A program made the position numbers and the translations under genes. Of a stretch of DNA of 64,000 bases, positions 1 to 64,000 are shown in pieces. The notes under the pieces were generated by a model. The model did no database searches. It was given only the letters and a program-made list of their open reading frames with translations, and was not told the DNA's origin. Origin of the DNA: Prostheceraeus crozeri (Eukaryota > Platyhelminthes > Polycladida > Euryleptidae); contig CAJQUW010014401.1 in the NCBI GenBank assembly GCA_907163375.1, positions 62,001 through 126,000 on the forward strand, in the 5' to 3' direction. Each line of letters starts with the position of its first letter. Within the stretch, counting starts at the first letter, position 1.

Positions 1-44
1 TAACTTGTTGACATTTATTAACTCCAAATGTGAATTTCACATAC

Positions 45-1433
45 CTTCAGCTCGATTGTCCCTCGATTTGATCCACCTTCGTCCTCCGAAAGAACCATCG
101 AATCATTCTAGAAGATAAATTGATCTATTACAGATTAATAAATTTTTACTCAAGTGGGTTTCTAAATTACAATGGAAAAGTTCTCTGCTGATGCAGTCAT
201 CTAAGCATTAAACTTACATTTGCAACCGAATTATCGTCATCGGATGAGGATGTTGGAGACGACGTGGTGGAGACGTCGTCATCAGATGACGAGGAATCGC
301 CCGATGATTCATGGATGGAGTAGGGCCTCTCCTCGTTATCCTCTATAGATGTGGTGGTCGCCGGCGTAGACAGAAAGCTCCGCTGATGTCTTTTAAGGGA
401 CAAAGATCGTACAGCCTGCAGCGAAAATGTGATAATGTTTTTATAACTAGATAGATATTAATGAGAATTAATATAGACATAGACTATATACATGTAAAGT
501 TTTTTTCCAGGTATTGTTGTCTGATATTGAATCGTAGACCATGAAAATCACACTTACGGGACTTGAAATGGTTTTCTTTTCCGGTGAATTCAACCGAGGT
601 ATTGCAGGATACCTTTGGACACTTGGAAACAGCTGAAAATAAAAATTCATGTTCAATTTCACATTAAGAAGTAACAAGCAAATTAATTTCTTACCTTTCG
701 CAAGTTTTCCACCGCATTATTGTCTTCGAAACTGACTTTCAGCGGTCGAGGCACCTCACACTGAAATATTTATGAAATATTGATTTAGTTTATGCACACG
801 ATTACTAACCTGAGTAAATAGAATCTCACATCTTGAACGACCAGTTTCTTCTGCACCAACACCTTGGCTTTCTTCGGTGGGGGCATCACCATGTCCTGAA
901 ATGTGTTAACAACAAATTTATTTTAATCTAAAGGAAGCAGTACTTTTTGTCAACTGTGAGTCAGTTGTCCGTTCAAGTTAGCATTTAGAATTGACTGCAC
1001 TTACCTCAAAATCACTCAAAGTCTCATCAATAAATTCTCGAGACTTGGGGACTTTCTTAGGTGCTCGGGACTTGGGGGCTTTCTTTGCCTCAGGCTCGTC
1101 CACCTGTGAGAGCACGCCTTCAGTCGGCCTTTCCTTATTAAAAAGCCTCTCCAATTTCCTTTTCTCTGACTTGGAGGTAAGGTTGATGCCTTTCCGGCCA
1201 TTCTGTTGGGCACAGGGCGTGTGTTTGACAATGAAGGCTTTTGCTGAGTCGCTGTTGACCTTGTCGTTGCTCCTCTCATATGTCTTGCAGGTTAAGCAAT
1301 AGAGGTACGTGAAATCCTCTTTGAATATGCAGTCTTTGTGGCCACTCTTGTTGCCATGACAAACAGGCAGTCGGCATGTTTCACAGTAGTGAAAGATCAG
1401 CCGTTGTCGCGCAATACTTTCTTGTCGGACCAT
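45..1433 (-). CDS. Multi-exon gene, twin Cys/His module protein (3' end beyond window)
   Basis: Six exons are supported by GT-AG junctions: 1433-1005, 895-830, 760-695, 632-558, 415-218 and 107-45. A final donor GTATGT shows the gene continues off the left edge. Exon lengths are 429, 66, 66, 75, 198 and 63, all divisible by three, so every intron is phase 0. Exon 1 starts at the ATG behind a TATA box. It encodes a Cys/His-rich N-terminus with C17-x2-C20, H32-x2-C35, C46-x2-C49 and H71-x2-C74, which looks like two zinc-binding units, followed by a Lys-rich tract. Exon 5 encodes an acidic Ser/Asp stretch. I do not recognise the family. The clean frame across all junctions argues for a live gene. 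For exon 2 a second donor at 809 is possible, but 829 keeps the phase. The spacing of the Cys/His residues resembles the gene at 29809 in the large inverted-repeat element. Confidence 0.72.
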
Positions 1434-1488
1434 TTCTATATAGGAAAAAAATTGATTATAATTTAATCTCTTGTTAAACGAGAACGCA

Positions 1489-1496
1489 TTTATATA
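1489..1496 (-). promoter_or_regulatory. TATA box of the left-edge gene
   Basis: TATATAAA on the minus strand lies 56 bases upstream of the ATG at 1433. This matches a TATA about 30 bases before a transcription start and a short leader. Confidence 0.6.
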
Positions 1497-1499
1497 CCA

Positions 1500-2545
1500 T
1501 CAACAAAGGTCTATTAAGTGCTACTTTCATATTGGAGAAATCTGAGAAAGAAATAAAATTTGAAGTTGAAATTGAAACCGAAAGTCGAAAATTAGATATT
1601 TATTCGAAAAGGGTTAGCTCATAAGAAGAGTTGAAATTTGGAAACAGCTGATTTACTATTATTTAATTTCGAAATTAATATAATAGAATGAAAGTGAAAT
1701 TTCGAAATTTCAACCAATCCTCAATTTGTTTAATTAAACAAGCTTGAATTTCATACATCTGTTAGCAGATGACAGACTGAATATTTAAAATGGATGAAGG
1801 CTTTATTTAGGTATCTTTTTATTTATTTACAAACTGTGCAAATCTTGTTGATTCAAATACACTTACATTTAAACTGATATATTATGTCTCTCGCTCAGTG
1901 ACTTAATATAGGATGAAAAATTAAAAAAAAACATGGTTAATAATATAACAAAGTGTTCCTATCCTAAAAACCCAAGCTTCTATATTTAAAGCTATTTGGT
2001 TATAAAAACTTAATAATGTTCCTACTCCCGAATATCCTATAAAGTAGCACAACATGACAATGAAACTCAATTCAGAATTGTAATAAAAACCGGAGAACGG
2101 AGGAACGAAGACCGACGTCTGTTATGGACACTAAATAATTTGAAAATGAGTGAAAATTCGTTGTGTGCAACTTCTTTATATATGAAATTGACAAAGCAAC
2201 TATGAACAAAGACCTTATGACATCACATCCTGGAATTGGTACGGTTAAACAAAATTGATAACTCAAACAAGAATTGGAACAGCTAGTTTATTTTTAACCT
2301 TAGAAATGGAAATGCCATCATATGTGTTGAAAGATTTCTACATGTAAACAGTAGAGTGAATTCAAAGTAATATGAACTGATGGACTGATGTATTATTTGA
2401 TATACATGTTATTATTAATAGTCATATAATGATTCATATTTGAAGATATAAAACGTGTGGTTTGAATAGAACATTACAATTTGAATAAAGCGCTAAATTT
2501 CGAAAATTCAAATTTCGCGCCAAAATTTGAATAATCAAATAATCA
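1500..2545. other. AT-rich intergenic DNA, no gene seen
   Basis: This is AT-rich sequence with only short ORFs, no splice-linked coding series and no recognised domain. I see nothing to annotate here. Confidence 0.6.
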
Positions 2546-2558
2546 AATTAAAATACTA

Positions 2559-2638
2559 GGTTAGGGTAAGGGTTAGGGTTAGGGTTAGGGTTAAGGTTAG
2601 GGTTAGGGTTAAGGTTAGGGTTAGGGTTAGGGTTAGGG
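2559..2638 (+). repeat. Interstitial telomere-like (TTAGGG)n tract
   Basis: About thirteen units of TTAGGG with occasional TTAAGG and TAAGGG variants form an 80-bp tract, G-rich on the plus strand. TTAGGG is the usual animal telomere repeat. Its position inside non-telomeric DNA suggests a repaired break, a telomere-associated element or a satellite. The 117-residue ORF reading through it on the minus strand is a low-complexity artefact. Confidence 0.9.
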
Positions 2639-2673
2639 AAGCAAGAAGAGTATCTATGGCACCCGGAACCCAT

Positions 2674-2705
2674 GGGTAAATAAATTTTCGAAAATTTATT
2701 TACCC
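2674..2705. repeat. 32-bp perfect palindrome
   Basis: GGGTAAATAAATTTTC is followed directly by its reverse complement with no spacer. A second hairpin, GGGCGC-GAA-GCGCCC, lies about 20 bp further on, just before a C tract. Together they sit between the telomere-like tract and the 9-bp satellite. Confidence 0.85.
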
Positions 2706-2765
2706 TATAATCCGAAAAATTTCGAGGGCGCGAAGCGCCCGAGAAATTTTGAGGCCCCCCCCGCC

Positions 2766-2873
2766 GTGTATGAAGTGTATGAAGTGTATGAAGTGTATGA
2801 AGTGTATGAAGTGTATGAAGTGTATGAAGTGTATGAAGGTCAAAGGTCAAGGTCAGGTCTAAGGTCAAGGTCA
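2766..2873 (+). repeat. 9-bp satellite followed by AGGTCA half-sites
   Basis: Eight exact copies of GTGTATGAA run from 2766 to 2837. Five AGGTCA hexamers follow at 2837, 2844, 2850, 2862 and 2868. The first two are separated by one base, which is a perfect DR1 arrangement for nuclear receptors, but the cluster may simply be a short satellite. Confidence 0.75.
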
Positions 2874-2977
2874 AGTGTAGAGGTTTGTATATTATGGTCA
2901 TTTTTGGTTGTAAAACTTTAACTTTGAAAATTTGTAAACTTAGTCATTTTTGTAAAAAAACTTGGAATTTTTCAAGT

Positions 2978-3300
2978 TGCATACAGATGCATACAACTAG
3001 GATTTTTTCATCAAATGGGTACATACAATATATCATTCGAATGCTCTTTTCATGCTGATTCTAATGGTGTATTGTATGACACATGTATGACATATAACTA
3101 GAGAGCTACATGTCTTTAAAGAATGGGCTAAAAACTTAGTGAATTTAAAAATCTAACATTTGTCTGCTTGCATACAGTTGCATACAACTAGGATTTTCCC
3201 ATCGAATAGGTACATACCTTATATCATTCTAAAAGTCTTTTCATTCTCATTCTTATGGTGTCGTGTATGACACATGTATGATATCATCCTGGACTGCTAC
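2978..3300. repeat. Two diverged tandem copies of an approximately 190-bp repeat
   Basis: Both copies begin with a GCATACA-N-TGCATACAACTAGGATTTT-like stretch. They continue with a shared TACATAC, TATATCATTC, TTATGGTGT and GTATGACACATGTATGA series. There is no coding potential. Confidence 0.6.
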
Positions 3301-3423
3301 AAGCATTTTAAAATTAACAACATAACTGTTTCTTTAAAAGTTATATGTTCCTATTTATTTCAAGTTGAAGTCTTCATACTTGATTTTTTGTTTCAATTCA
3401 GTTATTGAACATCATTAATTGTA

Positions 3424-5209
3424 CAGGCCGGCCATAAAGTCACGCAGGATGTTCAAAACACCCTGTTCCCAGGCATTCTCACCTATACAAATCCAAATAC
3501 TGTGAATATATTCTCCTTATCATGGCAAATTGTCTGGTATCTCGCGATACCCCATTGTACAAAGAACTTTGATAAAGATCTGCCTCAAAACAAGTACTGT
3601 ATTTACGTCACTCAATCTATCTTCTAAGATATAATTCAACTCATTATTCAAGAAATAGTGTTCCAGAGCAAGTTTTTATAAGAAAAACAATTTGTATTCT
3701 ATTCGAAATATTGATTGGTAGCGTTAACAAATAAATGTAGTCAAACAAAATGTGTACAGTCTATGAATTCTCAATATGACGACCTTGGTTAAGTTTCAAT
3801 TCTTCAAGACGAACCAGAATATTCTCATAGCTTCTGCGCAATTCTGACGGGGAAATGGAGCTCATTTCTTCACAAATTGCCTCTCTAAGCTCATCCAATG
3901 TCGTCGGACACCTTTGATACACTCTGTGCTTTAGAGCACCCCAAAAACAGAAATCCGCCGGTGACAGATCAGGCGATCGTGGAGGCCATGGACGATCAAA
4001 GCATCGGCTGATAATTCTTGTCCCAAAGTGCTGCCGAAGATAATCAGTCACGCACCTCTTTATGTGAGGAGACGCTCCATCCTGTTGGAAAGTCGTCTTA
4101 GAGAGCATTCGCATTTGTTTCAGCAATGGAACAACATGACTCTGGAGCATAGCAAGATAGGAATCACCGTCAATACTGCCATCAAAGAAGAACGGTGGTA
4201 AAATCATTGTTGACGTAAAGCCTCCCCAAACGGTAATCTTTTCTGGGTGTAGAGATGATGAGACAGTCACATGCGGATTAGAAGCGGCCCAAATAACACA
4301 ATTTCTGGTAAACACACAACCATTCAAATAGAAATGAGCTTCATCAGTCCACAAGATCGAATCAAAGAACCTTGGATCACGCTCACACATCTCTGTGAAG
4401 AGGTTTGCGAATTGTAAACGCTTTTCATAGTCAGTTTCCTTAAGTTCTTGGACCCTTTGGATGTGATATGGTCGAAGATGTAATCTCTCATGGAAAATTT
4501 TCTTGACAGTCGATTGCGGTACTTGAGTGCTGGCTGCGACTCTTGTAGAGCTACACACCCCTAGCGAGTGTCGCTTCTTCAAATCCGTCAAAGTTTCTTC
4601 AACTTTCTGAACTGTGGCATCGGAAACTCTTGGGCGTCCACATCGGGGCTCATCTTCAACACTGCCGGTAGTTTCGAAACGTTGGATGAGACGTGAAACT
4701 GTCGTTTCACAACAAGGAGGATTCCTGATACCAGTTTCATTTCGAAAAAGTCGTAATGCTTGTTTTGGAGAGCAATTGGATTGATAATAAAATTTCACTA
4801 ACTTTATACGGGTCGGTAAATCCATTCTTTTGTTTACACGTGTGTTCGATCGGTTCTTCGCCGCAAGTGGTGACTATTCAAGCTGACTGTCACTGACTTG
4901 ATTTCGCAGTGAATAATTAAATCAGTTCAACACAATTCACAAAAATGACAGTTGGATCAGATGCTAGAGCTTTAATTGAATAAGAATGAAGAGTTGAATT
5001 ATATCTTAGAAGATAGATTGAGTGACGTAAATACAGTACTTGTTTTGAGGCAGATCTTTATCAAAGTTCTTTGTACAATGAGGTATCGCGAGATACCAGA
5101 CAATTTGCCATGATAAGGAGAATATATTCACAGTATTTGGATTTGTATAGGTGAGAATGCCTGGGAACAGGGTGTTTTGAACATCCTGCGTGACTTTATG
5201 GCCGGCCTG
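3424..5209 (-). mobile_element. Mariner-type transposon with long inverted ends
   Basis: The element is flanked by TA at 3422-3423 and 5210-5211, the target duplication typical of Tc1/mariner. Left end 3424-3643 and right end 4991-5209 are inverted copies of about 218 bp that begin CAGGCCGGCCATAAAG. The ends are nearly perfect and enclose one uninterrupted transposase ORF on the minus strand, so the copy looks young and possibly active. Long ends of this size are less common than the roughly 30-bp ends of classical mariners. Confidence 0.92.
3761..4825 (-). CDS. Mariner-type DDE transposase, intact
   Basis: The 354-residue protein has an N-terminal helix-turn-helix region (about residues 1-110, ending in a GRPR-like hinge) and a DDE/D catalytic core. 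The first Asp lies in WTDEAHF and the second in FQQDGASPH. The third lies in SPDLSPADFCFWG, with 36 residues between the second and third Asp counted to SPD, or 41 counted to PAD. Cut-and-paste transposition is expected. The C-terminal FWGALKH block is shared with the decayed copies at 18.3 and 46.0 kb. There is no stop or frameshift. The spacing differs from classical DD34D mariner, so the subfamily is left open. Confidence 0.9.
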   Translation of the reverse strand: MDLPTRIKLVKFYYQSNCSPKQALRLFRNETGIRNPPCCETTVSRLIQRFETTGSVEDEPRCGRPRVSDATVQKVEETLTDLKKRHSLGVCSSTRVAASTQVPQSTVKKIFHERLHLRPYHIQRVQELKETDYEKRLQFANLFTEMCERDPRFFDSILWTDEAHFYLNGCVFTRNCVIWAASNPHVTVSSSLHPEKITVWGGFTSTMILPPFFFDGSIDGDSYLAMLQSHVVPLLKQMRMLSKTTFQQDGASPHIKRCVTDYLRQHFGTRIISRCFDRPWPPRSPDLSPADFCFWGALKHRVYQRCPTTLDELREAICEEMSSISPSELRRSYENILVRLEELKLNQGRHIENS

Positions 5210-5328
5210 TAGATAGTTATTCCCCTTTCCCATTCAGACCTTAATTGAAGACCGATTTGTGAAATGATAAAACAAGTCTGTTCATATATACAAATGAATA
5301 TTAAATAAAGAGATTAAGAAAAAACACA

Positions 5329-5790
5329 CTAAATGTCATCAAGGTAAGGAAAGGGTACAAGTTTTTTCAAGTCCACTTGCACATGGATCCTGGTCTTCTT
5401 GGGCGCACAGGGACAGCGACGTGGTGTGTCAAGGTCGATGACCGAAAATTCGAGAGCGGTTGTGAGGTTCCGCTCGTTCAGCTCCATCCTCATGAACACC
5501 CGTTTGGTGTGGTACTTTTTCGGGGCGTTCTTGACTTTGACCGTGACCCGTCCATAAAGTGGCGTTCGCATGGACTTCTTATTCATGTGACGCATCGTCT
5601 CGATTGATACGTCACTATCTTCATCACTCGAGTAGTCGGGCGATGCAGGGGCTTGGGTGAACACCACCGGCTCGTTTGGTGTTGTCGATCGCTCCATCGG
5701 AGATTGGGGAGGTGTACTGGTACGTTCCACTGGCGAAGTGGTACGATCAGCAGTACCGTTCTCAACTGCGGCTTTCTGTTTGCGATCCAT
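5329..5790 (-). CDS. Unknown 153-residue protein, Ser/Thr/Pro-rich then basic
   Basis: This is a single-exon ORF with an ATG 83 bases downstream of a TATA box at 5873-5880. Residues 1-60 are rich in Thr, Ser and Pro with an acidic SSDEDSD patch. Residues 70-153 carry repeated Lys-rich beta-like segments and a CPCAPKK motif. The acidic Ser-rich patch recalls exon 5 of the gene at 45-1433. I do not recognise a family and there is no signal peptide or membrane segment. It is transcribed divergently from the gene at 6015, from a shared promoter of 224 bp. Clean coding across the whole length and the paired promoters make it likely to be real. Confidence 0.6.
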   Translation of the reverse strand: MDRKQKAAVENGTADRTTSPVERTSTPPQSPMERSTTPNEPVVFTQAPASPDYSSDEDSDVSIETMRHMNKKSMRTPLYGRVTVKVKNAPKKYHTKRVFMRMELNERNLTTALEFSVIDLDTPRRCPCAPKKTRIHVQVDLKKLVPFPYLDDI

Positions 5791-6014
5791 TATGACTTGT
5801 AGATTTAAAATAATTGTAACTTGTAAACGTGAGGATTAGAACCTTTGATAAGAATTGGTACAAACCTCGGACTTATATACTTTTTAAACAAAGGAAATCC
5901 TAACAGCCAATCAGAGAGGTACCGAACTTCCCTAAAGAATATATATAACTATATAAAGGATGTCATTGTTCCAAACTGTTAAGTACTTATCCTCAACGTT
6001 CCATAACAAGAAGC
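5791..6014. promoter_or_regulatory. Bidirectional promoter with two TATA boxes
   Basis: TATATAAG on the minus strand (5873-5880) points at the ATG at 5790. TATATAAA on the plus strand (5950-5957) points at the ATG at 6015. The two boxes are about 70 bp apart. Leaders of roughly 30-55 bases are implied. Confidence 0.65.
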
Positions 6015-6305
6015 ATGTCCTCAAAACCACTATTTTATTTTCAAAATGACAGCCAAGTCATTATGGGAGGTCAGTTGGACATGACCATGCATCTGTCTTG
6101 CGGCTGCAAAGTGGCCCTGTGGAAGACCTTGACTGTCTCTGCACTTCAAAGGCGGAATGGACTACCAGTGAAGTGTCCGGTACACGAGTGCGATCATGAC
6201 TTTAGCAACAATAAAACATTTCATGAATGGTGTGATGACTTCCTGAAGATCATGGAGTCGCCTGAGGGACGTGATCTACAACCATCATTTATTTTTCATG
6301 CTTAA
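6015..6305 (+). CDS. Unknown 96-residue Cys/His protein
   Basis: This single-exon ORF has an ATG 58 bases after a TATA box. It contains C29-x-C31 and, 22 residues later, C54-x2-H57-x-C59, a likely single zinc site, followed by an acidic and aromatic tail. It resembles a small zinc-binding regulator or adaptor, but no named domain fits. It sits head to head with the gene at 5329-5790. A real gene is favoured by promoter placement and its full-length ORF; function is unknown. Confidence 0.58.
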   Translation: MSSKPLFYFQNDSQVIMGGQLDMTMHLSCGCKVALWKTLTVSALQRRNGLPVKCPVHECDHDFSNNKTFHEWCDDFLKIMESPEGRDLQPSFIFHA

Positions 6306-6309
6306 ATTA

Positions 6310-6575
6310 AACTTACATTGTAAATCTCTTGTCTTTTTCACTTTAAACATAGTTCTGGAATTGGTTTTCTTATTGGGGAGCAACTAAATCATAACTGCAC
6401 ATTAAAGTTTCACATCTAAATAGTGCTACATTTAAAATAATTGTCACAATAGTCGCAATTGAGCAAACCCATTCAAAATCAAACAACGGACGTCTATCGG
6501 TACGTACCCAAGTGCTCAGAACCAAACCACACAAGTTCGATCATAGACGTTCCCAAACACAGTGTACTCAACTGA
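6310..6575. other. Intergenic, no gene seen
   Basis: Nothing recognised apart from short AT-rich runs. Confidence 0.5.
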
Positions 6576-6579
6576 GTGT

Positions 6580-6806
6580 ACCAAACACATGTACCTATCC
6601 AGTAAAACAGATCTCATACAAGTTCTTATTCATAACACTGAATTATACATGTACCTATCCATGTGCCTATCGATAACTAAAGTATACATGTACCTATCCA
6701 TGTACCTATCCATGTACCTATTGATAACACTAAACTTTACATGTACCTATCCATGTACCTATTGATAACACTAAACTTTACATGTACCTATCCATGTACC
6801 TATCCG
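6580..6806 (+). repeat. ATGTACCTATCC minisatellite
   Basis: The unit ACATGTACCTATCC recurs about nine times, in places as a longer unit containing TTGATAACACTAAACTTT. The ORF reading through it is an artefact. Confidence 0.85.
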
Positions 6807-6832
6807 TGGCAAGTAGGGCACAGTTTTCACTA

Positions 6833-8852
6833 CTCATGCATTATGCAATTATTATTCATTTCTTAATTAAAATTCATTATTTCTTCATGCATTTTTATGC
6901 AATATACTCGATATATTTTTTGATAAACAAATAACTAAGCTGATATAGTAATCATCCATCACATTGACTATATGACAATGAAGCAATCGATGGCTGTGGC
7001 AGCATCTAGTATCACTGCTTTTGTTAACAAAAAATGTTTGATTAAACCATCTATACGTGACATCCATCACATCTATATAATTTAATTTTGCATAGACTCA
7101 CTTCTCAGGACATTGAGATTGAAGATTCTATTTGGAATTAGGGCGTCATTGTGTAATTTCTCCTTGTTTGTCATTCTCAATGTAGTAAACATGTTGACCA
7201 TTGACATGAAGTTCATTTGTTTCACGCTGTCTAAGCAAGATAATAGAGCTTCATTTAGCAAGATAGTGCAACTTCCCGGCGAAATCAAGCATAATAAACG
7301 AAAAAATGAGTCACATTCAAGCAATCATTATCCTGATTAAAACATTTTTTAATCAAACTACATTTGTATATTCAATGCGATCAATCCTTCTTGTCAAATA
7401 TATTCTTGAACAAACATGCCGAAAATTATTTAGAAAATCATCCTGAAATTTTCTCACTAGGTACTTGCCATATATGCATGATTAATGGCGATTCATCATT
7501 GGTCACGTGGAAGTCACATGTGTGTACATACATGTATGTGACCAAATGTGACCGATGTGACGGATATGCGTCGAGCACATTATTGATTTAATGGGGCAAT
7601 AATTCATTGATATCAAGCTATGATGTCCTTGAGTTTTATCAGGGACTCCAATGTCTTCTGACTCTGGACACAGACATTAATGAAGCGACCTGTCTATGAA
7701 ATGACTCAAATCCAAGATATCTACTTGTCGATGAAATTACCCTGTGAATCACAATTATATATATATATTATATATTATTATATTATACATATTATATATA
7801 TATATATATATATATATACGATGTTTTAAAAAAAAGAATGACACGGTCAATAAAGAAGATCCTATAGTTGCTGGACTGCATAGTCGAATGTCTCCTTTAT
7901 GAGTCCGATGTTATAGAGGAAGATTCGCTCAAACTAAATGTACGATATACACGTATAAGCATAGGCACTTACTTTCTTCAACTCAGCATAATTCAGAGGA
8001 ACTAGATAGAGCTATACTTGGACATTTATAGCTATGATTACATTATCGTATCATGTATTACTGATTTTTGATGCGAAAATCACCTCATCGGTTCCCTAGT
8101 GGACAAAGATGTCTACTAATTGAAAAAAATTGTCGAACGGAAATTCAAAAAATGTGTCTAATTGCTAAAAAGCACAAGCGTTGATGATATCTAACGTAGA
8201 AGTGCAGATGCATAATCTATTTCCATCGTATCAACCTGCTTTTTCCAAAAATCATAAAATCAATAGTTATGTTTACGAGAAATACTCAAGCTGACTAAAT
8301 TTAAGAAAAATGCCTACATGTAGCATATGTACAAATTAACACTGTGACTGCAAATCGTGATGGCTCTGCAGTGCTGCAGATATTGCATGTCAGGGTTGGA
8401 ACCGGCCGGCCTGTCATTCTAATTAGACTTATGTCGGCTTTACGACATTCATTCTAGAATTAATTGTCTAGTCAGTTAAAATAGCATTGCAACATTGTAC
8501 GAATATGAGAACATATTTTTTTATGACGCAAACATTGCGAACCGTTTCTTGAAAATTATCCTTCAAATCATTATTCAAAGCGGCTGACAGAACGTTGAAT
8601 ATCATTAAAAGTTGGCGGTGATAAAGAAGTTTAGGTGCTTGGGATGCTTAGAATAAACGTTGCAACGCATGAGGAAAATTTATTAATTTTTGTTGTTTTT
8701 CCGCTTTGTCAGGAATAAGATTCAAGGACACAACTATTTGGAGGTACATTAGTAAGTTTTGGTAATAAGTCAATTCATCACTAAATTCACGGCTGTTTTT
8801 GCTCGAGGATTCTAATTGTAGCTTAAGTTTGTCTCCTCGGAACTCTTGCTTA
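6833..8852 (+). repeat. Dispersed 2-kb block, copy 1
   Basis: The block matches 46422-49572 with about 1-2% substitutions, same orientation, 39.6 kb away. Copy 1 contains a (TA)n tract at 7758-7819 where copy 2 carries the tRNA-like array. It also has about 200 bp (8229-8433) absent from copy 2. The short ORFs shared by both copies have no recognised domain and overlap on both strands, so I treat the block as non-coding. Confidence 0.88.
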
Positions 8853-11800
8853 TCGGAAAACCGGCAAACTTACCATGTGCTACATAGAGATCGAGAAATC
8901 GAATGATGTCTATAGCGGTCTAAGTTGAGCAGCTGTCAGTCTGAAGTAGTAGGACACAGAGACGCCGGTTTTGAATGCACCGGCCCCGGCCGGCCTGTTT
9001 TGATTACGCTGGCCGCCGGCCCGGTCGGCTCCAACTCTGTTACATATGCGCTTAATTGCACCGGTACCTGTATGGAAGAAATCACTACTCCTATGTTCAG
9101 TTTTGTACAAAACAACAATTCGAACATTTTGAAATTTTTTCATAGTCAAATATAAAAAGTGTGATTTTGAAAAAGCATAGCTTCTGAAGAATTCTTTCAA
9201 TCTCTCTGAAATTTTCTCAACACAAAATCAGCGTATTTCAGTTTGCGTCCTCTTATTCATTGAAAGCATGCACTTAAAGAATGACACTTTGCGGACAAAT
9301 TATCATTAAGTTAATAATTTGAGATGCATGAAAATCGTCGTCTTGCCTCTTGATCCAGATTCATGAATATTGGACCGCAGTTCAAAAGTATAACGTCGGC
9401 GTCATGACTCAACATTCGGTAAAAACTCTCAAAAAAATCTTTTACAAAATTGCCTAATCTAACTTTAAAGCCATGAAAAGCTAAAGTGCAAAGCATATTT
9501 TGCTGAAAGTCAGTCATCAGAAGAAATCGTGTTCGACGTCGTATTTCGATGGAGCGTCAAATTTGGTATTATTATATCTTTTCAATTACATTTTCTAACT
9601 AGAATAATATGACAATCATCATTTCACATCAACATATCTGAGACAATGTCTGTAGGCCAATTACTAGCCTATACAAATACAACCTCCTAGTGAAAAAAGT
9701 AGCTAAACAACACAGTCAACCAAAATTCAGTAGTGAATATAGAAAACTAATAAATTTTTGTCAGAGATCTGCACTGCAGTATCTCTCCACGATGTTGTTT
9801 GAAACATTAACTTCTGTTTCAAAAGTGCGTGGCTTGATGAACGAATGCACTCTTTCATATTCATGTGCGCAAACATGTTGTTTTAGCCGATAACTCATGC
9901 ATTATTAGAACCTGATAAAGCCTTATATTTGTGTTTGCTGATATATGCTGTGTACATTAACTGATATCATACAAAGATCAGATATCATATGCACTTAAAA
10001 ACAATTGAAAATTTTCATGATTTACATTCCCATAATAGTATGAGGAAATCACAAAGATGGTCACTGGGCTCGGTCTCATCGGCCGGTGTTTTGCGACATC
10101 AATTTGAATATCGATGTATAAAATATATTATTTGAGTGTATTTTTTCGACATTTTTAATGTTTAAAACTATCGGTTTAGCAAGCTTTTCAATCCGAGACA
10201 CTAGTGGATCTTATTAAAACATTCACCGCAAATGCTGAAGTTTATCTTCAGATCAGTCAAACACAGCCAATCGCAACCAAATTTAATATTTCAGCTAATG
10301 AACATATTGGACCTGTTTTGACTGCAAGCGATATTTTGCTCCAATAAGACTCCCAGTTTATACATTAGAGACGATAGTGAAAATGTAGTCAATACATTCA
10401 TCATTATAATGCTACTCGAATTTTCATGTGAATTGCAGCTTGAAGGGAAAGCTTACGCGAACGCTCACTTTTGACGGGCATCTATGCATGTAGAGTGGGC
10501 AACTAAGATAATGTCCTCATTTACCCGCATCTCAATTTATGTGACGATCGTTTTAAGTTAAGTGCTCCTCAAACAAAAATCCTAAACAACGGTTTTCAGC
10601 AGTTTGATAATAATAAATCATGAGTATTATCTGCATGATGAATTATAAAATCATGAATCACACCTACCACAGAGTTGATCATAAAAACCGGACCACATGA
10701 ATTTCACTGAGATTCAATCGATTTTCATGTCTTTCAATCTTGATGCACATCAACGTGCCATACATCATTTGAGAGCTTGTATTCTCAGTTTTGAAATGAA
10801 CTATGACAAACTTGTATCCGCTATTGCATTTGCTCAAAATATGAAAATCTCTAAATTTGCAAATTGCAAATTTTCAATAGGAAAACATGTGAGTATGATA
10901 ATGAATCAGGCACGGGGAGAGTGAGCATTTTCCTAGCTCTCCTTTGACACGTTAGTCATCAAAATCGGTGAACTAGGAAAAATAGTGATATCGTGAAGTT
11001 GTCACAAAATAATGACTCTTTTGACTGAAAGTGTTGTATTCTCGCTATTTCATCAAAAATGTTCATGTTTGGTGCCTTCAGAATCCTTCAGATGTAAGTA
11101 GTGTGCGAATATTTAAGTTTTATTCAGACAAGTTCAATAGTTCTTTTTCAGACATCTTCAACATGTTTTCTCACTACCGGTAAAGTAGGCCTACACAGAC
11201 GTACAAGGTGAACAATCTGCAGTCATCGTGACAGAGCAAAGACACGCCTTGGCTTATTGCCTTGTTTTGAACCTTCTTTCACCTTACATGTTGTTTGTTT
11301 GTATTATTCTGCAGCGCCCGCGAGAGCAACAAAGACGGTAAAAACGAGTATAGTTTTTATGTTTGCAAAACTAGAAGGAGAGCACATTTTTACGTGTACA
11401 TGAAGTCCTCCCATTTAAGCAATTAACTACAACCAAGGGTTTCCAAAAATTAGCTGCAATCTATTTTGAGCAACCAATCAATTAATTCCAATTGTTAATA
11501 ATCATCGTTTGAATAGACTATAATTCTTGATTTTGAATTTTTCACTCTGATATTTCAATTTAGCGAATTAAGCTAGACATGCTTCACAAGTCGCAAAATA
11601 GCCTTACTTGTATATTAATGGCAGTTGTCAATTTGCATAGATACCTTAGTAGACCCAATAAGGCCTATGCATAAAACTATATTCTTAATTGGATGTGAAT
11701 TCAAAACTGAATTCCTTTCCTGCCTGCATATCGAAGTGGGTACAATGAAACAATAAATGATCCTGCGAAGCAACCTGCGACATTTTATCGATTTGCTCTT

Positions 11801-14800
11801 AATGAACCTAGACATCAATTTGGATCAAAAGCATCCTCCCCGGCTGCACTTTCAGTCCTGTCAACGTTTTCCATCATCTCCGACTGCGCTTTGAGTCTTG
11901 TGCCTATTTTATTTTTTATTGATCTAAATGCACTTGTGTTTAATTGCCAAAGCAGTTATGAGATGGATGCGCGTATGTGATACAGAGGTTCAGATATTCC
12001 GCTTGGCATTTTTCGATATAGTGATGGTGCTTGCCCCATGCAACTCATTACACAGTACTAGAATGAGCGCAAATTGAGCATGCTGTGCTTTCGAACCTAA
12101 AGAATTCTAAAATAAGTACTAATATTTTCGAGCTGAAAGAGCACTAGATTCTGAGACTCATTTCTTAGTCGTAGTTAGTACCAAGGTTCAGTGCTCTTTC
12201 TAGTACTCATTTGGGACTTTATGAATAACATTGAGGCTGTTCATTTGTAAATGACTGATTGAAGTCCGTGGGGCCGTGGGATTCAAATTGATCGGAAATT
12301 CATAAAGCCCGTGGGATAGGATCGACCTGAGAATAAAGAACTCTCGTCCCATGAACATCCCTGAGAAATCGAAGCACAAGGCTATCGAAAGATCTGTGAG
12401 AATGTTTCTATTAAAGAGAAATTCAACTTCAATTCAAATTCAAGCATTGTGTATGAGCAATTATGACGAGAGCTTGCATATGATGAAGTGCATGTTAAAT
12501 GAACGATAATATCAAAAATAGAAATGTAGCAGAAATTAGCTCAGCAAATGGACTGAGTCGAAAATTGCTGAAAGCAATGTAGAATGATATCAACTTGTCA
12601 GCAACCGGCAGTTTGACATTTTGGCCTAGAAACATAAGATTTAGTGATTGAGTTTCGCTATCATGACAATCCTTGCTTTGTGTGAGTACTTTCTCTACAC
12701 AGAATGTTTATTCATTTTCTATCAACTGAAAATTCATCTTTTCCTTCCCTAATTGGCTCAAAGCTTAGTATCATCTGATTTCAATAGTGCTACGCAAGCT
12801 GAGGCAAGTTTCTTTTACTACACCTCTCAAATTAAGGGTGATATTTTGACACCAGTTTCTGTCTTGACCTCGAAAATCGAAAGAGGCTGATAATGAGACT
12901 TTCCCAGAATAGACGGACAGAAAACAGAAAACCGAACCTGTATAATAATAAAGGACTAGGACTGACAAGCGCATCAAAAACAATGTCACGCCATGGACAT
13001 GCGCCGTCATGACAGTGGTACCCAGACTATGGCGGCTTCCAATGGCTAACAATGGTAAGTTAGCGGCACGTTGTCAGAGTATATTTTGTAAATATTCAAG
13101 ATGTTGTAATTTCTCTTTCAAATATATGACGAAACATTAGCGTAATCATTCACATTTTCAATATCAATGCATGCATTTTGAATATTTGGGCCAGGGACTT
13201 CTCGATATATCAATGGGATAAAAAGGATATGCCAAAAATATACATCGAGAAGTCAGAGATGAGGGGGTTTGTAAATCGCATCACAAGCATTTATTGCTGT
13301 AAAAGCAACTGAGATAAACCTCCTAGTCTCTGATTCCAAAGTTCTACGCTAAAAAATACAATGATTATACATCTCAGTGAGAAATTATTTCCCGGAATGC
13401 CGTGTTGATTTACCGGGAAACGGGATTCCCGACATTGTGCAATTTCCGGGCTTGAGATTCGTGCAGGGGAGAGCCTAAATGGGCATCACCTCACGAGCTA
13501 TGCGGTAACGCCGGTAAGGAAATTTGCAAGCAAATTAAGGAATCAGCATTAGAAATAGATGTCACGGGATACTCAGTAGGATTATACGTCTTTCATCAAG
13601 TTCTACATCGTGCTTCTATATAGACTTCTATTCATTTTGGCGTCCTTCATATGGGTTCAAATTAGATAGTGGGCCTCCATTGGAAAGATGGCTTCAATTG
13701 GAGAGAACACAGTAAATGGTTGAGGGTCCGTGTAGATTCCACATTTAAGTCATATTTCATGGCATAGTTGTAAATAAATTGAACTCGCGTCAATTTCGCT
13801 GTTTCAAACAAAAATATCACGAATAGTTTTATCATGAGAGTGTGTTTCCTCTGATAGAACAGAAATATTTAATCCAATGAGATTTTTTCGATAATGTTTT
13901 ATCGTTTTGGAACACGACTAATCTATGCAACAGACATTCGGCCGGGTGGGTGACTGTTTGCATTGAAGTCGAATATATTTATTTCTGGAGAAGAGGACGA
14001 CAGTCTAATGCTTTCCCTTCGATTCTGAGAAAGGTTGTTCAGTCTGGTTTTATCCTTCAGTCGTAACTCGACTGTAGCGGACGAGCGCTCATTTTACGTA
14101 ATACGATGCGTTTTTTGATGCGCCTGTTCAGAACCGGCTTCGCATGAATACATTTCAGAAAAACTTCGCTTTACTTGTATATTTGAGATAAAATCAACAT
14201 TAGTCAAAAGTTTAATAAAGCAGTAAGGTTTCGATTTCGATTTGAATAGGAAAATGATAATGAGATGATTGAATTTGTTTTGGACATGAAAAACATAAAG
14301 AGTGAGATCAGGAGTTGTTCTATTTCGGGCACACTTTGTTCCAGCGTTTGCTATTATAACGCGCAACACTGCAGAAAGCTGATTATTTTGTCTTAAATGC
14401 CCTGCTGCAAGTATACAAACTTAAACCTCGCATCTACAGGCGCTACATTGACGACATTCAAATCGGCCCGTTGGAAAGAGATAATAGCCTTTTCAGACTA
14501 TTCTGAAAGTTTTTAATGCAGTCAATAAGAGCATTCATTTCACCATCGAAGTACCGAAGCAGGCCACCAGTCTGAGTTTCCTTGATTGGCAGATAAAGAT
14601 TGCTGAAAATAGAATTGATTAAGGATGGTGAACCAATCCATGTCATTCGACATTACTTTGAGAAGTGACAGTTGGCTCCCTCGTCACTTCAAAGCGAATT
14701 TTGTAAATAAATGCGTCAACAGTAAAAAGACAATGCGTTTCAACAAGAGAAATGAGATAGTAGCTATGAAGAGATCTCATAAGAGACTTGGCTTTCGAAA

Positions 14801-15530
14801 CGTGAGTTTTAAAAAATAGCAAACACGGATTCGAAAACCATTGAGCCAAATAAAGTATTCTTCTCTATGAAATTCATCAATGACGGAGTTATGCGAAGAG
14901 AACAACTGCGATCATCAAGGAATTTCCTGTAATTTTTTCCTGTGCGATTTTCCTGTAAAAATGGGAAGCCAGCCCGCCTGCAGCCTAAAACAGTGTCTGA
15001 GCAACAAAAGTATAAAAGTCACAAAAGACCGAAGAGAAAGCACATCAAATGTGAAGTCTGCGATCATTTGGGGTATGCACTTTGTGTCTCTTTTTACCAC
15101 ATATCCGCAGGTTTCAATGGGCATACGTAGACGTAGGTCTGTCTACATTTTGTTTTATTGCATTACAAAATTGCAATATTGCTGATGCAACCTAAGTGAA
15201 AATCTAATACATTTGGTACTTTATATTGAATGACATCGATGTCTGGAATCACCTCATGCACTCGCCAGACAAGCATGAATACTTTATTGTGCTTTATGGT
15301 GTCATCCAGGGTACAACTGTTTTCAAATCGTGGTCAAATGGTAAAATTGAAAATCAGCCGGAAAAGTTGGACTTCAGTTATTGCTACATGATTCTTTGAG
15401 AAGACTATTTCTCATTTCAGCTTCGTCTGTGAATGCCGCCAAAGTCATCTCATTCCTTACAGTTTTCATGAAAGAATTAAATACACAGTAGTATTGAAAC
15501 GTTGTCAGTGCTCTGATCACAACATAAACA
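8853..15530. other. Gene-poor AT-rich DNA
   Basis: No splice-supported gene, RNA gene or complete transposon is visible. A GC-richer patch with GGCCGG runs lies at 8398-8420 and 8980-9060. The short ORFs near 10.7 and 14.1-15.2 kb overlap on both strands and lack domain features. Confidence 0.5.
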
Positions 15531-16190
15531 CACTGATAAGCAAAATAGTCCGTTTTGAAGGCACGAAAGGGTCCGTATCCATAGGTTCGGAGAGTCACTA
15601 TATACGGACAATGTGGTCCGTATTTAGAAAGGGTTCATATTACTATGGGGTCCGCTTTGAAGGTCCAAAACGGTCCGTATAGTGACCGTATAAGTCAAAA
15701 TGACTTTAGTATTATGGACCGATTAGATGATCCTACAATTTAGTACTTACCTTCAGATGCTTACCCATGCTGTACTAGACTGTCTTCATCTTCTACCAAA
15801 TTTGCTAGAAGGACAAGTTGTCTTACAACTCTTCGGTTGATTTGTCGAAATTTCCAATAAAAATAATAACTTTCTATTTTTTCCAGAGATTTTTCCAATT
15901 CTGATAATGATTTGATGATATAAATAGGCCTTAATAGAAAGATGACTTTGTCCGTCATTGTTTATTTGTGCCATTTAAATACGGACCTTATCTAGATTTT
16001 ATTCGAAAGTGCATCTTTCTAGCAATATGTTTTTGCATTGCACTACATAATTAGTTATTTTTCGGTTTTTCTGGACAAATCATTCACAATGAAGATGCTA
16101 TTTAGAAACTTTGTCTGAACAATTCGGACCCTTACTTCACGCGCCCTTCCATACTCTTAATAAGGACCATTTTGCCAAACATTTCAGTAA
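15531..16190. mobile_element. Non-autonomous repeat with GGTCCGTAT motifs, copy 1
   Basis: This shares its left end (CACTG, then CAAAATRGTCCG), repeated GGTCCGTAT motifs and a central GGACAAGTTG...GGTTGATTTGTC stretch with 52060-52778. The right end is decayed. Only small meaningless ORFs are present, so it is a non-autonomous DNA element. Confidence 0.6.
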
Positions 16191-17866
16191 AGCCAAAGCA
16201 AGCAGAGCTTTATCTCATGCAATACCCATGCTCTTCTGCATAATAAATCAAATGTTCCATCCACAAGAAGTAAAGACAGAAATTGGCACACGATGTTTAA
16301 TAGCGCATCGCACATTAGATTTATTCAATGCATAGTAACATGATGAATAGCTGTTATTGATAGATGAACGAAAAGTTGAATGTCCACACCTCCTTAGTTA
16401 AATTTAGTACAAAAATATCTCGTGATTCGTAGCCTATATGCGCAAGCCTGTTATTGCGCAAAGTATGTTTCTCTACTTTGCGAATGTGGCTCTCTAAGTT
16501 CTCTGTAGTTTTCTCTTACGTTCTATTCTAGTTCTCTACGCTTCTCTCTGTTATCACACCTCCTTTTGCACAATCACTGCCCAGCTAATACATGTGCATA
16601 GAATAACATTAAAGCTCATTATCATCTCAATCGTGCCCTGAAATATCAAGCAGAGAAATGTTTAACACTACTATCTTATCTCAAGCCAACCAGTACTATT
16701 CAATTTTTTAATGATTACCAGCTGCACGGCAGAACTAGGGTAAAGAAACCCATAGTAGGTTGTTAAGAACTGTGCTTGCGTGACATTCAGTTTTGTCATT
16801 TTTCAAACTTTCCCTGAAAATCGTTTGATGTGACCTACTGAAAGGTCAAATTTATTATCTGTCTTGAAAAGCAGTTTTTTCAAATGTTTGAATTTTGCCT
16901 TTTAACAATATTTTGTGAAAACTGTTTATGAAACGCATCGATTTTCTAATTCATGATCATCTATTATTCCATGGACATCGAATACAGTTTTCAGAGTTTC
17001 AAAGTTATGCAAATACTTCTTATCAAATATTATTGAATGCACAGAAATAAATTATTCAAATATAAAGCCTAATTATTTAGTAATGACACAATTACAAATC
17101 TTTTGTGTCGTTTCCTTATCACAGGAACTTTGGATTTCTTTAAATCGTCTTTAACTTCTGCAATATTTTCTGAAAGTGCTCAAAATTCTCTGAGAGTCTC
17201 TGAAAATTTGAAAGTTCATGAAAGTATCTTTTTCGTTGCACTCCATCCTCCAATCAATCATGTCAATCTGTTTTCGTATTCATAAGTAACCTTTCAGTGT
17301 ATTGAACTATATTAACATCATGTACAAGAATCTTTATTGTTTTCATCGCCAAAATTCGCTAAACTGTCAAACAATAAATTTTCAGATAATGTTGGTAAGT
17401 AGTGTGTATTTCGACTAATGAAAATCCGCATTTGCGGATCAGAATTACTGCCTACTTTTAGCCTCAGATATAAAACGTATCTGGGCAATGTGAAATAGTA
17501 ATCACAGCATATTCAGCAACTACCGTACACTGCATTGTGAATACATGCCGCTGGATTATAATCAAATGAGTATATACGAATGGGATGAATAAAAACCATA
17601 GTTTCATGGATGAGCAAGGTATGATAAGACGGGTTTTCTTTGATATTCCGTAAAGCAAATTAACTCAAATTAGTGGTTGACAGCATCAAAATAGTGTACC
17701 TGCAGATAAAGGATATTGCAATTACATATCATCATTATACACGTACATCAAAAAATACAGTATTTGATGCAATTATGAAGAAACATGTTTTCAGATTGAA
17801 AATTTGAGATTTGCAAAAGTGGCGATTTTTACATTTTGACCTCTGTCCACCTTAAACAATGACGAA
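16191..17866. other. Intergenic AT-rich DNA, no gene seen
   Basis: Only short ORFs and low-complexity stretches are present. Confidence 0.5.
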
Positions 17867-17868
17867 TA

Positions 17869-19601
17869 CAAATGTGATTTTAAAGTCCTTACCTGGTTTT
17901 AAATCAATGTCACGGACGCTAAATTTATCGGATCGCCAATTATTTTACACCAAAATGTACCTGAAACTCCAAAGTTTTATGTGGTATATTGATTATTATG
18001 TATACGCGTTGTTATTTAGAAGACTAGCGTCACAAATCAAAAATGACAAATTGAGTATATTAAGTTCTTTAACCTCGACTACGAAACTGGCATAACGTTA
18101 CTTCACTTTATCCTAACATGAGAATTCAACATTCAAATTGATGTGCGTCACTGGAAGGAATTCAAATAATTTATTTCGTTGTGTATGGAATTACAACATT
18201 GCTAAATGAAAATAGAACTCATAGATATCTTAACTCACAAATCACATTATCGATTGAATATGCAAACATCGTCAACTTAATCATTTAATAATGCAAACGG
18301 TTGTGGTCAAAACACAGCGTGATTGCATGTTAACAGAATGGTGACTGTCGAAGGTCATATTGAAGTTGTTCTTATGGCAAAATTTGATTCAGTGACATTA
18401 GTTGAAAGACATCTTAGAAATGAAGAGGTATCAAGCATTCCGACTCGTACGACCATGAGATCAATCTTCAACAATTTAAGGAGACTGGTTCAGTTTTGGA
18501 CGCACCCCGATGTGTTAGACCTCGCCGCTCTGACGACAAGATCGACGAAATTAAAGACATGTTCGAAGAAGAGATATCCTTCTATGACGATCCGGCAAGC
18601 AGCTGCAGTTGCTGACACTTCCTTCTCTACGGTTCGGAACGTGTTGCGGGACGATTTGAAGATGAAACTGTATAGACTTTCATTTTTTCAGCAACTGTTC
18701 GCCGATGATGAAGCCGCGATAGCAACCATGTGCAGTGAATTCCAACGACTGATTGCCGCCGATGAGAATTTTTTGAGCAGACCATGTTTCTCTGACGAGG
18801 CTACGTTCCATCTAAGTGGACGAGTCAACCGTCATAATTGTGTGACATGGGATTCGGGCAATCCTCATACTGTTCAACAAGCACCGATCAAGTCTCCCGG
18901 AATTACTGTTTGGTGCGGTTCATTCTGTAATGAAGTCATAGATCCTTTTTTCTCTGATTCGACTGTGACCTCCAAGTCGTACAAAAACATGTTAGTGGAC
19001 TTCTTCACTCCTCAAAACTGAAAATTAGAAGAAAATTTTTTACGACCATCTTTCAGCAGGATGGAGTCCTTCCCTATTGGTCCCTCGAGGTTAGATCTCT
19101 ATTGCACCAAAAGTTCCCAAGAAGGTGGATTGGAAGAGACGATCCATTCCACTGGGCTGCTCGCAGTCATGATTTGACTCCTCTTGACTTTTACTTTTGG
19201 GGAGCTGTCAAACACAAAATGTATCATAGACAACCAGCAAGTCTGGTAAAATTACGAAATTTTACCATCGAAGAAATCTCTCAGATTTCATCACAAAAAA
19301 TTTCTGCTGAGTTCAATAGTTTTGAAAGCCGGTAAGTCCTGCACGAGATAATGTAGACAATGTATTGATTTAAATTTTGTGATGATCTCATTTTAATGAT
19401 AAAAATTATTGGAAGACAATTGACGTTTTTTGCATAGTAAATACAGATAAAATTCTATGCTAATCATTACGGAAATGCATTATAATCAATATACCATATA
19501 AAAGCTTCATGTACATTTTGGTGCAAAATAATTGGCGATCCGATAAATGCAGCGCCCGTGACATTGATTTAAAACCAGATAAGGACTTTAAAATCACCCT
19601 G
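17869..19601 (+). mobile_element. Decayed mariner-type element
   Basis: The two ends are inverted copies: the left starts CAAATGTGATTTTAAAGTCC, and the right, inverted, starts CAGGGTGATTTTAAAGTCC. Both extend for about 120-130 bp and are flanked by TA (17867-17868 and 19602-19603). The interior holds a broken transposase. Confidence 0.85.
18323..19335 (+). pseudogene. Mariner-type transposase, frameshifted and stopped
   Basis: Two ORFs (18323-19021 and 19102-19335) cover parts of one transposase. The first has the SDEATFHLSG motif around the first catalytic Asp, followed by NRHNCVTWDSGNPH. The second has the block around the third (SHDLTPLDFYFWGAVKH). The middle block with the second Asp is legible around 19060 (FQQDGV) in a different frame, so stops and shifts separate the parts. 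It belongs to the same broad family as the intact copy at 3761-4825 but is clearly diverged. Confidence 0.88.
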
Positions 19602-19603
19602 TA

Positions 19604-20815
19604 TAGTGGCTCATTGAAAAGCTGAGAACTTAAGCTCTCGAATGGTGTGTAGCTTATGAATGTAAAATGTGATTGAAAGTCAGGAGAATCGATTGAAGTT
19701 TGACGCAATTTAGGTGGTCCGTTTTTTTATGATCAACTGTGTAGAAGCTCGTAAGCATGTTCCATTTCCGACTATCATGATGGAATTAGCTTCAAGCATT
19801 GCATGCATATCAGAGCAAGTGCGGAAAACAGATATCTTGGATGTACGGGGCTAAAAGATGCACTAAAATGTTGTTTCTTTAACAGTTATTAGAAAAATCA
19901 AGTCAAAAATGCCTCAACATCAAGAAGACAAAGAAACATAGGATTGACAGAACTGGTGGCGGTGTGCTATGTTATGTCTCATGTGCTGCTCCCATTTCAC
20001 CAATTGACGAATTCGATGACGATCATGTGCACCTATGGCTTTCAATGCAATTAGTCCGCCTGATGGAAGCACTCGTATGAAACCTTTGTGTTCTGGACAG
20101 ATGCAGTAGCTCCCTTATACTACTATATTTCAAACTTTTTGTAGAGCTCTGTTTTTGTGCTTTGATGAACTATTGTTGAACTTTCCTTTATGTATTACAA
20201 TCAGCTATGGCTGTTTAATCCAAATAAATGCATATCATCATCAAAAGAAGGGTAGCACCGGTGAATGCTGCTACATGGCTAAGTCAGGATAAATAAAAGC
20301 AGAGCAGCCTATTGTGCAGTCCATCAGCCTGTTCATAGGGATGCTCAGTGATATTGTTTGGATATGATGAAATATATCTATACATACAGTAAGTGCCCAA
20401 GCCGACCTGATGTATCATTGTAGTACGAAGCACCGCGTCTGTGGATACCGCTGAACTTATTGCTTAGAAGTCTGAGTACATCCTTCTATCCTAATTAGAT
20501 AGTAGGCCTGCTATCCTACTTAGGATGGAAATGATGTTCTAAAACTTCTTAGGATATCCTAAAAATCGCTCTATCACAAAGGAGTTGTTCAGCATTTTTA
20601 CATGCTATGGGAAGAGAGTACGCTGTCTCTTTGACGCAGCACTAAAAGTGGCACATTCTGCATAATTTCATTATGGCATATTTCTGCAATTCTCATGATT
20701 CAATTCAAAATTCTGTATTTTGCTTCACAGAAGCGGTGAACGCATTGACAAATTCTATGCATATTTACACATGATATAAAATATTAATCGAAGTGTAAAG
20801 AGAGAGTGCACAGAT
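19604..20815. other. Intergenic DNA, no gene seen
   Basis: I see no gene. A palindromic GATAGTAGGCCTGCTATC sits near 20500 among TAGGAT/ATCCTA repeats. Confidence 0.5.
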
Positions 20816-20818
20816 CAG

Positions 20819-21725
20819 TCATTTACAATATTTAATAAAAGAATTTAAAAAACGCTTAGTCTTGGTCGTAGGTCGTTTCAAAGCACATCGATTTCGACAT
20901 ATCACTGCAGCTCGCTCATCAAAGAAAATTCTCAATGGGTGGTCCTCAAATTTCAACACTTCTTTGAACAAATTAGTACACTGCTTGTCGGCAACTTCTA
21001 ATAGAGACGGACGCTTAAGACCAGAGACCGAGTCACCAATAATTTTAAAGACTCTTCTCTCACGTCGAAGAAGCCTGTTGCACAGATAGTCAGGAATATT
21101 GCAAAATACCGTGTAAGCGTAAAGGAGAACAGATCTTATGTAAGCGCAATAAGCTTTGTAGATGATGTCTCCGTTGCATCCAAACCGTTTCAGGTTCAAA
21201 GTAAGAAAAAATCGTTTCTAAGCTTTGTTAACTATATAGTTGATGTGTTTATTCCATTTTAGATCACATGAAAATTGACATCCAAGAATTTTCACATCAA
21301 CAGCGCTTTTCATGGGAATGTCGTCTGATAATCTGACAGGCACGGTAGATACAGACTTCTTTGTGACCACATCCGTCACACTACTTTTGCTAAGATTGAC
21401 ATTAAGCTGAAGTTTGTCAGTCCAGTGGAGGACATTGTCAATTTCATTCTGGAGATAGTCATCGGATTGTGCACGCATATAATGAAGGACAGTGAGATCA
21501 TCGGCGTATTTGTAAAAACACGAATTACTTTGTACGGGCGATAGAGAATCCATGACAAGACAAAATAAGATAGGCCCTATCACACTTCCTTGCGCTACAC
21601 CATTTGAGATATGTTACCACGACGAGTATAATCCATTCAGTTTTACACGTTGTTGCCTGTTCCTCAGGTAGGTGATTATCCAAGCTGTCAGTTCCAAAGG
21701 TAAATTGAATCTAACACAAGCTTCG
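20819..21725 (-). pseudogene. 5'-truncated non-LTR retrotransposon, reverse transcriptase relic
   Basis: Reading leftward, the sequence shows GVAQGSVIGPILFCL (RT palm), then KYADDLTV with the catalytic YADD box, then a WTDKLQLNVNLSKS block. After a frameshift near 21200 comes a thumb/C-terminal region with RRFGCNGD-like and LRRERRVFKII segments, ending in a stop at 20819. This is the order of CR1/Jockey-type LINE RT. The N-terminal half, including the endonuclease, is absent, as in a typical 5'-truncated insertion. At least two frame breaks make it non-functional. Confidence 0.85.
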
Positions 21726-21729
21726 ATGA

Positions 21730-23580
21730 TCGATTTCAATGTGCATTAACTTAGGAGTTCCCGAATTAAACGATTGATATTTTTTATCTAATCACATCAA
21801 CATAATCAAGCTTGATTATTCATATTAACTAAAGAAATTGAAACTCACGATTCTTCGATTTTTAATAATTTCTATCACCAAAATAGTGCACTAAACTAGT
21901 TTTTCCAAATTAAGTGGATTGAGTCTCTCAAAAATAGAATTTAGAAACGAGCAAGTGGTATGTGCTCAGCTAACTTCAAGCGGCGATTAGCAAAAGCTAA
22001 TGTAATTTTCAACGAAGAACTACAAGTGAACTTTATACACATGGGTAAATTTTTAGAAGCTTGATGCTACAGTCCAGTTTAGAGAATTGGAAGAACAAAT
22101 GTTGCAAATGCAGTTATTTATGCTTTCATTGAATGGACTTTTGATGATTTTCCAGGTTTAGGAATAATTTTTACAGGTAGCTTACATTCAACAACAGTTT
22201 TCTCAATTTTCTGATTTAGCTGTTATTAATGCAGTCAAGAAAAAGGCTGCATTGTTTTATTTTACTCTAAAAGACGCCTTTTCATTTGTGTGTCTCTCAA
22301 TTAAGTCAATTTCAGAATAATTATTTTGTTTTAAATATAATGTAAAATAGAATTTATGTACGTAATGTACGATTTGTCGTTATAATGTGTATATGCATCT
22401 TTGAAGTATTCAAATAATTCATTGATGTAGTTAGACTTAACTGCTTGAGTTATGTTCTTCTCTAAGAATTTTAGCTTCAAAAATTTGATAAAAATGCGTT
22501 AAAAGGTGGCCCAATATGGGAACCCATCTTTCTTGTTGATTTTATAGAAAACAAAGCTCTAAAAATCTTAGAGAAGAACATAACATTATTCCCATGCTTT
22601 TCCGAAGATGCGTGGATTTTATCATCCGTGGTTCCATTGATAAAGTACCAGCCATTTTTGACAGAACACTTACCGCATTTGTTACTATTCTTTTCATGGT
22701 ATATCTAATTCACCCTGAAAGTTCCTAATAGTCACATGCATTTCTAGACATCATTATGTATATTTCTGATAAGATTTAAAATGAGCTATATATATATCAT
22801 TCACGTATTACGTTAGGTAAATGTTGCTGGGCTTCCCAAACAGTTAAGACTAAGAACGTCAATAACACATCTGAATACATCAAAAACACATATAGAGAGA
22901 TGTAAATACACAAATCAATGTCATGACAATCAATCTGAACCAAAGCTCGCAGAAATTTTCTGACAAATAAATATCTAGTAGTTTTTAGATCAACAAACGT
23001 AGAATTTTCTTTAAAAATCTAACTTTCAAAAGGCTGGCACCAAAGGTGAAATAAATAACCTGTGCCTTCAAATACGCATGTCATTATTCTATATCAGTCA
23101 GGTAAAATATTTCATGTCAAAGTAAAATATCAGTCCCATCAAAGTACAACTACATTTGATTTTATACTTTAAGACAGAACCAGATACAAAAACATTAATG
23201 TTTAAAGTGACTAGGACAGTCTCTCTTTTCGTAGCTCAGTTTCACTCCTACTCGGGTAATTTGCGAGATATTACGTGCATAGTAAGCACTTAGTTTTAAA
23301 AGCCTTGAAAGCTATTGTACTAAGGATAGCATTCAGTAATTTAAAGATGCGATCAGTGAATGAATGAATCATTCTTACAACATGATCATTCATAAAGTCT
23401 AAAGTCTTATTGAATACCAAACGTAATAAGACCCATTTAATGAAGTCTCTGGCCATCAGCGAATCAAAATCCATTGAATCACAATGAGATGAACTCGAAT
23501 GATGTTATAAATGAACTCAACGAAGGTGTGGTCAATTCTTACAATACACCACTTCGTCATTAATCTTTCCAAACCGTAAA
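21730..23580. other. Intergenic DNA with one long hairpin
   Basis: Apart from the hairpin at 22449-22584, no gene or element is recognised. Confidence 0.5.
22449..22584. repeat. 27-bp stem hairpin
   Basis: The arm 22449-22475 (GTTATGTTCTTCTCTAAGAA...) pairs almost perfectly with 22556-22584, leaving an 80-base loop. It could be a small foldback element or a small-RNA precursor; the sequence alone cannot separate these. Confidence 0.7.
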
Positions 23581-23586
23581 TAGTGC

Positions 23587-24960
23587 ATGTTCTGTTTGAA
23601 CAAACACTGTAAAACGGAGATTGTCTGTGTTGAAATGTCTGCATTTTGTTCATTTCGAAAAAATATTAATTGGTTAATTTTTGTGGTTTCATTAACTTTA
23701 TTTATTGAATCGTTTTTGTGGAATTTTATATTTTCATTTCAACCCATATATTTATGGGATTTCGGAGTGAAATGGAGAGCTATGTTAAATTGCTCTGACG
23801 TGGATGACTGTAAAGACTATCGGTACGATAGGTTCTCGAATATTGCAGCCTTCTCATGCTTGGTATTCACTGCTGGATATCTGATGCAGTTAATAGTCTT
23901 TCTTCTTGCTCGGCATATTCCCTATACTACAGCTACGTCAACTGTAGTGATGTTCATTGGTACACTGTTGGTTGTTGGTGCATTTGCCGCACTATTGGCT
24001 TTTAATGCCAGTGTTTTCAAATTCTCGATAAGTCGAGTTCTACATGGTGCTGGGTCTACGCTAGTCATTGGAAGTGGACTTTCCAGGCTGTCTATTGCAA
24101 TCAGAGATGACAAAACCCGACAAATAGCGTTTAGCTTTACAACATTGGGAATGACAGCGGGCATTGTTGCAGGACCAGTGCTTGGGGGAATTGTCTACAC
24201 TATCAAAAGTGACGTGATTTTGATGGTATTGATATACGGTCCCATTCTCATTGAAATCATCATACAACCAACGATTATGGGTTGTGACAAAGAAACAAAG
24301 GAGGTTGAACCCCCATCACCTAAATGGTCTTTGATATTACATCGCGAAGTATTTATCGGCCTCATTTCAAACATTTTGACAACAGCATGTATTGTTGTTG
24401 TGAATATTACAATACCTCTATGGATTCTCCATTTTGATGTTTCCATACACCCCTGGCTTGTGGGATTGATATTTCTGCCTGGAGCCCTTGGCAATACACT
24501 AACGAGCTTTTTATCGTCATGCATCTCCAGTAGAATTGGACAATGCTCGGCAATCACAGCTTCACTAGCTTCAATAGCTCTCTCCCTTTTTTCAATGCCG
24601 TACATACATCGCTTCAGCCTTAATTTGTACTTTCTACCAATGGCTTGTATTGGCCTTGGACAGGGTTTCATATCGAGCTTGATTGTACAAATGTTAGGAA
24701 AGCATTTATCAAACACTGAGAGTGAGCCGGAGTCAACATTCTTTCTATTTATTGAAGTTGCTGAAAAATTAGGATGTGTGCTGGGACCTGGTTTGTGTGC
24801 TATCTTGCTTTTGTTCGTTCGCTTTGAGATTCTGATGATAGTATTTGCGTCCCTTCTGTCGGTGGTCATACCTTTTCAATTATTTCTGTCTCAGAGTTCT
24901 ATGAATCCACAAGGAGAATCTGAAAAATTGCTGCAAAGAAGCAGCTTAAGTGATACATAA
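23587..24960 (+). CDS. SLC18-like vesicular transporter (MFS), intronless
   Basis: This 457-residue membrane protein has about 12 hydrophobic segments in the major facilitator pattern. The block SRVLHGAGSTLVIGSGL in segment 4/5 with a following DDKTRQ loop, and the LGMTAGIVAGPVLGGIVY segment, match the vesicular monoamine/acetylcholine transporter group (proton-driven loading of secretory vesicles). PWLVGLIFLPG and IGLGQGFISS fit segments 8 and 10. A short lumenal loop carries two Cys. Met17 (23635) is an equally good start and begins nearer the first membrane segment. The ORF is full length without introns or stops, which is unusual for the family and suggests a retrocopy or a lineage with lost introns. 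Substrate cannot be inferred. Confidence 0.8.
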   Translation: MFCLNKHCKTEIVCVEMSAFCSFRKNINWLIFVVSLTLFIESFLWNFIFSFQPIYLWDFGVKWRAMLNCSDVDDCKDYRYDRFSNIAAFSCLVFTAGYLMQLIVFLLARHIPYTTATSTVVMFIGTLLVVGAFAALLAFNASVFKFSISRVLHGAGSTLVIGSGLSRLSIAIRDDKTRQIAFSFTTLGMTAGIVAGPVLGGIVYTIKSDVILMVLIYGPILIEIIIQPTIMGCDKETKEVEPPSPKWSLILHREVFIGLISNILTTACIVVVNITIPLWILHFDVSIHPWLVGLIFLPGALGNTLTSFLSSCISSRIGQCSAITASLASIALSLFSMPYIHRFSLNLYFLPMACIGLGQGFISSLIVQMLGKHLSNTESEPESTFFLFIEVAEKLGCVLGPGLCAILLLFVRFEILMIVFASLLSVVIPFQLFLSQSSMNPQGESEKLLQRSSLSDT

Positions 24961-25057
24961 TGAATTGAAGTCGTAGTTGACCAGGTGACGGGAGATCATC
25001 TTTCTGAGAAAGTTATGCAAGGTAATTAAAACTCCCCTTTTTAGTTTAGGCCAATAT

Positions 25058-25063
25058 AATAAA
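25058..25063 (+). terminator. AATAAA polyadenylation signal
   Basis: A canonical hexamer lies about 100 bases after the stop codon of the transporter gene. Confidence 0.5.
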
Positions 25064-25064
25064 G

Positions 25065-27589
25065 TTAAAGTTAAAAGTATGGCAGACAGGCCTTCGGCGT
25101 CCAGCGCCTTCAATGGTCGATGTTTGGATGGCCCATGAATTGAAGTCATTCAATATTTTGAAGTACATGAGTTTGCTTGTGATCAGCTCGGTAAATCGTT
25201 GAGCCTGTAGTTCCGGAGGAACCTCATTGAAGAAAGATAGAGCCAAATCTCATTATCGATAGCGTATATAGAAGCACACAGTTCATACGAGATGTTTTCT
25301 TGTGTGTACCTTCAAGCCCCGAATTTCGTAAAAACACCTAAGAATGAGGCTGAGGATATTTTTCGATAATCAACAGTATTCTTTTGATAAGAGGGTCGCT
25401 CAAGCTTCAATGCATTATATTTAAAGGGTTTTGCCTTTCTTCCGAAGAAACTGAATAAGTTAATGTTGTAGAGATCTGGAAGTCAAAAACGAAGTATAGG
25501 CAAACGAAATTTGTTTTTAATGCAAAGTTTCCATCAAAAAATATCGCATTTTCCGCACAAATAGTTTTGAAGAACATTTAACAATTTTCTCAAGAAGAAT
25601 TTGAATTCTGGTTTCAGCATAGGACAAGAGATAGAATTTCGGGACATAACTTGCACAAATTTTTATCATTTAAAATTTGTGGCACAACTGGTGCAAGTGT
25701 GCTGCAGTTTACTTCTACAGACCGCCACAAATGTTTTTGAACTACATAGAGACATAGGAAATCCAACTGTTTGAACAGGAGGCAATTCAGAAAACACCAC
25801 CAGAAAATTAAAAATGCTTCATTGACTAGATTTTCCTAGATTTTGATGCTAATCAGAAAGATAAATAAGACAAAAATCTCTGCAAAATGAGCCCTCTCTT
25901 GAAACGAAAATGAAGCCCACCCTTGCAATTTGTGATGGTTTGAGATGTATATTGCTTATACACTAAAGTCCGTTGCTTCAAGTTTATCTGTATTCATTAA
26001 GATTCACCTTTCTGTGCTATTATTGTGTCATTCTGACGACAACTGTCAATGAGACCGAGTGAATTCAGGTTGAAAAAATTTCCATGATGAACTTCCGTGC
26101 TCTCAAAGCGTGAAAAAAGTAAATAAATGTCTTTGAAAATTAAAATAAGAAACAAAAAGTTTTAATAAATACTTTGCCGCAAACTGTCATCGATTGACAC
26201 GCAAATACATACATTGGTGACTTGGCATAAAATTTCATGTAATTTTGAACAATGCATAGGGAATCAAACAGAAAGCCGAATCGCAAAGATGACATTTCGA
26301 GCGATATTAAGATCATTTTCGAACTATTTCGTGGAGTCAACCATGACCAACCATGGCCATGAGTTAGCTCTGTCAGTGGATGTTCGATGCGGAATGCTAC
26401 TAAATGTTAATTATTAAGTAACATAAGGCAAAAAATAATTATAAATTTAAAAGTGATACTTGGACTATAGAATTTATTGTCATCATTTAAATGCCTATCT
26501 ATACTACTCCATGTAATTCATAGTTTTCGCAACAATGCACCGAACCAAGAAGTAACTACGCTTCGATTAGCTCTAGAAACAATACATTAAACGATAATGC
26601 ATTCTTACTGCATTTAAATTATGACTAGCTTTCGGGGCGAAAATTTTCGCTACAATTTTTTTAAAACCCGTCCACTTAAGCAGTGTTGATTGCTATACTA
26701 AAACTAATAATGCATTCATGGAAATTCAGTGATGTGGGAAGCATTTGCAGGAGTTCTTTTAAAGAGAAGGTATATTGTTGAGGTAATTTATTTATCAAGA
26801 TTGACGATGGGGTTTTGAATATAGTAAATATCTTGAACAAATCTTTTTTTTTGATTTTCAGTAGATCAGTAGATATAGGAAGAGAAGCAAGTACAAAACT
26901 ACGGCGGGCGCATGTCAATCAAACTTGCATTGAATTCAAGAAGGGCAGTTTGCTTCATATCGATGATCTGCTTCGTCATCAGGCAATAAATAATAAAATA
27001 TATAGTAATATATATACAATAATAAAATGAAGAAAATTGACAGTATCAATATCGACATGACATGGAAATTTGAGAGATCTGATCAAATTCACACGCTGAC
27101 GACGTCAAAACACTACCTGCGTTGCGAATTTTCTTGTATTGTACACCTACACGTTGAAACCATGGCGTGAACAGACACATGCAGCATGTTCTTTGTTTTT
27201 GAAGTCATTTTATTATTTTAGATTTGTTCAAATGATGACATGCTTTTGCATGTATAAAATCTGACTATGCTAATTAATGAATATTGGCTTTGACGACATG
27301 GTGCCAGTTTCTCAAGTATCATCTGCTGGAGTTTAGATTAATTTGATGGTCACTCATCATGCAATAAAGTTTGCTAATTCATGGTGAATCCCTGTAATAT
27401 CAAATGAATCTCTGCATTAAATGGGGAGAAAGAACAGCTATTTTGTATTAACCCAAATATTTAAACATGGATTTTGTGTTTGCGTTTTCAAAATTGTGTT
27501 TTGAAACGTGTTTTTAAGACATTTACATTCTCAGCTAAGCAGGTTTGGTATTTCTATTCTTCCCCCCCCCACTCACACTTTTGGGTCAC
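25065..27589. other. Intergenic AT-rich DNA, no gene seen
   Basis: Short ORFs only; no domain, RNA gene or complete repeat was recognised. Confidence 0.5.
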
Positions 27590-27879
27590 ATAGGTAAGTC
27601 ACATTGTTTGGCAAGTTTTTTCAATTTGCGATTACAGCGATCGCTGACATACTTCAGTTTACATGCGACGTTCTTTTGACTGGTGTTCCTACATGTATGT
27701 TTACTTTTATTTTTCTGTTTAATTTTGGAGATATCGCTAGAGGAAATCGCTCTCTACAGTGAATTTTACATCATCAGAACTCTTCTGGTCATTTAAACCA
27801 CAAGTGGTTTGTCAAGAGCCATCACTCGGGTAAATCCCTCAACAAAAATAGTTGGATGCCGAATCATATTAAAACTAAC
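27590..27879 (-). repeat. Left flank copy of a Penelope-related segment
   Basis: 27593-27735 matches the reverse complement of 44390-44515 at roughly 85-90%, then diverges before the arm begins. On the right side the same segment is the upstream part of a Penelope-like relic. So both borders of the large element abut inverted copies of the same retroelement stretch. Confidence 0.6.
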
Positions 27880-27952
27880 AGTAGTAAGTAAATCTACACC
27901 ACTGGACCGCGCAAGATGGCCGCCGTCGACCGACCTCCCCCCCCTCCTGTCA

Positions 27953-27974
27953 GACTAGGGCGTCGGCCCTAGTC
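27953..27974. repeat. Hairpin near left tip
   Basis: GACTAGGGC, loop GTCG, GCCCTAGTC: a perfect 9-bp stem about 70 bp from the arm tip, between C-tracts. The right arm has the same hairpin near 44166-44187. Confidence 0.85.
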
Positions 27975-29050
27975 CGCCACCTGACTGCTTCGAGTCCGAC
28001 TCCCCCCCCTCTGGAACGACGGCGTAGCGAGAGGTTGTTCGTGGTGCGCTCTCCAGGTTGGCGTGATGTGCCGGCCAGGTTGGCGTGGTGTGCCGGCCAG
28101 GTTGGAAGGGTGGAATTTCGGTGCGAGACCCCTCCCATCGTGTTTCTCGTCAAAAGTTGGGTTACCAAAATTTTTTCACCTGCCCCCCCCCTCGGCAGCG
28201 ATCTTCTAATTTTGGTTCTAGTGGATGGATTTTGTCTTATAGATACTCATTTGAAAGAGGAGAAAAAACTGCTCAATGACATTTTTGTTGCGAGTCAATC
28301 GGATCAGCCGCTCAAAAGTTAGAGCTGTTACAAGATTTCACGTCGGACCTCACCTGAAAAAATCCTAAGTGTCAGAGTGACTTTGTATGGGAAAATTTTT
28401 TTTCCAAAGTGTCGAATTTCGACCTGGGACCCTGACCAAAGTTTGTTTCATCAAATTTCACCGACCCCCCCTCGGCAGCGATCTTCTAATTTTGGTTCTA
28501 GTGGATGGATTTTGTCTTATAGATACTCATTTGAAAGAGGAGAAAAAACTGCTCAATGACATTTTTGTTGCGAGTCAATCGAATCAGCCGTTCAAAAGTT
28601 AGAGCTGTTACAAGATTTTAGGTCAGACCTCAGATTTAACGAAAAAATCCGTGTCAGACTGACTTTGTATGGACAAAATTTTGAAAATTTTTCCAAAGTG
28701 TCGCATTTCGACCTGGGACCTTTACCAAAACATTTTTCATCAAATTTCTCCAAACGGTAGGGGGGTCAGTGAAAAGTGATGAAAAAAGTTTTGGTAAGGG
28801 TCCCAGATTGAAATTCGGAAGTTAAAAATTTTTCAAAATTTTCACCACACTGGAGCTCCCACACTTAGGAATTTTTTCACTTGTGGCATGTTACATGGCC
28901 ATGTGCTGACGCACCAACTTCCCTGGTCATATGAGAATGGTTCAGGTGTCATATGATAGAGAATGCTGAGACGAATCGTTTGCAACAAACCACATGTCGC
29001 TACGATGAATACTTTCGGAGATAGAGCCATTTTAAGTTTTCTTCTGAGCA

Positions 29051-29058
29051 TATATAAA
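29051..29058 (+). promoter_or_regulatory. TATA box of gene A (left arm)
   Basis: TATATAAA lies 41 bases before the leader exon donor at 29100. The equivalent in the right arm is 43088-43095 on the minus strand. Confidence 0.65.
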
Positions 29059-29099
29059 CCCCCGGCAACGTAAGTCTGATCACTTCATCGAAAGACGAG

Positions 29100-29780
29100 G
29101 TAAGCGACGGTCGTCGCTCTGAGCTCCCGATATCGGGTGTTTCAAAGGACTCTATTTTATGAAGTAGGCAAGCTATCTTCTTACTTCAAAGTTTGTGTGA
29201 TAGAGTTTGATTATGTCTTTACTACTGATAAAAATTTTTAAAAGTAGTATGAGTAGTAAAATGCGGATTTTTTTAAAAAATTCTTAATTTTCAGTTTTTT
29301 CAAAGTTTTAACATGTAGTCTAAGGTTTTCAAGTATGCTGAGTTCAAATCTGCTATCAGATTCTATCATTCCTTACTAAGTGTTGACATTATGTTGAATG
29401 TTGACTAAGTTGAATGTTGAATAAGTGTTGAATGATGACATTATGTTTTAGGCCGTATACTACATTCAAATCTGCTATCAGATTTGAAATTTAACTAAGT
29501 CTAAGGCAGCTTTGAGGGGTTAGATCCCAGCTACTGATCACTACCTTTGGCTCGGCGTTGCTGTTACCACTTCGGGGCAGTGACCATGATGTCTTCAGCT
29601 GTAAATAGCGGGTATCGGGGAAGATCTTTCACTTCCCCAGTGATCAGTACAAGGCCTTCGGGCTGTCGACGGGATCGAGTGCCCCTCACTACACTCAAAT
29701 CTATCATTCCTCACTAAGTGTTATGCTTTAGGGTGTATACTACATGATTCAAAACTTATACTAATTTCATTATCTTACAG
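29100..29780 (+). other. 5'UTR intron of gene A
   Basis: Donor GAG|GTAAGC and acceptor TTATCTTACAG bound a 681-base intron in the leader. The ATG of gene A follows 29 bases after the acceptor. The right arm has the same intron at 42366-43046, also 681 bases. A second donor-like GTAAGT at 29070 lies too close to the TATA box to be transcribed. Confidence 0.65.
29525..29690 (+). ncRNA. Candidate structured RNA inside the leader intron
   Basis: A GC-rich island in an AT-rich intron. TACTGATCACT (29532-29542) pairs with AGTGATCAGTA (29639-29649) in an 11-bp closing helix. Inside, GGGGAAG (29617-29623) pairs with CTTCCCC (29632-29638), directly abutting the closing helix, and GTTAC pairs with GTGAC around a CUUCGGGG-like loop. 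Downstream, GCC-UUCG-GGC (29654-29663) is a tetraloop hairpin. No known RNA family is recognised. The same structure is in the right arm (closing helix at 42497-42507 and 42604-42614). Confidence 0.45.
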
Positions 29781-29808
29781 TTAACGAGAAATCTCAGTAA
29801 CGGCAAAA

Positions 29809-31003
29809 ATGGTCAATAACGATAGAAACAAAAAATTTCACATCAAAATGTGTGTGTGCGGTCGGATCAACCGCCGAGACGGTCTCAAGGACCACATAAA
29901 GAAGGCAGGGACCGACCACATGGTTATCCTGAGTAGGGTTGCCTGTGTGAAGTGTAGGGTGTTGTTGGTTGTTGGGCAGGAGGCCGAGTTCTATCTGAGG
30001 CATGGTGAGTGTACAGGAGGGTTGGTGACCGATTTGAGATTTGTGGAGTTGATGAATGCTGAGAAGGAGCGAATGTTGGGGAAAGAGAAAGAGGCCAAGA
30101 ATGTTGTTGAGAATGCTAGTGGGAATGTTGTTGAGAATGCTAGTGGGAATGCTGTGGAGAATGAGGTAGAGAATGCTGTGGCCGGTTTGAAGGCTGAGAA
30201 GTGGCGGAAGAGAGTGTTTGAGAGTGATGATGAGGATGATGTGGATTTGGATAGGGAGCGAGTGAGGAAGCGTGTGAGGAAGTTGAGGTCTTCTTCGTCG
30301 GAGGTATCGAATATTGTCATTACCGACCCCCCGCAGAGCTCATCTTCCCCAATAGTGAAGGGTGGTGGGTTACGGAAGCAGTCGGCGCGGTGGGATGAGG
30401 ATATGGAGAAGAAGCATGTGTCTCAGCAAGCGGCACATGCTTTGTTGGTTGATCGATATGAAAGTTTGAAGAAGGTGAATGAGAGAACGTTGGTCGAGTT
30501 GAGTGAGCTGAAAATGTAAGGAGGTGGCGGATGAGAATATCCGTATGAGGCGTATTGTGAAAGAGTTGAAGGAGAATGTGCGAGTGTTGGAAGACGAGAA
30601 TGATGAGCGACAGAAGAGGACGAGTGCTGCAGAGAGGAGAATGGGAGAGGTAGAGTCGAAGTATGAGGAGTTGATGAAGGAGATGAGTGTATTGAGAGCG
30701 AGGAATGCTGAGTTGGAGAGGAGTGTGAGTAGGCAGGGTGATGAGAGAGAGTCGTTTGCGAAGTTGGAGCGCATGAGGAATGAATGGAATCGCTTGAATG
30801 AGGACAGAATGATTGAATTTCACAGCCCTATTCGGGATAACTATCTGGACGGTCGAGTCCTTGTGAATCAAAGTTTGGATGAGTCGATCATCTGCTATAG
30901 TGGCCACTCAAGTAAAAAATGCCTCCACGCCACTCTCTGTATGCGCGGGCATCTACATAAATTTTCAGTGAGGAAGCCCGCGAGACTACCCAAGGATGGC
31001 TAA
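29809..31003 (+). CDS. Gene A (left arm): zinc-module and coiled-coil protein, frame break
   Basis: ATG at 29809 follows the spliced leader. Frame 1 encodes 236 residues: a Cys/His-rich N-terminus (C15-x-C17, H29, C46-x2-C49, H65-x2-C68), an Asn/Glu-rich region with repeated VVENASGN, a basic RKRVRK patch and the start of a coiled coil. It stops at a TAA (30517-30519). The coiled coil continues at once in the +1 frame for 159 residues to a stop at 31001. The two parts clearly form one protein separated by a single-base shift next to an AAAA run. The break is present in both arms. The stop lies 4 bases before a good donor (31008), so a second intron (31008-31067) would sit in the 3'UTR. The family is unknown; a nucleic-acid-binding structural or regulatory role is a guess. 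Confidence 0.65.
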
Positions 31004-31007
31004 CTTG

Positions 31008-31067
31008 GTAAGTGAAAAGCAAATAAGATAGTATATCCTATTCTAATACATATCATTTTCATTGCAG
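31008..31067 (+). other. Short intron after gene A
   Basis: Donor TTG|GTAAGT and acceptor TTTCATTGCAG bound a 60-base intron. It joins the end of gene A to the first 140-bp module. Confidence 0.55.
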
Positions 31068-31092
31068 ACCTTTTCCCTGCCTTCACCACTCC

Positions 31093-31232
31093 CGAGAACC
31101 AACCAACGGCTCTCATAAGGGCCACCAAGGGGCAAGATTTGATAGAACCTCCTCGCGGTTTTCCCTGAGCAGTCTTCAGACTGGCGAATACTATCATTAT
31201 GTTGAATCTGCCATCAGTCAACTTGAACGTTG
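31093..31232 (+). repeat. 140-bp module, left copy 1
   Basis: First of three direct copies in this arm, all exactly 140 bp with no indels. It contains the hairpin GGCTCT-CATA-AGGGCC, where a T-G wobble keeps the stem. It lies in the 3' exon of gene A, just before the TATA box of gene B. Confidence 0.9.
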
Positions 31233-31248
31233 CGTCGCATTAGAGGGG

Positions 31249-31256
31249 TATATAAA
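31249..31256 (+). promoter_or_regulatory. TATA box of gene B (left arm)
   Basis: TATATAAA is 42 bases before the ATG at 31291, giving a leader of only about 10 bases. Confidence 0.65.
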
Positions 31257-31290
31257 AAACCACTACCTCTCATTTCGTTTCATTTCAATC

Positions 31291-31740
31291 ATGGAGACAC
31301 CAAACGCTGCAGTCAGCTCTCCTCGCGGACCGCAGTTAAGACCACGAAATTTATTTAATGAATTTGTTAGAATAGAGGAGCAAGACAGAGTCCACAACAA
31401 TCTGGCTCGGATTGGCAATGCGATGACAGCAAGTGTTGCCAATCCAATGGAATGGCGCTACATTCCACCCTCCACTCACATGCCAACTAGCATGGAAGTC
31501 GACACTGCTGAGGTTGAACGGTTTCGACTCTCTCTCTCAGCAGAATCGGTATGGAGTAAGATGGCTGATGACGAGCCCCGAGAACGAACCACCGGCCCTG
31601 ATAAGGGCCACCATGGGGCAAGATTTGATAGAACCTCCTCGCGGTTTTCCCTGGGCAGTCTTCAGACTGGTGAATACTATCATTATGTTGAATCTGCTAT
31701 CAGTCAACTTGAACGTTGTGCAGTCGATTGCTATCCTTGA
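31291..31740 (+). CDS. Gene B (left arm): 149-residue protein ending in the repeated module
   Basis: Residues 1-96 are unique, with a basic Pro-rich start and a PMEWRYIPPS motif. Residues 97-143 are the translation of the 140-bp module (RERTTGPDKGHHGARF...), followed by a short tail. The TATA box and ATG spacing support a real gene. The right-arm copy (40406-40855) differs by a few conservative changes. No family is recognised, and there are no membrane segments or signal peptide. Confidence 0.6.
   Translation: METPNAAVSSPRGPQLRPRNLFNEFVRIEEQDRVHNNLARIGNAMTASVANPMEWRYIPPSTHMPTSMEVDTAEVERFRLSLSAESVWSKMADDEPRERTTGPDKGHHGARFDRTSSRFSLGSLQTGEYYHYVESAISQLERCAVDCYP
31579..31718 (+). repeat. 140-bp module, left copy 2
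   Basis: The hairpin is GGCCCT-GATA-AGGGCC. This copy is read in frame as the C-terminus of gene B. Confidence 0.9.
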
Positions 31741-31765
31741 AGCATTCTGATTATGTTGAAAACCC

Positions 31766-31773
31766 TATATAAG
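31766..31773 (+). promoter_or_regulatory. TATA box of gene C (left arm)
   Basis: TATATAAG is 48 bases before the ATG at 31814. Confidence 0.6.
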
Positions 31774-31813
31774 CCAGAAGATTGCAGCGCTTCTCATTCA
31801 ATTTTAAGTCACG

Positions 31814-32053
31814 ATGGAAGCAACATCTCCTACCAACACCATTCCCGACTTCATCATCCTCGACGAGTGGGATGAAGAGGATGAGAAGGAGTGTGAGAAG
31901 AGGGGGAAGATCAAGAGGATCGTTTGGACGGATGAGGTGTGGACTCCTAATACCACCCGCATCCGAAAGGTGCCAGATGCACCACCACGGCTTAGGCGGT
32001 ACAGGGTATATGACAACCTAACTGTCATACCTATTGACTTTTCAAGTCAATAG
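31814..32053 (+). CDS. Gene C (left arm): acidic 79-residue protein
   Basis: Encodes an acidic N-terminus (DEWDEEDEKE) followed by a basic Arg-rich part. A TAG stops it just before module copy 3. In the right arm the same codon is TGG, so the protein there runs on into the module in frame. No family is recognised. Either the left copy lost the tail by one substitution or the right copy gained it. Confidence 0.55.
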   Translation: MEATSPTNTIPDFIILDEWDEEDEKECEKRGKIKRIVWTDEVWTPNTTRIRKVPDAPPRLRRYRVYDNLTVIPIDFSSQ

Positions 32054-32398
32054 TCAACTTGTCGCCGAGAACGAACCACCGGCCCTGACAAGGGCCACCA
32101 TGGGGCAAGACATGATAGAACCTCCACGCGGTTTGCCCTGGGCAGTCTTCAGACTGGCGAATACTATCATTAAGTTGAATCTGCTATCAGTCAACTTGAA
32201 CGTTGAAAATGAAGTTCGGTGTAATACTTCCTTTCGACGGGCGTTCCTGTAAAGGGCGGCGGTGAAACCGGTAGCTATGTATACCGCAAGGGACATTCGG
32301 CAATGGTCAATCTTGTTAAACCTCTCTCCGTCATGTTTGCAAGTGATTGCCTCTGTCTCAACGTAGTATGCATTCGCGCCAGGGTGACATTTAGCCAA
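32054..32398 (-). CDS. ORF E (left arm), 114 residues, uncertain
   Basis: Opposes genes A-C. Its last 45 codons are antisense to module copy 3, but the first 70 residues lie in unique sequence with several Cys and His. The same ORF is kept in the right arm. It may join ORF D through a putative intron between them (donor at the end of D), but the simplest junction does not keep frame. No family is recognised. Confidence 0.3.
   Translation of the reverse strand: MAKCHPGANAYYVETEAITCKHDGERFNKIDHCRMSLAVYIATGFTAALYRNARRKEVLHRTSFSTFKLTDSRFNLMIVFASLKTAQGKPRGGSIMSCPMVALVRAGGSFSATS
32066..32205 (+). repeat. 140-bp module, left copy 3
   Basis: The hairpin is GGCCCT-GACA-AGGGCC. The loop base differs from copy 2 while the stem is kept. 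It lies directly behind gene C. Confidence 0.9.
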
Positions 32399-32454
32399 CT
32401 GTCAAAGGTTGCCTTATAAACTTTCCATTGCATACGTTATGAGAACCATGAGTT

Positions 32455-32655
32455 CTACCTGTCTCTATCAATGAGACGAATTGATGAATGAAATGAAATG
32501 GGAGGACACTCACGCGCCACACGCAACATAACACACTTCTCTCTTCCGTAGTCTAACAAGCTCTTTACCCAAGGATCGCAGTCGATTGCTATCCCTGTAT
32601 CAGAAGTGTAAGCTATCTTAATTTTATTTAAAACTATTTCATCTACCATCATCAC
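32455..32655 (-). CDS. ORF D (left arm), 66 residues, uncertain
   Basis: Starts with three Met codons and ends at a TAG inside a donor-like AG|GTAGAA. It is conserved in the right arm with one substitution. Its codon content looks protein-like but nothing is recognised and no TATA box is visible. Confidence 0.3.
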   Translation of the reverse strand: MMMVDEIVLNKIKIAYTSDTGIAIDCDPWVKSLLDYGREKCVMLRVARECPPISFHSSIRLIDRDR

Positions 32656-32699
32656 CCATATGAAGTGTTATAAGATTTACAAGTTAGACTAAGCGTTCT

Positions 32700-33060
32700 A
32701 CTATTTGTAAATGAAATATGTGGTTTCAACAGTTAACAGATTAAAAATAAAGTTTCAATAGTGTGTACGTTAGAAATAAAGTTTTAGCTGCTTCGATATC
32801 AAAAACGAAGTTTCAAGAGTTTACAAGTTAAAAATAAAGTTTCAATAGTGTATGCGTTAGAAATAAATTTTTAGCTGTTTGTATATCAAAATAAAGTTTC
32901 AATAGTGTATGCGTTAGAAATAAAGTTTTAGCTGTTTGTATATCAAAATAAAGTTTCAAGAGTTTACAAGTTAGAAATAAAGTTTCAATAGTGTGTATGT
33001 TAGAAATAAAGGTATAACTGCTTGTAAAATAAGATCGCAAGATTTACTAGTTTACAAGTT
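32700..33060 (+). repeat. AATAAAGTTT minisatellite, left arm
   Basis: Repeats of the pattern GTTAGAAATAAAGTTTYA with variable spacers. The same family, inverted, fills 33640-35060 and 39060-39460. Confidence 0.85.
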
Positions 33061-33139
33061 AGACTTAGTGCAAATTAAAAATAAAATTTTAAATGTTCAC
33101 GAGTTAAAGCGTTGATGCAACGATGAACAATTAATAAGC

Positions 33140-33529
33140 GTTTTTTTGTTTCTCAAGTTCATTTGATTCTATCAAGTCAACGCGTTTGTCAAGTTTGATT
33201 ATATCAAGTCAGTACTATACACATTTGATTTACAAAACATGCTTTGAATACTCATACGATGAAGTTCTTACTTTCATTTTAAAACAACATTCCGATAAAA
33301 TGTTCAACTTACATTCTCAACTTTGTATAATACTAAGATATTTGATAATACAACCTAAGAGATTTTCAACTTAGATTTTTATTTACTTCGCTCAGTCTTT
33401 TTCGAAACGTATAAGATACAACCATAGTGTCACAAGACTCATGTGTGCGTTCATCGTAAACACATTAAGAACAAACCGCAATGATGATACTTCAAATATG
33501 TACAAAACTGAAATTTCAACAACGGAGTA
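33140..33529. other. Element centre, left unique stretch
   Basis: No gene recognised; AT-rich. Confidence 0.4.
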
Positions 33530-33680
33530 AAAGTTTGAGAGTATACACTCCTGGCAAACTAACTCATGAAGTAGCTTTGCTGTGATACATTTCTATCTGT
33601 AAACATGTGGTAATGTTAAAGTTAATCTAAAGCTTCTCAGCTTATTAATTGTTCATCATCGCATCAACGCTTTAACTTGT
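33530..33680 (+). repeat. Direct repeat holding the empty site of the nested Tc1
   Basis: Matches the sequence on both sides of the Tc1 element at 37556-38999 as one continuous stretch, with a single TA at 33594-33595. Confidence 0.88.
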
Positions 33681-35060
33681 AAACAGTTATAATTTTATTT
33701 TTAATTTACAAATAGTAGAACGCTTAGTCTAACTTACAAACTAGTAAATCTTATGATCTTATTTTACAAACAGTTATACCTTTCTTTCTAGCATATAAAC
33801 TGTTATACCTTTATTTCTAACATACAAGCAGCTAAAACTTTATTTCTAACATACAAACAGATAAACCTTTATTTCTAACGTACGCACTGTTGAAGCTTCA
33901 TTTTGTTTCTAACATATAAACAGATAAAACTTTATTTCAAACGTACACATTATTGAAACTTTATTTTTAATCTGTAAACTGTTGAAACTATATCTTTCAT
34001 TTACAAATAGTAGAACGCTCAGCCTAACTTCCAAAGTAGCAAATCTTGTGATCTTAATTTACAAACCGATTAAACTCTATTTCTAACATACACACTGTTG
34101 AAACTTTATTTTGAACTTGTAAACGGTTGAAACTTTATTTTATTTCTAACGCGCAAACGACTAAAACTTTATTTCTAACGTACACACTGTTGAAACTTCA
34201 TTTTTAATCTGTAAACTGTTGAAACTATATCTTTCGTTTACAAATAGTAGAACGCTTAGTCTAATTGCAAACTAGTAAATCTTTCAATCTCATTTTACAA
34301 ACAGATAAAACAGATAAAACTTTATTTCTAACGTACACACTGCTGAATCTTTATTTTTAATCTGTAAACTGTCGAAACTATATCTTTCGTTTACGAATAG
34401 TAGAACGCTTAGTCTAACTTACAAACTATTGAATCCCGCAATCGTATTTTTACAAACAGATATAACTTTATTTCTAACGTACATACTGTTGAAACTTTAT
34501 TTTTTAATCTGTAAACTGTTGAAACTATATCTTTCATTTACATATAGTAGAACGCTTAGTCTAACTTACAAACTATTAAATCCCGCAATCTTATTTTACA
34601 AACAGATATAACTTTATTTCTAACATACACACTGTTGAAACTTTATTTTTAACTTGTAAACTCTTGAAACTTTATTTTATTTCTAACATACAAACAGCTT
34701 AAACTTTATTTCTAACGTACACACTGTTGAAACTTTATTTTTAATCTGCAAACTGTTGAAACTATATCTTTCGTTTACAAATAGTAGAACGCTTAGTCTG
34801 ACTTGCAAACTAGTAAATCCTACAATCTCATTTTACAAACAGATAAAACTTTATTTCTAACGTACACACTGTTGAAACTTTATTTTTAACTTGTAAACTC
34901 TTGAAACATTATTTTATTTCTAACATACAAACAGCTTAAACTTTATTTCTAACACATGCACTATTTAAACTTTATTTTTAATCTGTAAACTGTTGAAACT
35001 ATATCTTTCATTTACAAATAATAGAACGCTTAGTCTACCTTGCAAACTAGTAAATCTTGT
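33640..35060 (+). repeat. Higher-order AT-rich satellite
   Basis: Repeats of roughly 190-200 bp are built from AACTTTATTTCTAACGTACA, TTGAAACTTTATTTTTAA and a TAGTAGAACGCTTAGTCTAA block. No coding potential. Confidence 0.88.
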
Positions 35061-35218
35061 TCGTCATCGAATCTAACTGTTTAAATCTTCATCATGGAAA
35101 TCAATGTTCCACAGTCATTTGAAAAAGATATGATCACCCTTCATCTAACCCATCCGTTGCATGAAAACAACAACTCTTCGCATAATAACATTTATTGAAT
35201 AACTGTAACAAGCATGCA

Positions 35219-35767
35219 TTACAAATCAATGGTTTGAAACAGATAGGATAGATACAGCTGGTAACTGTCATATAGCGAGCAATGATAACCATACAGGACT
35301 TTGGCAGTGTTGAGGTAAGGAGGAAAGAAGCATTGGTTATGAACGTAGCTACTACAACGAACAGACAAAATAGGAACACACAAATCCTTAAAACGTTTCG
35401 TGACTTCATGATAGTGTTGATTCACTCTGCTATCCCAAGGTGGGAGCAAAATATCATTAATGATTAGATTGGGAAATACTTTCCTCTCCTTACCAGGATT
35501 ATTACAAAAGATGCGTATAACATTGAAAGCAGCTAACCATCGTTTAAAGTCAATAAGAAGAGCAGTCTCACAAGAAAAGCCATAGTCTTGCAAATATTTC
35601 AGATTAAATCAATGAATGTGTTTTCTCCCCCATTGATCAACATTGGGATCACAGTTGGCATGTTGATGATAGACACTAACAATCTGATATGTCCAATTGT
35701 TCATAGCAATAGCACTGATCTCCTGTACAGGTTCACCCTCACAATCCATAAAAATGATGATAGAAGC
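35219..35767 (-). pseudogene. Probable RNase H-fold 3'-5' exonuclease relic
   Basis: Open frame after an acceptor-like TTTTAG at 35768. It starts with hydrophobic residues and MDCEGEP, where Asp and Glu fit the first metal-binding motif of DEDD exonucleases. A second motif-like region with HIH...NLKYL follows, and later a conserved-looking NNPGKER...LPPWDSR and a Cys-rich tail. One in-frame TGA (35609-35611) interrupts it. The exonuclease call rests on these motifs only. It lies in the same frame as the RING-like ORF just upstream, so both could be exons of one gene. Confidence 0.35.
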
Positions 35768-35800
35768 CTAAAACGGAAATTACACATCTAAGGAAGCGTT

Positions 35801-36058
35801 CTATAACATAACACAAAATGAAGAACTACATCGATGCTTTTCACGACAAAATACACAAATGATATGATGGCAACGAAGAAATAAAATGTATCTAATAAGA
35901 CCACGTCTACGACACTCAAAGCACATAAGCGAATTGTCATAGGGTAGAGTTAGGAAAGGATTAGCAATTCTCTTTCCTTGACTTGCGTTTGGAGGTAGCA
36001 TTCTTGTCCGACTTGCGCTTCGTACCACCCCCGTTAAGGATTTCGTCAATAATGTCAT
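35801..36058 (-). CDS. RING-like zinc ORF, 85 residues
   Basis: The C-terminal half contains CFEC, an 11-residue spacer, then CHHIICVFC and a further HRC...C. This spacing fits a RING or RING-like cross-brace, which usually acts in ubiquitin transfer. The N-terminal part overlaps the end of the ORF 35961-36575 in another frame, so this may be a downstream exon or an overlapping gene. Confidence 0.4.
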   Translation of the reverse strand: MTLLTKSLTGVVRSASRTRMLPPNASQGKRIANPFLTLPYDNSLMCFECRRRGLIRYILFLRCHHIICVFCREKHRCSSSFCVML

Positions 36059-37375
36059 CTACGCTGGGTGGCTTTGGAATGTATAGGATGGATTCAGTGT
36101 GTATCGAGAGAGAGGCTATTTTGTTATCCTTGTGCTGACCATAATATAGCCCATTCACTTTGAAAAGGATATCCCAAGTACCTTCTCCGAGCTCATCACA
36201 TCTGATGGGTATTGATTGATCTCCATCCTTTTTATAATAACTACACCAATGTGATAATGGTAGGCAAATTTGATTGCCATCCCAAATCTTTCTATAGGGA
36301 TTATCCTTTTCATCTATCGCCTTCCACTCTTGAGCAAGAGGAGTAGGAATGTCCATATTTAATGTCACGTACTCTTCAATAATGTCAAGTTGGTGGCGAA
36401 TGTACGGACTCACGGGGATCAGTATGTAGTCCCCATACTGATTGCTCAATATCTTCACATCAGTGGAAGGGAGCATTCCCGTTTGCAGTACTACGCTGTG
36501 ATCCTCATGACGCAAGACTTGTTTAAATTTACGCTGTAGCGGTGTAGGATTATATACCTTGGCTGTTTCTTCCACTGGCCTCAGTTGTAGATGATCTGAT
36601 TGTAGCGAACCTTGTAACGTCTGACCGCCATTTTGTCCTACTAGTGCAGCAGATGGAGTAGATGCCTGAAAATAAAAAAGATTCTATCAAGTTTACGTTC
36701 AAGGGAGGAGAGGGAGGAAAGTAGCGAATTACCATTTTAGTTCGATAATATAACAGGGATGTAGAGAGAGAGAATGTGCGTCCGTCACTTGTACGATTCA
36801 ACGATGGAATGATTCTCACTGTGGAAGGCTCTCTATTTTTAAAGGAATGCTTGATTCTCATTAGACAAAAATCCTCATTGGAGAATAGTATCAAGTTGAT
36901 TCCCACTCTCACCGATGCTTCATTCGCCAGCTAGCGCTCATCGTCTCCTTTCACCGTCTCTACTGTACAAGCTCTACTGTATTCTTCCGTTGATAGGTGT
37001 GGTGAAACACGGGTGGACAAATGTTGTGTGTCGTCACGCCATCGATAATAATACTCCAACAGTAGGCGACCATGCTTGAATACGCGCCTTGGATATTTCA
37101 GCAAAGTCTCATCAATCAATTTCCTACTTTGAGCCACACTCATGAATACAATGTAGCAGACAAGCTCGTTGTGGGGAAGGGTGTGGACATACACCAATAG
37201 TTGAATGTAGGTCGTAAGCATATCATCATTCATCATGAGTTGGAAGCCTATCACTGAGGGCAGCTCGACATACGTCCCTAGAGTCACCTAAACAATGTCC
37301 TCCATGCTCTGGGAAACTACCTGCGCCATCGGCTGAATCCATCCTCTCATCGTCAAAAGAATGTACATAGCTCAT
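35961..37375 (-). pseudogene. Unknown central gene, one intron, disrupted 5' part
   Basis: A TATA box lies at 37406-37413 on the minus strand, with an ATG at 37373-37375. The first frame runs into a stop near 37230. The next open frame (37287-36931) ends in TAG, and the same frame continues at once to 36731. There a GT donor (ATG|GTAATT) joins an acceptor TTTTCAG at 36667, entering the 3' ORF (to 35961) in frame. The 3' part (about 238 residues) has aromatic, beta-rich stretches and a Lys/Arg-rich tail resembling a nuclear localisation signal. The single TAG and the unresolved 5' junction suggest decay, read-through or an unseen intron. No family is recognised. Confidence 0.4.
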
Positions 37376-37405
37376 GCACTCCAACTCTCTCAGTGCTGTA
37401 GGCGT

Positions 37406-37413
37406 ATTTTATA
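37406..37413 (-). promoter_or_regulatory. TATA box of the central gene
   Basis: TATAAAAT on the minus strand lies 38 bases before the first ATG. Confidence 0.5.
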
Positions 37414-37555
37414 CCACCCACCCCTACGCTCCTCTGGTGTTAACTTTCGTTTAGCAAAAAAGTCGTCATGAAAAATCAACGACGGAGTAAAAGTTTGAGA
37501 TGATACACTCCTGGCAAACTAACTCATGAAGTAGCTTTGCTGTGATACATTTCTA

Positions 37556-38999
37556 CAGTCGCGGCAAATGAAATAAGACCACTGTGGAAATTATATATTT
37601 CTATAATAAATTTGACATATTTTGTTTTTTATTGCATATTTATTGTACAGTTCATCAATATTCTATCCATGGGACTAATTTGTACTAGAATAGGCAAAAT
37701 TAAAGGAATATCAATTCAATATTTCGTAGTACCCCCACGATTAGCGATGACAGAAGATAACCTGGAAGGCATCGAAGACACAAGTTTTAAGCACAGTTTA
37801 GGAGTAATTTCATGGGTCCAAACAAATAAAATCGCCTCCTTCAACTCACTAAGTGAACGTGGGGATTTCTCAGAAACTTTTTTCTTCATTACGGTCCATA
37901 AATTTTCTATTGGATTTAAATCGGCAGAATTTCCCGGCCAGGGAAGAACCGAAATTTGTTGATCATGAAACCACTGCTGACACTTTTTATCCACGTGGCA
38001 CGGTGCCGAGTCTTGTTGGAAAATATTAGTTTGATGAATCGTCATAAAGCAAGGTAATTTTCCATTCAATATCTTTAAATACTTCTCTGCGTTTAATCGT
38101 TCGTTTGGTTCCAAAAAGAAAAGAGGTCCACGACCATAGGCTGAAAAAGAAGCCCAGACCATGATAGATGGAGAATGTTTTACTTTTGGAATCACGAATT
38201 TCTCTTTGTAGCGTGCACCAGAAGGCCGACGAACTCGAGTTGCTTTTATACCAAATTGTTCAAAATTACTCTCGTCCGACCACATGACCTTCTTCCAATC
38301 TTCTATGGTCCACGAAACATGATCTCGTGCGAAATCTAGGCGACGTTTCTTCATCAACGATGTTAAACGAGGTTTACGATCGACTCTGTACGATTTCAAG
38401 TCAAATGATTTTAGACGATTTCGAACGGTCCTGATTGACACAGAAACACCATGAAGTTTCACCTGACATTGAATTTCTGTCGCAGGCAATAAAGGATCAG
38501 ATAAACACAATTTTCGAATCAATCGATCGTCACGAGGTTGAGTAATGCGCTGTCGTCCAGGATGAGAAGATTGGAAATGACCTTTCGTGAGAAAGGCTTG
38601 GACGGCTTGATGAACTGCGGTCTTTGAACGTTTCACTTTCCTTGCAATTACTCTTTCACTAAATCCACATTTATTATAAGTCACAATCTGTGCACGTTCC
38701 ACTGGTGTCAGCTCTTTTCGACGTCCCATCATGAAAAATGATAGTGAAATGAATTTGTTGTCACTCTTTCTTCCAATGTGATACAATTGTTATAATTTTA
38801 GACGCATGGGATTCCCAGGTCTATTTTTAGATTTGACTTAATAGGAAGGTAGACGAATGAATAATCCACTTGCATTTGTGTTGTTTTTGACGCGACAAAC
38901 AAGTTTACACTATAGATTCTCAGTCTTAATGTCAAACAATCAAAATATTCAAAAATATTCGTAAACTTCATGGTGGTCTTATTTCATTTGCCACGACTG
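37556..38999 (-). mobile_element. Nested Tc1-type transposon
   Basis: 1444 bp bounded by inverted ends CAGTCG(C/T)GGCAAATGAAAT and flanked by TA (37554-37555 and 39000-39001). The unoccupied version of the same sequence is present at 33530-33680 in this window and shows a single TA, which proves the insertion boundaries. Confidence 0.95.
37716..38786 (-). CDS. Tc1-type DD34E transposase, intact
   Basis: Uninterrupted 356-residue ORF; the likely start is the internal Met at the MGRRKELTP sequence, about residue 20. N-terminal paired-type helix-turn-helix regions precede a DDE core: WSDESNF, FQQDSAPCH and NSADLNPIENLW. It ends in ANRGGTTKY, typical of Tc1 transposases. Intact coding and clean ends suggest a recent insertion into the central part of the large element. 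Confidence 0.94.
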   Translation of the reverse strand: MYHIGRKSDNKFISLSFFMMGRRKELTPVERAQIVTYNKCGFSERVIARKVKRSKTAVHQAVQAFLTKGHFQSSHPGRQRITQPRDDRLIRKLCLSDPLLPATEIQCQVKLHGVSVSIRTVRNRLKSFDLKSYRVDRKPRLTSLMKKRRLDFARDHVSWTIEDWKKVMWSDESNFEQFGIKATRVRRPSGARYKEKFVIPKVKHSPSIMVWASFSAYGRGPLFFLEPNERLNAEKYLKILNGKLPCFMTIHQTNIFQQDSAPCHVDKKCQQWFHDQQISVLPWPGNSADLNPIENLWTVMKKKVSEKSPRSLSELKEAILFVWTHEITPKLCLKLVSSMPSRLSSVIANRGGTTKY

Positions 39000-39059
39000 T
39001 ATCTGTAAACATATGGTAATGTTAAAGTGAATCTAAAACTTTTCAGCTTATTAATTGTT

Positions 39060-39460
39060 CGTCGTTGCATCAACGCTTTAACTCGTGAACAGTTAAAATT
39101 TTATTTTTAATTTGCACTAAGTCTAACTTGTAAACTAGTAAATCTTGCGATCTTATTTTACAAGCAGTTATACCTTTATTTCTAACATGCACACTATTGA
39201 AACTTTATTTCTAACTTGTAAACTCTTCAAACTTCGTTTTTGATATACAAGCAGCTAAAACTTTATTTCTAACGTACACACTATTGAAACTTTATTTTTA
39301 ACTTGTAAACTGGTGAAACTTTATTTTTTATTTGCAAACAGCTAAAACTTTATTTCTAACGTACACACTATTGAAACTTTATTTTTAATCTGCAAACTGT
39401 TGAAACCACATCTTTCATTTACAAATAGTAGAACGCTTAGTCTAACTTGTAAATCTTATA
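39060..39460 (-). repeat. AATAAAGTTT minisatellite, right arm
   Basis: Inverted counterpart of 32700-33060. Confidence 0.85.
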
Positions 39461-39473
39461 ACACTTCAAATGG

Positions 39474-39674
39474 GTGATGATGGTAGATGAAATAGTTTTA
39501 AATAAAATTAAGATAGCTTACACTTCTGATACAGGGATAGCAATCGACTGCGATCCATGGGTAAAGAGCTTGTTAGACTACGGAAGAGAGAAGTGTGTTA
39601 TGTTGCATGTGGCGCGTGAGTGTCCTCCCATTTCATTTCATTCATCAATTCGTCTCATTGATAGAGACAGGTAG
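39474..39674 (+). CDS. ORF D (right arm), uncertain
   Basis: Copy of ORF D with one Arg-to-His change; see the left arm. Confidence 0.3.
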   Translation: MMMVDEIVLNKIKIAYTSDTGIAIDCDPWVKSLLDYGREKCVMLHVARECPPISFHSSIRLIDRDR

Positions 39675-39730
39675 AACTCATGGTTCTCATAACGTATGCA
39701 ATGGAAAGTTTATAAGGCAACCTTCGACAG

Positions 39731-40075
39731 TTGGCTAAATGTCACCCTGGCGCGAATGCATACTACGTTGAGACAGAGGCAATCACTTGCAAACATGACG
39801 CAGAGAGGTTTAACAAGATTGACCATTGCCGAATGTCCCTTGCGGTATACATAGCTACCGGTTTCACCGCCGCCCTTTACAGGAACGCCCGTCGAAAGGA
39901 AGTATTACACCGAACTTCATTTTCAACGTTCAAGTTGACTGATAGCAGATTCAACTTAATGATAGTATTCGCCAGTCCGAAGACTGCCCAGGGCAAACCG
40001 CGTGGAGGTTCTATCATGTCTTGCCCCATGGTGGCCCTTGTCAGGGCCGGTGGTTCGTTCTCGGCGACAAGTTGA
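39731..40075 (+). CDS. ORF E (right arm), uncertain
   Basis: Copy of ORF E with a few substitutions. Its 3' third is antisense to the 140-bp module. Confidence 0.3.
   Translation: MAKCHPGANAYYVETEAITCKHDAERFNKIDHCRMSLAVYIATGFTAALYRNARRKEVLHRTSFSTFKLTDSRFNLMIVFASPKTAQGKPRGGSIMSCPMVALVRAGGSFSATS
39924..40063 (-). repeat. 140-bp module, right copy 3
   Basis: Inverted counterpart of 32066-32205. It is read in frame as the tail of gene C here. Confidence 0.9.
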
Positions 40076-40315
40076 CCATTGACTTGAAAAGTCAATAGGT
40101 ATGACAGTTAGGTTGTCATATACCCTGTACCGCCTAAGCCGTGGTAGTGCATCTGGCACCTTTCGGATGCGGGTGGTATTAGGAGTCCACACCTCATCCG
40201 TCCAAACGATCCTCTTGATCTTCCCCCTCTTCTCACACTCCTTCTCATCCTCTTCATCCCACTCGTCGAGGATGATGAAGTCGGGAATGGTGTTGGTAGG
40301 AGATGTTGCTTCCAT
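39956..40315 (-). CDS. Gene C (right arm): 119 residues with module tail
   Basis: Same acidic/basic body as the left copy. TGG replaces the left-arm TAG, so the frame continues into the module to a TAA inside it. The module frame is the one used in gene B. This copy may show the ancestral full form. Confidence 0.55.
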   Translation of the reverse strand: MEATSPTNTIPDFIILDEWDEEDEKECEKRGKIKRIVWTDEVWTPNTTRIRKVPDALPRLRRYRVYDNLTVIPIDFSSQWSTCRRERTTGPDKGHHGARHDRTSTRFALGSLRTGEYYH

Positions 40316-40405
40316 CGTGACTTAAAATTGAATGAGAAGCGCTGCAATCTTCTGGCTTATATAGGGTTTTCAACAATGAATTGCTCAACAGCGAATCAGA
40401 ATGCT

Positions 40406-40855
40406 TCAAGGATAGCAATCGACTGCACAACGTTCAAGTTGACTGATAGCAGATTCAACATAATGATAGTATTCGCCAGTCTGAAGACTGCCCAGGGAAA
40501 ACCGCGAGGAGGTTCTATCAAATCTTGCCCCATGGTGGCCCTTATCAGGGCCGGTGGTTCGTTCTCGGGGCTCGTCATCAGCCATCTTACTCCATACCGA
40601 TTCTGCTGAGAGAGAGAGTCGAAACCGTTCAACCTCAGCAGTGTCGACTTCCATGCTAGTTGGCATGTGAGTGGAGGGTGGAATGTAGCGCCATTCCATT
40701 GGATCGGCAACACTTGCTGTCATCGCATTGCCAATCCGAGCAAGATTGTTGTGGACTCTGTCTTGCTCCTCTATTCTAGCAAATTCATTAAATAAATTTC
40801 GTGGTCTTAACTGCGGTCCGCGAGGAGAGCTGACTGCAGCGTTTGGTGTCTCCAT
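40406..40855 (-). CDS. Gene B (right arm)
   Basis: 149 residues as in the left arm, with Val-to-Ala and Asn-to-Asp changes. The TATA box is inverted at 40890-40897. The C-terminus is module-encoded. Confidence 0.6.
   Translation of the reverse strand: METPNAAVSSPRGPQLRPRNLFNEFARIEEQDRVHNNLARIGNAMTASVADPMEWRYIPPSTHMPTSMEVDTAEVERFRLSLSAESVWSKMADDEPRERTTGPDKGHHGARFDRTSSRFSLGSLQTGEYYHYVESAISQLERCAVDCYP
40428..40567 (-). repeat. 140-bp module, right copy 2
   Basis: Inverted counterpart of 31579-31718. Confidence 0.9.
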
Positions 40856-40913
40856 GATTGAAATGAAATGAAATGAGAGGTAGTGGTTTTTTATATACCC
40901 CTCTAATGCGACG

Positions 40914-41053
40914 CAACGTTCAAGTTGACTGATAGCAGATTCAACATAATGATAGTATTCGCCAGTCTGAAGACTGCTCAGGGAAAACCGCGAGGAGGTT
41001 CTATCAAATCTTGCCCCTTGGTGGCCCTTATGAGAGCCGTTGGTTGGTTCTCG
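40914..41053 (-). repeat. 140-bp module, right copy 1
   Basis: Inverted counterpart of 31093-31232, with the same wobble-paired hairpin. Confidence 0.9.
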
Positions 41054-41142
41054 GGAGTGGTGAAGGCAGGGAAAAGATCTGCAATGAAAATGATATGTAT
41101 TAGAATAGGATATACTATCTTATTTGCTTTTCACTTACCAAG

Positions 41143-42337
41143 TTAGCCATCCTTGGGTAGTCTCGCGGGCTTCCTCACTGAAAATTTATGTAGATGCCCG
41201 CGCATACAGAGAGTGGCGTGGAGGCATTTTTTACTTGAGTGGCCACTATAGCAGATGATCGACTCATCCAAACTTTGATTCACAAGGACTCGACCGTCCA
41301 GATAGTTATCCCGAATAGGGCTGTGAAATTCAATCATTCTGTCCTCATTCAAGCGATTCCATTCATTCCTCATGCGCTCCAACTTCGCAAACGACTCTCT
41401 CTCATCACCCTGCCTACTCACACTCCTCTCCAACTCAGCATTCCTCGCTCTCAATACACTCATCTCCTTCATCAACTCCTCATACTTCGACTCTACCTCT
41501 CCCATTCTCCTCTCTGCAGCACTCGTCCTCTTCTCTCGCTCATCATTCTCGTCTTCCAACACTCGCACATTCTCCTTCAACTCTTTCACAATACGCCTCA
41601 TACGGATATTCTCATCCGCCACCTCCTTACATTTTCAGCTCACTCAACTCGACCAACGTTCTCTCATTCACCTTCTTCAAACTTTCATATCGATCAACCA
41701 ACAAAGCATGTGCCGCTTGCTGAGACACATGCTTCTTCTCCATATCCTCATCCCACCGCGCCGACTGCTTCCGTAACCCACCACCCTTCACTATTGGGGA
41801 AGATGAGCTCTGCGGGGGGTCGGTAATGACAATATTCGATACCTCCGACGAAGAAGACCTCAACTTCCTCACACGCTTCCTCACTCGCTCCCTATCCAAA
41901 TCCACATCATCCTCATCATCACTCTCAAACACTCTCTTCCGCCACTTCTCAGCCTTCAAACCGGCCACAGCATTCTCTACCTCATTCTCCACAGCATTCC
42001 CACTAGCATTCTCAACAACATTCCCACTAGCATTCTCAACAACATTCTTGGCCTCTTTCTCTTTCCCCAACATTCGCTCCTTCTCAGCATTCATCAACTC
42101 CACAAATCTCAAATCGGTCACCAACCCTCCTGTACACTCACCATGCCTCAGATAGAACTCGGCCTCCTGCCCAACAACCAACAACACCCTACACGTCACA
42201 CAGGCAACCCTACTCAGGATAACCATGTGGTCGGTCCCTGCCTTCTTTATGTGGTCCTTGAGACCGTCTCGGCGGTTGATCCGACCGCACACACACATTT
42301 TGATGTGAAATTTTTTGTTTCTATCGTTATTGACCAT
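41143..42337 (-). CDS. Gene A (right arm), same frame break
   Basis: ORFs 42337-41627 and 41622-41143 repeat the left-arm arrangement, including the identical stop and one-base shift. It differs by a Lys-to-Thr change beside the second CxxC and a Gln-to-Glu change in the coiled coil. The leader intron is 42366-43046. Confidence 0.65.
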
Positions 42338-42459
42338 TTTTGCCGTTACTGAGATTTCTCGTTAACTGTAAGATAATGAAATTAGTATAAGTTTTGAATC
42401 ATGTAGTATACACCCTAAAGCATAACACTTAGTGAGGAATGATAGATTTGAGTGTAGTG

Positions 42460-42622
42460 AGGGGCACTCGATCCCGTCGACAGCCCGAAGGCCTTGTACT
42501 GATCACTGGGGAAGTGAAAGATCTTCCCCGATACCCGCTATTTACAGCTGAAGACATCATGGTCACTGCCCCGAAGTGGTAACAGCAACGCCGAGCCAAA
42601 GGTAGTGATCAGTAGCTGGGAT
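42460..42622 (-). ncRNA. Candidate structured RNA, right-arm copy
   Basis: Same helices as in 29525-29690, inside the leader intron of the right gene A. Confidence 0.42.
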
Positions 42623-44251
42623 CTAACCCCTCAAAGCTGCCTTAGACTTAGTTAAATTTCAAATCTGATAGCAGATTTGAATGTAGTATACGGCCTAAAA
42701 CATAATGTCATCATTCAACACTTATTCAACATTCAACTTAGTCAACATTCAACATAATGTCAACACTTAGTAAGGAATGATAGAATCTGATAGCAGATTT
42801 GAACTCAGCATACTTGAAAACCTTAGACTACATGTTAAAACTTTGAAAAAACTGAAAATTAAGAATTTTTTAAAAAAATCCGCATTTTACTACTCATACT
42901 ACTTTTAAAAATTTTTATCAGTAGTAAAGACATAATCAAACTCTATCACACAAACTTTGAAGTAAGAAGATAGCTTGCCTACTTCATAAAATAGAGTCCT
43001 TTGAAACACCCGATATCGGGAGCTCAGAGCGACGACCGTCGCTTACCTCGTCTTTCGATGAAGTGATCAGACTTACGTTGCCGGGGGTTTATATATGCTC
43101 AGAAGAAAACTTAAAATGGCTCTATCTCCGAAAGTATTCATCGTAGCGACATGTGGTTTGTTGCAAACGATTCGTCTCAGCATTCTCTATCATATGACAC
43201 CTGAACCATTCTCATATGACCAGGGAAGTTGGTGCGTCAGCACATGGCCATGTAACATGCCACAAGTGAAAAAATTCCTAAGTGTGGGAGCTCCAGTGTG
43301 GTGAAAATTTTGAAAAATTTTTAACTTCCGAATTTCAATCTGGGACCCTTACCAAAACTTTTTTCATCACTTTTCACTGACCCCCCTACCGTTTGGAGAA
43401 ATTTGATGAAAAATGTTTTGGTAAAGGTCCCAGGTCGAAATGCGACACTTTGGAAAAATTTTCAAAATTTTGTCCATGTCACTCTGACACGGACAGTCAA
43501 ATCTGAGGTCTGACCTAAAATCTTGTAACAGCTCTAACTTTTGAACGGCTGATTCGATTGACTCGCAACAAAAATGTCATTGAGCAGTTTTTTCTCCTCT
43601 TTCAAATGAGTATCTATAAGACAAAATCCATCCACTAGAACCAAAATTAGAAGATCGCTGCCGAGGGGGGGTCGGTGAAATTTGATGAAACAAACTTTGG
43701 TCAGGGTCCCAGGTCGAAATTCGACACTTTGGAAAAAAAATTTTCCCATACAAAGTCACTCTGACACTTAGGATTTTTTCAGGTGAGGTCCGACGTGAAA
43801 TCTTGTAACAGCTCTAACTTTTGAGCGGCTGATCCGATTGACTCGCAACAAAAATGTCATTGAGCAGTTTTTTCTCCTCTTTCAAATGAGTATCTATAAG
43901 ACAAAATCCATCCACTAGAACCAAAATTAGAAGATCGCTGCCGAGGGGGGGGGCAGGTGAAAAAATTTTGGTAACCCAACTTTTGACGAGAAACACGATG
44001 GGAGGGGTCTCGCACCGAAATTCCACCCTTCCAACCTGGCCGGCACACCACGCCAACCTGGCCGGCACACCACGTCAACCTGGAGAGTGCACCACGAACA
44101 ACCTCTCGCAACGCCGTCGGTCCAGAGGGGGGGGAGTCGGACTCGAAGCAACCAGGTGGCGGACTAGGGCCGACGCCCTAGTCTGACAGGAGGGGGGGGG
44201 AGGTCGGTCGACGGCGGCCATCTTGCGCGGTCCAGTGGTGTAGATTTACTT

Positions 44252-44936
44252 ACTACTACTAACTGCCCCAAAAATAGCATTAACTGCGTCACCAATCGGT
44301 TTTTAAGTAAATCAGAACAAAACGAATCTTTAAAAGCCCTCACCACCGCTTTAGGCAAAATGGTTTCTCCACCAGCGTTATCTCCAAAATTAAACAGAAA
44401 AATAAAAGCAAACATACATGTAGGAACGCCAGTCAAAAGAGCTTCGCATGTAAACTGAATTATTTCAGCGATCGCTGTAATCGCAAATTAAAAAAACTTG
44501 ACAAACAATGTGACTTACCTATTCGAATAGTTAATAGGCTAGGTCCTACTATATCCCAAGTCACCAACACTAAAAAGCAAGACAGAAAGCACGAGGATTG
44601 TACCATCTGCACTAAACTACCTAAAAGTGTTCTAGCTCTGACCGGTTTTTAATTTATGAATTGGCCTGCTTATTGTGTGGTGATTTCTACATCGGTCAAA
44701 CTAACTGACCGTTCACTAATAGGCATAAAGAACACCAGCGTGATGTCACCAATAAGAACAAGAAAAATGCTTTGTACAGTATGAGTACTTCTGGTAATTT
44801 CATGCAGGCGAGCACGTTCCGTCAATAGACGACCTGACCATAGATATCTTGGACAAAAGTGACAATGCCGTTGATGGCCGAATTAGTGAAGCTCGTCAAA
44901 TTGACAGATTAAGGCCCGCTATGAACCGCAAGTAAG
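44252..44936 (+). pseudogene. Penelope-like element relic with GIY-YIG endonuclease
   Basis: A decayed reading shows CTICTKLPKS (Cys pair), then CLLCGDFYIGQTN, the YIG box of the GIY-YIG nuclease, then RHKEHQRDV and an EHVPSIDDLTIDIL...RISEARQIDRLRP end before a stop. Together these are the C-terminal endonuclease of Penelope-like retroelements. Two stops and at least two frameshifts make it dead. An upstream open stretch (44252-44456) belongs to the linker before the endonuclease. It abuts the right tip of the large element. Confidence 0.8.
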
Positions 44937-45555
44937 AATTACCAAACTTCTAATGGTATCAACACATCTCGGTCTCATTGTTGCTTAATGCGTTGTTTTG
45001 ATGACAGCATGGTCCCATCATTTGATGTCTGTGACACGAAGCGCCGTGGTTTTTACCTATTCAATTTTATTTTGTACATAACTTCACAAAGGCAAATAAA
45101 AAGAAGGAGTGACCCGCCTGTTTTCAGCACAATTCCAGGAAAATTGAGTTACCTCTGTTCCTAGCCTTCAACATCATTTTGCATGATAAACTCAAAATTC
45201 TTAAACCCTTGCAAACAAAAAGTATTAAATTTATCAAATCCTTTTGTCACAGTAAGTGTATTCGAGCGACCAGAATATGAGCACGGGCAGAACGAATAAT
45301 ACTTTAGTTGCACTGACATTCTAGGCAGCCATCGCACACGGTTTGACTTGCATGGCAAAGTCCTTCGTCCAACTTCCTATATCCCCTATTCGCTCCAAGC
45401 AATATGGAAGAGCAAAAATTCTTGCGTTATGATGTGCAGGTAAGACCACAATCTTTTTCATCTTTTGCGTTTCCTTCAAAATTATAAATTATTTGCAGCA
45501 AGTGACTTATTCTGAAATTGTCGGTAATGCAGAAAGAGGATAATCACATTCGACT
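44937..45555. other. Intergenic, no gene seen
   Basis: Nothing recognised. Confidence 0.5.
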
Positions 45556-45559
45556 CTTT

Positions 45560-46312
45560 GATGGCGCTCTTGAAGATTATTAGAACAATAACAGAAAGTG
45601 ATGATAGCAGACTACATGTATGTACAAGTGCATCACAATAAAGGTTCAAAAATGATCTCATTTATTTTCGGTGACAAGTTGAAGTCTCGAACAAGATCCG
45701 ACACAGCAGCAGAGAACTCGGTAGCTGTCAGCATGGAAATCTCCGATCGAATCCTGTCTTTGAATTCTTCAATCCTTCACGGTTTACTCATATACTACAC
45801 GCGAGATTTAAGCATTCCCCGTAGCAGTAATACGGGGGTTGAAAAATCAGGATATCTCGCTGCCCATATCCACGACCAATGACTCTTTTTGGTGGAAAAT
45901 GCTAGAACAACACTTGTGTCCTCCTAGAATAATGCGGCGGTGCACCGTCATGCTGAAAATGACTGAGTTCATCCTTCGCTTTCTTCTTAGGTCACATGAT
46001 CGGAGAGCATAGCACGGCTACTGCCACCAATGACAATGCCATCGAAGAAAAACTGAGCTAGATGATAGGTTTCTGAGAATGCCATCCATAAACAAACCTT
46101 CGATGAACGAAAACTTTCTGTTATCGAAGCATGTGGATTGTGGTAAGCCCGTATATTGTACCTGTTGACTGCACAATATAGGCTAAGAAAGGGCTCATCA
46201 CTCCATAACACGTTGCTCAACATACCAGGATTTTGTAACATCCAATTCGCTTTGGAATATATATGATTTTATCACTTTCTGCTATTGTTCTACAGATCTT
46301 CAAAAAAGCTGC
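45560..46312 (-). mobile_element. Short decayed mariner-type element
   Basis: The ends are inverted over about 42 bp: GCGCTCTTGAAGAT...CAGAAAGTGAT on the left and its complement on the right, beginning ATCACTTTCTG. The interior carries transposase remnants. The true outer ends may extend further. Confidence 0.75.
45800..46241 (-). pseudogene. Mariner-type transposase fragment
   Basis: Legible pieces are VLWSDEPFLSL with the first Asp, NPHASITESF, FFFDGIVIGG and, in another frame, HFQHDGAPPHYS with the second Asp. It matches the catalytic core of the family at 3761-4825. The N-terminus and the third Asp region are missing or unreadable. Confidence 0.8.
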
Positions 46313-47362
46313 TAGTGTCCCTGATACGCCGTCCTATGCAAAATGTTGCGTAATAAGAAAAGAACAGCTGATTTATCTTTTACGCTACTTTTGGTCAGCC
46401 CTGCATGCGTTGTTCATTATTACATGCATTATGCAATTATTATTCATTTCTTAATTAAAATTCATTATTTCTTCATGCATTTTTATGCAATATACTCGAT
46501 ATATTTTTTGATAAACAAATAACTAAGCTGATATAGTAATCATCCATCACATTGACTATATAACAATGAAGCAATCGATGGCTGTGGCAGCATCTAGTAT
46601 CACTGCTTTTGTTAACAAAAAATGTTTGATTAAACCATCTATACGTGACATCCATCACATCTATATAATTTAATTTTGCATAGACTCACTTCTCAGGACA
46701 TTGAGATTGAAGATTCTATTTGGAATTAGGGCGTCATTGTGTAATTTCTCCTTGTTTGTCATTCTCAATGTAGTAAACATGTTGACCATTGACATGAAGT
46801 TCATTTGTTTCACGCTGTCTAAGCAAGATAATAGAGCTTCATTTAGCAAGATAGTGCAACTTCCCGGCGAAATCAAGCATAATAAACGAAAAAATGAGTC
46901 ACATTCAAACAATCATTATCCTGATTAAAACATTTTTTAATCAAACTACATTTGTATATTCAATGCGATCAATCCTTCTTGTCAAATATATTCTTGAACA
47001 AACATGCCGAAAATTATTTAGAAAATCATCCTGAAATTTTCTCACTAGGTACTCGCCATATATGCATGATTAATGGCGATTCATCATTGGTCACGTGGAA
47101 GTCACATGTGTGTACATACATGTATGTGACCAAATGTGACCGATGTGACGGATATGCGTCGAGCACATTATTGATTTAATGGGGCAATAATTCATTGATA
47201 TCAAGCTATGATGTCCTTGAGTTTTATCAGGGACTCCAATGTCTTCTGACTCTGGATACAGACATTAATGAAGCGACCTGTCTATGAAATGATTCAAATC
47301 CAAGATATCTACTTGTCGATGAAATGACCCTGTGAACTACAATTATATACAGAGTCGCGTAA

Positions 47363-47436
47363 GTGGCTCGTAGCTCAATTGGTTAGAGCACAGGTCTAGT
47401 TAACCTTGGTCGTAGGTTCGAATCCTACCAGCCGCA
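47363..47436 (+). tRNA. tRNA-Thr(AGT)-like, copy 1
   Basis: Cloverleaf: acceptor GTGGCTC/CAGCCGC (one C-C mismatch and one T-G), D stem GCTC/GAGC, anticodon loop CTAGTTA (anticodon AGT), T arm GTAGG-TTCGAAT-CCTAC. The A box TAGCTCAATTGG and perfect B box GGTTCGAATCC are present, and TTTT follows 5 bases later as a pol III stop. Three linker bases before the D stem and a mismatch at the top of the anticodon stem are odd for a working tRNA. Confidence 0.7.
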
Positions 47437-47659
47437 CATCTTTTGCATGGCAATCTGATCTATCGTGTATTTAATCTCATTGTTGTTAATTGCCTTCACG
47501 ACATGGCTTAAGATGCTTTGGTGGACAATCGATCCCCGCTACTTGCCTTAATGTCGGCGGTCACAATTGTGACGTGTTATTTATTCATGATTATTATTGC
47601 CTTGACAACTGATGTGTGGTGGTAAGGGTTTGATCCTGCAAATTGACAGAGTCGCGTAA

Positions 47660-47733
47660 GTGGCTCGTAGCTCAATTGGCTAGAGCACAGGTCTAGTTAA
47701 CCTTGGTCGTAGGTTCGAATCCTACCAGCCGCA
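47660..47733 (+). tRNA. tRNA-Thr(AGT)-like, copy 2
   Basis: Differs from copy 1 by one base in the D loop. It starts 297 bp after copy 1, as a tandem unit with its spacer. Confidence 0.7.
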
Positions 47734-47956
47734 CATCTTTTGCATGGCAATCTGATCTATCGTGTATTAAATTTCATTGTTATTAATTGCTTTCACGACA
47801 TGGCTTAAGATGCTTTGGTGGACAATCGATCCCCGCTACTTGCCTTAATGTCGGCGGTCACAATTGTGGCGTGTTATTTATTCATGATTATTATTGCCTT
47901 GACAACTGATGTGTGGTGGTGAGGGTTTGATCCTGCCAATTGACAGAGTCGCGTAA

Positions 47957-48030
47957 GTGGCTCGTATCTCAATTGGTTAGAGCACAGGTCTAGTTAACCT
48001 TGGTCGTAGGTTCGAATCCTACCAGCCGCA
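47957..48030 (+). tRNA. tRNA-Thr(AGT)-like, copy 3, damaged A box
   Basis: G-to-T in the D stem (CGTATCTC) breaks the first base pair and the A box, so this copy is probably a pseudogene. Confidence 0.6.
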
Positions 48031-48086
48031 CATCTTTTGCATGGCAATCTGATCTATCGTGTATTTAATTTCATTGTTGTTAATTG

Positions 48087-48413
48087 GGCACTACTGCAGT
48101 TTAGTGCACCCTCTATGAAAGAGACGGAAACGCGCCTACTGCAGTTTACTGCACCCTAAAACAACGGCGCATTCTCCCGCAAACGATGACTACGCACATT
48201 ACACCGAAGCGCGCGCTCGGTGTAATGTGCGAAGACGAAGACGAAGACACACGAAGACACAAAGACACTCATTTATAACTATAGGGAAGAACGAACGGCA
48301 TTCATTCTGTTGATTAAATTTTCAGACATATGCAGTTGTTTTCTCACATGCATTTTAGGGTGCACTAAACTGCAGTAGGGGTAAAAGAGGGTGCACTAAA
48401 CTGCAGTAGTGCC
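48087..48413. mobile_element. hAT-type MITE inside the tRNA-like array
   Basis: 327 bp with inverted ends GGCACTACTGCAGTTTAGTG, flanked by an 8-bp duplication GTTAATTG. The neighbouring array spacers show the empty site with one GTTAATTG. Subterminal copies of CTACTGCAGTTTA occur inside, and the middle contains a 14-bp stem hairpin GCACATTACACCGA. Confidence 0.93.
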
Positions 48414-48589
48414 GTTAATTGCCTTCACGACATGGCTTAAGATGCTTTGGTGGACAATCGATCCCCGCTACTTGCCTTAATGTCGGCGGTCACAATTGTG
48501 ACGTGTTATTTATTCATTGATTATTATTGCCTTGACAACTGATGTGTGGTGGTGAGGGTTTGATCTTGCCAATTGACAGAGTCGCGTAA

Positions 48590-48663
48590 GTGGCTCGTAG
48601 CTCAATTGGCTAGAGCACAGGTCTAGTTAACCTTGGTCGTAGGTTCGAATCCTACCAGCCGCA
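48590..48663 (+). tRNA. tRNA-Thr(AGT)-like, copy 4
   Basis: Same as copy 2. The distance from copy 3 is one unit plus a 335-bp insertion. Confidence 0.7.
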
Positions 48664-49573
48664 CATCTTTTGCATGGCAGTCTGATCTATCGTGTATTTA
48701 ATCTCATTGTTGTTAATATATATATATATACGATGTTTTAAAAAAAGAATGACACGGTCAATAAATAAGATCCTATAGTTGCTGGACTGCATAGTCGAAT
48801 GTCTCTTTTATGAGTCCGATGTTATAGAGGAAGATTCGCTCAAACTAAATGTACGATATACACGTATAAACATAGGCACTTACTTTCTTTAACTCAGCAT
48901 AATTCAGAGGAACTAGATAAAGCTATACTTGGACATTTATAGCTATGATTACATTATCGTATCATGTATTACTGATTTTTGATGCGAAAATCACCTCATC
49001 GGTTCCCTAGTGGACAAAGATGTTTAGTAATTGAAAAAAATTGTCGAACGGAAATTCAAAAAATGTGTCTAATTGCTAAAAAGCACAAGCTTTGATGATA
49101 TCTAACGTAGAAGTGCAGATGCATAATCTATTTCCATGGCTTTACGGCGAATCGGCTTTACGACATTCATTCTAGAATTAATTGTCTAGTCAGTTAAAAT
49201 AGCATTGCAACATTGTACGAATATGAGAACATATTTTTTTATGACGCAAACATTGCGAACCGTTTCTTGAAAATTATCCTTCAAATCATTATTCAAAGCG
49301 GCTGACAGAACGTTGAATATCATTAAAAGTTGGCGGTGATAAAGAAGTTTAGGTGCTTGGGATGCTTAGAATAAACGTTGCAACGCATGAGGAAAATTTA
49401 TTAATTTTTGTTGTTTTTCTGCTTTGTCATGAAAAAGGTTCAAGGACACAACTATTTGGAGGTGCATTAGTAAGTTTTGGTAATAAGTCAATTAATTACT
49501 AAATTCACGGCTGTTTTTGCTCGAAGATTCTAATTGTAGCTTAAGTTTGTCTCCTCGGAACTCTTGCTTATCT

Positions 49574-52059
49574 CATGCTTGGAATCTTTAAATCTAATAA
49601 TATAATCTATGCGTGCGTGTCAGGGCATTGACACCTAGATGTTCATGTTTAGGGAAAATCATATCTTAACCATCAATATTTAATGATGCTAACGTTCGTT
49701 ATGATAGAAATGATAACAAATTCAAAAATCGCCCGGGAACAACTTTGATCACATTTACGGAATCGACTCTAATGTATGAGTACCTCAAACGGGAAGTCCA
49801 ATTCAAATGAAATTTGGTCTGCAGCTAAATTATTAATTGTAAACCTATAATTAACTTATATATGAAACTTTTTGGCAATCGGTTGAGTTTGACAGCATAG
49901 ATACTTTGTGTTTTGGATGAATTTCTTAATTACGAGGAGATAAGCCTGGTTGTCAATTTTCATTGACAGCTGGGGATCGAATGTGCAATAAACTCATTCG
50001 CAAGGTCACCTATGCACAGCTAAAGTCATTCATTGCAAACTGTTGTTCGACAAAAAGCATCCTAGCCCTATGCATCACGCAGCTCTTATCCGGTCAAGAA
50101 GTCGCTAACGTTTACCAGAAATGTTGTTAACTACGCACTGTAATCAGATTTCGCCGTCAACTTTGATATTACTTCAATACTCTCTTGTTCCTGAGCTCTA
50201 TGTATGCGAGTCCCATCGTTTGCATGCCAATAAAGACTTTGTTATTATCAATGCATTTGTCGCTCAAACAATCTCATTCATCTTCAATGGAGAAGTATCA
50301 GTTATATGAAATGATTTTTGACAATGAGAAAAAGTTCCTTCAAATAGATACTTTGTAGAGGAACAGCTAAACCAAGAACGATACTTACTTCATCTTCCAC
50401 TGAGATATTTCTCCAGCTGTTTTCAAGGTGTACACTGGAGTGAAATCAGCAAGGTAGGACACAGATTTCGTTGTGTGATGAGCGTACTATTGATTGACAG
50501 ATGAACGAATGAAGTCATAATGAAGGCACGAAAACTATGACAAGGAATAGCTATTCACAAAAGACAATGGGTACAAAATATATAAATTCCAAAATAAAGC
50601 GTAAGACAATGCTGTTTTCACTAGAGGGAGGAATAAAATTAGCAATAAAATGAAGTAATAAATTAAAAGCCAATAAATGAAAAAATTAACAAGCAAAAAA
50701 TGTTTTTCATTTTTGCTTATTTTTTCATTTATTGACATTTTATAAAAGAAAAATAAAGAGAAATTGTCTATTGAGGATTACATTACTTGTCAGATTATTT
50801 ATCTATTTTCTGTTTTATTAACTAAATACACAATTATATTCATCGTTCTATCATAATGTTAAGATATATGTTCTAGCTTCTTTTCGACATTATATTAAAT
50901 TATAGAATGTTCCATCTGAAGACATCAAAGATTTACATCAGAAGAAAGTAAACAAGTGGCATGTAAAAATATTGTTGACAGATCCAGAGAACTGATCAAT
51001 GTACCTTTCATTGAAGCATACTGCACTTCATGGCTAATACGGTTAACACAGCAGTGTCATTGAGAACATCAGTTAGAAAACATACGATTATGAGTAGAAC
51101 AACGAGTAACATGCTTACTGGCATTTAGCACTGGTGTGTGAGTTTTTAATGCCTTCAATTGATGAGTGCCGAAGGGTGAAGGAATTGTTGAAACAGATAA
51201 CCTCCCAAGCGATTTTACAGTTTATGCTGATTATTGTCAATGTTCGACAGTTTTCAGAAAGATAGTGCAACATTGATTTGATCTTTTTGTTATTTCAGAA
51301 ATAAAATATAATAAAAGTTTACACATGTCATTTTTTCAATTTCGGAAAAAACTTTGATTTATGCTAAATAAAAGAACGACTTTATAACAAATTTAAAGGA
51401 GAATGTGCATGCAAAAATTATAATTCCTTTTATTGTATTATTGGAACAATTCAGAAAGTCAAAGCATTGGTCAAGTCAATTGCGCAGAATTGCATGCAAG
51501 AATGAAGTTGCACCAAACTTAGTATGTAGAATTTCTAATACTGAGAGATTCTAGAAATCTGTGTGACTGAACCCGAAAAATCCTGATCTCGGATTTATGA
51601 TAAGAGAGATATCTCGACCCGACCACAGAATTTCCTACCCGAACAGGACCCGAACCCTAACTTTCTGGTAGCATCGTTCATCTTTGGCAGCAACGCAATC
51701 TAGCAAATGTCAAGTTTAAGAGGAAGTTAAGAAAAGTATCTTTAAAATCAGTGGCACAGGCCTGGGCTCGATTCCCACTTTGATGATATTGGAGGGTGAT
51801 CATTGTAGTCTCCATGAAGGTCAAGCATCAGTTGTTGGAGCCAATTGGACAGTGATTGTCATCTGAGTCTGTAGGTCAGGGGCACGCAAATTCCGGCGCG
51901 TGTCACCTTTTCTCTCCGACCCTGAAATTGTCTATCTATTGACATTGCATCTAGCCCGACATACATGTGTTTGAGTTGCCTTTTGAAATCCCCGAAATTC
52001 TATTTCAATTCTTAATCGACACATGAAACACGTTCATCCAGAGACTATAGGATTGACTC
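49574..52059. other. Intergenic AT-rich DNA, no gene seen
   Basis: Only short ORFs are present; no domain, tRNA or complete repeat was recognised. Confidence 0.5.
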
Positions 52060-52778
52060 CACTGTTAAACAAAATGGTCCGCATTCATAGGTCCGGAGAG
52101 TTACTATATATGGACTATGTGGTCCGTATTTAACAAGGGTTCGTATTACTATGGAGACCATTTTGAAGGTCCAAAGGGGTTCGTGACTTGTAGGGGGAAA
52201 TGATTTAAAGATCTATGGGCCGGTTAAATGGTCCTACTACTTTCTACTTGCCTTGAGATATCTGCCCATTCCATACTAATCCCACTTTCCACTACTTTGC
52301 CAGGAGGACAAGTTGGTTTGCAATTCCTCGGTTGATTTGTCAATTTATCTAAAATACTTTGAAAAATTTTTGCAACTAACATTACCAATGAAGATAATAA
52401 CTTTTAATTACTTCTACAGATTTTTTCAATTCTAATAATCATTTGATAATTATGTACTTTATCCATAATAAAATGAACCTCAGACGACTTTGTCTGTCAT
52501 TTCGATTTCCAAAGGAGGTATATTGAAACCTGTGAAATATGCTCACAACACTACTTATAAGTTCATGGGACCCGTTTTGCCAGTGAAGTAAGGATTTTAT
52601 CCAAATGCTATACAGAAGTGCATCTTTCTAGCAATTTTTCTTTGCATTATTCTACATAATCACTTATTTTCTAAAAAAACACAAAAAATATACTTAAGAA
52701 TATGCTTCAGATAAATTTCGGACCCTTGTTATACGGACCCTTTTCTATCCTTAATGCGGATCATCTTGCCTAACAGTG
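52060..52778. mobile_element. Non-autonomous repeat with CACTGTTA ends, copy 2
   Basis: Inverted ends CACTGTTARRCAARATGRTC continue with CGCATT. Interior GGTCCG motifs match 15531-16190. There is no transposase ORF. Target duplication is unclear (ACTC on both sides at most), so the superfamily is left open. Confidence 0.75.
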
Positions 52779-53002
52779 CACTCGTTGCGAGTAAACCTAA
52801 GATGCCAACTGTTTGTGATGCAGTTGAGTTGTAGCCACTGTAAGGTAGATGAATCGCTTCATGGATGTGCACGATATGAATTTGTCAAAAAAAGAGAAAA
52901 TATGATTTGCCTACTGTCATCATAGAAGCCGTCATTTCAACAGAAGGTATCGGTATTTTGTTGGTTCGATGAAGCAACTTCAACTTTCATAGTGCGAGCT
53001 CT

Positions 53003-53722
53003 GCTGACGTTTTCTTCCTAAATTCGCGCACGAGCGTCATGCTAATTTAATGTGCTGATTGTCACCCAACATCAGTTAAACGACAATTCTTTAAGGTATA
53101 CTTCCAGTCATTTTACAAGTTTCGAAGGATCAAGCATCACAAAATTCCATTTGTTTTTGTAGATCTATGTGCTTCCGAGCTTGATACACTCAATACCGTA
53201 ATGACCTAACATTCATTCAATCACTCAAAATGAGATTTGTCATTTTCATGATTTTGATTCCACTTTTAAGGCAAGCGTGTTGCACGTAAAATAAGCTGTG
53301 AATGTATTTTTGTAATCAAGATAGTCTGTTTGTTTTTCTGCAACAATAACATCGGTTGTCATGACATTTTCATTATATTTAAGAGTAATTCGTACAAGCT
53401 GCTGGCTATGAGGAATATCACATCTCTGCCCTCTCTTGAAGATGTCTGCCCTAAAAGTGCAGTCAAAATCATAAAAATGAAATCTCAGTTTGAGTGATTG
53501 AATGAATGTTAGATCATTGCGTTATTAAGTACATCATGTATAGAAGCACATGGATCTACTTGTACATAAACAAATGGAATTTTGCGATGTTTGATACTCC
53601 GAAACTTGCAAGACGACTGGAAGTGTAGTTTGAAGAACTGTCGTTTTCTTGATGTTGGGTGACAATCTACAAATTAAAAACATCAAGAAGCTTGTGCGCG
53701 AATTTAGGAAGAAAATGTCAAC
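53003..53722. mobile_element. Foldback element with arms of about 270 bp
   Basis: Arm 53003-53278 is the diverged reverse complement of 53452-53722. Both arm ends read TTTTCTTCCTAAATTCGCGC outward-in. The spacer is about 170 bp without coding potential. Confidence 0.75.
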
Positions 53723-53776
53723 TGTCACATACATGTCACATCACATGACATGTTTGAAATGCTGCATTGTTAAATG

Positions 53777-54212
53777 AACACACTGTAGACCGTTGACTGA
53801 CAATTGACAGACATTTATCCTACAAAATCTATTTTGTCGGTCATTGTTAATTCTTGTAGGATGATTGCCACTGAACACCTACAATATCTGTCAAAAAGCG
53901 ACAATATGAATAGCAATGAACTGCTTAAATTTTATCAAAAATGTTGGTAATTAATTAAATTATGTCAAAATAAGTCATGGTTTTGTCACACAATAATGCA
54001 GATTGCCCAAAAGTCAAGCAATCACTAATCGAAAAAATCAATCAATATGCAACAGTTTTTGTTTAACTAATTTGCACACAAAGCATCTGTTCAATGTCGG
54101 TGGAGAACCTACAAATTCGTCGGATATCGCATGATATTGGAGGTGACAATCGTCGATTGATTTTTTCAGTAATTTTGTAGGGTAATTGTCGGTCTACGGT
54201 TTAAAGTGCAGT
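53777..54212. mobile_element. Small inverted-repeat element
   Basis: The left end has CACTGTAGACCGTTGACTGA. The inverted right end has GCACTTTAAACCGTAGACCG. Both continue with GACAATT and CCTACAAAAT. Ends are imperfect. Confidence 0.5.
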
Positions 54213-54484
54213 TAGAAATCGATATTAGCATGGAAACAGTTGTATCTTTTTATCATGTCCCAGAAAGTGCCGATGGAATTACGTTGTGCCACGCAAATCA
54301 TGTTTATATAGTTTATTGAAGGTAATTGGATTAGTAAATAATACCCATCATCAATGCCACTGAAAAGGATACAAATTTCCTTATATGCATGTATCTTGCA
54401 CAATGTATATGAAATATATTCTCTAAAGACCCATTATGTACGAGACAGCCCTGGCATAAGTTTGGTGATTAAGTTCATTTGAAA

Positions 54485-55905
54485 CGTATTGTTCGCGTAA
54501 TCGGTCTAGTCTTCGTTTAAAGCAACATACTTCGTCTTTCTCCTTTTTGTTGGTGCTCCAAAATCCAGTTGACTCATCTTGATGTTTGACATTTTCTGCT
54601 CCTCAAAGAATGAATGCGTGATCTTGAAGATATTTGGATGGGCACTTCCCACGTCATCTTTCAGTTTCCGATGCCATCCCTCCAAATGATTTGTAGTTCG
54701 AATATCACTGTTGTAGTGATTCCATACTGAAGTAGAAAAATAAGCCTTCTCTATATATTTTGACATTGAGATTATCGACATATACGTTATTGATATTTTT
54801 GATCAAAAAGTGAAGGTATTTGTATTTTGACCATATAGGTATTCTTCTAACTGCTTTTCAAAATATCTCCAAGGCCTATCTTTAAAAATGTTATATAAAA
54901 AAACTGTCACTTACCAGGAACATGAAAAGGTGCAGTTGCGTTATCAATCCAATAAGAAGAAGACACGTATAGCCAACCAAATCATCCATCTTTGGGATAT
55001 TCATTGACTATAAGAGCTTCAATGAAGAGCTTTTACAAAAGTGGCATTTTGCTTCTCCTATTATTTCCAGCCAAAAATCCTCCACCTCATGACTCGGTAA
55101 ATGATAGTGCAGGATTAATCGCGTCTATTTTTGGAATTCAATGTCATCTTGATAAGTTGATGCGAGGCTAAGTTCTTGAATATGTCTCCATATACATTGG
55201 CAGAAACGAAACAAGCAGCCTTTCATTTCACTCGATGCATTGTGAGCAGCTTCCTCGAAATTAAGCATGACTCGTCTTGGATTGAGTACTAACCCGCTTC
55301 TTGCCATAACTTGGTCAATTTCAGAAATAGCAGTTTTGTATGTCTCCTTAGATTTACTTGGTAGAAGCAAATTCACCAGTGGAAGTATAGTCCTTTTATA
55401 GAATGCATGGATAGTGTAAATTTGTCGGAACATTTTGGGCTGCATAAAATGATCCGTCACCAAGTACTGTTTCGGCATTAGCTAAAACATTGAGGAATTT
55501 CTCTGCTGCGAAACGCAATACCTTGTTATTCAGTGAAGTATTGATGATCAAAAGTTTTCTCCGTCAATTTGTTGTAAATCTTCCGGAATTTCTTCAAGGA
55601 AATGTGGCAGTAGTGGCAACATCGACCTCTTAGATCGATAGATGGTTGCTCTTACATTCTCATACGTTGGGAGCACTCCAACTAAGTCATTGTAGGATTC
55701 AGCAGATCCTCCTATATTCTCTGCACGGTTTTACTGGCTTCTCGCTTTGCCCTTTCTCTCAAAGTTGTTTTCATCTTATAAGCAACACTGTCGATGACGT
55801 CGGGTGGGTGGTAATGGTCTTTTGCCGAAACTATATCTTCTTCTTTGGTTATCAACGTTGCAGGGCATTTAATACATTTCCAAAGTTTTCTAGTATTGGT
55901 CAATG
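54485..55905 (-). pseudogene. FLYWCH-MULE transposase-like gene relic
   Basis: Read leftward, the first part (55903-55712) is a FLYWCH zinc finger: LWKCIKCPATL with a downstream HYHPPD. Next, 55478-55125 is a MULE transposase core with LLLPSKSKETY, a VMLNFEEAA acidic motif and a CLFRFCQCIWRHIQ block. The C-terminal part (from 54737) has WNHYNSDIRTTNHLEGWH. An intron (54913 to about 54733, donor CTG|GTAAGT) joins the last two parts in frame. Two in-frame stops near 55000 and a break between the finger and core show decay. It could be a Mutator-type transposon or an old host-domesticated copy. Confidence 0.85.
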
Positions 55906-55996
55906 ACTTGGAGTAATGATTTACGGTAATTTAATTGATCACCCAGACTAATATTTAAAGTCATTGGTATTGGTGGACTTTGTGCAACAATATCTA

Positions 55997-57651
55997 CAGT
56001 CCCTTTCATAAAAAGTGGATCATCCTAAAATTTGACTAAATAAAACATAAGTATGATACAGAAAGCATTTTTCATGTTATTTCATGTCCCTAATATATTT
56101 AAATGTCCTTATATAATCTGATAAGCTATGATACAGTAACGGTTCCTAAGAAGCTAATATTTTGTGGCCCTACCCTTATTGTCAATGACATTACCAATTC
56201 GTCTAGGCATTGATTCGATGATATCGTTGATTTTTGACTGATCTAACTTTCTCCACTCTTTTTTTAACAGTGACGTAAGTTGTGATACGCTATCTGTAGG
56301 TAGCAGTGAACGACGAACGTTTCTTTTTAGAATACTCCATACATTTTCTATGGGATTCAGATCAGGAGAACGAGCGGCCAAGACAATGTCCTAAGCCCTA
56401 ATTGAGACTTGCATAAGTTGACTCTACTACTCCTGTGACACGTAGCATTATCATCCATAAATAACCAAGTCGATGGATCACCAAGTTGATCTGTCATTTG
56501 GCCAATGTTCATTCGTAAAACATTCACATAGCGTTCAGAATTCATGGTTCCTTGCTGTATGTGAAGTTCAGAGCGGCCATTGGTCCAAATGCCAGACCAA
56601 ATCAGTAGAGTCGCACCACCTTGTACCCGGGGACGATGTAAATGTCTCGGAATTTCCTGATCAGATCTTATCCATAATCTCAATCGACCATCACTATCCT
56701 TCAGACGGACTGATGCCTCATCAGACCAGACAACCCGATCCCATTGATTTCGCCAGTTACAATGACTCATTGCCCATCTGAGACGTCTTTTTGTATGCTG
56801 ATCTGATAATTCGATCTGAGAGGGCCTCTTACAGCTCTTGAAATTCGACTCAATAAGTCTTCTACGAATAGTGGACTTAGAAATAGACGAGTCTAGTGCA
56901 GCCATCTCAGTTAACGAGAGACTTGGATCAACTTTAACAAATCTCAAAATTAGGCGGTCTCTACGTTTGGATGTTTTGCGTGGACGGCCAGAGCCTTCTT
57001 TACGACAGAGTCGAAAATCATCATTATGCCATCGATGCACATTTGTGTAAGGGACATTTAGTCGCTTGCTTGTAGCTCGCAAAGAAAAACTGAGTTCTAG
57101 CAAGGCTGACACTTTGCCTTTTGTGAATGCGATCTCGTTATTATTCATTTGTGCTTTGTATTGTTTTCAACCGGTAAGAGATAGATTTCTAGCTGAAAGC
57201 AATCAGGAGTGCTGCCAACACCACCGCAACGAAGTCAGGAAGCTATGGAACATGAAGTCCAGTTAATCACATGTAGCAGTTACATTATTGTTGATGAATA
57301 ATGGTGCTATACTGGCTCTGATTGACCGATTTTCTTTATTTTTGTTTTGCTTGATAGCTTTTGGCTTGTAGAACAACATATTACATAACAAAGGAAACAA
57401 ATGTAATTTTATAAGAGTGAGGTATGATTTTGTGTAATATTGCTAAATGAAGATCAATTTATCTACTACTTTTTTATCTATAACAGGAAAACAACTCAAT
57501 ATACATGCTTGAAATTTCCAAAAATGATATTAGTAAGCACAACTGACATATCTTCCAAATTTCAGAGAAATTCGTTCAAGTTTGGCGGAGTTAGACAAAG
57601 TTGAAGCTAAGGCGATGTTTAAGGGTGATCCATTTTTTATGGAACAATCTG
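55997..57651 (-). mobile_element. Tc1-type element, diverged ends
   Basis: Left end CAGTCCCTTTCATAAAAAGT and right end, inverted, CAGATTGTTCCATAAAAAAT are followed on both sides by GGATCA, with TA flanks at 55995 and 57652. The interior transposase is frameshifted. Confidence 0.82.
56154..57148 (-). pseudogene. Tc1-type DD34E transposase, one frameshift
   Basis: The main ORF (57148-56357) begins with a helix-turn-helix region and carries VVWSDEASVRL and WLFMDDNATCHRS with the first two catalytic Asp residues. After a single-base shift near 56380, the second ORF (56381-56154) supplies ARSPDLNPIENVW with the final Asp and Glu and the usual KGRATKY end. Apart from this one shift the protein is full length, so inactivation may be recent or a sequencing error. 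Confidence 0.9.
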
Positions 57652-57653
57652 TA

Positions 57654-57959
57654 TATGGAGGCGATCATCGGTTACAAGACGCTTGTTGGAAATGGTGCAT
57701 CCGCACACAAGACTCAAATCACGCACTCAATCCATTAAGAAGATGCAATGGATCTGTTCCTCTTCTCAGCGCCTGGCACGCTAAGGAATGGAGAAGGAGG
57801 AGGTCTCAGTCCAATCACAGATTGCACAGTTTCATCAAGGAGCTGAAACATCATCCTCCCGGCTGTGACCTGCAAAGACTCCAATGGGTCCTGTTGAATC
57901 ACTTTCGATCTGAACATAGGAGATTCGCAGTCTCTAGGTATCGAGTTGTCATCAAATGA
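57654..57959 (+). CDS. Unrecognised ORF fragment
   Basis: About 100 codons with Cys, Trp and His residues and a GSVPLLSAW stretch. The upstream Met of the ORF lies inside the Tc1 end, so that start is false. Possibly a retroelement fragment. Confidence 0.2.
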   Translation, partial: YGGDHRLQDACWKWCIRTQDSNHALNPLRRCNGSVPLLSAWHAKEWRRRRSQSNHRLHSFIKELKHHPPGCDLQRLQWVLLNHFRSEHRRFAVSRYRVVIK

Positions 57960-58122
57960 TTTCTGCAGATGTGTGACCCACAAACAAAAGTAAGAATGTG
58001 CTGCATTGCCATGTAATTGGCTTGTTTAATGAACTAGCAAGCATCGACTGTGACATGCGAAACTGACTCTTGTGACTGACGTATCTATTTGACTTTGCCT
58101 TTCTTATGTACAGTTCACAAGA

Positions 58123-58154
<32 letters not shown>

Positions 58155-58172
58155 TCAAATCTCAACAGATGT

Positions 58173-58226
58173 AACCACCACGAGACATGTTTCGGCCTGT
58201 TGGGCCTCATCAGTCGTGGGTAGGTT
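58173..58226 (-). ncRNA. Hammerhead ribozyme, unit 1
   Basis: The core CTGATGA, 4-bp stem II GGCC/GGCC with loop CAACA, GAAA, palindromic stem III ACATGT and GTC cleavage triplet are all present. Stem I is CCACGA/TCGTGG extended by AACC/GGTT across an internal loop. Confidence 0.88.
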
Positions 58227-58330
58227 TGAACCAGCGACGTTGGAGCTAGAGGACGTGCAAGCACCCTCCTCTAACAAGGCCACCCACCATACCATCTGTT
58301 TGCGCGAATAGCCAAATCTCAACAGATGTA

Positions 58331-58383
58331 AAACACACGAGACATGTTTCGGCCTGTTGGGCCTCATCAGTCGTGGGTAGGTT
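58331..58383 (-). ncRNA. Hammerhead ribozyme, unit 2, weakened stem I
   Basis: Core intact, but the 3' strand of stem I reads TCGTGT instead of TCGTGG and the outer GGTT is changed. Confidence 0.75.
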
Positions 58384-58632
58384 TGAACCAGCGACGTTGG
58401 AGCTAGAGGACGTGCAAGCATACCCTCTAACCACAAGGCCACCGGACCATCTGTTGAGAGCGCGAATTAGCCAGGAAGGCACTGCTTTAACGCAGGCACG
58501 TGGAGGGCGGACTGCTTTCTGCAATCACTTAATACCGCATCCGAGATTGAGGCGCTTCACGCAGGCGCTACTCATTACATGTTTAGACAAGTAACCTGGC
58601 AATTTATAAATTTATCAAATCTCAACAGATGT

Positions 58633-58686
58633 AACCACCACGAGACATGTTTCGGCCTGTTGGGCCTCATCAGTCGTGGGTAGGTT
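58633..58686 (-). ncRNA. Hammerhead ribozyme, unit 3
   Basis: Identical core and stems to unit 1. Confidence 0.88.
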
Positions 58687-58935
58687 TGAACCAGCGACGT
58701 TGGAGCTAGAGGACGTGCAAGCATACCCTCTAACCACAAGGCCACCGGACCATCTGTTGAGAGCGCGAATTAGCCAGGAAGGCACTGCTTTAACGCAGGC
58801 ACGTGGAGGGCGGACTGCTTTCTGCAATCACTTAATACCGCATCCGAGATTGAGGCGCTTCACGCAGGCGCTACTCATTACATGTTTAGACAAGTAACCT
58901 GGCAATTTATAAATTTATCAAATCTCAACAGATGT

Positions 58936-58989
58936 AACCACCACGAGACATGTTTCGGCCTGTTGGGCCTCATCAGTCGTGGGTAGGTT
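58936..58989 (-). ncRNA. Hammerhead ribozyme, unit 4
   Basis: 303 bp from unit 3 with the same sequence. Self-cleavage at both units would release a 303-base monomer. Confidence 0.88.
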
Positions 58990-59238
58990 TGAACCAGCGA
59001 CGTTGGAGCTAGAGGACGTGCAAGCATACCCTCTAACCACAAGGCCACCGGACCATCTGTTGAGAGCGCGAATTAGCCAGGAAGGCACTGCTTTAACGCA
59101 GGCACGTGGAGGGCGGACTGCTTTCTGCAATCACTTAATACCGCATCCGAGATTGAGGCGCTTCACGCAGGCGCTACTCATTACATGTTTAGACAAGTAA
59201 CCTGGCAATTTATAAATTTATCAAATCTCAACAGATGT

Positions 59239-59292
59239 AACCACCACGAGACATGTTTCGGCCTGTTGGGCCTCATCAGTCGTGGGTAGGTT
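59239..59292 (-). ncRNA. Hammerhead ribozyme, unit 5
   Basis: 303 bp from unit 4; last clean unit before the noisy centre. Confidence 0.88.
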
Positions 59293-59344
59293 TGAACCAG
59301 CGACGTTGGAGCTAGAGGACGTGCAAGCATACCCTCTAACCACA

Positions 59345-59770
59345 TCCGGTTAGAGGTGGCCTTGTGGTTAGAGGGTATGCTTGCACACGTCTGCTCCAAC
59401 GCAGGCTGTTCAAACCTAATACCGACTGATGAGGAGGCCCCACAGGCGAAAAACATGTCTGTGGGTGGCTGCGCGCTTGATGAACTGTTTAGAATTTATA
59501 ACTACTTGTCTAAACATGTAATGAAATTGCCTCAGATGTAACCACCAATCTCATGGTTTCGGTTCGGTGGGCTGAAAGCAGTCCGGTAGGTTTGCAGCTG
59601 CGTTAAGCGCAAAGCAGTGCCTTCCTTTCGCGCTCTCAAGATGTTCAGGTGGCCCGGTGGGTTAGGGTGTGCTTGCACGTCCTCTAGATGCAACGTTCGC
59701 TGGTTCAAACCTTGTGGTTCTGAGGGTATGCCAAGCCGCAACATGTCTCCAAGAAACCTGTTCTCGTGGT
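59345..59770. repeat. Scrambled centre of the palindrome
   Basis: Recognisable retrozyme pieces carry many small indels and substitutions and change orientation, while both neighbouring arms are clean. One degenerate ribozyme core is legible at about 59428-59466. Confidence 0.7.
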
Positions 59771-59964
59771 GGTACATCTGTTGAGATTTGATAAATTTAT
59801 AAATTGCCAGGTTACTTGTCTAAACATGTAATGAGTAGCGCCTGCGTGAAGCGCCTCAATCTCGGATGCGGTATTAAGTGATTGCAGAAAGCAGTCCGCC
59901 CTCCACGTGCCTGCGTTAAAGCAGTGCCTTCCTGGCTAATTCGCGCTCTCAACAGATGGTCCGG

Positions 59965-60026
59965 TGGCCTTGTGGTTAGAGGGTATGCTTGCACGTCCTC
60001 TAGCTCCAACGTCGCTGGTTCAAACC
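59965..60026 (+). promoter_or_regulatory. tRNA-like pol III promoter in the retrozyme unit
   Basis: A-box-like TGGCCTTGTGG (59965-59975) followed by GTTAGAG, and B-box-like GGTTCAAACC (60017-60026) 41 bases later, as in a tRNA gene. The B box overlaps the 5' strand of hammerhead stem I. The same arrangement is in every clean unit, including the minus-strand ones. Confidence 0.55.
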
Positions 60027-60076
60027 TACCCACGACTGATGAGGCCCAACAGGCCGAAACATGTCTCGTGGTGGTT
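60023..60076 (+). ncRNA. Hammerhead ribozyme, unit 6
   Basis: Plus-strand copy with the complete core; predicted cleavage between 60065 and 60066. Confidence 0.88.
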
Positions 60077-60325
60077 ACATCTGTTGAGATTTGATAAATT
60101 TATAAATTGCCAGGTTACTTGTCTAAACATGTAATGAGTAGCGCCTGCGTGAAGCGCCTCAATCTCGGATGCGGTATTAAGTGATTGCAGAAAGCAGTCC
60201 GCCCTCCACGTGCCTGCGTTAAAGCAGTGCCTTCCTGGCTAATTCGCGCTCTCAACAGATGGTCCGGTGGCCTTGTGGTTAGAGGGTATGCTTGCACGTC
60301 CTCTAGCTCCAACGTCGCTGGTTCA

Positions 60326-60379
60326 AACCTACCCACGACTGATGAGGCCCAACAGGCCGAAACATGTCTCGTGGTGGTT
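60326..60379 (+). ncRNA. Hammerhead ribozyme, unit 7
   Basis: 303 bp after unit 6, same sequence. Confidence 0.88.
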
Positions 60380-60426
60380 ACATCTGTTGAGATTTGATAA
60401 ATTTATAAATTGCCAGGTTACTTGTC

Positions 60427-60458
<32 letters not shown>

Positions 60459-60461
<3 letters not shown>

Positions 60462-61566
60462 TAAAATTCGCATATATCGGCTTCGGCTATATCAGCGGTT
60501 CGTCTATATCGGCGGTTTCTTTTTGTCCCGGCAGAATTTCCTATCTTTTCCATATAATCGAGTTCGCTTATATCGGCTTCGGCTATATCGGCGATTCGCC
60601 TATATCGGCGCATTTTCGCTGTCCCTGACAGAAAAAATTCGTTTATAACGGCGGATTTCCTGGAAATCCTCAAGCGATGTGTTTTGCCTAGAAGAGTCGC
60701 TATGACAGTATATGTGGACGTAGATTCTGTTAGGACTATCCGATTCTAACTATTCTAGTGGCATGTGAAAATTTAGATCTTCTACAATTCATCTCGATCA
60801 TGTTTGGGGGTTTGATCAAAATTGTAGAATCTAGCAGCCGAGGAAAGATAAGTAGGCTTGCCACTGTATCTCACTGATAATTCTCACATAATTAGTCTTT
60901 CATTCGACGTGATGATTGCATTGTTAACGCCTTCATCTACGATGCTATTGTCAGACCTGACTTAGTGACTGTTGCGTCATCAAAGGAGCACAAGCTACCG
61001 TCGAAAACATTGTTGAGTTCGATGCATGTCCTCTCTCTAGACAGAAAGCGGCTCGCCACCCCATCCATCTCTATGGTTTCGCCTGCACGTGACTCTTAGC
61101 AGCGTCTTGATTGACTTAGATTGTCTTGATTTATGCATACTCTTCTTTGTTTTGTGCTTCATATAGCAGGTAAGCATGTAGGCATGAAGAAGCTTCAATC
61201 TTCTTGATTCAAAAAGCATAATCAGTTTTTGACAAACATAGTGATATCCGGTTTGCGATACTTACGTTGCAAGCATCAGTTCAGAAACGAACAATTTTTA
61301 GATATCTATTGATTACATAGACACAATTACGTGTACATGTACTGTACATGTTGGACAATAAGTCAATATGTACATGTATTTAAGTATAGCAACGCAATAA
61401 TTCATGAGTCAATACACGCATATACATTGTATGATGCATGGCATGATCTCAGAGCTCGTGTAGATTTCACAAAACTTCAAAATTCAGGGAGTTCGCATAT
61501 ATCGGCGGTTCGCGCATATCGGCGGTTTTCGTCTGTCCCTTGAGGCGCCGATATATGCGAATTCTA

Positions 61567-61569
<3 letters not shown>
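60459..61569. mobile_element. Pogo/Tigger-like MITE, 1.1 kb
   Basis: Inverted ends CAGTARAATTCGCATATATC continue with GGC and are flanked by TA on both sides. The ends contain reiterated TATATCGGCGGTT, repeated again at 60545-60655. CAGT starts and TA duplication are typical of pogo/Tigger elements. There is no transposase ORF, so it is non-autonomous. Confidence 0.85.
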
Positions 61570-61604
<35 letters not shown>

Positions 61605-61640
61605 AACTAGAACCCAAATAGTCAAATCAAAAACAATTGA

Positions 61641-61681
61641 TGCACGAGCGCTTTCATTTCAATCAATCTTCAGGTGCATTC
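61641..61681 (-). ncRNA. Second, degenerate hammerhead-like motif
   Basis: CTGAAGA (fits the CUGANGA core), GAAA, a palindromic AGCGCT stem III and a C at the cleavage site are present, with a good stem I TGCAC/GTGCA. Stem II is weak (ATT/AAT at best). It is flanked on both sides by (TA)n. It resembles ribozyme relics of Penelope-like repeats. Confidence 0.4.
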
Positions 61682-61685
61682 AAAA

Positions 61686-61727
<42 letters not shown>

Positions 61728-61729
61728 GT

Positions 61730-63110
61730 GTTCGCGATCTTCATGTGGATTTTTGTTAGTAATATTAGGGTGAATACCACTGCGCAATGAACAAAGTTGT
61801 TATGGACAAATGAACTACATGCAAATAGGCCTGCACTCGACGAAAAGGTGAACCATCAATGAATAAGTTTGAGTTTTGTTTCATTAGATACAGAATCAAT
61901 CACATGGAATGGAGCGCATTGGTTGCTTCGGTGGACGTTAGCCATGCTTTTCTGTGTTGTATGTAACATTTGCCATCTGGTCTCTTCCTAGAGGTGACTG
62001 AGATTGCTTCAGTTGCCACTTTTAAGATAACATGATCGTGAGAATGTCACACGTAGTGAAAATTCCGAAATCGACAGACAGACAGACCCTTTAGCAAGGG
62101 CATCGATTCTTTGGAAAAGCTGATTGTGAAAACTCCTTCCAAGGCTCCGAGAAAATGTGTGGATGATCACAAGGCGCGAGGACTTTCGGTTGTCAAGGTG
62201 GTAAATATCGTTGCAGCTTTCGAAGATGATTCCATCAAGAAGGGTTGATTGAACAAGAAGTCGAATTTTCTCTGTTTCCCGAAAGCAATGTACTCAAGGA
62301 AGGGTTATCAAACATTTGAAGCATACAGTTTTACAGTAAGCTATTTGAAACCTTAAGTTATTCGTAATGGACTAATTTTATCTTTTGATGATTGAAAGTT
62401 TAACATATAGGATTCTATATTGTATCTTCAATATCAGTTTTAGTGATCAGGCAACATTCGCAATTTGAATGTCAACCTCACGAACTCACTTGACCTCACT
62501 TGATTGACACGAAACCGAGACAATCACCTTTGACAATTTGTTGTTCTGTGGTCTCATATTACATGTACCTTATGATTGGATAAGTTGCCAGGTAATGGAG
62601 GAAGCAGTCAATGTAGAACGGCACAAAGGCATTTTGTTGTACAAAGTATTTCCAGTCAAGACACGGCTATGAAATCGAACACGGATGCACCAATAGGTTG
62701 GGACAGGGTGAACTCCAGACATCAAAATTGAATAATCGTTTGATTGATCGGGAAAAGCCGACTCCCTTTTCTCCAAAAAGCATAGACGTTCCACTGTTGA
62801 ACTACTGGGTGTGGAGCCAGTCGCGAAATGGTGTTTGATATACACCGTACCTAAAAGACATTTGCATGAATTGAAACGAAAGCTAACATTATTAATTGGA
62901 CAACATAAACACAGATTAAGTAAGGAAGGGGTTAATTAATCATCGTGCTTGAAAGCACTTTGTCATGCGCCATGAGCTTTGCATATTCTGTGATATAAGT
63001 TACATGGAACTCGTTTTCAGTGGACTTCGACTTTTGGTTATTTAAACATTGTAAAGACCTATGTAATATTGCATGATAACAACTTGTAAAAATCCGCAAG
63101 AAGATCATGA
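61730..63110. other. Intergenic DNA, no gene seen
   Basis: Short ORFs only; no recognised feature. Confidence 0.5.
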
Positions 63111-63229
63111 ACACCCTGTATATATATATATATGCCAGGTATATATATACATAATAGTATACATAGTATACATAGTATACATAAGTATACATATATATAC
63201 TTAGACAAGTTACCTGGCAATTGATAAAT

Positions 63230-63425
63230 TTATCAAATCTCAACAGATGTAACCACCACGAGACATGTTTCGGCCTGTTGGGCCTCATCAAGGCCTGTTA
63301 GCCTTGTGGTTAGAGAGTATGCTTGCACGTCCTCTAGCTCCAACATCGCTGGTTCAAACCTACCCACGACTGATGAGGCCCAACAGGCCGAAACATGTCT
63401 CGTAGTGGTTACATCTGTTGGGATT
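63230..63425. repeat. Inverted pair of truncated retrozyme units
   Basis: A minus-strand partial unit (to 63290) is joined directly to a plus-strand unit (63292 onward) with A- and B-box-like sequences. It is flanked by (TA)n and by a TACCTGGCAA leader as in the main array. Confidence 0.85.
63357..63410 (+). ncRNA. Hammerhead ribozyme, unit 8
   Basis: Complete core; one base change weakens stem I (TCGTAG). Confidence 0.82.
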
Positions 63426-63449
63426 TGATAAATATATATATATATATAT

Positions 63450-63535
63450 ACAGGGTGATTCAAAAGTCGCTGCATAAAAGAAATGTTTATATCTCGGTAA
63501 GTACGAACGATATCAGCCTGCTTCTTTCTGGTTTG
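63450..63535 (+). repeat. Mariner-type end fragment
   Basis: TACAGGGTGATTCAAAAGTC followed by TATATCTCGGTAAG resembles the outer end of mariner-family elements. No matching second end is present in the window. Confidence 0.4.
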
Positions 63536-63544
63536 AGTTACTCA

Positions 63545-63870
63545 GGGTATGCGATATGTTGGACAGACATCCAGAGTGGTATCAAAGCGCATTTCGGAAC
63601 ATATTCGCAACATACGATTGTATCAAAGATATCCTACATCTGTGTCTGCTAATTTTTCTGGAAATTGCAACATTTCCCATTTTTCTTTTACGTTACTAGA
63701 GCACTGTCCAAACCGGAGTGTTTATTCCAAACAAAAGCAAGAGACTGATAAAAGAAAATGCTTGAATTAAGCGTCTTTGTACTTTACATCTTAGTGGTCT
63801 TAACCAAGAATTGAATCCCTGTAAAGATATGCACTTGATTTTGCCATACAGTGTGTGTAGTCAGATAGTT
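63545..63870 (+). pseudogene. Penelope-like GIY-YIG endonuclease relic
   Basis: RYVGQTSRVVSKRISEHIRN is the YIG-side core of a GIY-YIG nuclease. It is followed by NISHFSFTLLEH and, after a frameshift, IKRLCTLHLSGLNQELN, the standard end of Penelope-like endonucleases. The N-terminal reverse transcriptase is absent, and one stop replaces a Trp-like position. It lies about 140 bp after a hammerhead unit, as expected where such ribozymes sit next to Penelope ends. Confidence 0.82.
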
Positions 63871-64000
63871 CCACAATGACATCTTGTTCTTCCTGAAGAG
63901 TTGGGACCGTCATGGCACGGTGTGAGGACCCTAGGGTTGATCGTCTATATTTATGTACACAAATATATATATTCATTTACACATACACATTATACACATA

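What the first reader, a model, noticed from the sequence alone, without database searches (positions are those of the whole stretch)
27880..44260. Large element with 5.2-kb gene-bearing inverted arms and no recognisable mobility gene
The two arms carry identical sets of small TATA-driven genes, and the centre has further genes and satellites. DNA transposons rarely put genes inside the inverted repeats. Viruses with long terminal repeats do, but no polymerase or capsid is visible here. The arms differ at scattered bases, so this is not simply one read folded back. It could be an undescribed element class, an integrated virus-like genome or an inverted duplication.
Basis: partly seen in the sequence, partly recalled or inferred. 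Interest (0 to 1): 0.88.

Follow-up and report, generated by a model that had tools for sequence, protein, structure and literature searches.

The report
Non-autonomous Polinton with doubled left end
The 16.4-kb element is a stripped-down relative of Polintons (virus-like DNA transposons of animals and other eukaryotes) that carries a copy of the element's gene-bearing left end at both of its ends and no genes of its own for copying or inserting itself.

Summary
In detail: two inverted arms, 27880-33139 and 39046-44257 (51 substitutions in 5194 aligned sites), with sharp outer borders and a 6-bp target duplication ACTAAC. The border is a real mobile terminus, AGTAGTAAG..., counted 1170 times in the 2.05-Gb host genome at up to 3 mismatches (control 0). 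It is not a new class. In 15 of 20 fetched copies the same arm leads into a Polinton-type family-B DNA polymerase ORF. The one right end read from a gene-bearing copy has capsid-, ATPase- and integrase-like ORFs, then the homologue of this window's central genes, then only about 0.7 kb of terminal repeat. So the parent looks like a Polinton/Maverick with a short repeat. The window copy is a non-autonomous derivative: the left end stands at both ends round right-end genes, and none of 17 other Polinton ORF pieces is found in it. The transposase in the centre is a nested Tc1 passenger (37556-38999) with empty sites. The rearranged inner junction recurs at two other loci, and 10 contigs carry the central block as outward-facing pairs, so doubled-end forms spread, partly in a sister lineage. 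Origin by protein-primed replication, as in end-duplicated adenovirus genomes, is likeliest but inferred.

The parts
27874..27879 (.). left target-site duplication ACTAAC
   Evidence: identical to 44258-44263
27880..33139 (+). left arm = Polinton left end (terminus AGTAGTAAG...)
   Evidence: inverted match to 39046-44257; terminus shared with 24 other fetched places and counted 1170 times in the genome
28185..28751 (+). tandem ~280-bp repeat inside the arm, copy number varies between elements
29809..31003 (+). gene A/B: one ~400-aa gene (Cys-rich N-terminus, coiled coil) split by a frameshift into ORFs 29809-30519 and 30545-31003
   Evidence: continuous in P0001 and 397-410 aa in 8 of 20 copies; pooled dN/dS 0.15 and 0.30
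31291..31740 (+). ORF C, frame-disrupted form of an 88-aa ORF
   Evidence: dN/dS near 1 in both frames tried, so coding is not supported by it
31814..32053 (+). ORF D, 79 aa
   Evidence: pooled dN/dS 0.41 over 19 copies
32701..33139 (+). 29-bp satellite at inner end of left arm
33140..33508 (.). 369-bp stretch with no match in the fetched pieces L017-L041
33509..33654 (+). second copy of the centre's end and of its junction with the satellite; also an unoccupied Tc1 target
33640..35060 (.). inverted 29-bp satellite array
35100..37555 (-). right-end gene block (ORFs 35134-35409, 35801-36058, 35961-36476, 36550-36861, 36931-37236)
   Evidence: 35103-36909 matches the right end of the C1388 copy at 92%; 39 other genome hits at 96-97% among the 40 best scored
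37556..38999 (-). nested Tc1-type transposon, ORF 37716-38732, TA duplication 37554-37555 / 39000-39001
   Evidence: HTH_Tnp_Tc3_2 8.6e-16, DDE_3 3.4e-14; inverted ends; empty site in L019 and at 33594
39046..44257 (-). right arm = second copy of the Polinton left end, with the same broken A/B (41627-42337, 41143-41601), C (40406-40855) and a longer D ORF (39956-40315)
44258..44263 (.). right target-site duplication ACTAAC

Best explanation
The element is a non-autonomous derivative of a Polinton/Maverick family that is abundant in this genome. Read from pieces of different copies, a gene-bearing element runs: left terminus - arm genes A/B, C, D - gene E - PolB ... capsid-, integrase- and ATPase-like genes - right-end genes - about 0.7 kb of terminal repeat. 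The window copy has the left end (5.2 kb) at both termini, the right-end genes in the middle, and none of the core genes. It kept two good termini, was moved by integrase (and copied by PolB) supplied in trans by gene-bearing copies, and inserted as a unit, making the 6-bp duplication. The doubled end most likely arose on the free linear, protein-primed DNA, by a template switch or end copying during strand displacement through the satellite repeats, as in end-duplicated adenovirus genomes. Shown: homology, termini, duplication, missing genes, shared junctions. Inferred: trans-mobilisation, the replication step, any packaging.
For: Shared sharp terminus of the (AGT)2//(ACT)2 type and 6-bp duplication. 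Arm followed by a PolB-type ORF in 15 of 20 fetched copies; 7 of its 96 database relatives carry DNA_pol_B_2 PF03175. One right end with integrase (rve) fragments, chromodomain, ATPase-like ORF and a short repeat. The central block is the homologue of that right end. No tblastn trace of 17 other Polinton ORF pieces in 27880-44257. Both arms share the same frameshift, with 1 difference in 711 sites of A. The satellite/centre junction recurs at C11298 and on both sides of C1327. All 10 same-contig pairs among the 40 best centre hits face outward.
Against: Integrase and ATPase matches are below Pfam's cut-offs, and the capsid- and protease-like ORFs have no library match. Only one right end of a gene-bearing copy was read. 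The pair at C1327 has a divergent outer arm, and none of the 6 pair contigs numbered below C6231 is in the list of exact termini (sites with 1-3 mismatches were not listed), so the pairs belong at least partly to a sister lineage. No second locus with exactly this whole architecture was read end to end. A chromosomal origin of the doubled end is not excluded.
Confidence: 0.82

Rival explanations
1. The doubled end was made in the chromosome after insertion, by gene conversion or break-induced copying that started in the short terminal repeat and extended the left arm onto the right end.
For: Would also leave the 6-bp duplication intact and give near-identical arms.
Against: The same satellite/centre junction stands at C11298 and on both sides at C1327, so the rearranged form was itself copied to new sites; outward-facing pairs occur on 10 contigs. 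It could still have arisen once in a chromosome and then been mobilised.
Confidence: 0.13
2. A genuinely new class of element with long gene-bearing inverted repeats and an unknown mobility mechanism.
For: The window copy itself has no polymerase, integrase or capsid gene, and A-D have no library match above a curated cut-off (Pfam; PHROGs for A and C).
Against: Identical termini and arm lie on copies with a PolB-type ORF, and a copy with integrase- and capsid-like ORFs ends in the same terminus.
Confidence: 0.02
3. Two independent Polinton insertions, or an assembly fold, that happen to face each other.
For: Polinton copies are frequent (1170 termini).
Against: One 6-bp duplication flanks the outer ends; the arms differ at 51 scattered sites yet share one frameshift; no further terminus lies between the arms at up to 8 mismatches.
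Confidence: 0.03

Closest known systems
Polinton / Maverick (polintovirus, adintovirus) elements
   Same: (AGT)2//(ACT)2 ends, 6-bp target duplication, and in sister copies PolB, integrase-, ATPase- and capsid-like ORFs; 16.3-25.4 kb between termini in 14 of 15 same-contig pairs of exact termini
   Different: The window copy lacks the core genes and has 5.2-kb gene-bearing inverted ends; intact vertebrate Mavericks have 46-1447 bp, mean 402 (PMC8097293, passages)
End-duplicated defective adenovirus genomes (recalled; Hammarskjold and Winberg 1980 seen only as a reference-list title)
   Same: Linear protein-primed DNA in which the left end replaces the right end
   Different: Those are recalled as virion DNA; here the form is a genomic insertion and its junction recurs at several loci
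Foldback / Galileo-type long-repeat transposons
   Same: Long internally repetitive inverted ends (abstract start of PMC3573991 in the listing)
   Different: No P-type transposase among the 20 window ORFs scanned against Pfam; termini and duplication length fit Polintons
Tc1/mariner
   Same: Nested passenger 37556-38999 with TA duplication, inverted ends and DDE_3 domain
   Different: Does not account for the 16-kb element; absent from L019 at the same site

Membership tests
Polinton/Maverick | terminal motif 5'-(AGT)2//(ACT)2-3' (one of the two reported for vertebrate Mavericks) | tested here: met
   both termini begin AGTAGT; motif from PMC8097293 (passages)
Polinton/Maverick | 6-bp target-site duplication | tested here: met
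   ACTAAC on both sides; tested on 1 element, the only one with both flanks read
[quoted passage not shown]
   absent from the window copy; present as an ORF behind the same arm in 15 of 20 fetched copies, 7 of 96 relatives with PF03175. The window copy is therefore filed as a non-autonomous derivative, not as a complete Polinton; protein priming itself was not tested
Polinton/Maverick | retrovirus-like integrase | tested here: inconclusive
   absent in window; in L038 rve 0.0017 and rve_3 0.0033, below cut-off, plus Chromo 2.7e-5, just below its cut-off
Polinton/Maverick | capsid proteins, protease and packaging ATPase | tested here: inconclusive
   absent in window; ORFs in L038 in a row; ATPase Pox_A32 0.027 only; no match for capsid- or protease-like ORFs
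Polinton/Maverick | short terminal inverted repeats (46-1447 bp in intact vertebrate elements; a range, not a criterion) | tested here: not met
   5.2 kb in the window; about 0.7 kb at the one gene-bearing right end read
Tc1/mariner (nested element) | TA duplication, inverted ends, DDE transposase | tested here: met

The most novel reading that the evidence does not exclude
Doubled-left-end, near-palindromic Polintons form self-propagating satellite lineages: they lost polymerase, capsid and integrase, kept two left ends (origins and perhaps packaging signals), were rebuilt to a size near that of gene-bearing elements, and out-copied their parents by using the parents' proteins, the Polinton counterpart of defective interfering adenovirus genomes.
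Probability: 0.35. Interest if true: 0.72.

Novelty: new variant of a known kind. Interest (0 to 1): 0.5.

Why it matters
Polinton replication as free linear, protein-primed DNA is largely inferred from gene content. Insertions that carry two left ends and a single target duplication are the kind of product that such replication, and not cut-and-paste transposition, should leave. They would give a genomic record of the free form, and a natural case of a defective-interfering-like parasite of a Polinton. They also warn annotators that gene-bearing long inverted repeats without a mobility gene can be derivatives of known elements.

Tried and rejected
Rejected: the Tc1 transposase as the element's own mobility gene (TA-flanked, absent from L019 and from the window's own second copy of the target). 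Rejected: gene C as a 149-aa gene (20 of 20 copies show frameshift gaps against the window frame, dN/dS 1.03; the shared ORF is 88 aa, and its own dN/dS of 0.93 over 19 copies does not support selection either). My assumption that C414 is the same element without Tc1 failed: L041 holds gene E there (96% identity), so C414 is another two-armed copy of different make-up. Led nowhere: Pfam on A-D and central ORFs and PHROGs on A, C and the 171-aa central ORF, with no match above a cut-off; protein search with A (2 unnamed relatives) and with the central ORF (6 unnamed); viral-contig scans with A1, A2 and P0010 (0 confirmed of 255, 174 and 1 pattern matches); AlphaFold of the central protein (mean pLDDT 49, not searched further); PDB search with PolB and capsid-like pieces (0 hits). 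The integrase N-terminal piece hit homeodomains best (1.2e-5), perhaps a shared helix-turn-helix. Never answered: empty-site search with joined flanks, Tc1 copy search, genome-wide counts of arm, PolB and centre.

Paper searches for palindromic or non-autonomous Polintons: none of the listed titles and abstract starts (20 of 32, 12 of 44 and 3 of 3 papers) describes doubled-end Polintons; on end-duplicated adenoviruses listed no paper that does either. Read only as passages: PMC2836005, PMC8097293, PMC6431247, PMC4046053, PMC5033970. The library lacks most subscription papers, so this is no proof of novelty.
Full report
OBSERVATION. The inverted arms are real. BLAST of the window against itself gives 27880-33139 versus 44257-39046 at 97.25% over 5279 columns. 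MAFFT gives 51 substitutions over 5194 aligned sites and 5 gap runs, with almost none in ORF A (1 of 711) and most in the inner, satellite-rich end (28 of 1030).

BORDERS. The arm ends sharply at 27880 and 44257. Of 36 loci then held, 27 rows show the same terminus AGTAGTAAGTAAATC... (a few with substitutions); two are the window's own and two are one locus seen twice, which leaves 24 others. Their 300-bp flanks do not match one another; the only match among 26 flanks is between the window's own two, a 155-bp inverted repeat of the host. A genome-wide pattern count (up to 3 mismatches) gives 566 forward and 604 reverse sites and 0 for the reversed control. Among the exact sites listed (the list is cut at C6231), 15 contigs carry a forward site followed by a reverse one; 14 of 15 spacings lie between 16.3 and 25.4 kb, one is 37.8 kb, median 21.5 kb. 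The window's flanks read ...ACTAAC|element|ACTAAC..., a 6-bp target duplication. The (AGT)2//(ACT)2 end motif and perfect 6-bp duplications are what PMC8097293 used for vertebrate Mavericks, whose intact elements had terminal repeats of 46-1447 bp, mean 402 (passages).

WHAT THE ARM BELONGS TO. In 15 of 20 the arm leads into a long ORF with an endonuclease VII domain (PF02945, 3.2e-6) and, below cut-off, C2H2 fingers; I recognise this make-up as that of Polinton polymerases from recall. Its 96 database relatives include 7 with DNA_pol_B_2, PF03175; no PDB chain matched. The other five pieces are L019 (window-type centre), L026, L027, L034 and L036 (other content). A middle piece of another copy (L037) shows the rest of the polymerase frame with a GDTDS motif, further small genes and then the homologue of the window's central gene. 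The right end of a third copy (L038) carries ORFs that I read, by recall, as protease, capsid, minor capsid, integrase and ATPase; library support is rve 0.0017 and rve_3 0.0033, Chromo 2.7e-5 and Pox_A32 0.027, all below the curated cut-offs, and none for the capsid- or protease-like ORFs. It then has the homologue of window 35103-36909 (92%), and then the same terminus in reverse, with only about 700 bp of terminal repeat. One such right end was read, so the short repeat rests on one case; in addition C979, C3970 and C4871 have both termini mapped and only one long arm hit each, whose list was limited to 40.

ANATOMY OF THE WINDOW COPY. Order: left arm (27880-33139) - 369 bp unmatched - second copy of the centre's end (33509-33654) - inverted satellite - right-end gene block (35100-37555) - nested Tc1 (37556-38999) - satellite and right arm (39046-44257). 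tblastn of 18 Polinton ORF pieces against 27880-44257 finds only the central right-end gene (83%); PolB, the L037 genes, protease-, capsid-, integrase-, ATPase- and RING-like pieces and gene E give nothing at E 0.01. Genes A and B are one gene of 397-410 aa in 8 of 20 copies and in P0001; in the window both arms carry the same frameshift. Pooled pairwise dN/dS against the window is 0.15 (A, 20 copies), 0.30 (B, 20) and 0.41 (D, 19), which speaks for real genes; C is not supported (1.03; 0.93 for the 88-aa frame). These ratios pool pairs with one reference and are not corrected for the tree, and several copies are decayed (A has in-frame stops in 5 of 20).

NESTED TC1. The ORF 37716-38732 matches HTH_Tnp_Tc3_2 and DDE_3. 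The element is flanked by TA; the same site is empty in L019 and in the window's own second copy at 33594. It is a passenger. Its copy number was not obtained.

SPREAD OF THE REARRANGED FORM. The segment 36900-37470, absent from L037 and L038, is present in L019 (94%), and the junction 'centre end - satellite - arm' is present in L019 (C11298), in L039 and L040 (both sides of C1327) and twice in the window. One search scored the 40 best of 4947 candidates for 35100-37600: besides the window there are 39 hits at 96-97%; 35 of 39 stop exactly at the Tc1 insertion point. Ten contigs carry two hits, and all 10 pairs face outward, 2.6-9.0 kb apart; 19 other hits are single, and their partners, if any, may lie below the cut. 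Against a simple picture: the one pair read outward (C1327) has a divergent outer arm with a distant relative of A/B (23% identity over 156 columns, mostly coiled coil, E 1e-4 for one comparison), and none of the 6 pair contigs numbered below C6231 appears among the exact termini (sites with mismatches were not listed). The pairs thus belong at least partly to a sister lineage with other ends, and the window copy may be a hybrid. C414 is a further copy with two inverted arms, but of different make-up (gene E in its right half) and cut by the contig end.

MECHANISM. Shown: a molecule with two left ends and Polinton-type termini sits in the genome between 6-bp duplications, without core genes. 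Inferred: it inserted in that form, was moved in trans by gene-bearing copies, and the doubling arose on the free linear DNA during protein-primed strand-displacement replication, with the 29-bp satellites as the switching zone. Adenovirus is the nearest model: packaging there depends on a domain next to the left end, which also works near the right end (PMC5033970, passages), so two-left-ended genomes can remain packageable; that such defective adenoviruses occur is recalled, not read. Chromosomal gene conversion is the main rival and is disfavoured by the shared junctions at other loci.

VERDICT. A non-autonomous, doubled-end variant of a known kind of element. Interesting as a possible trace of Polinton replication, ordinary as an element class.

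Noticed in passing
47363-48664: Tandem array of tRNA-Thr(AGT) genes in 297-bp units, beside stretches at 46413-47349 and 48716-49572 that repeat 6826-8854 at about 98%
   Followed up: no
58313-60436: 303-bp satellite, 3.4 units in one direction then 2.2 in the other, forming a second palindrome
   Followed up: no
3422-5211: ORF 3761-4825(-) with DUF4817 and weak DDE_3 matches between 228-bp inverted ends at 98.7%: looks like a mariner-type element
   Followed up: partly
27590-27744 and 44368-44522: The host flanks themselves are a 155-bp inverted repeat (92.9%): the Polinton derivative probably sits inside a small palindromic repeat of about 550 bp
   Followed up: partly
2559-2638: 13 copies of GGTTAG, a telomere-like array inside the contig
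   Followed up: no
L036 7842 and L027 9119: A further Polinton terminus lies inside or next to another copy's repeat, suggesting nested insertions
   Followed up: no
31085-31233, 31577-31718, 32065-32205: A 141-bp block recurs after or at the end of each of the arm genes A/B, C and D; possibly a shared 3' signal
   Followed up: no
L039 3098-4198: 366-aa distant relative of gene A/B in a sister palindromic lineage: Cys-rich start and coiled coil, 23% identity
   Followed up: partly
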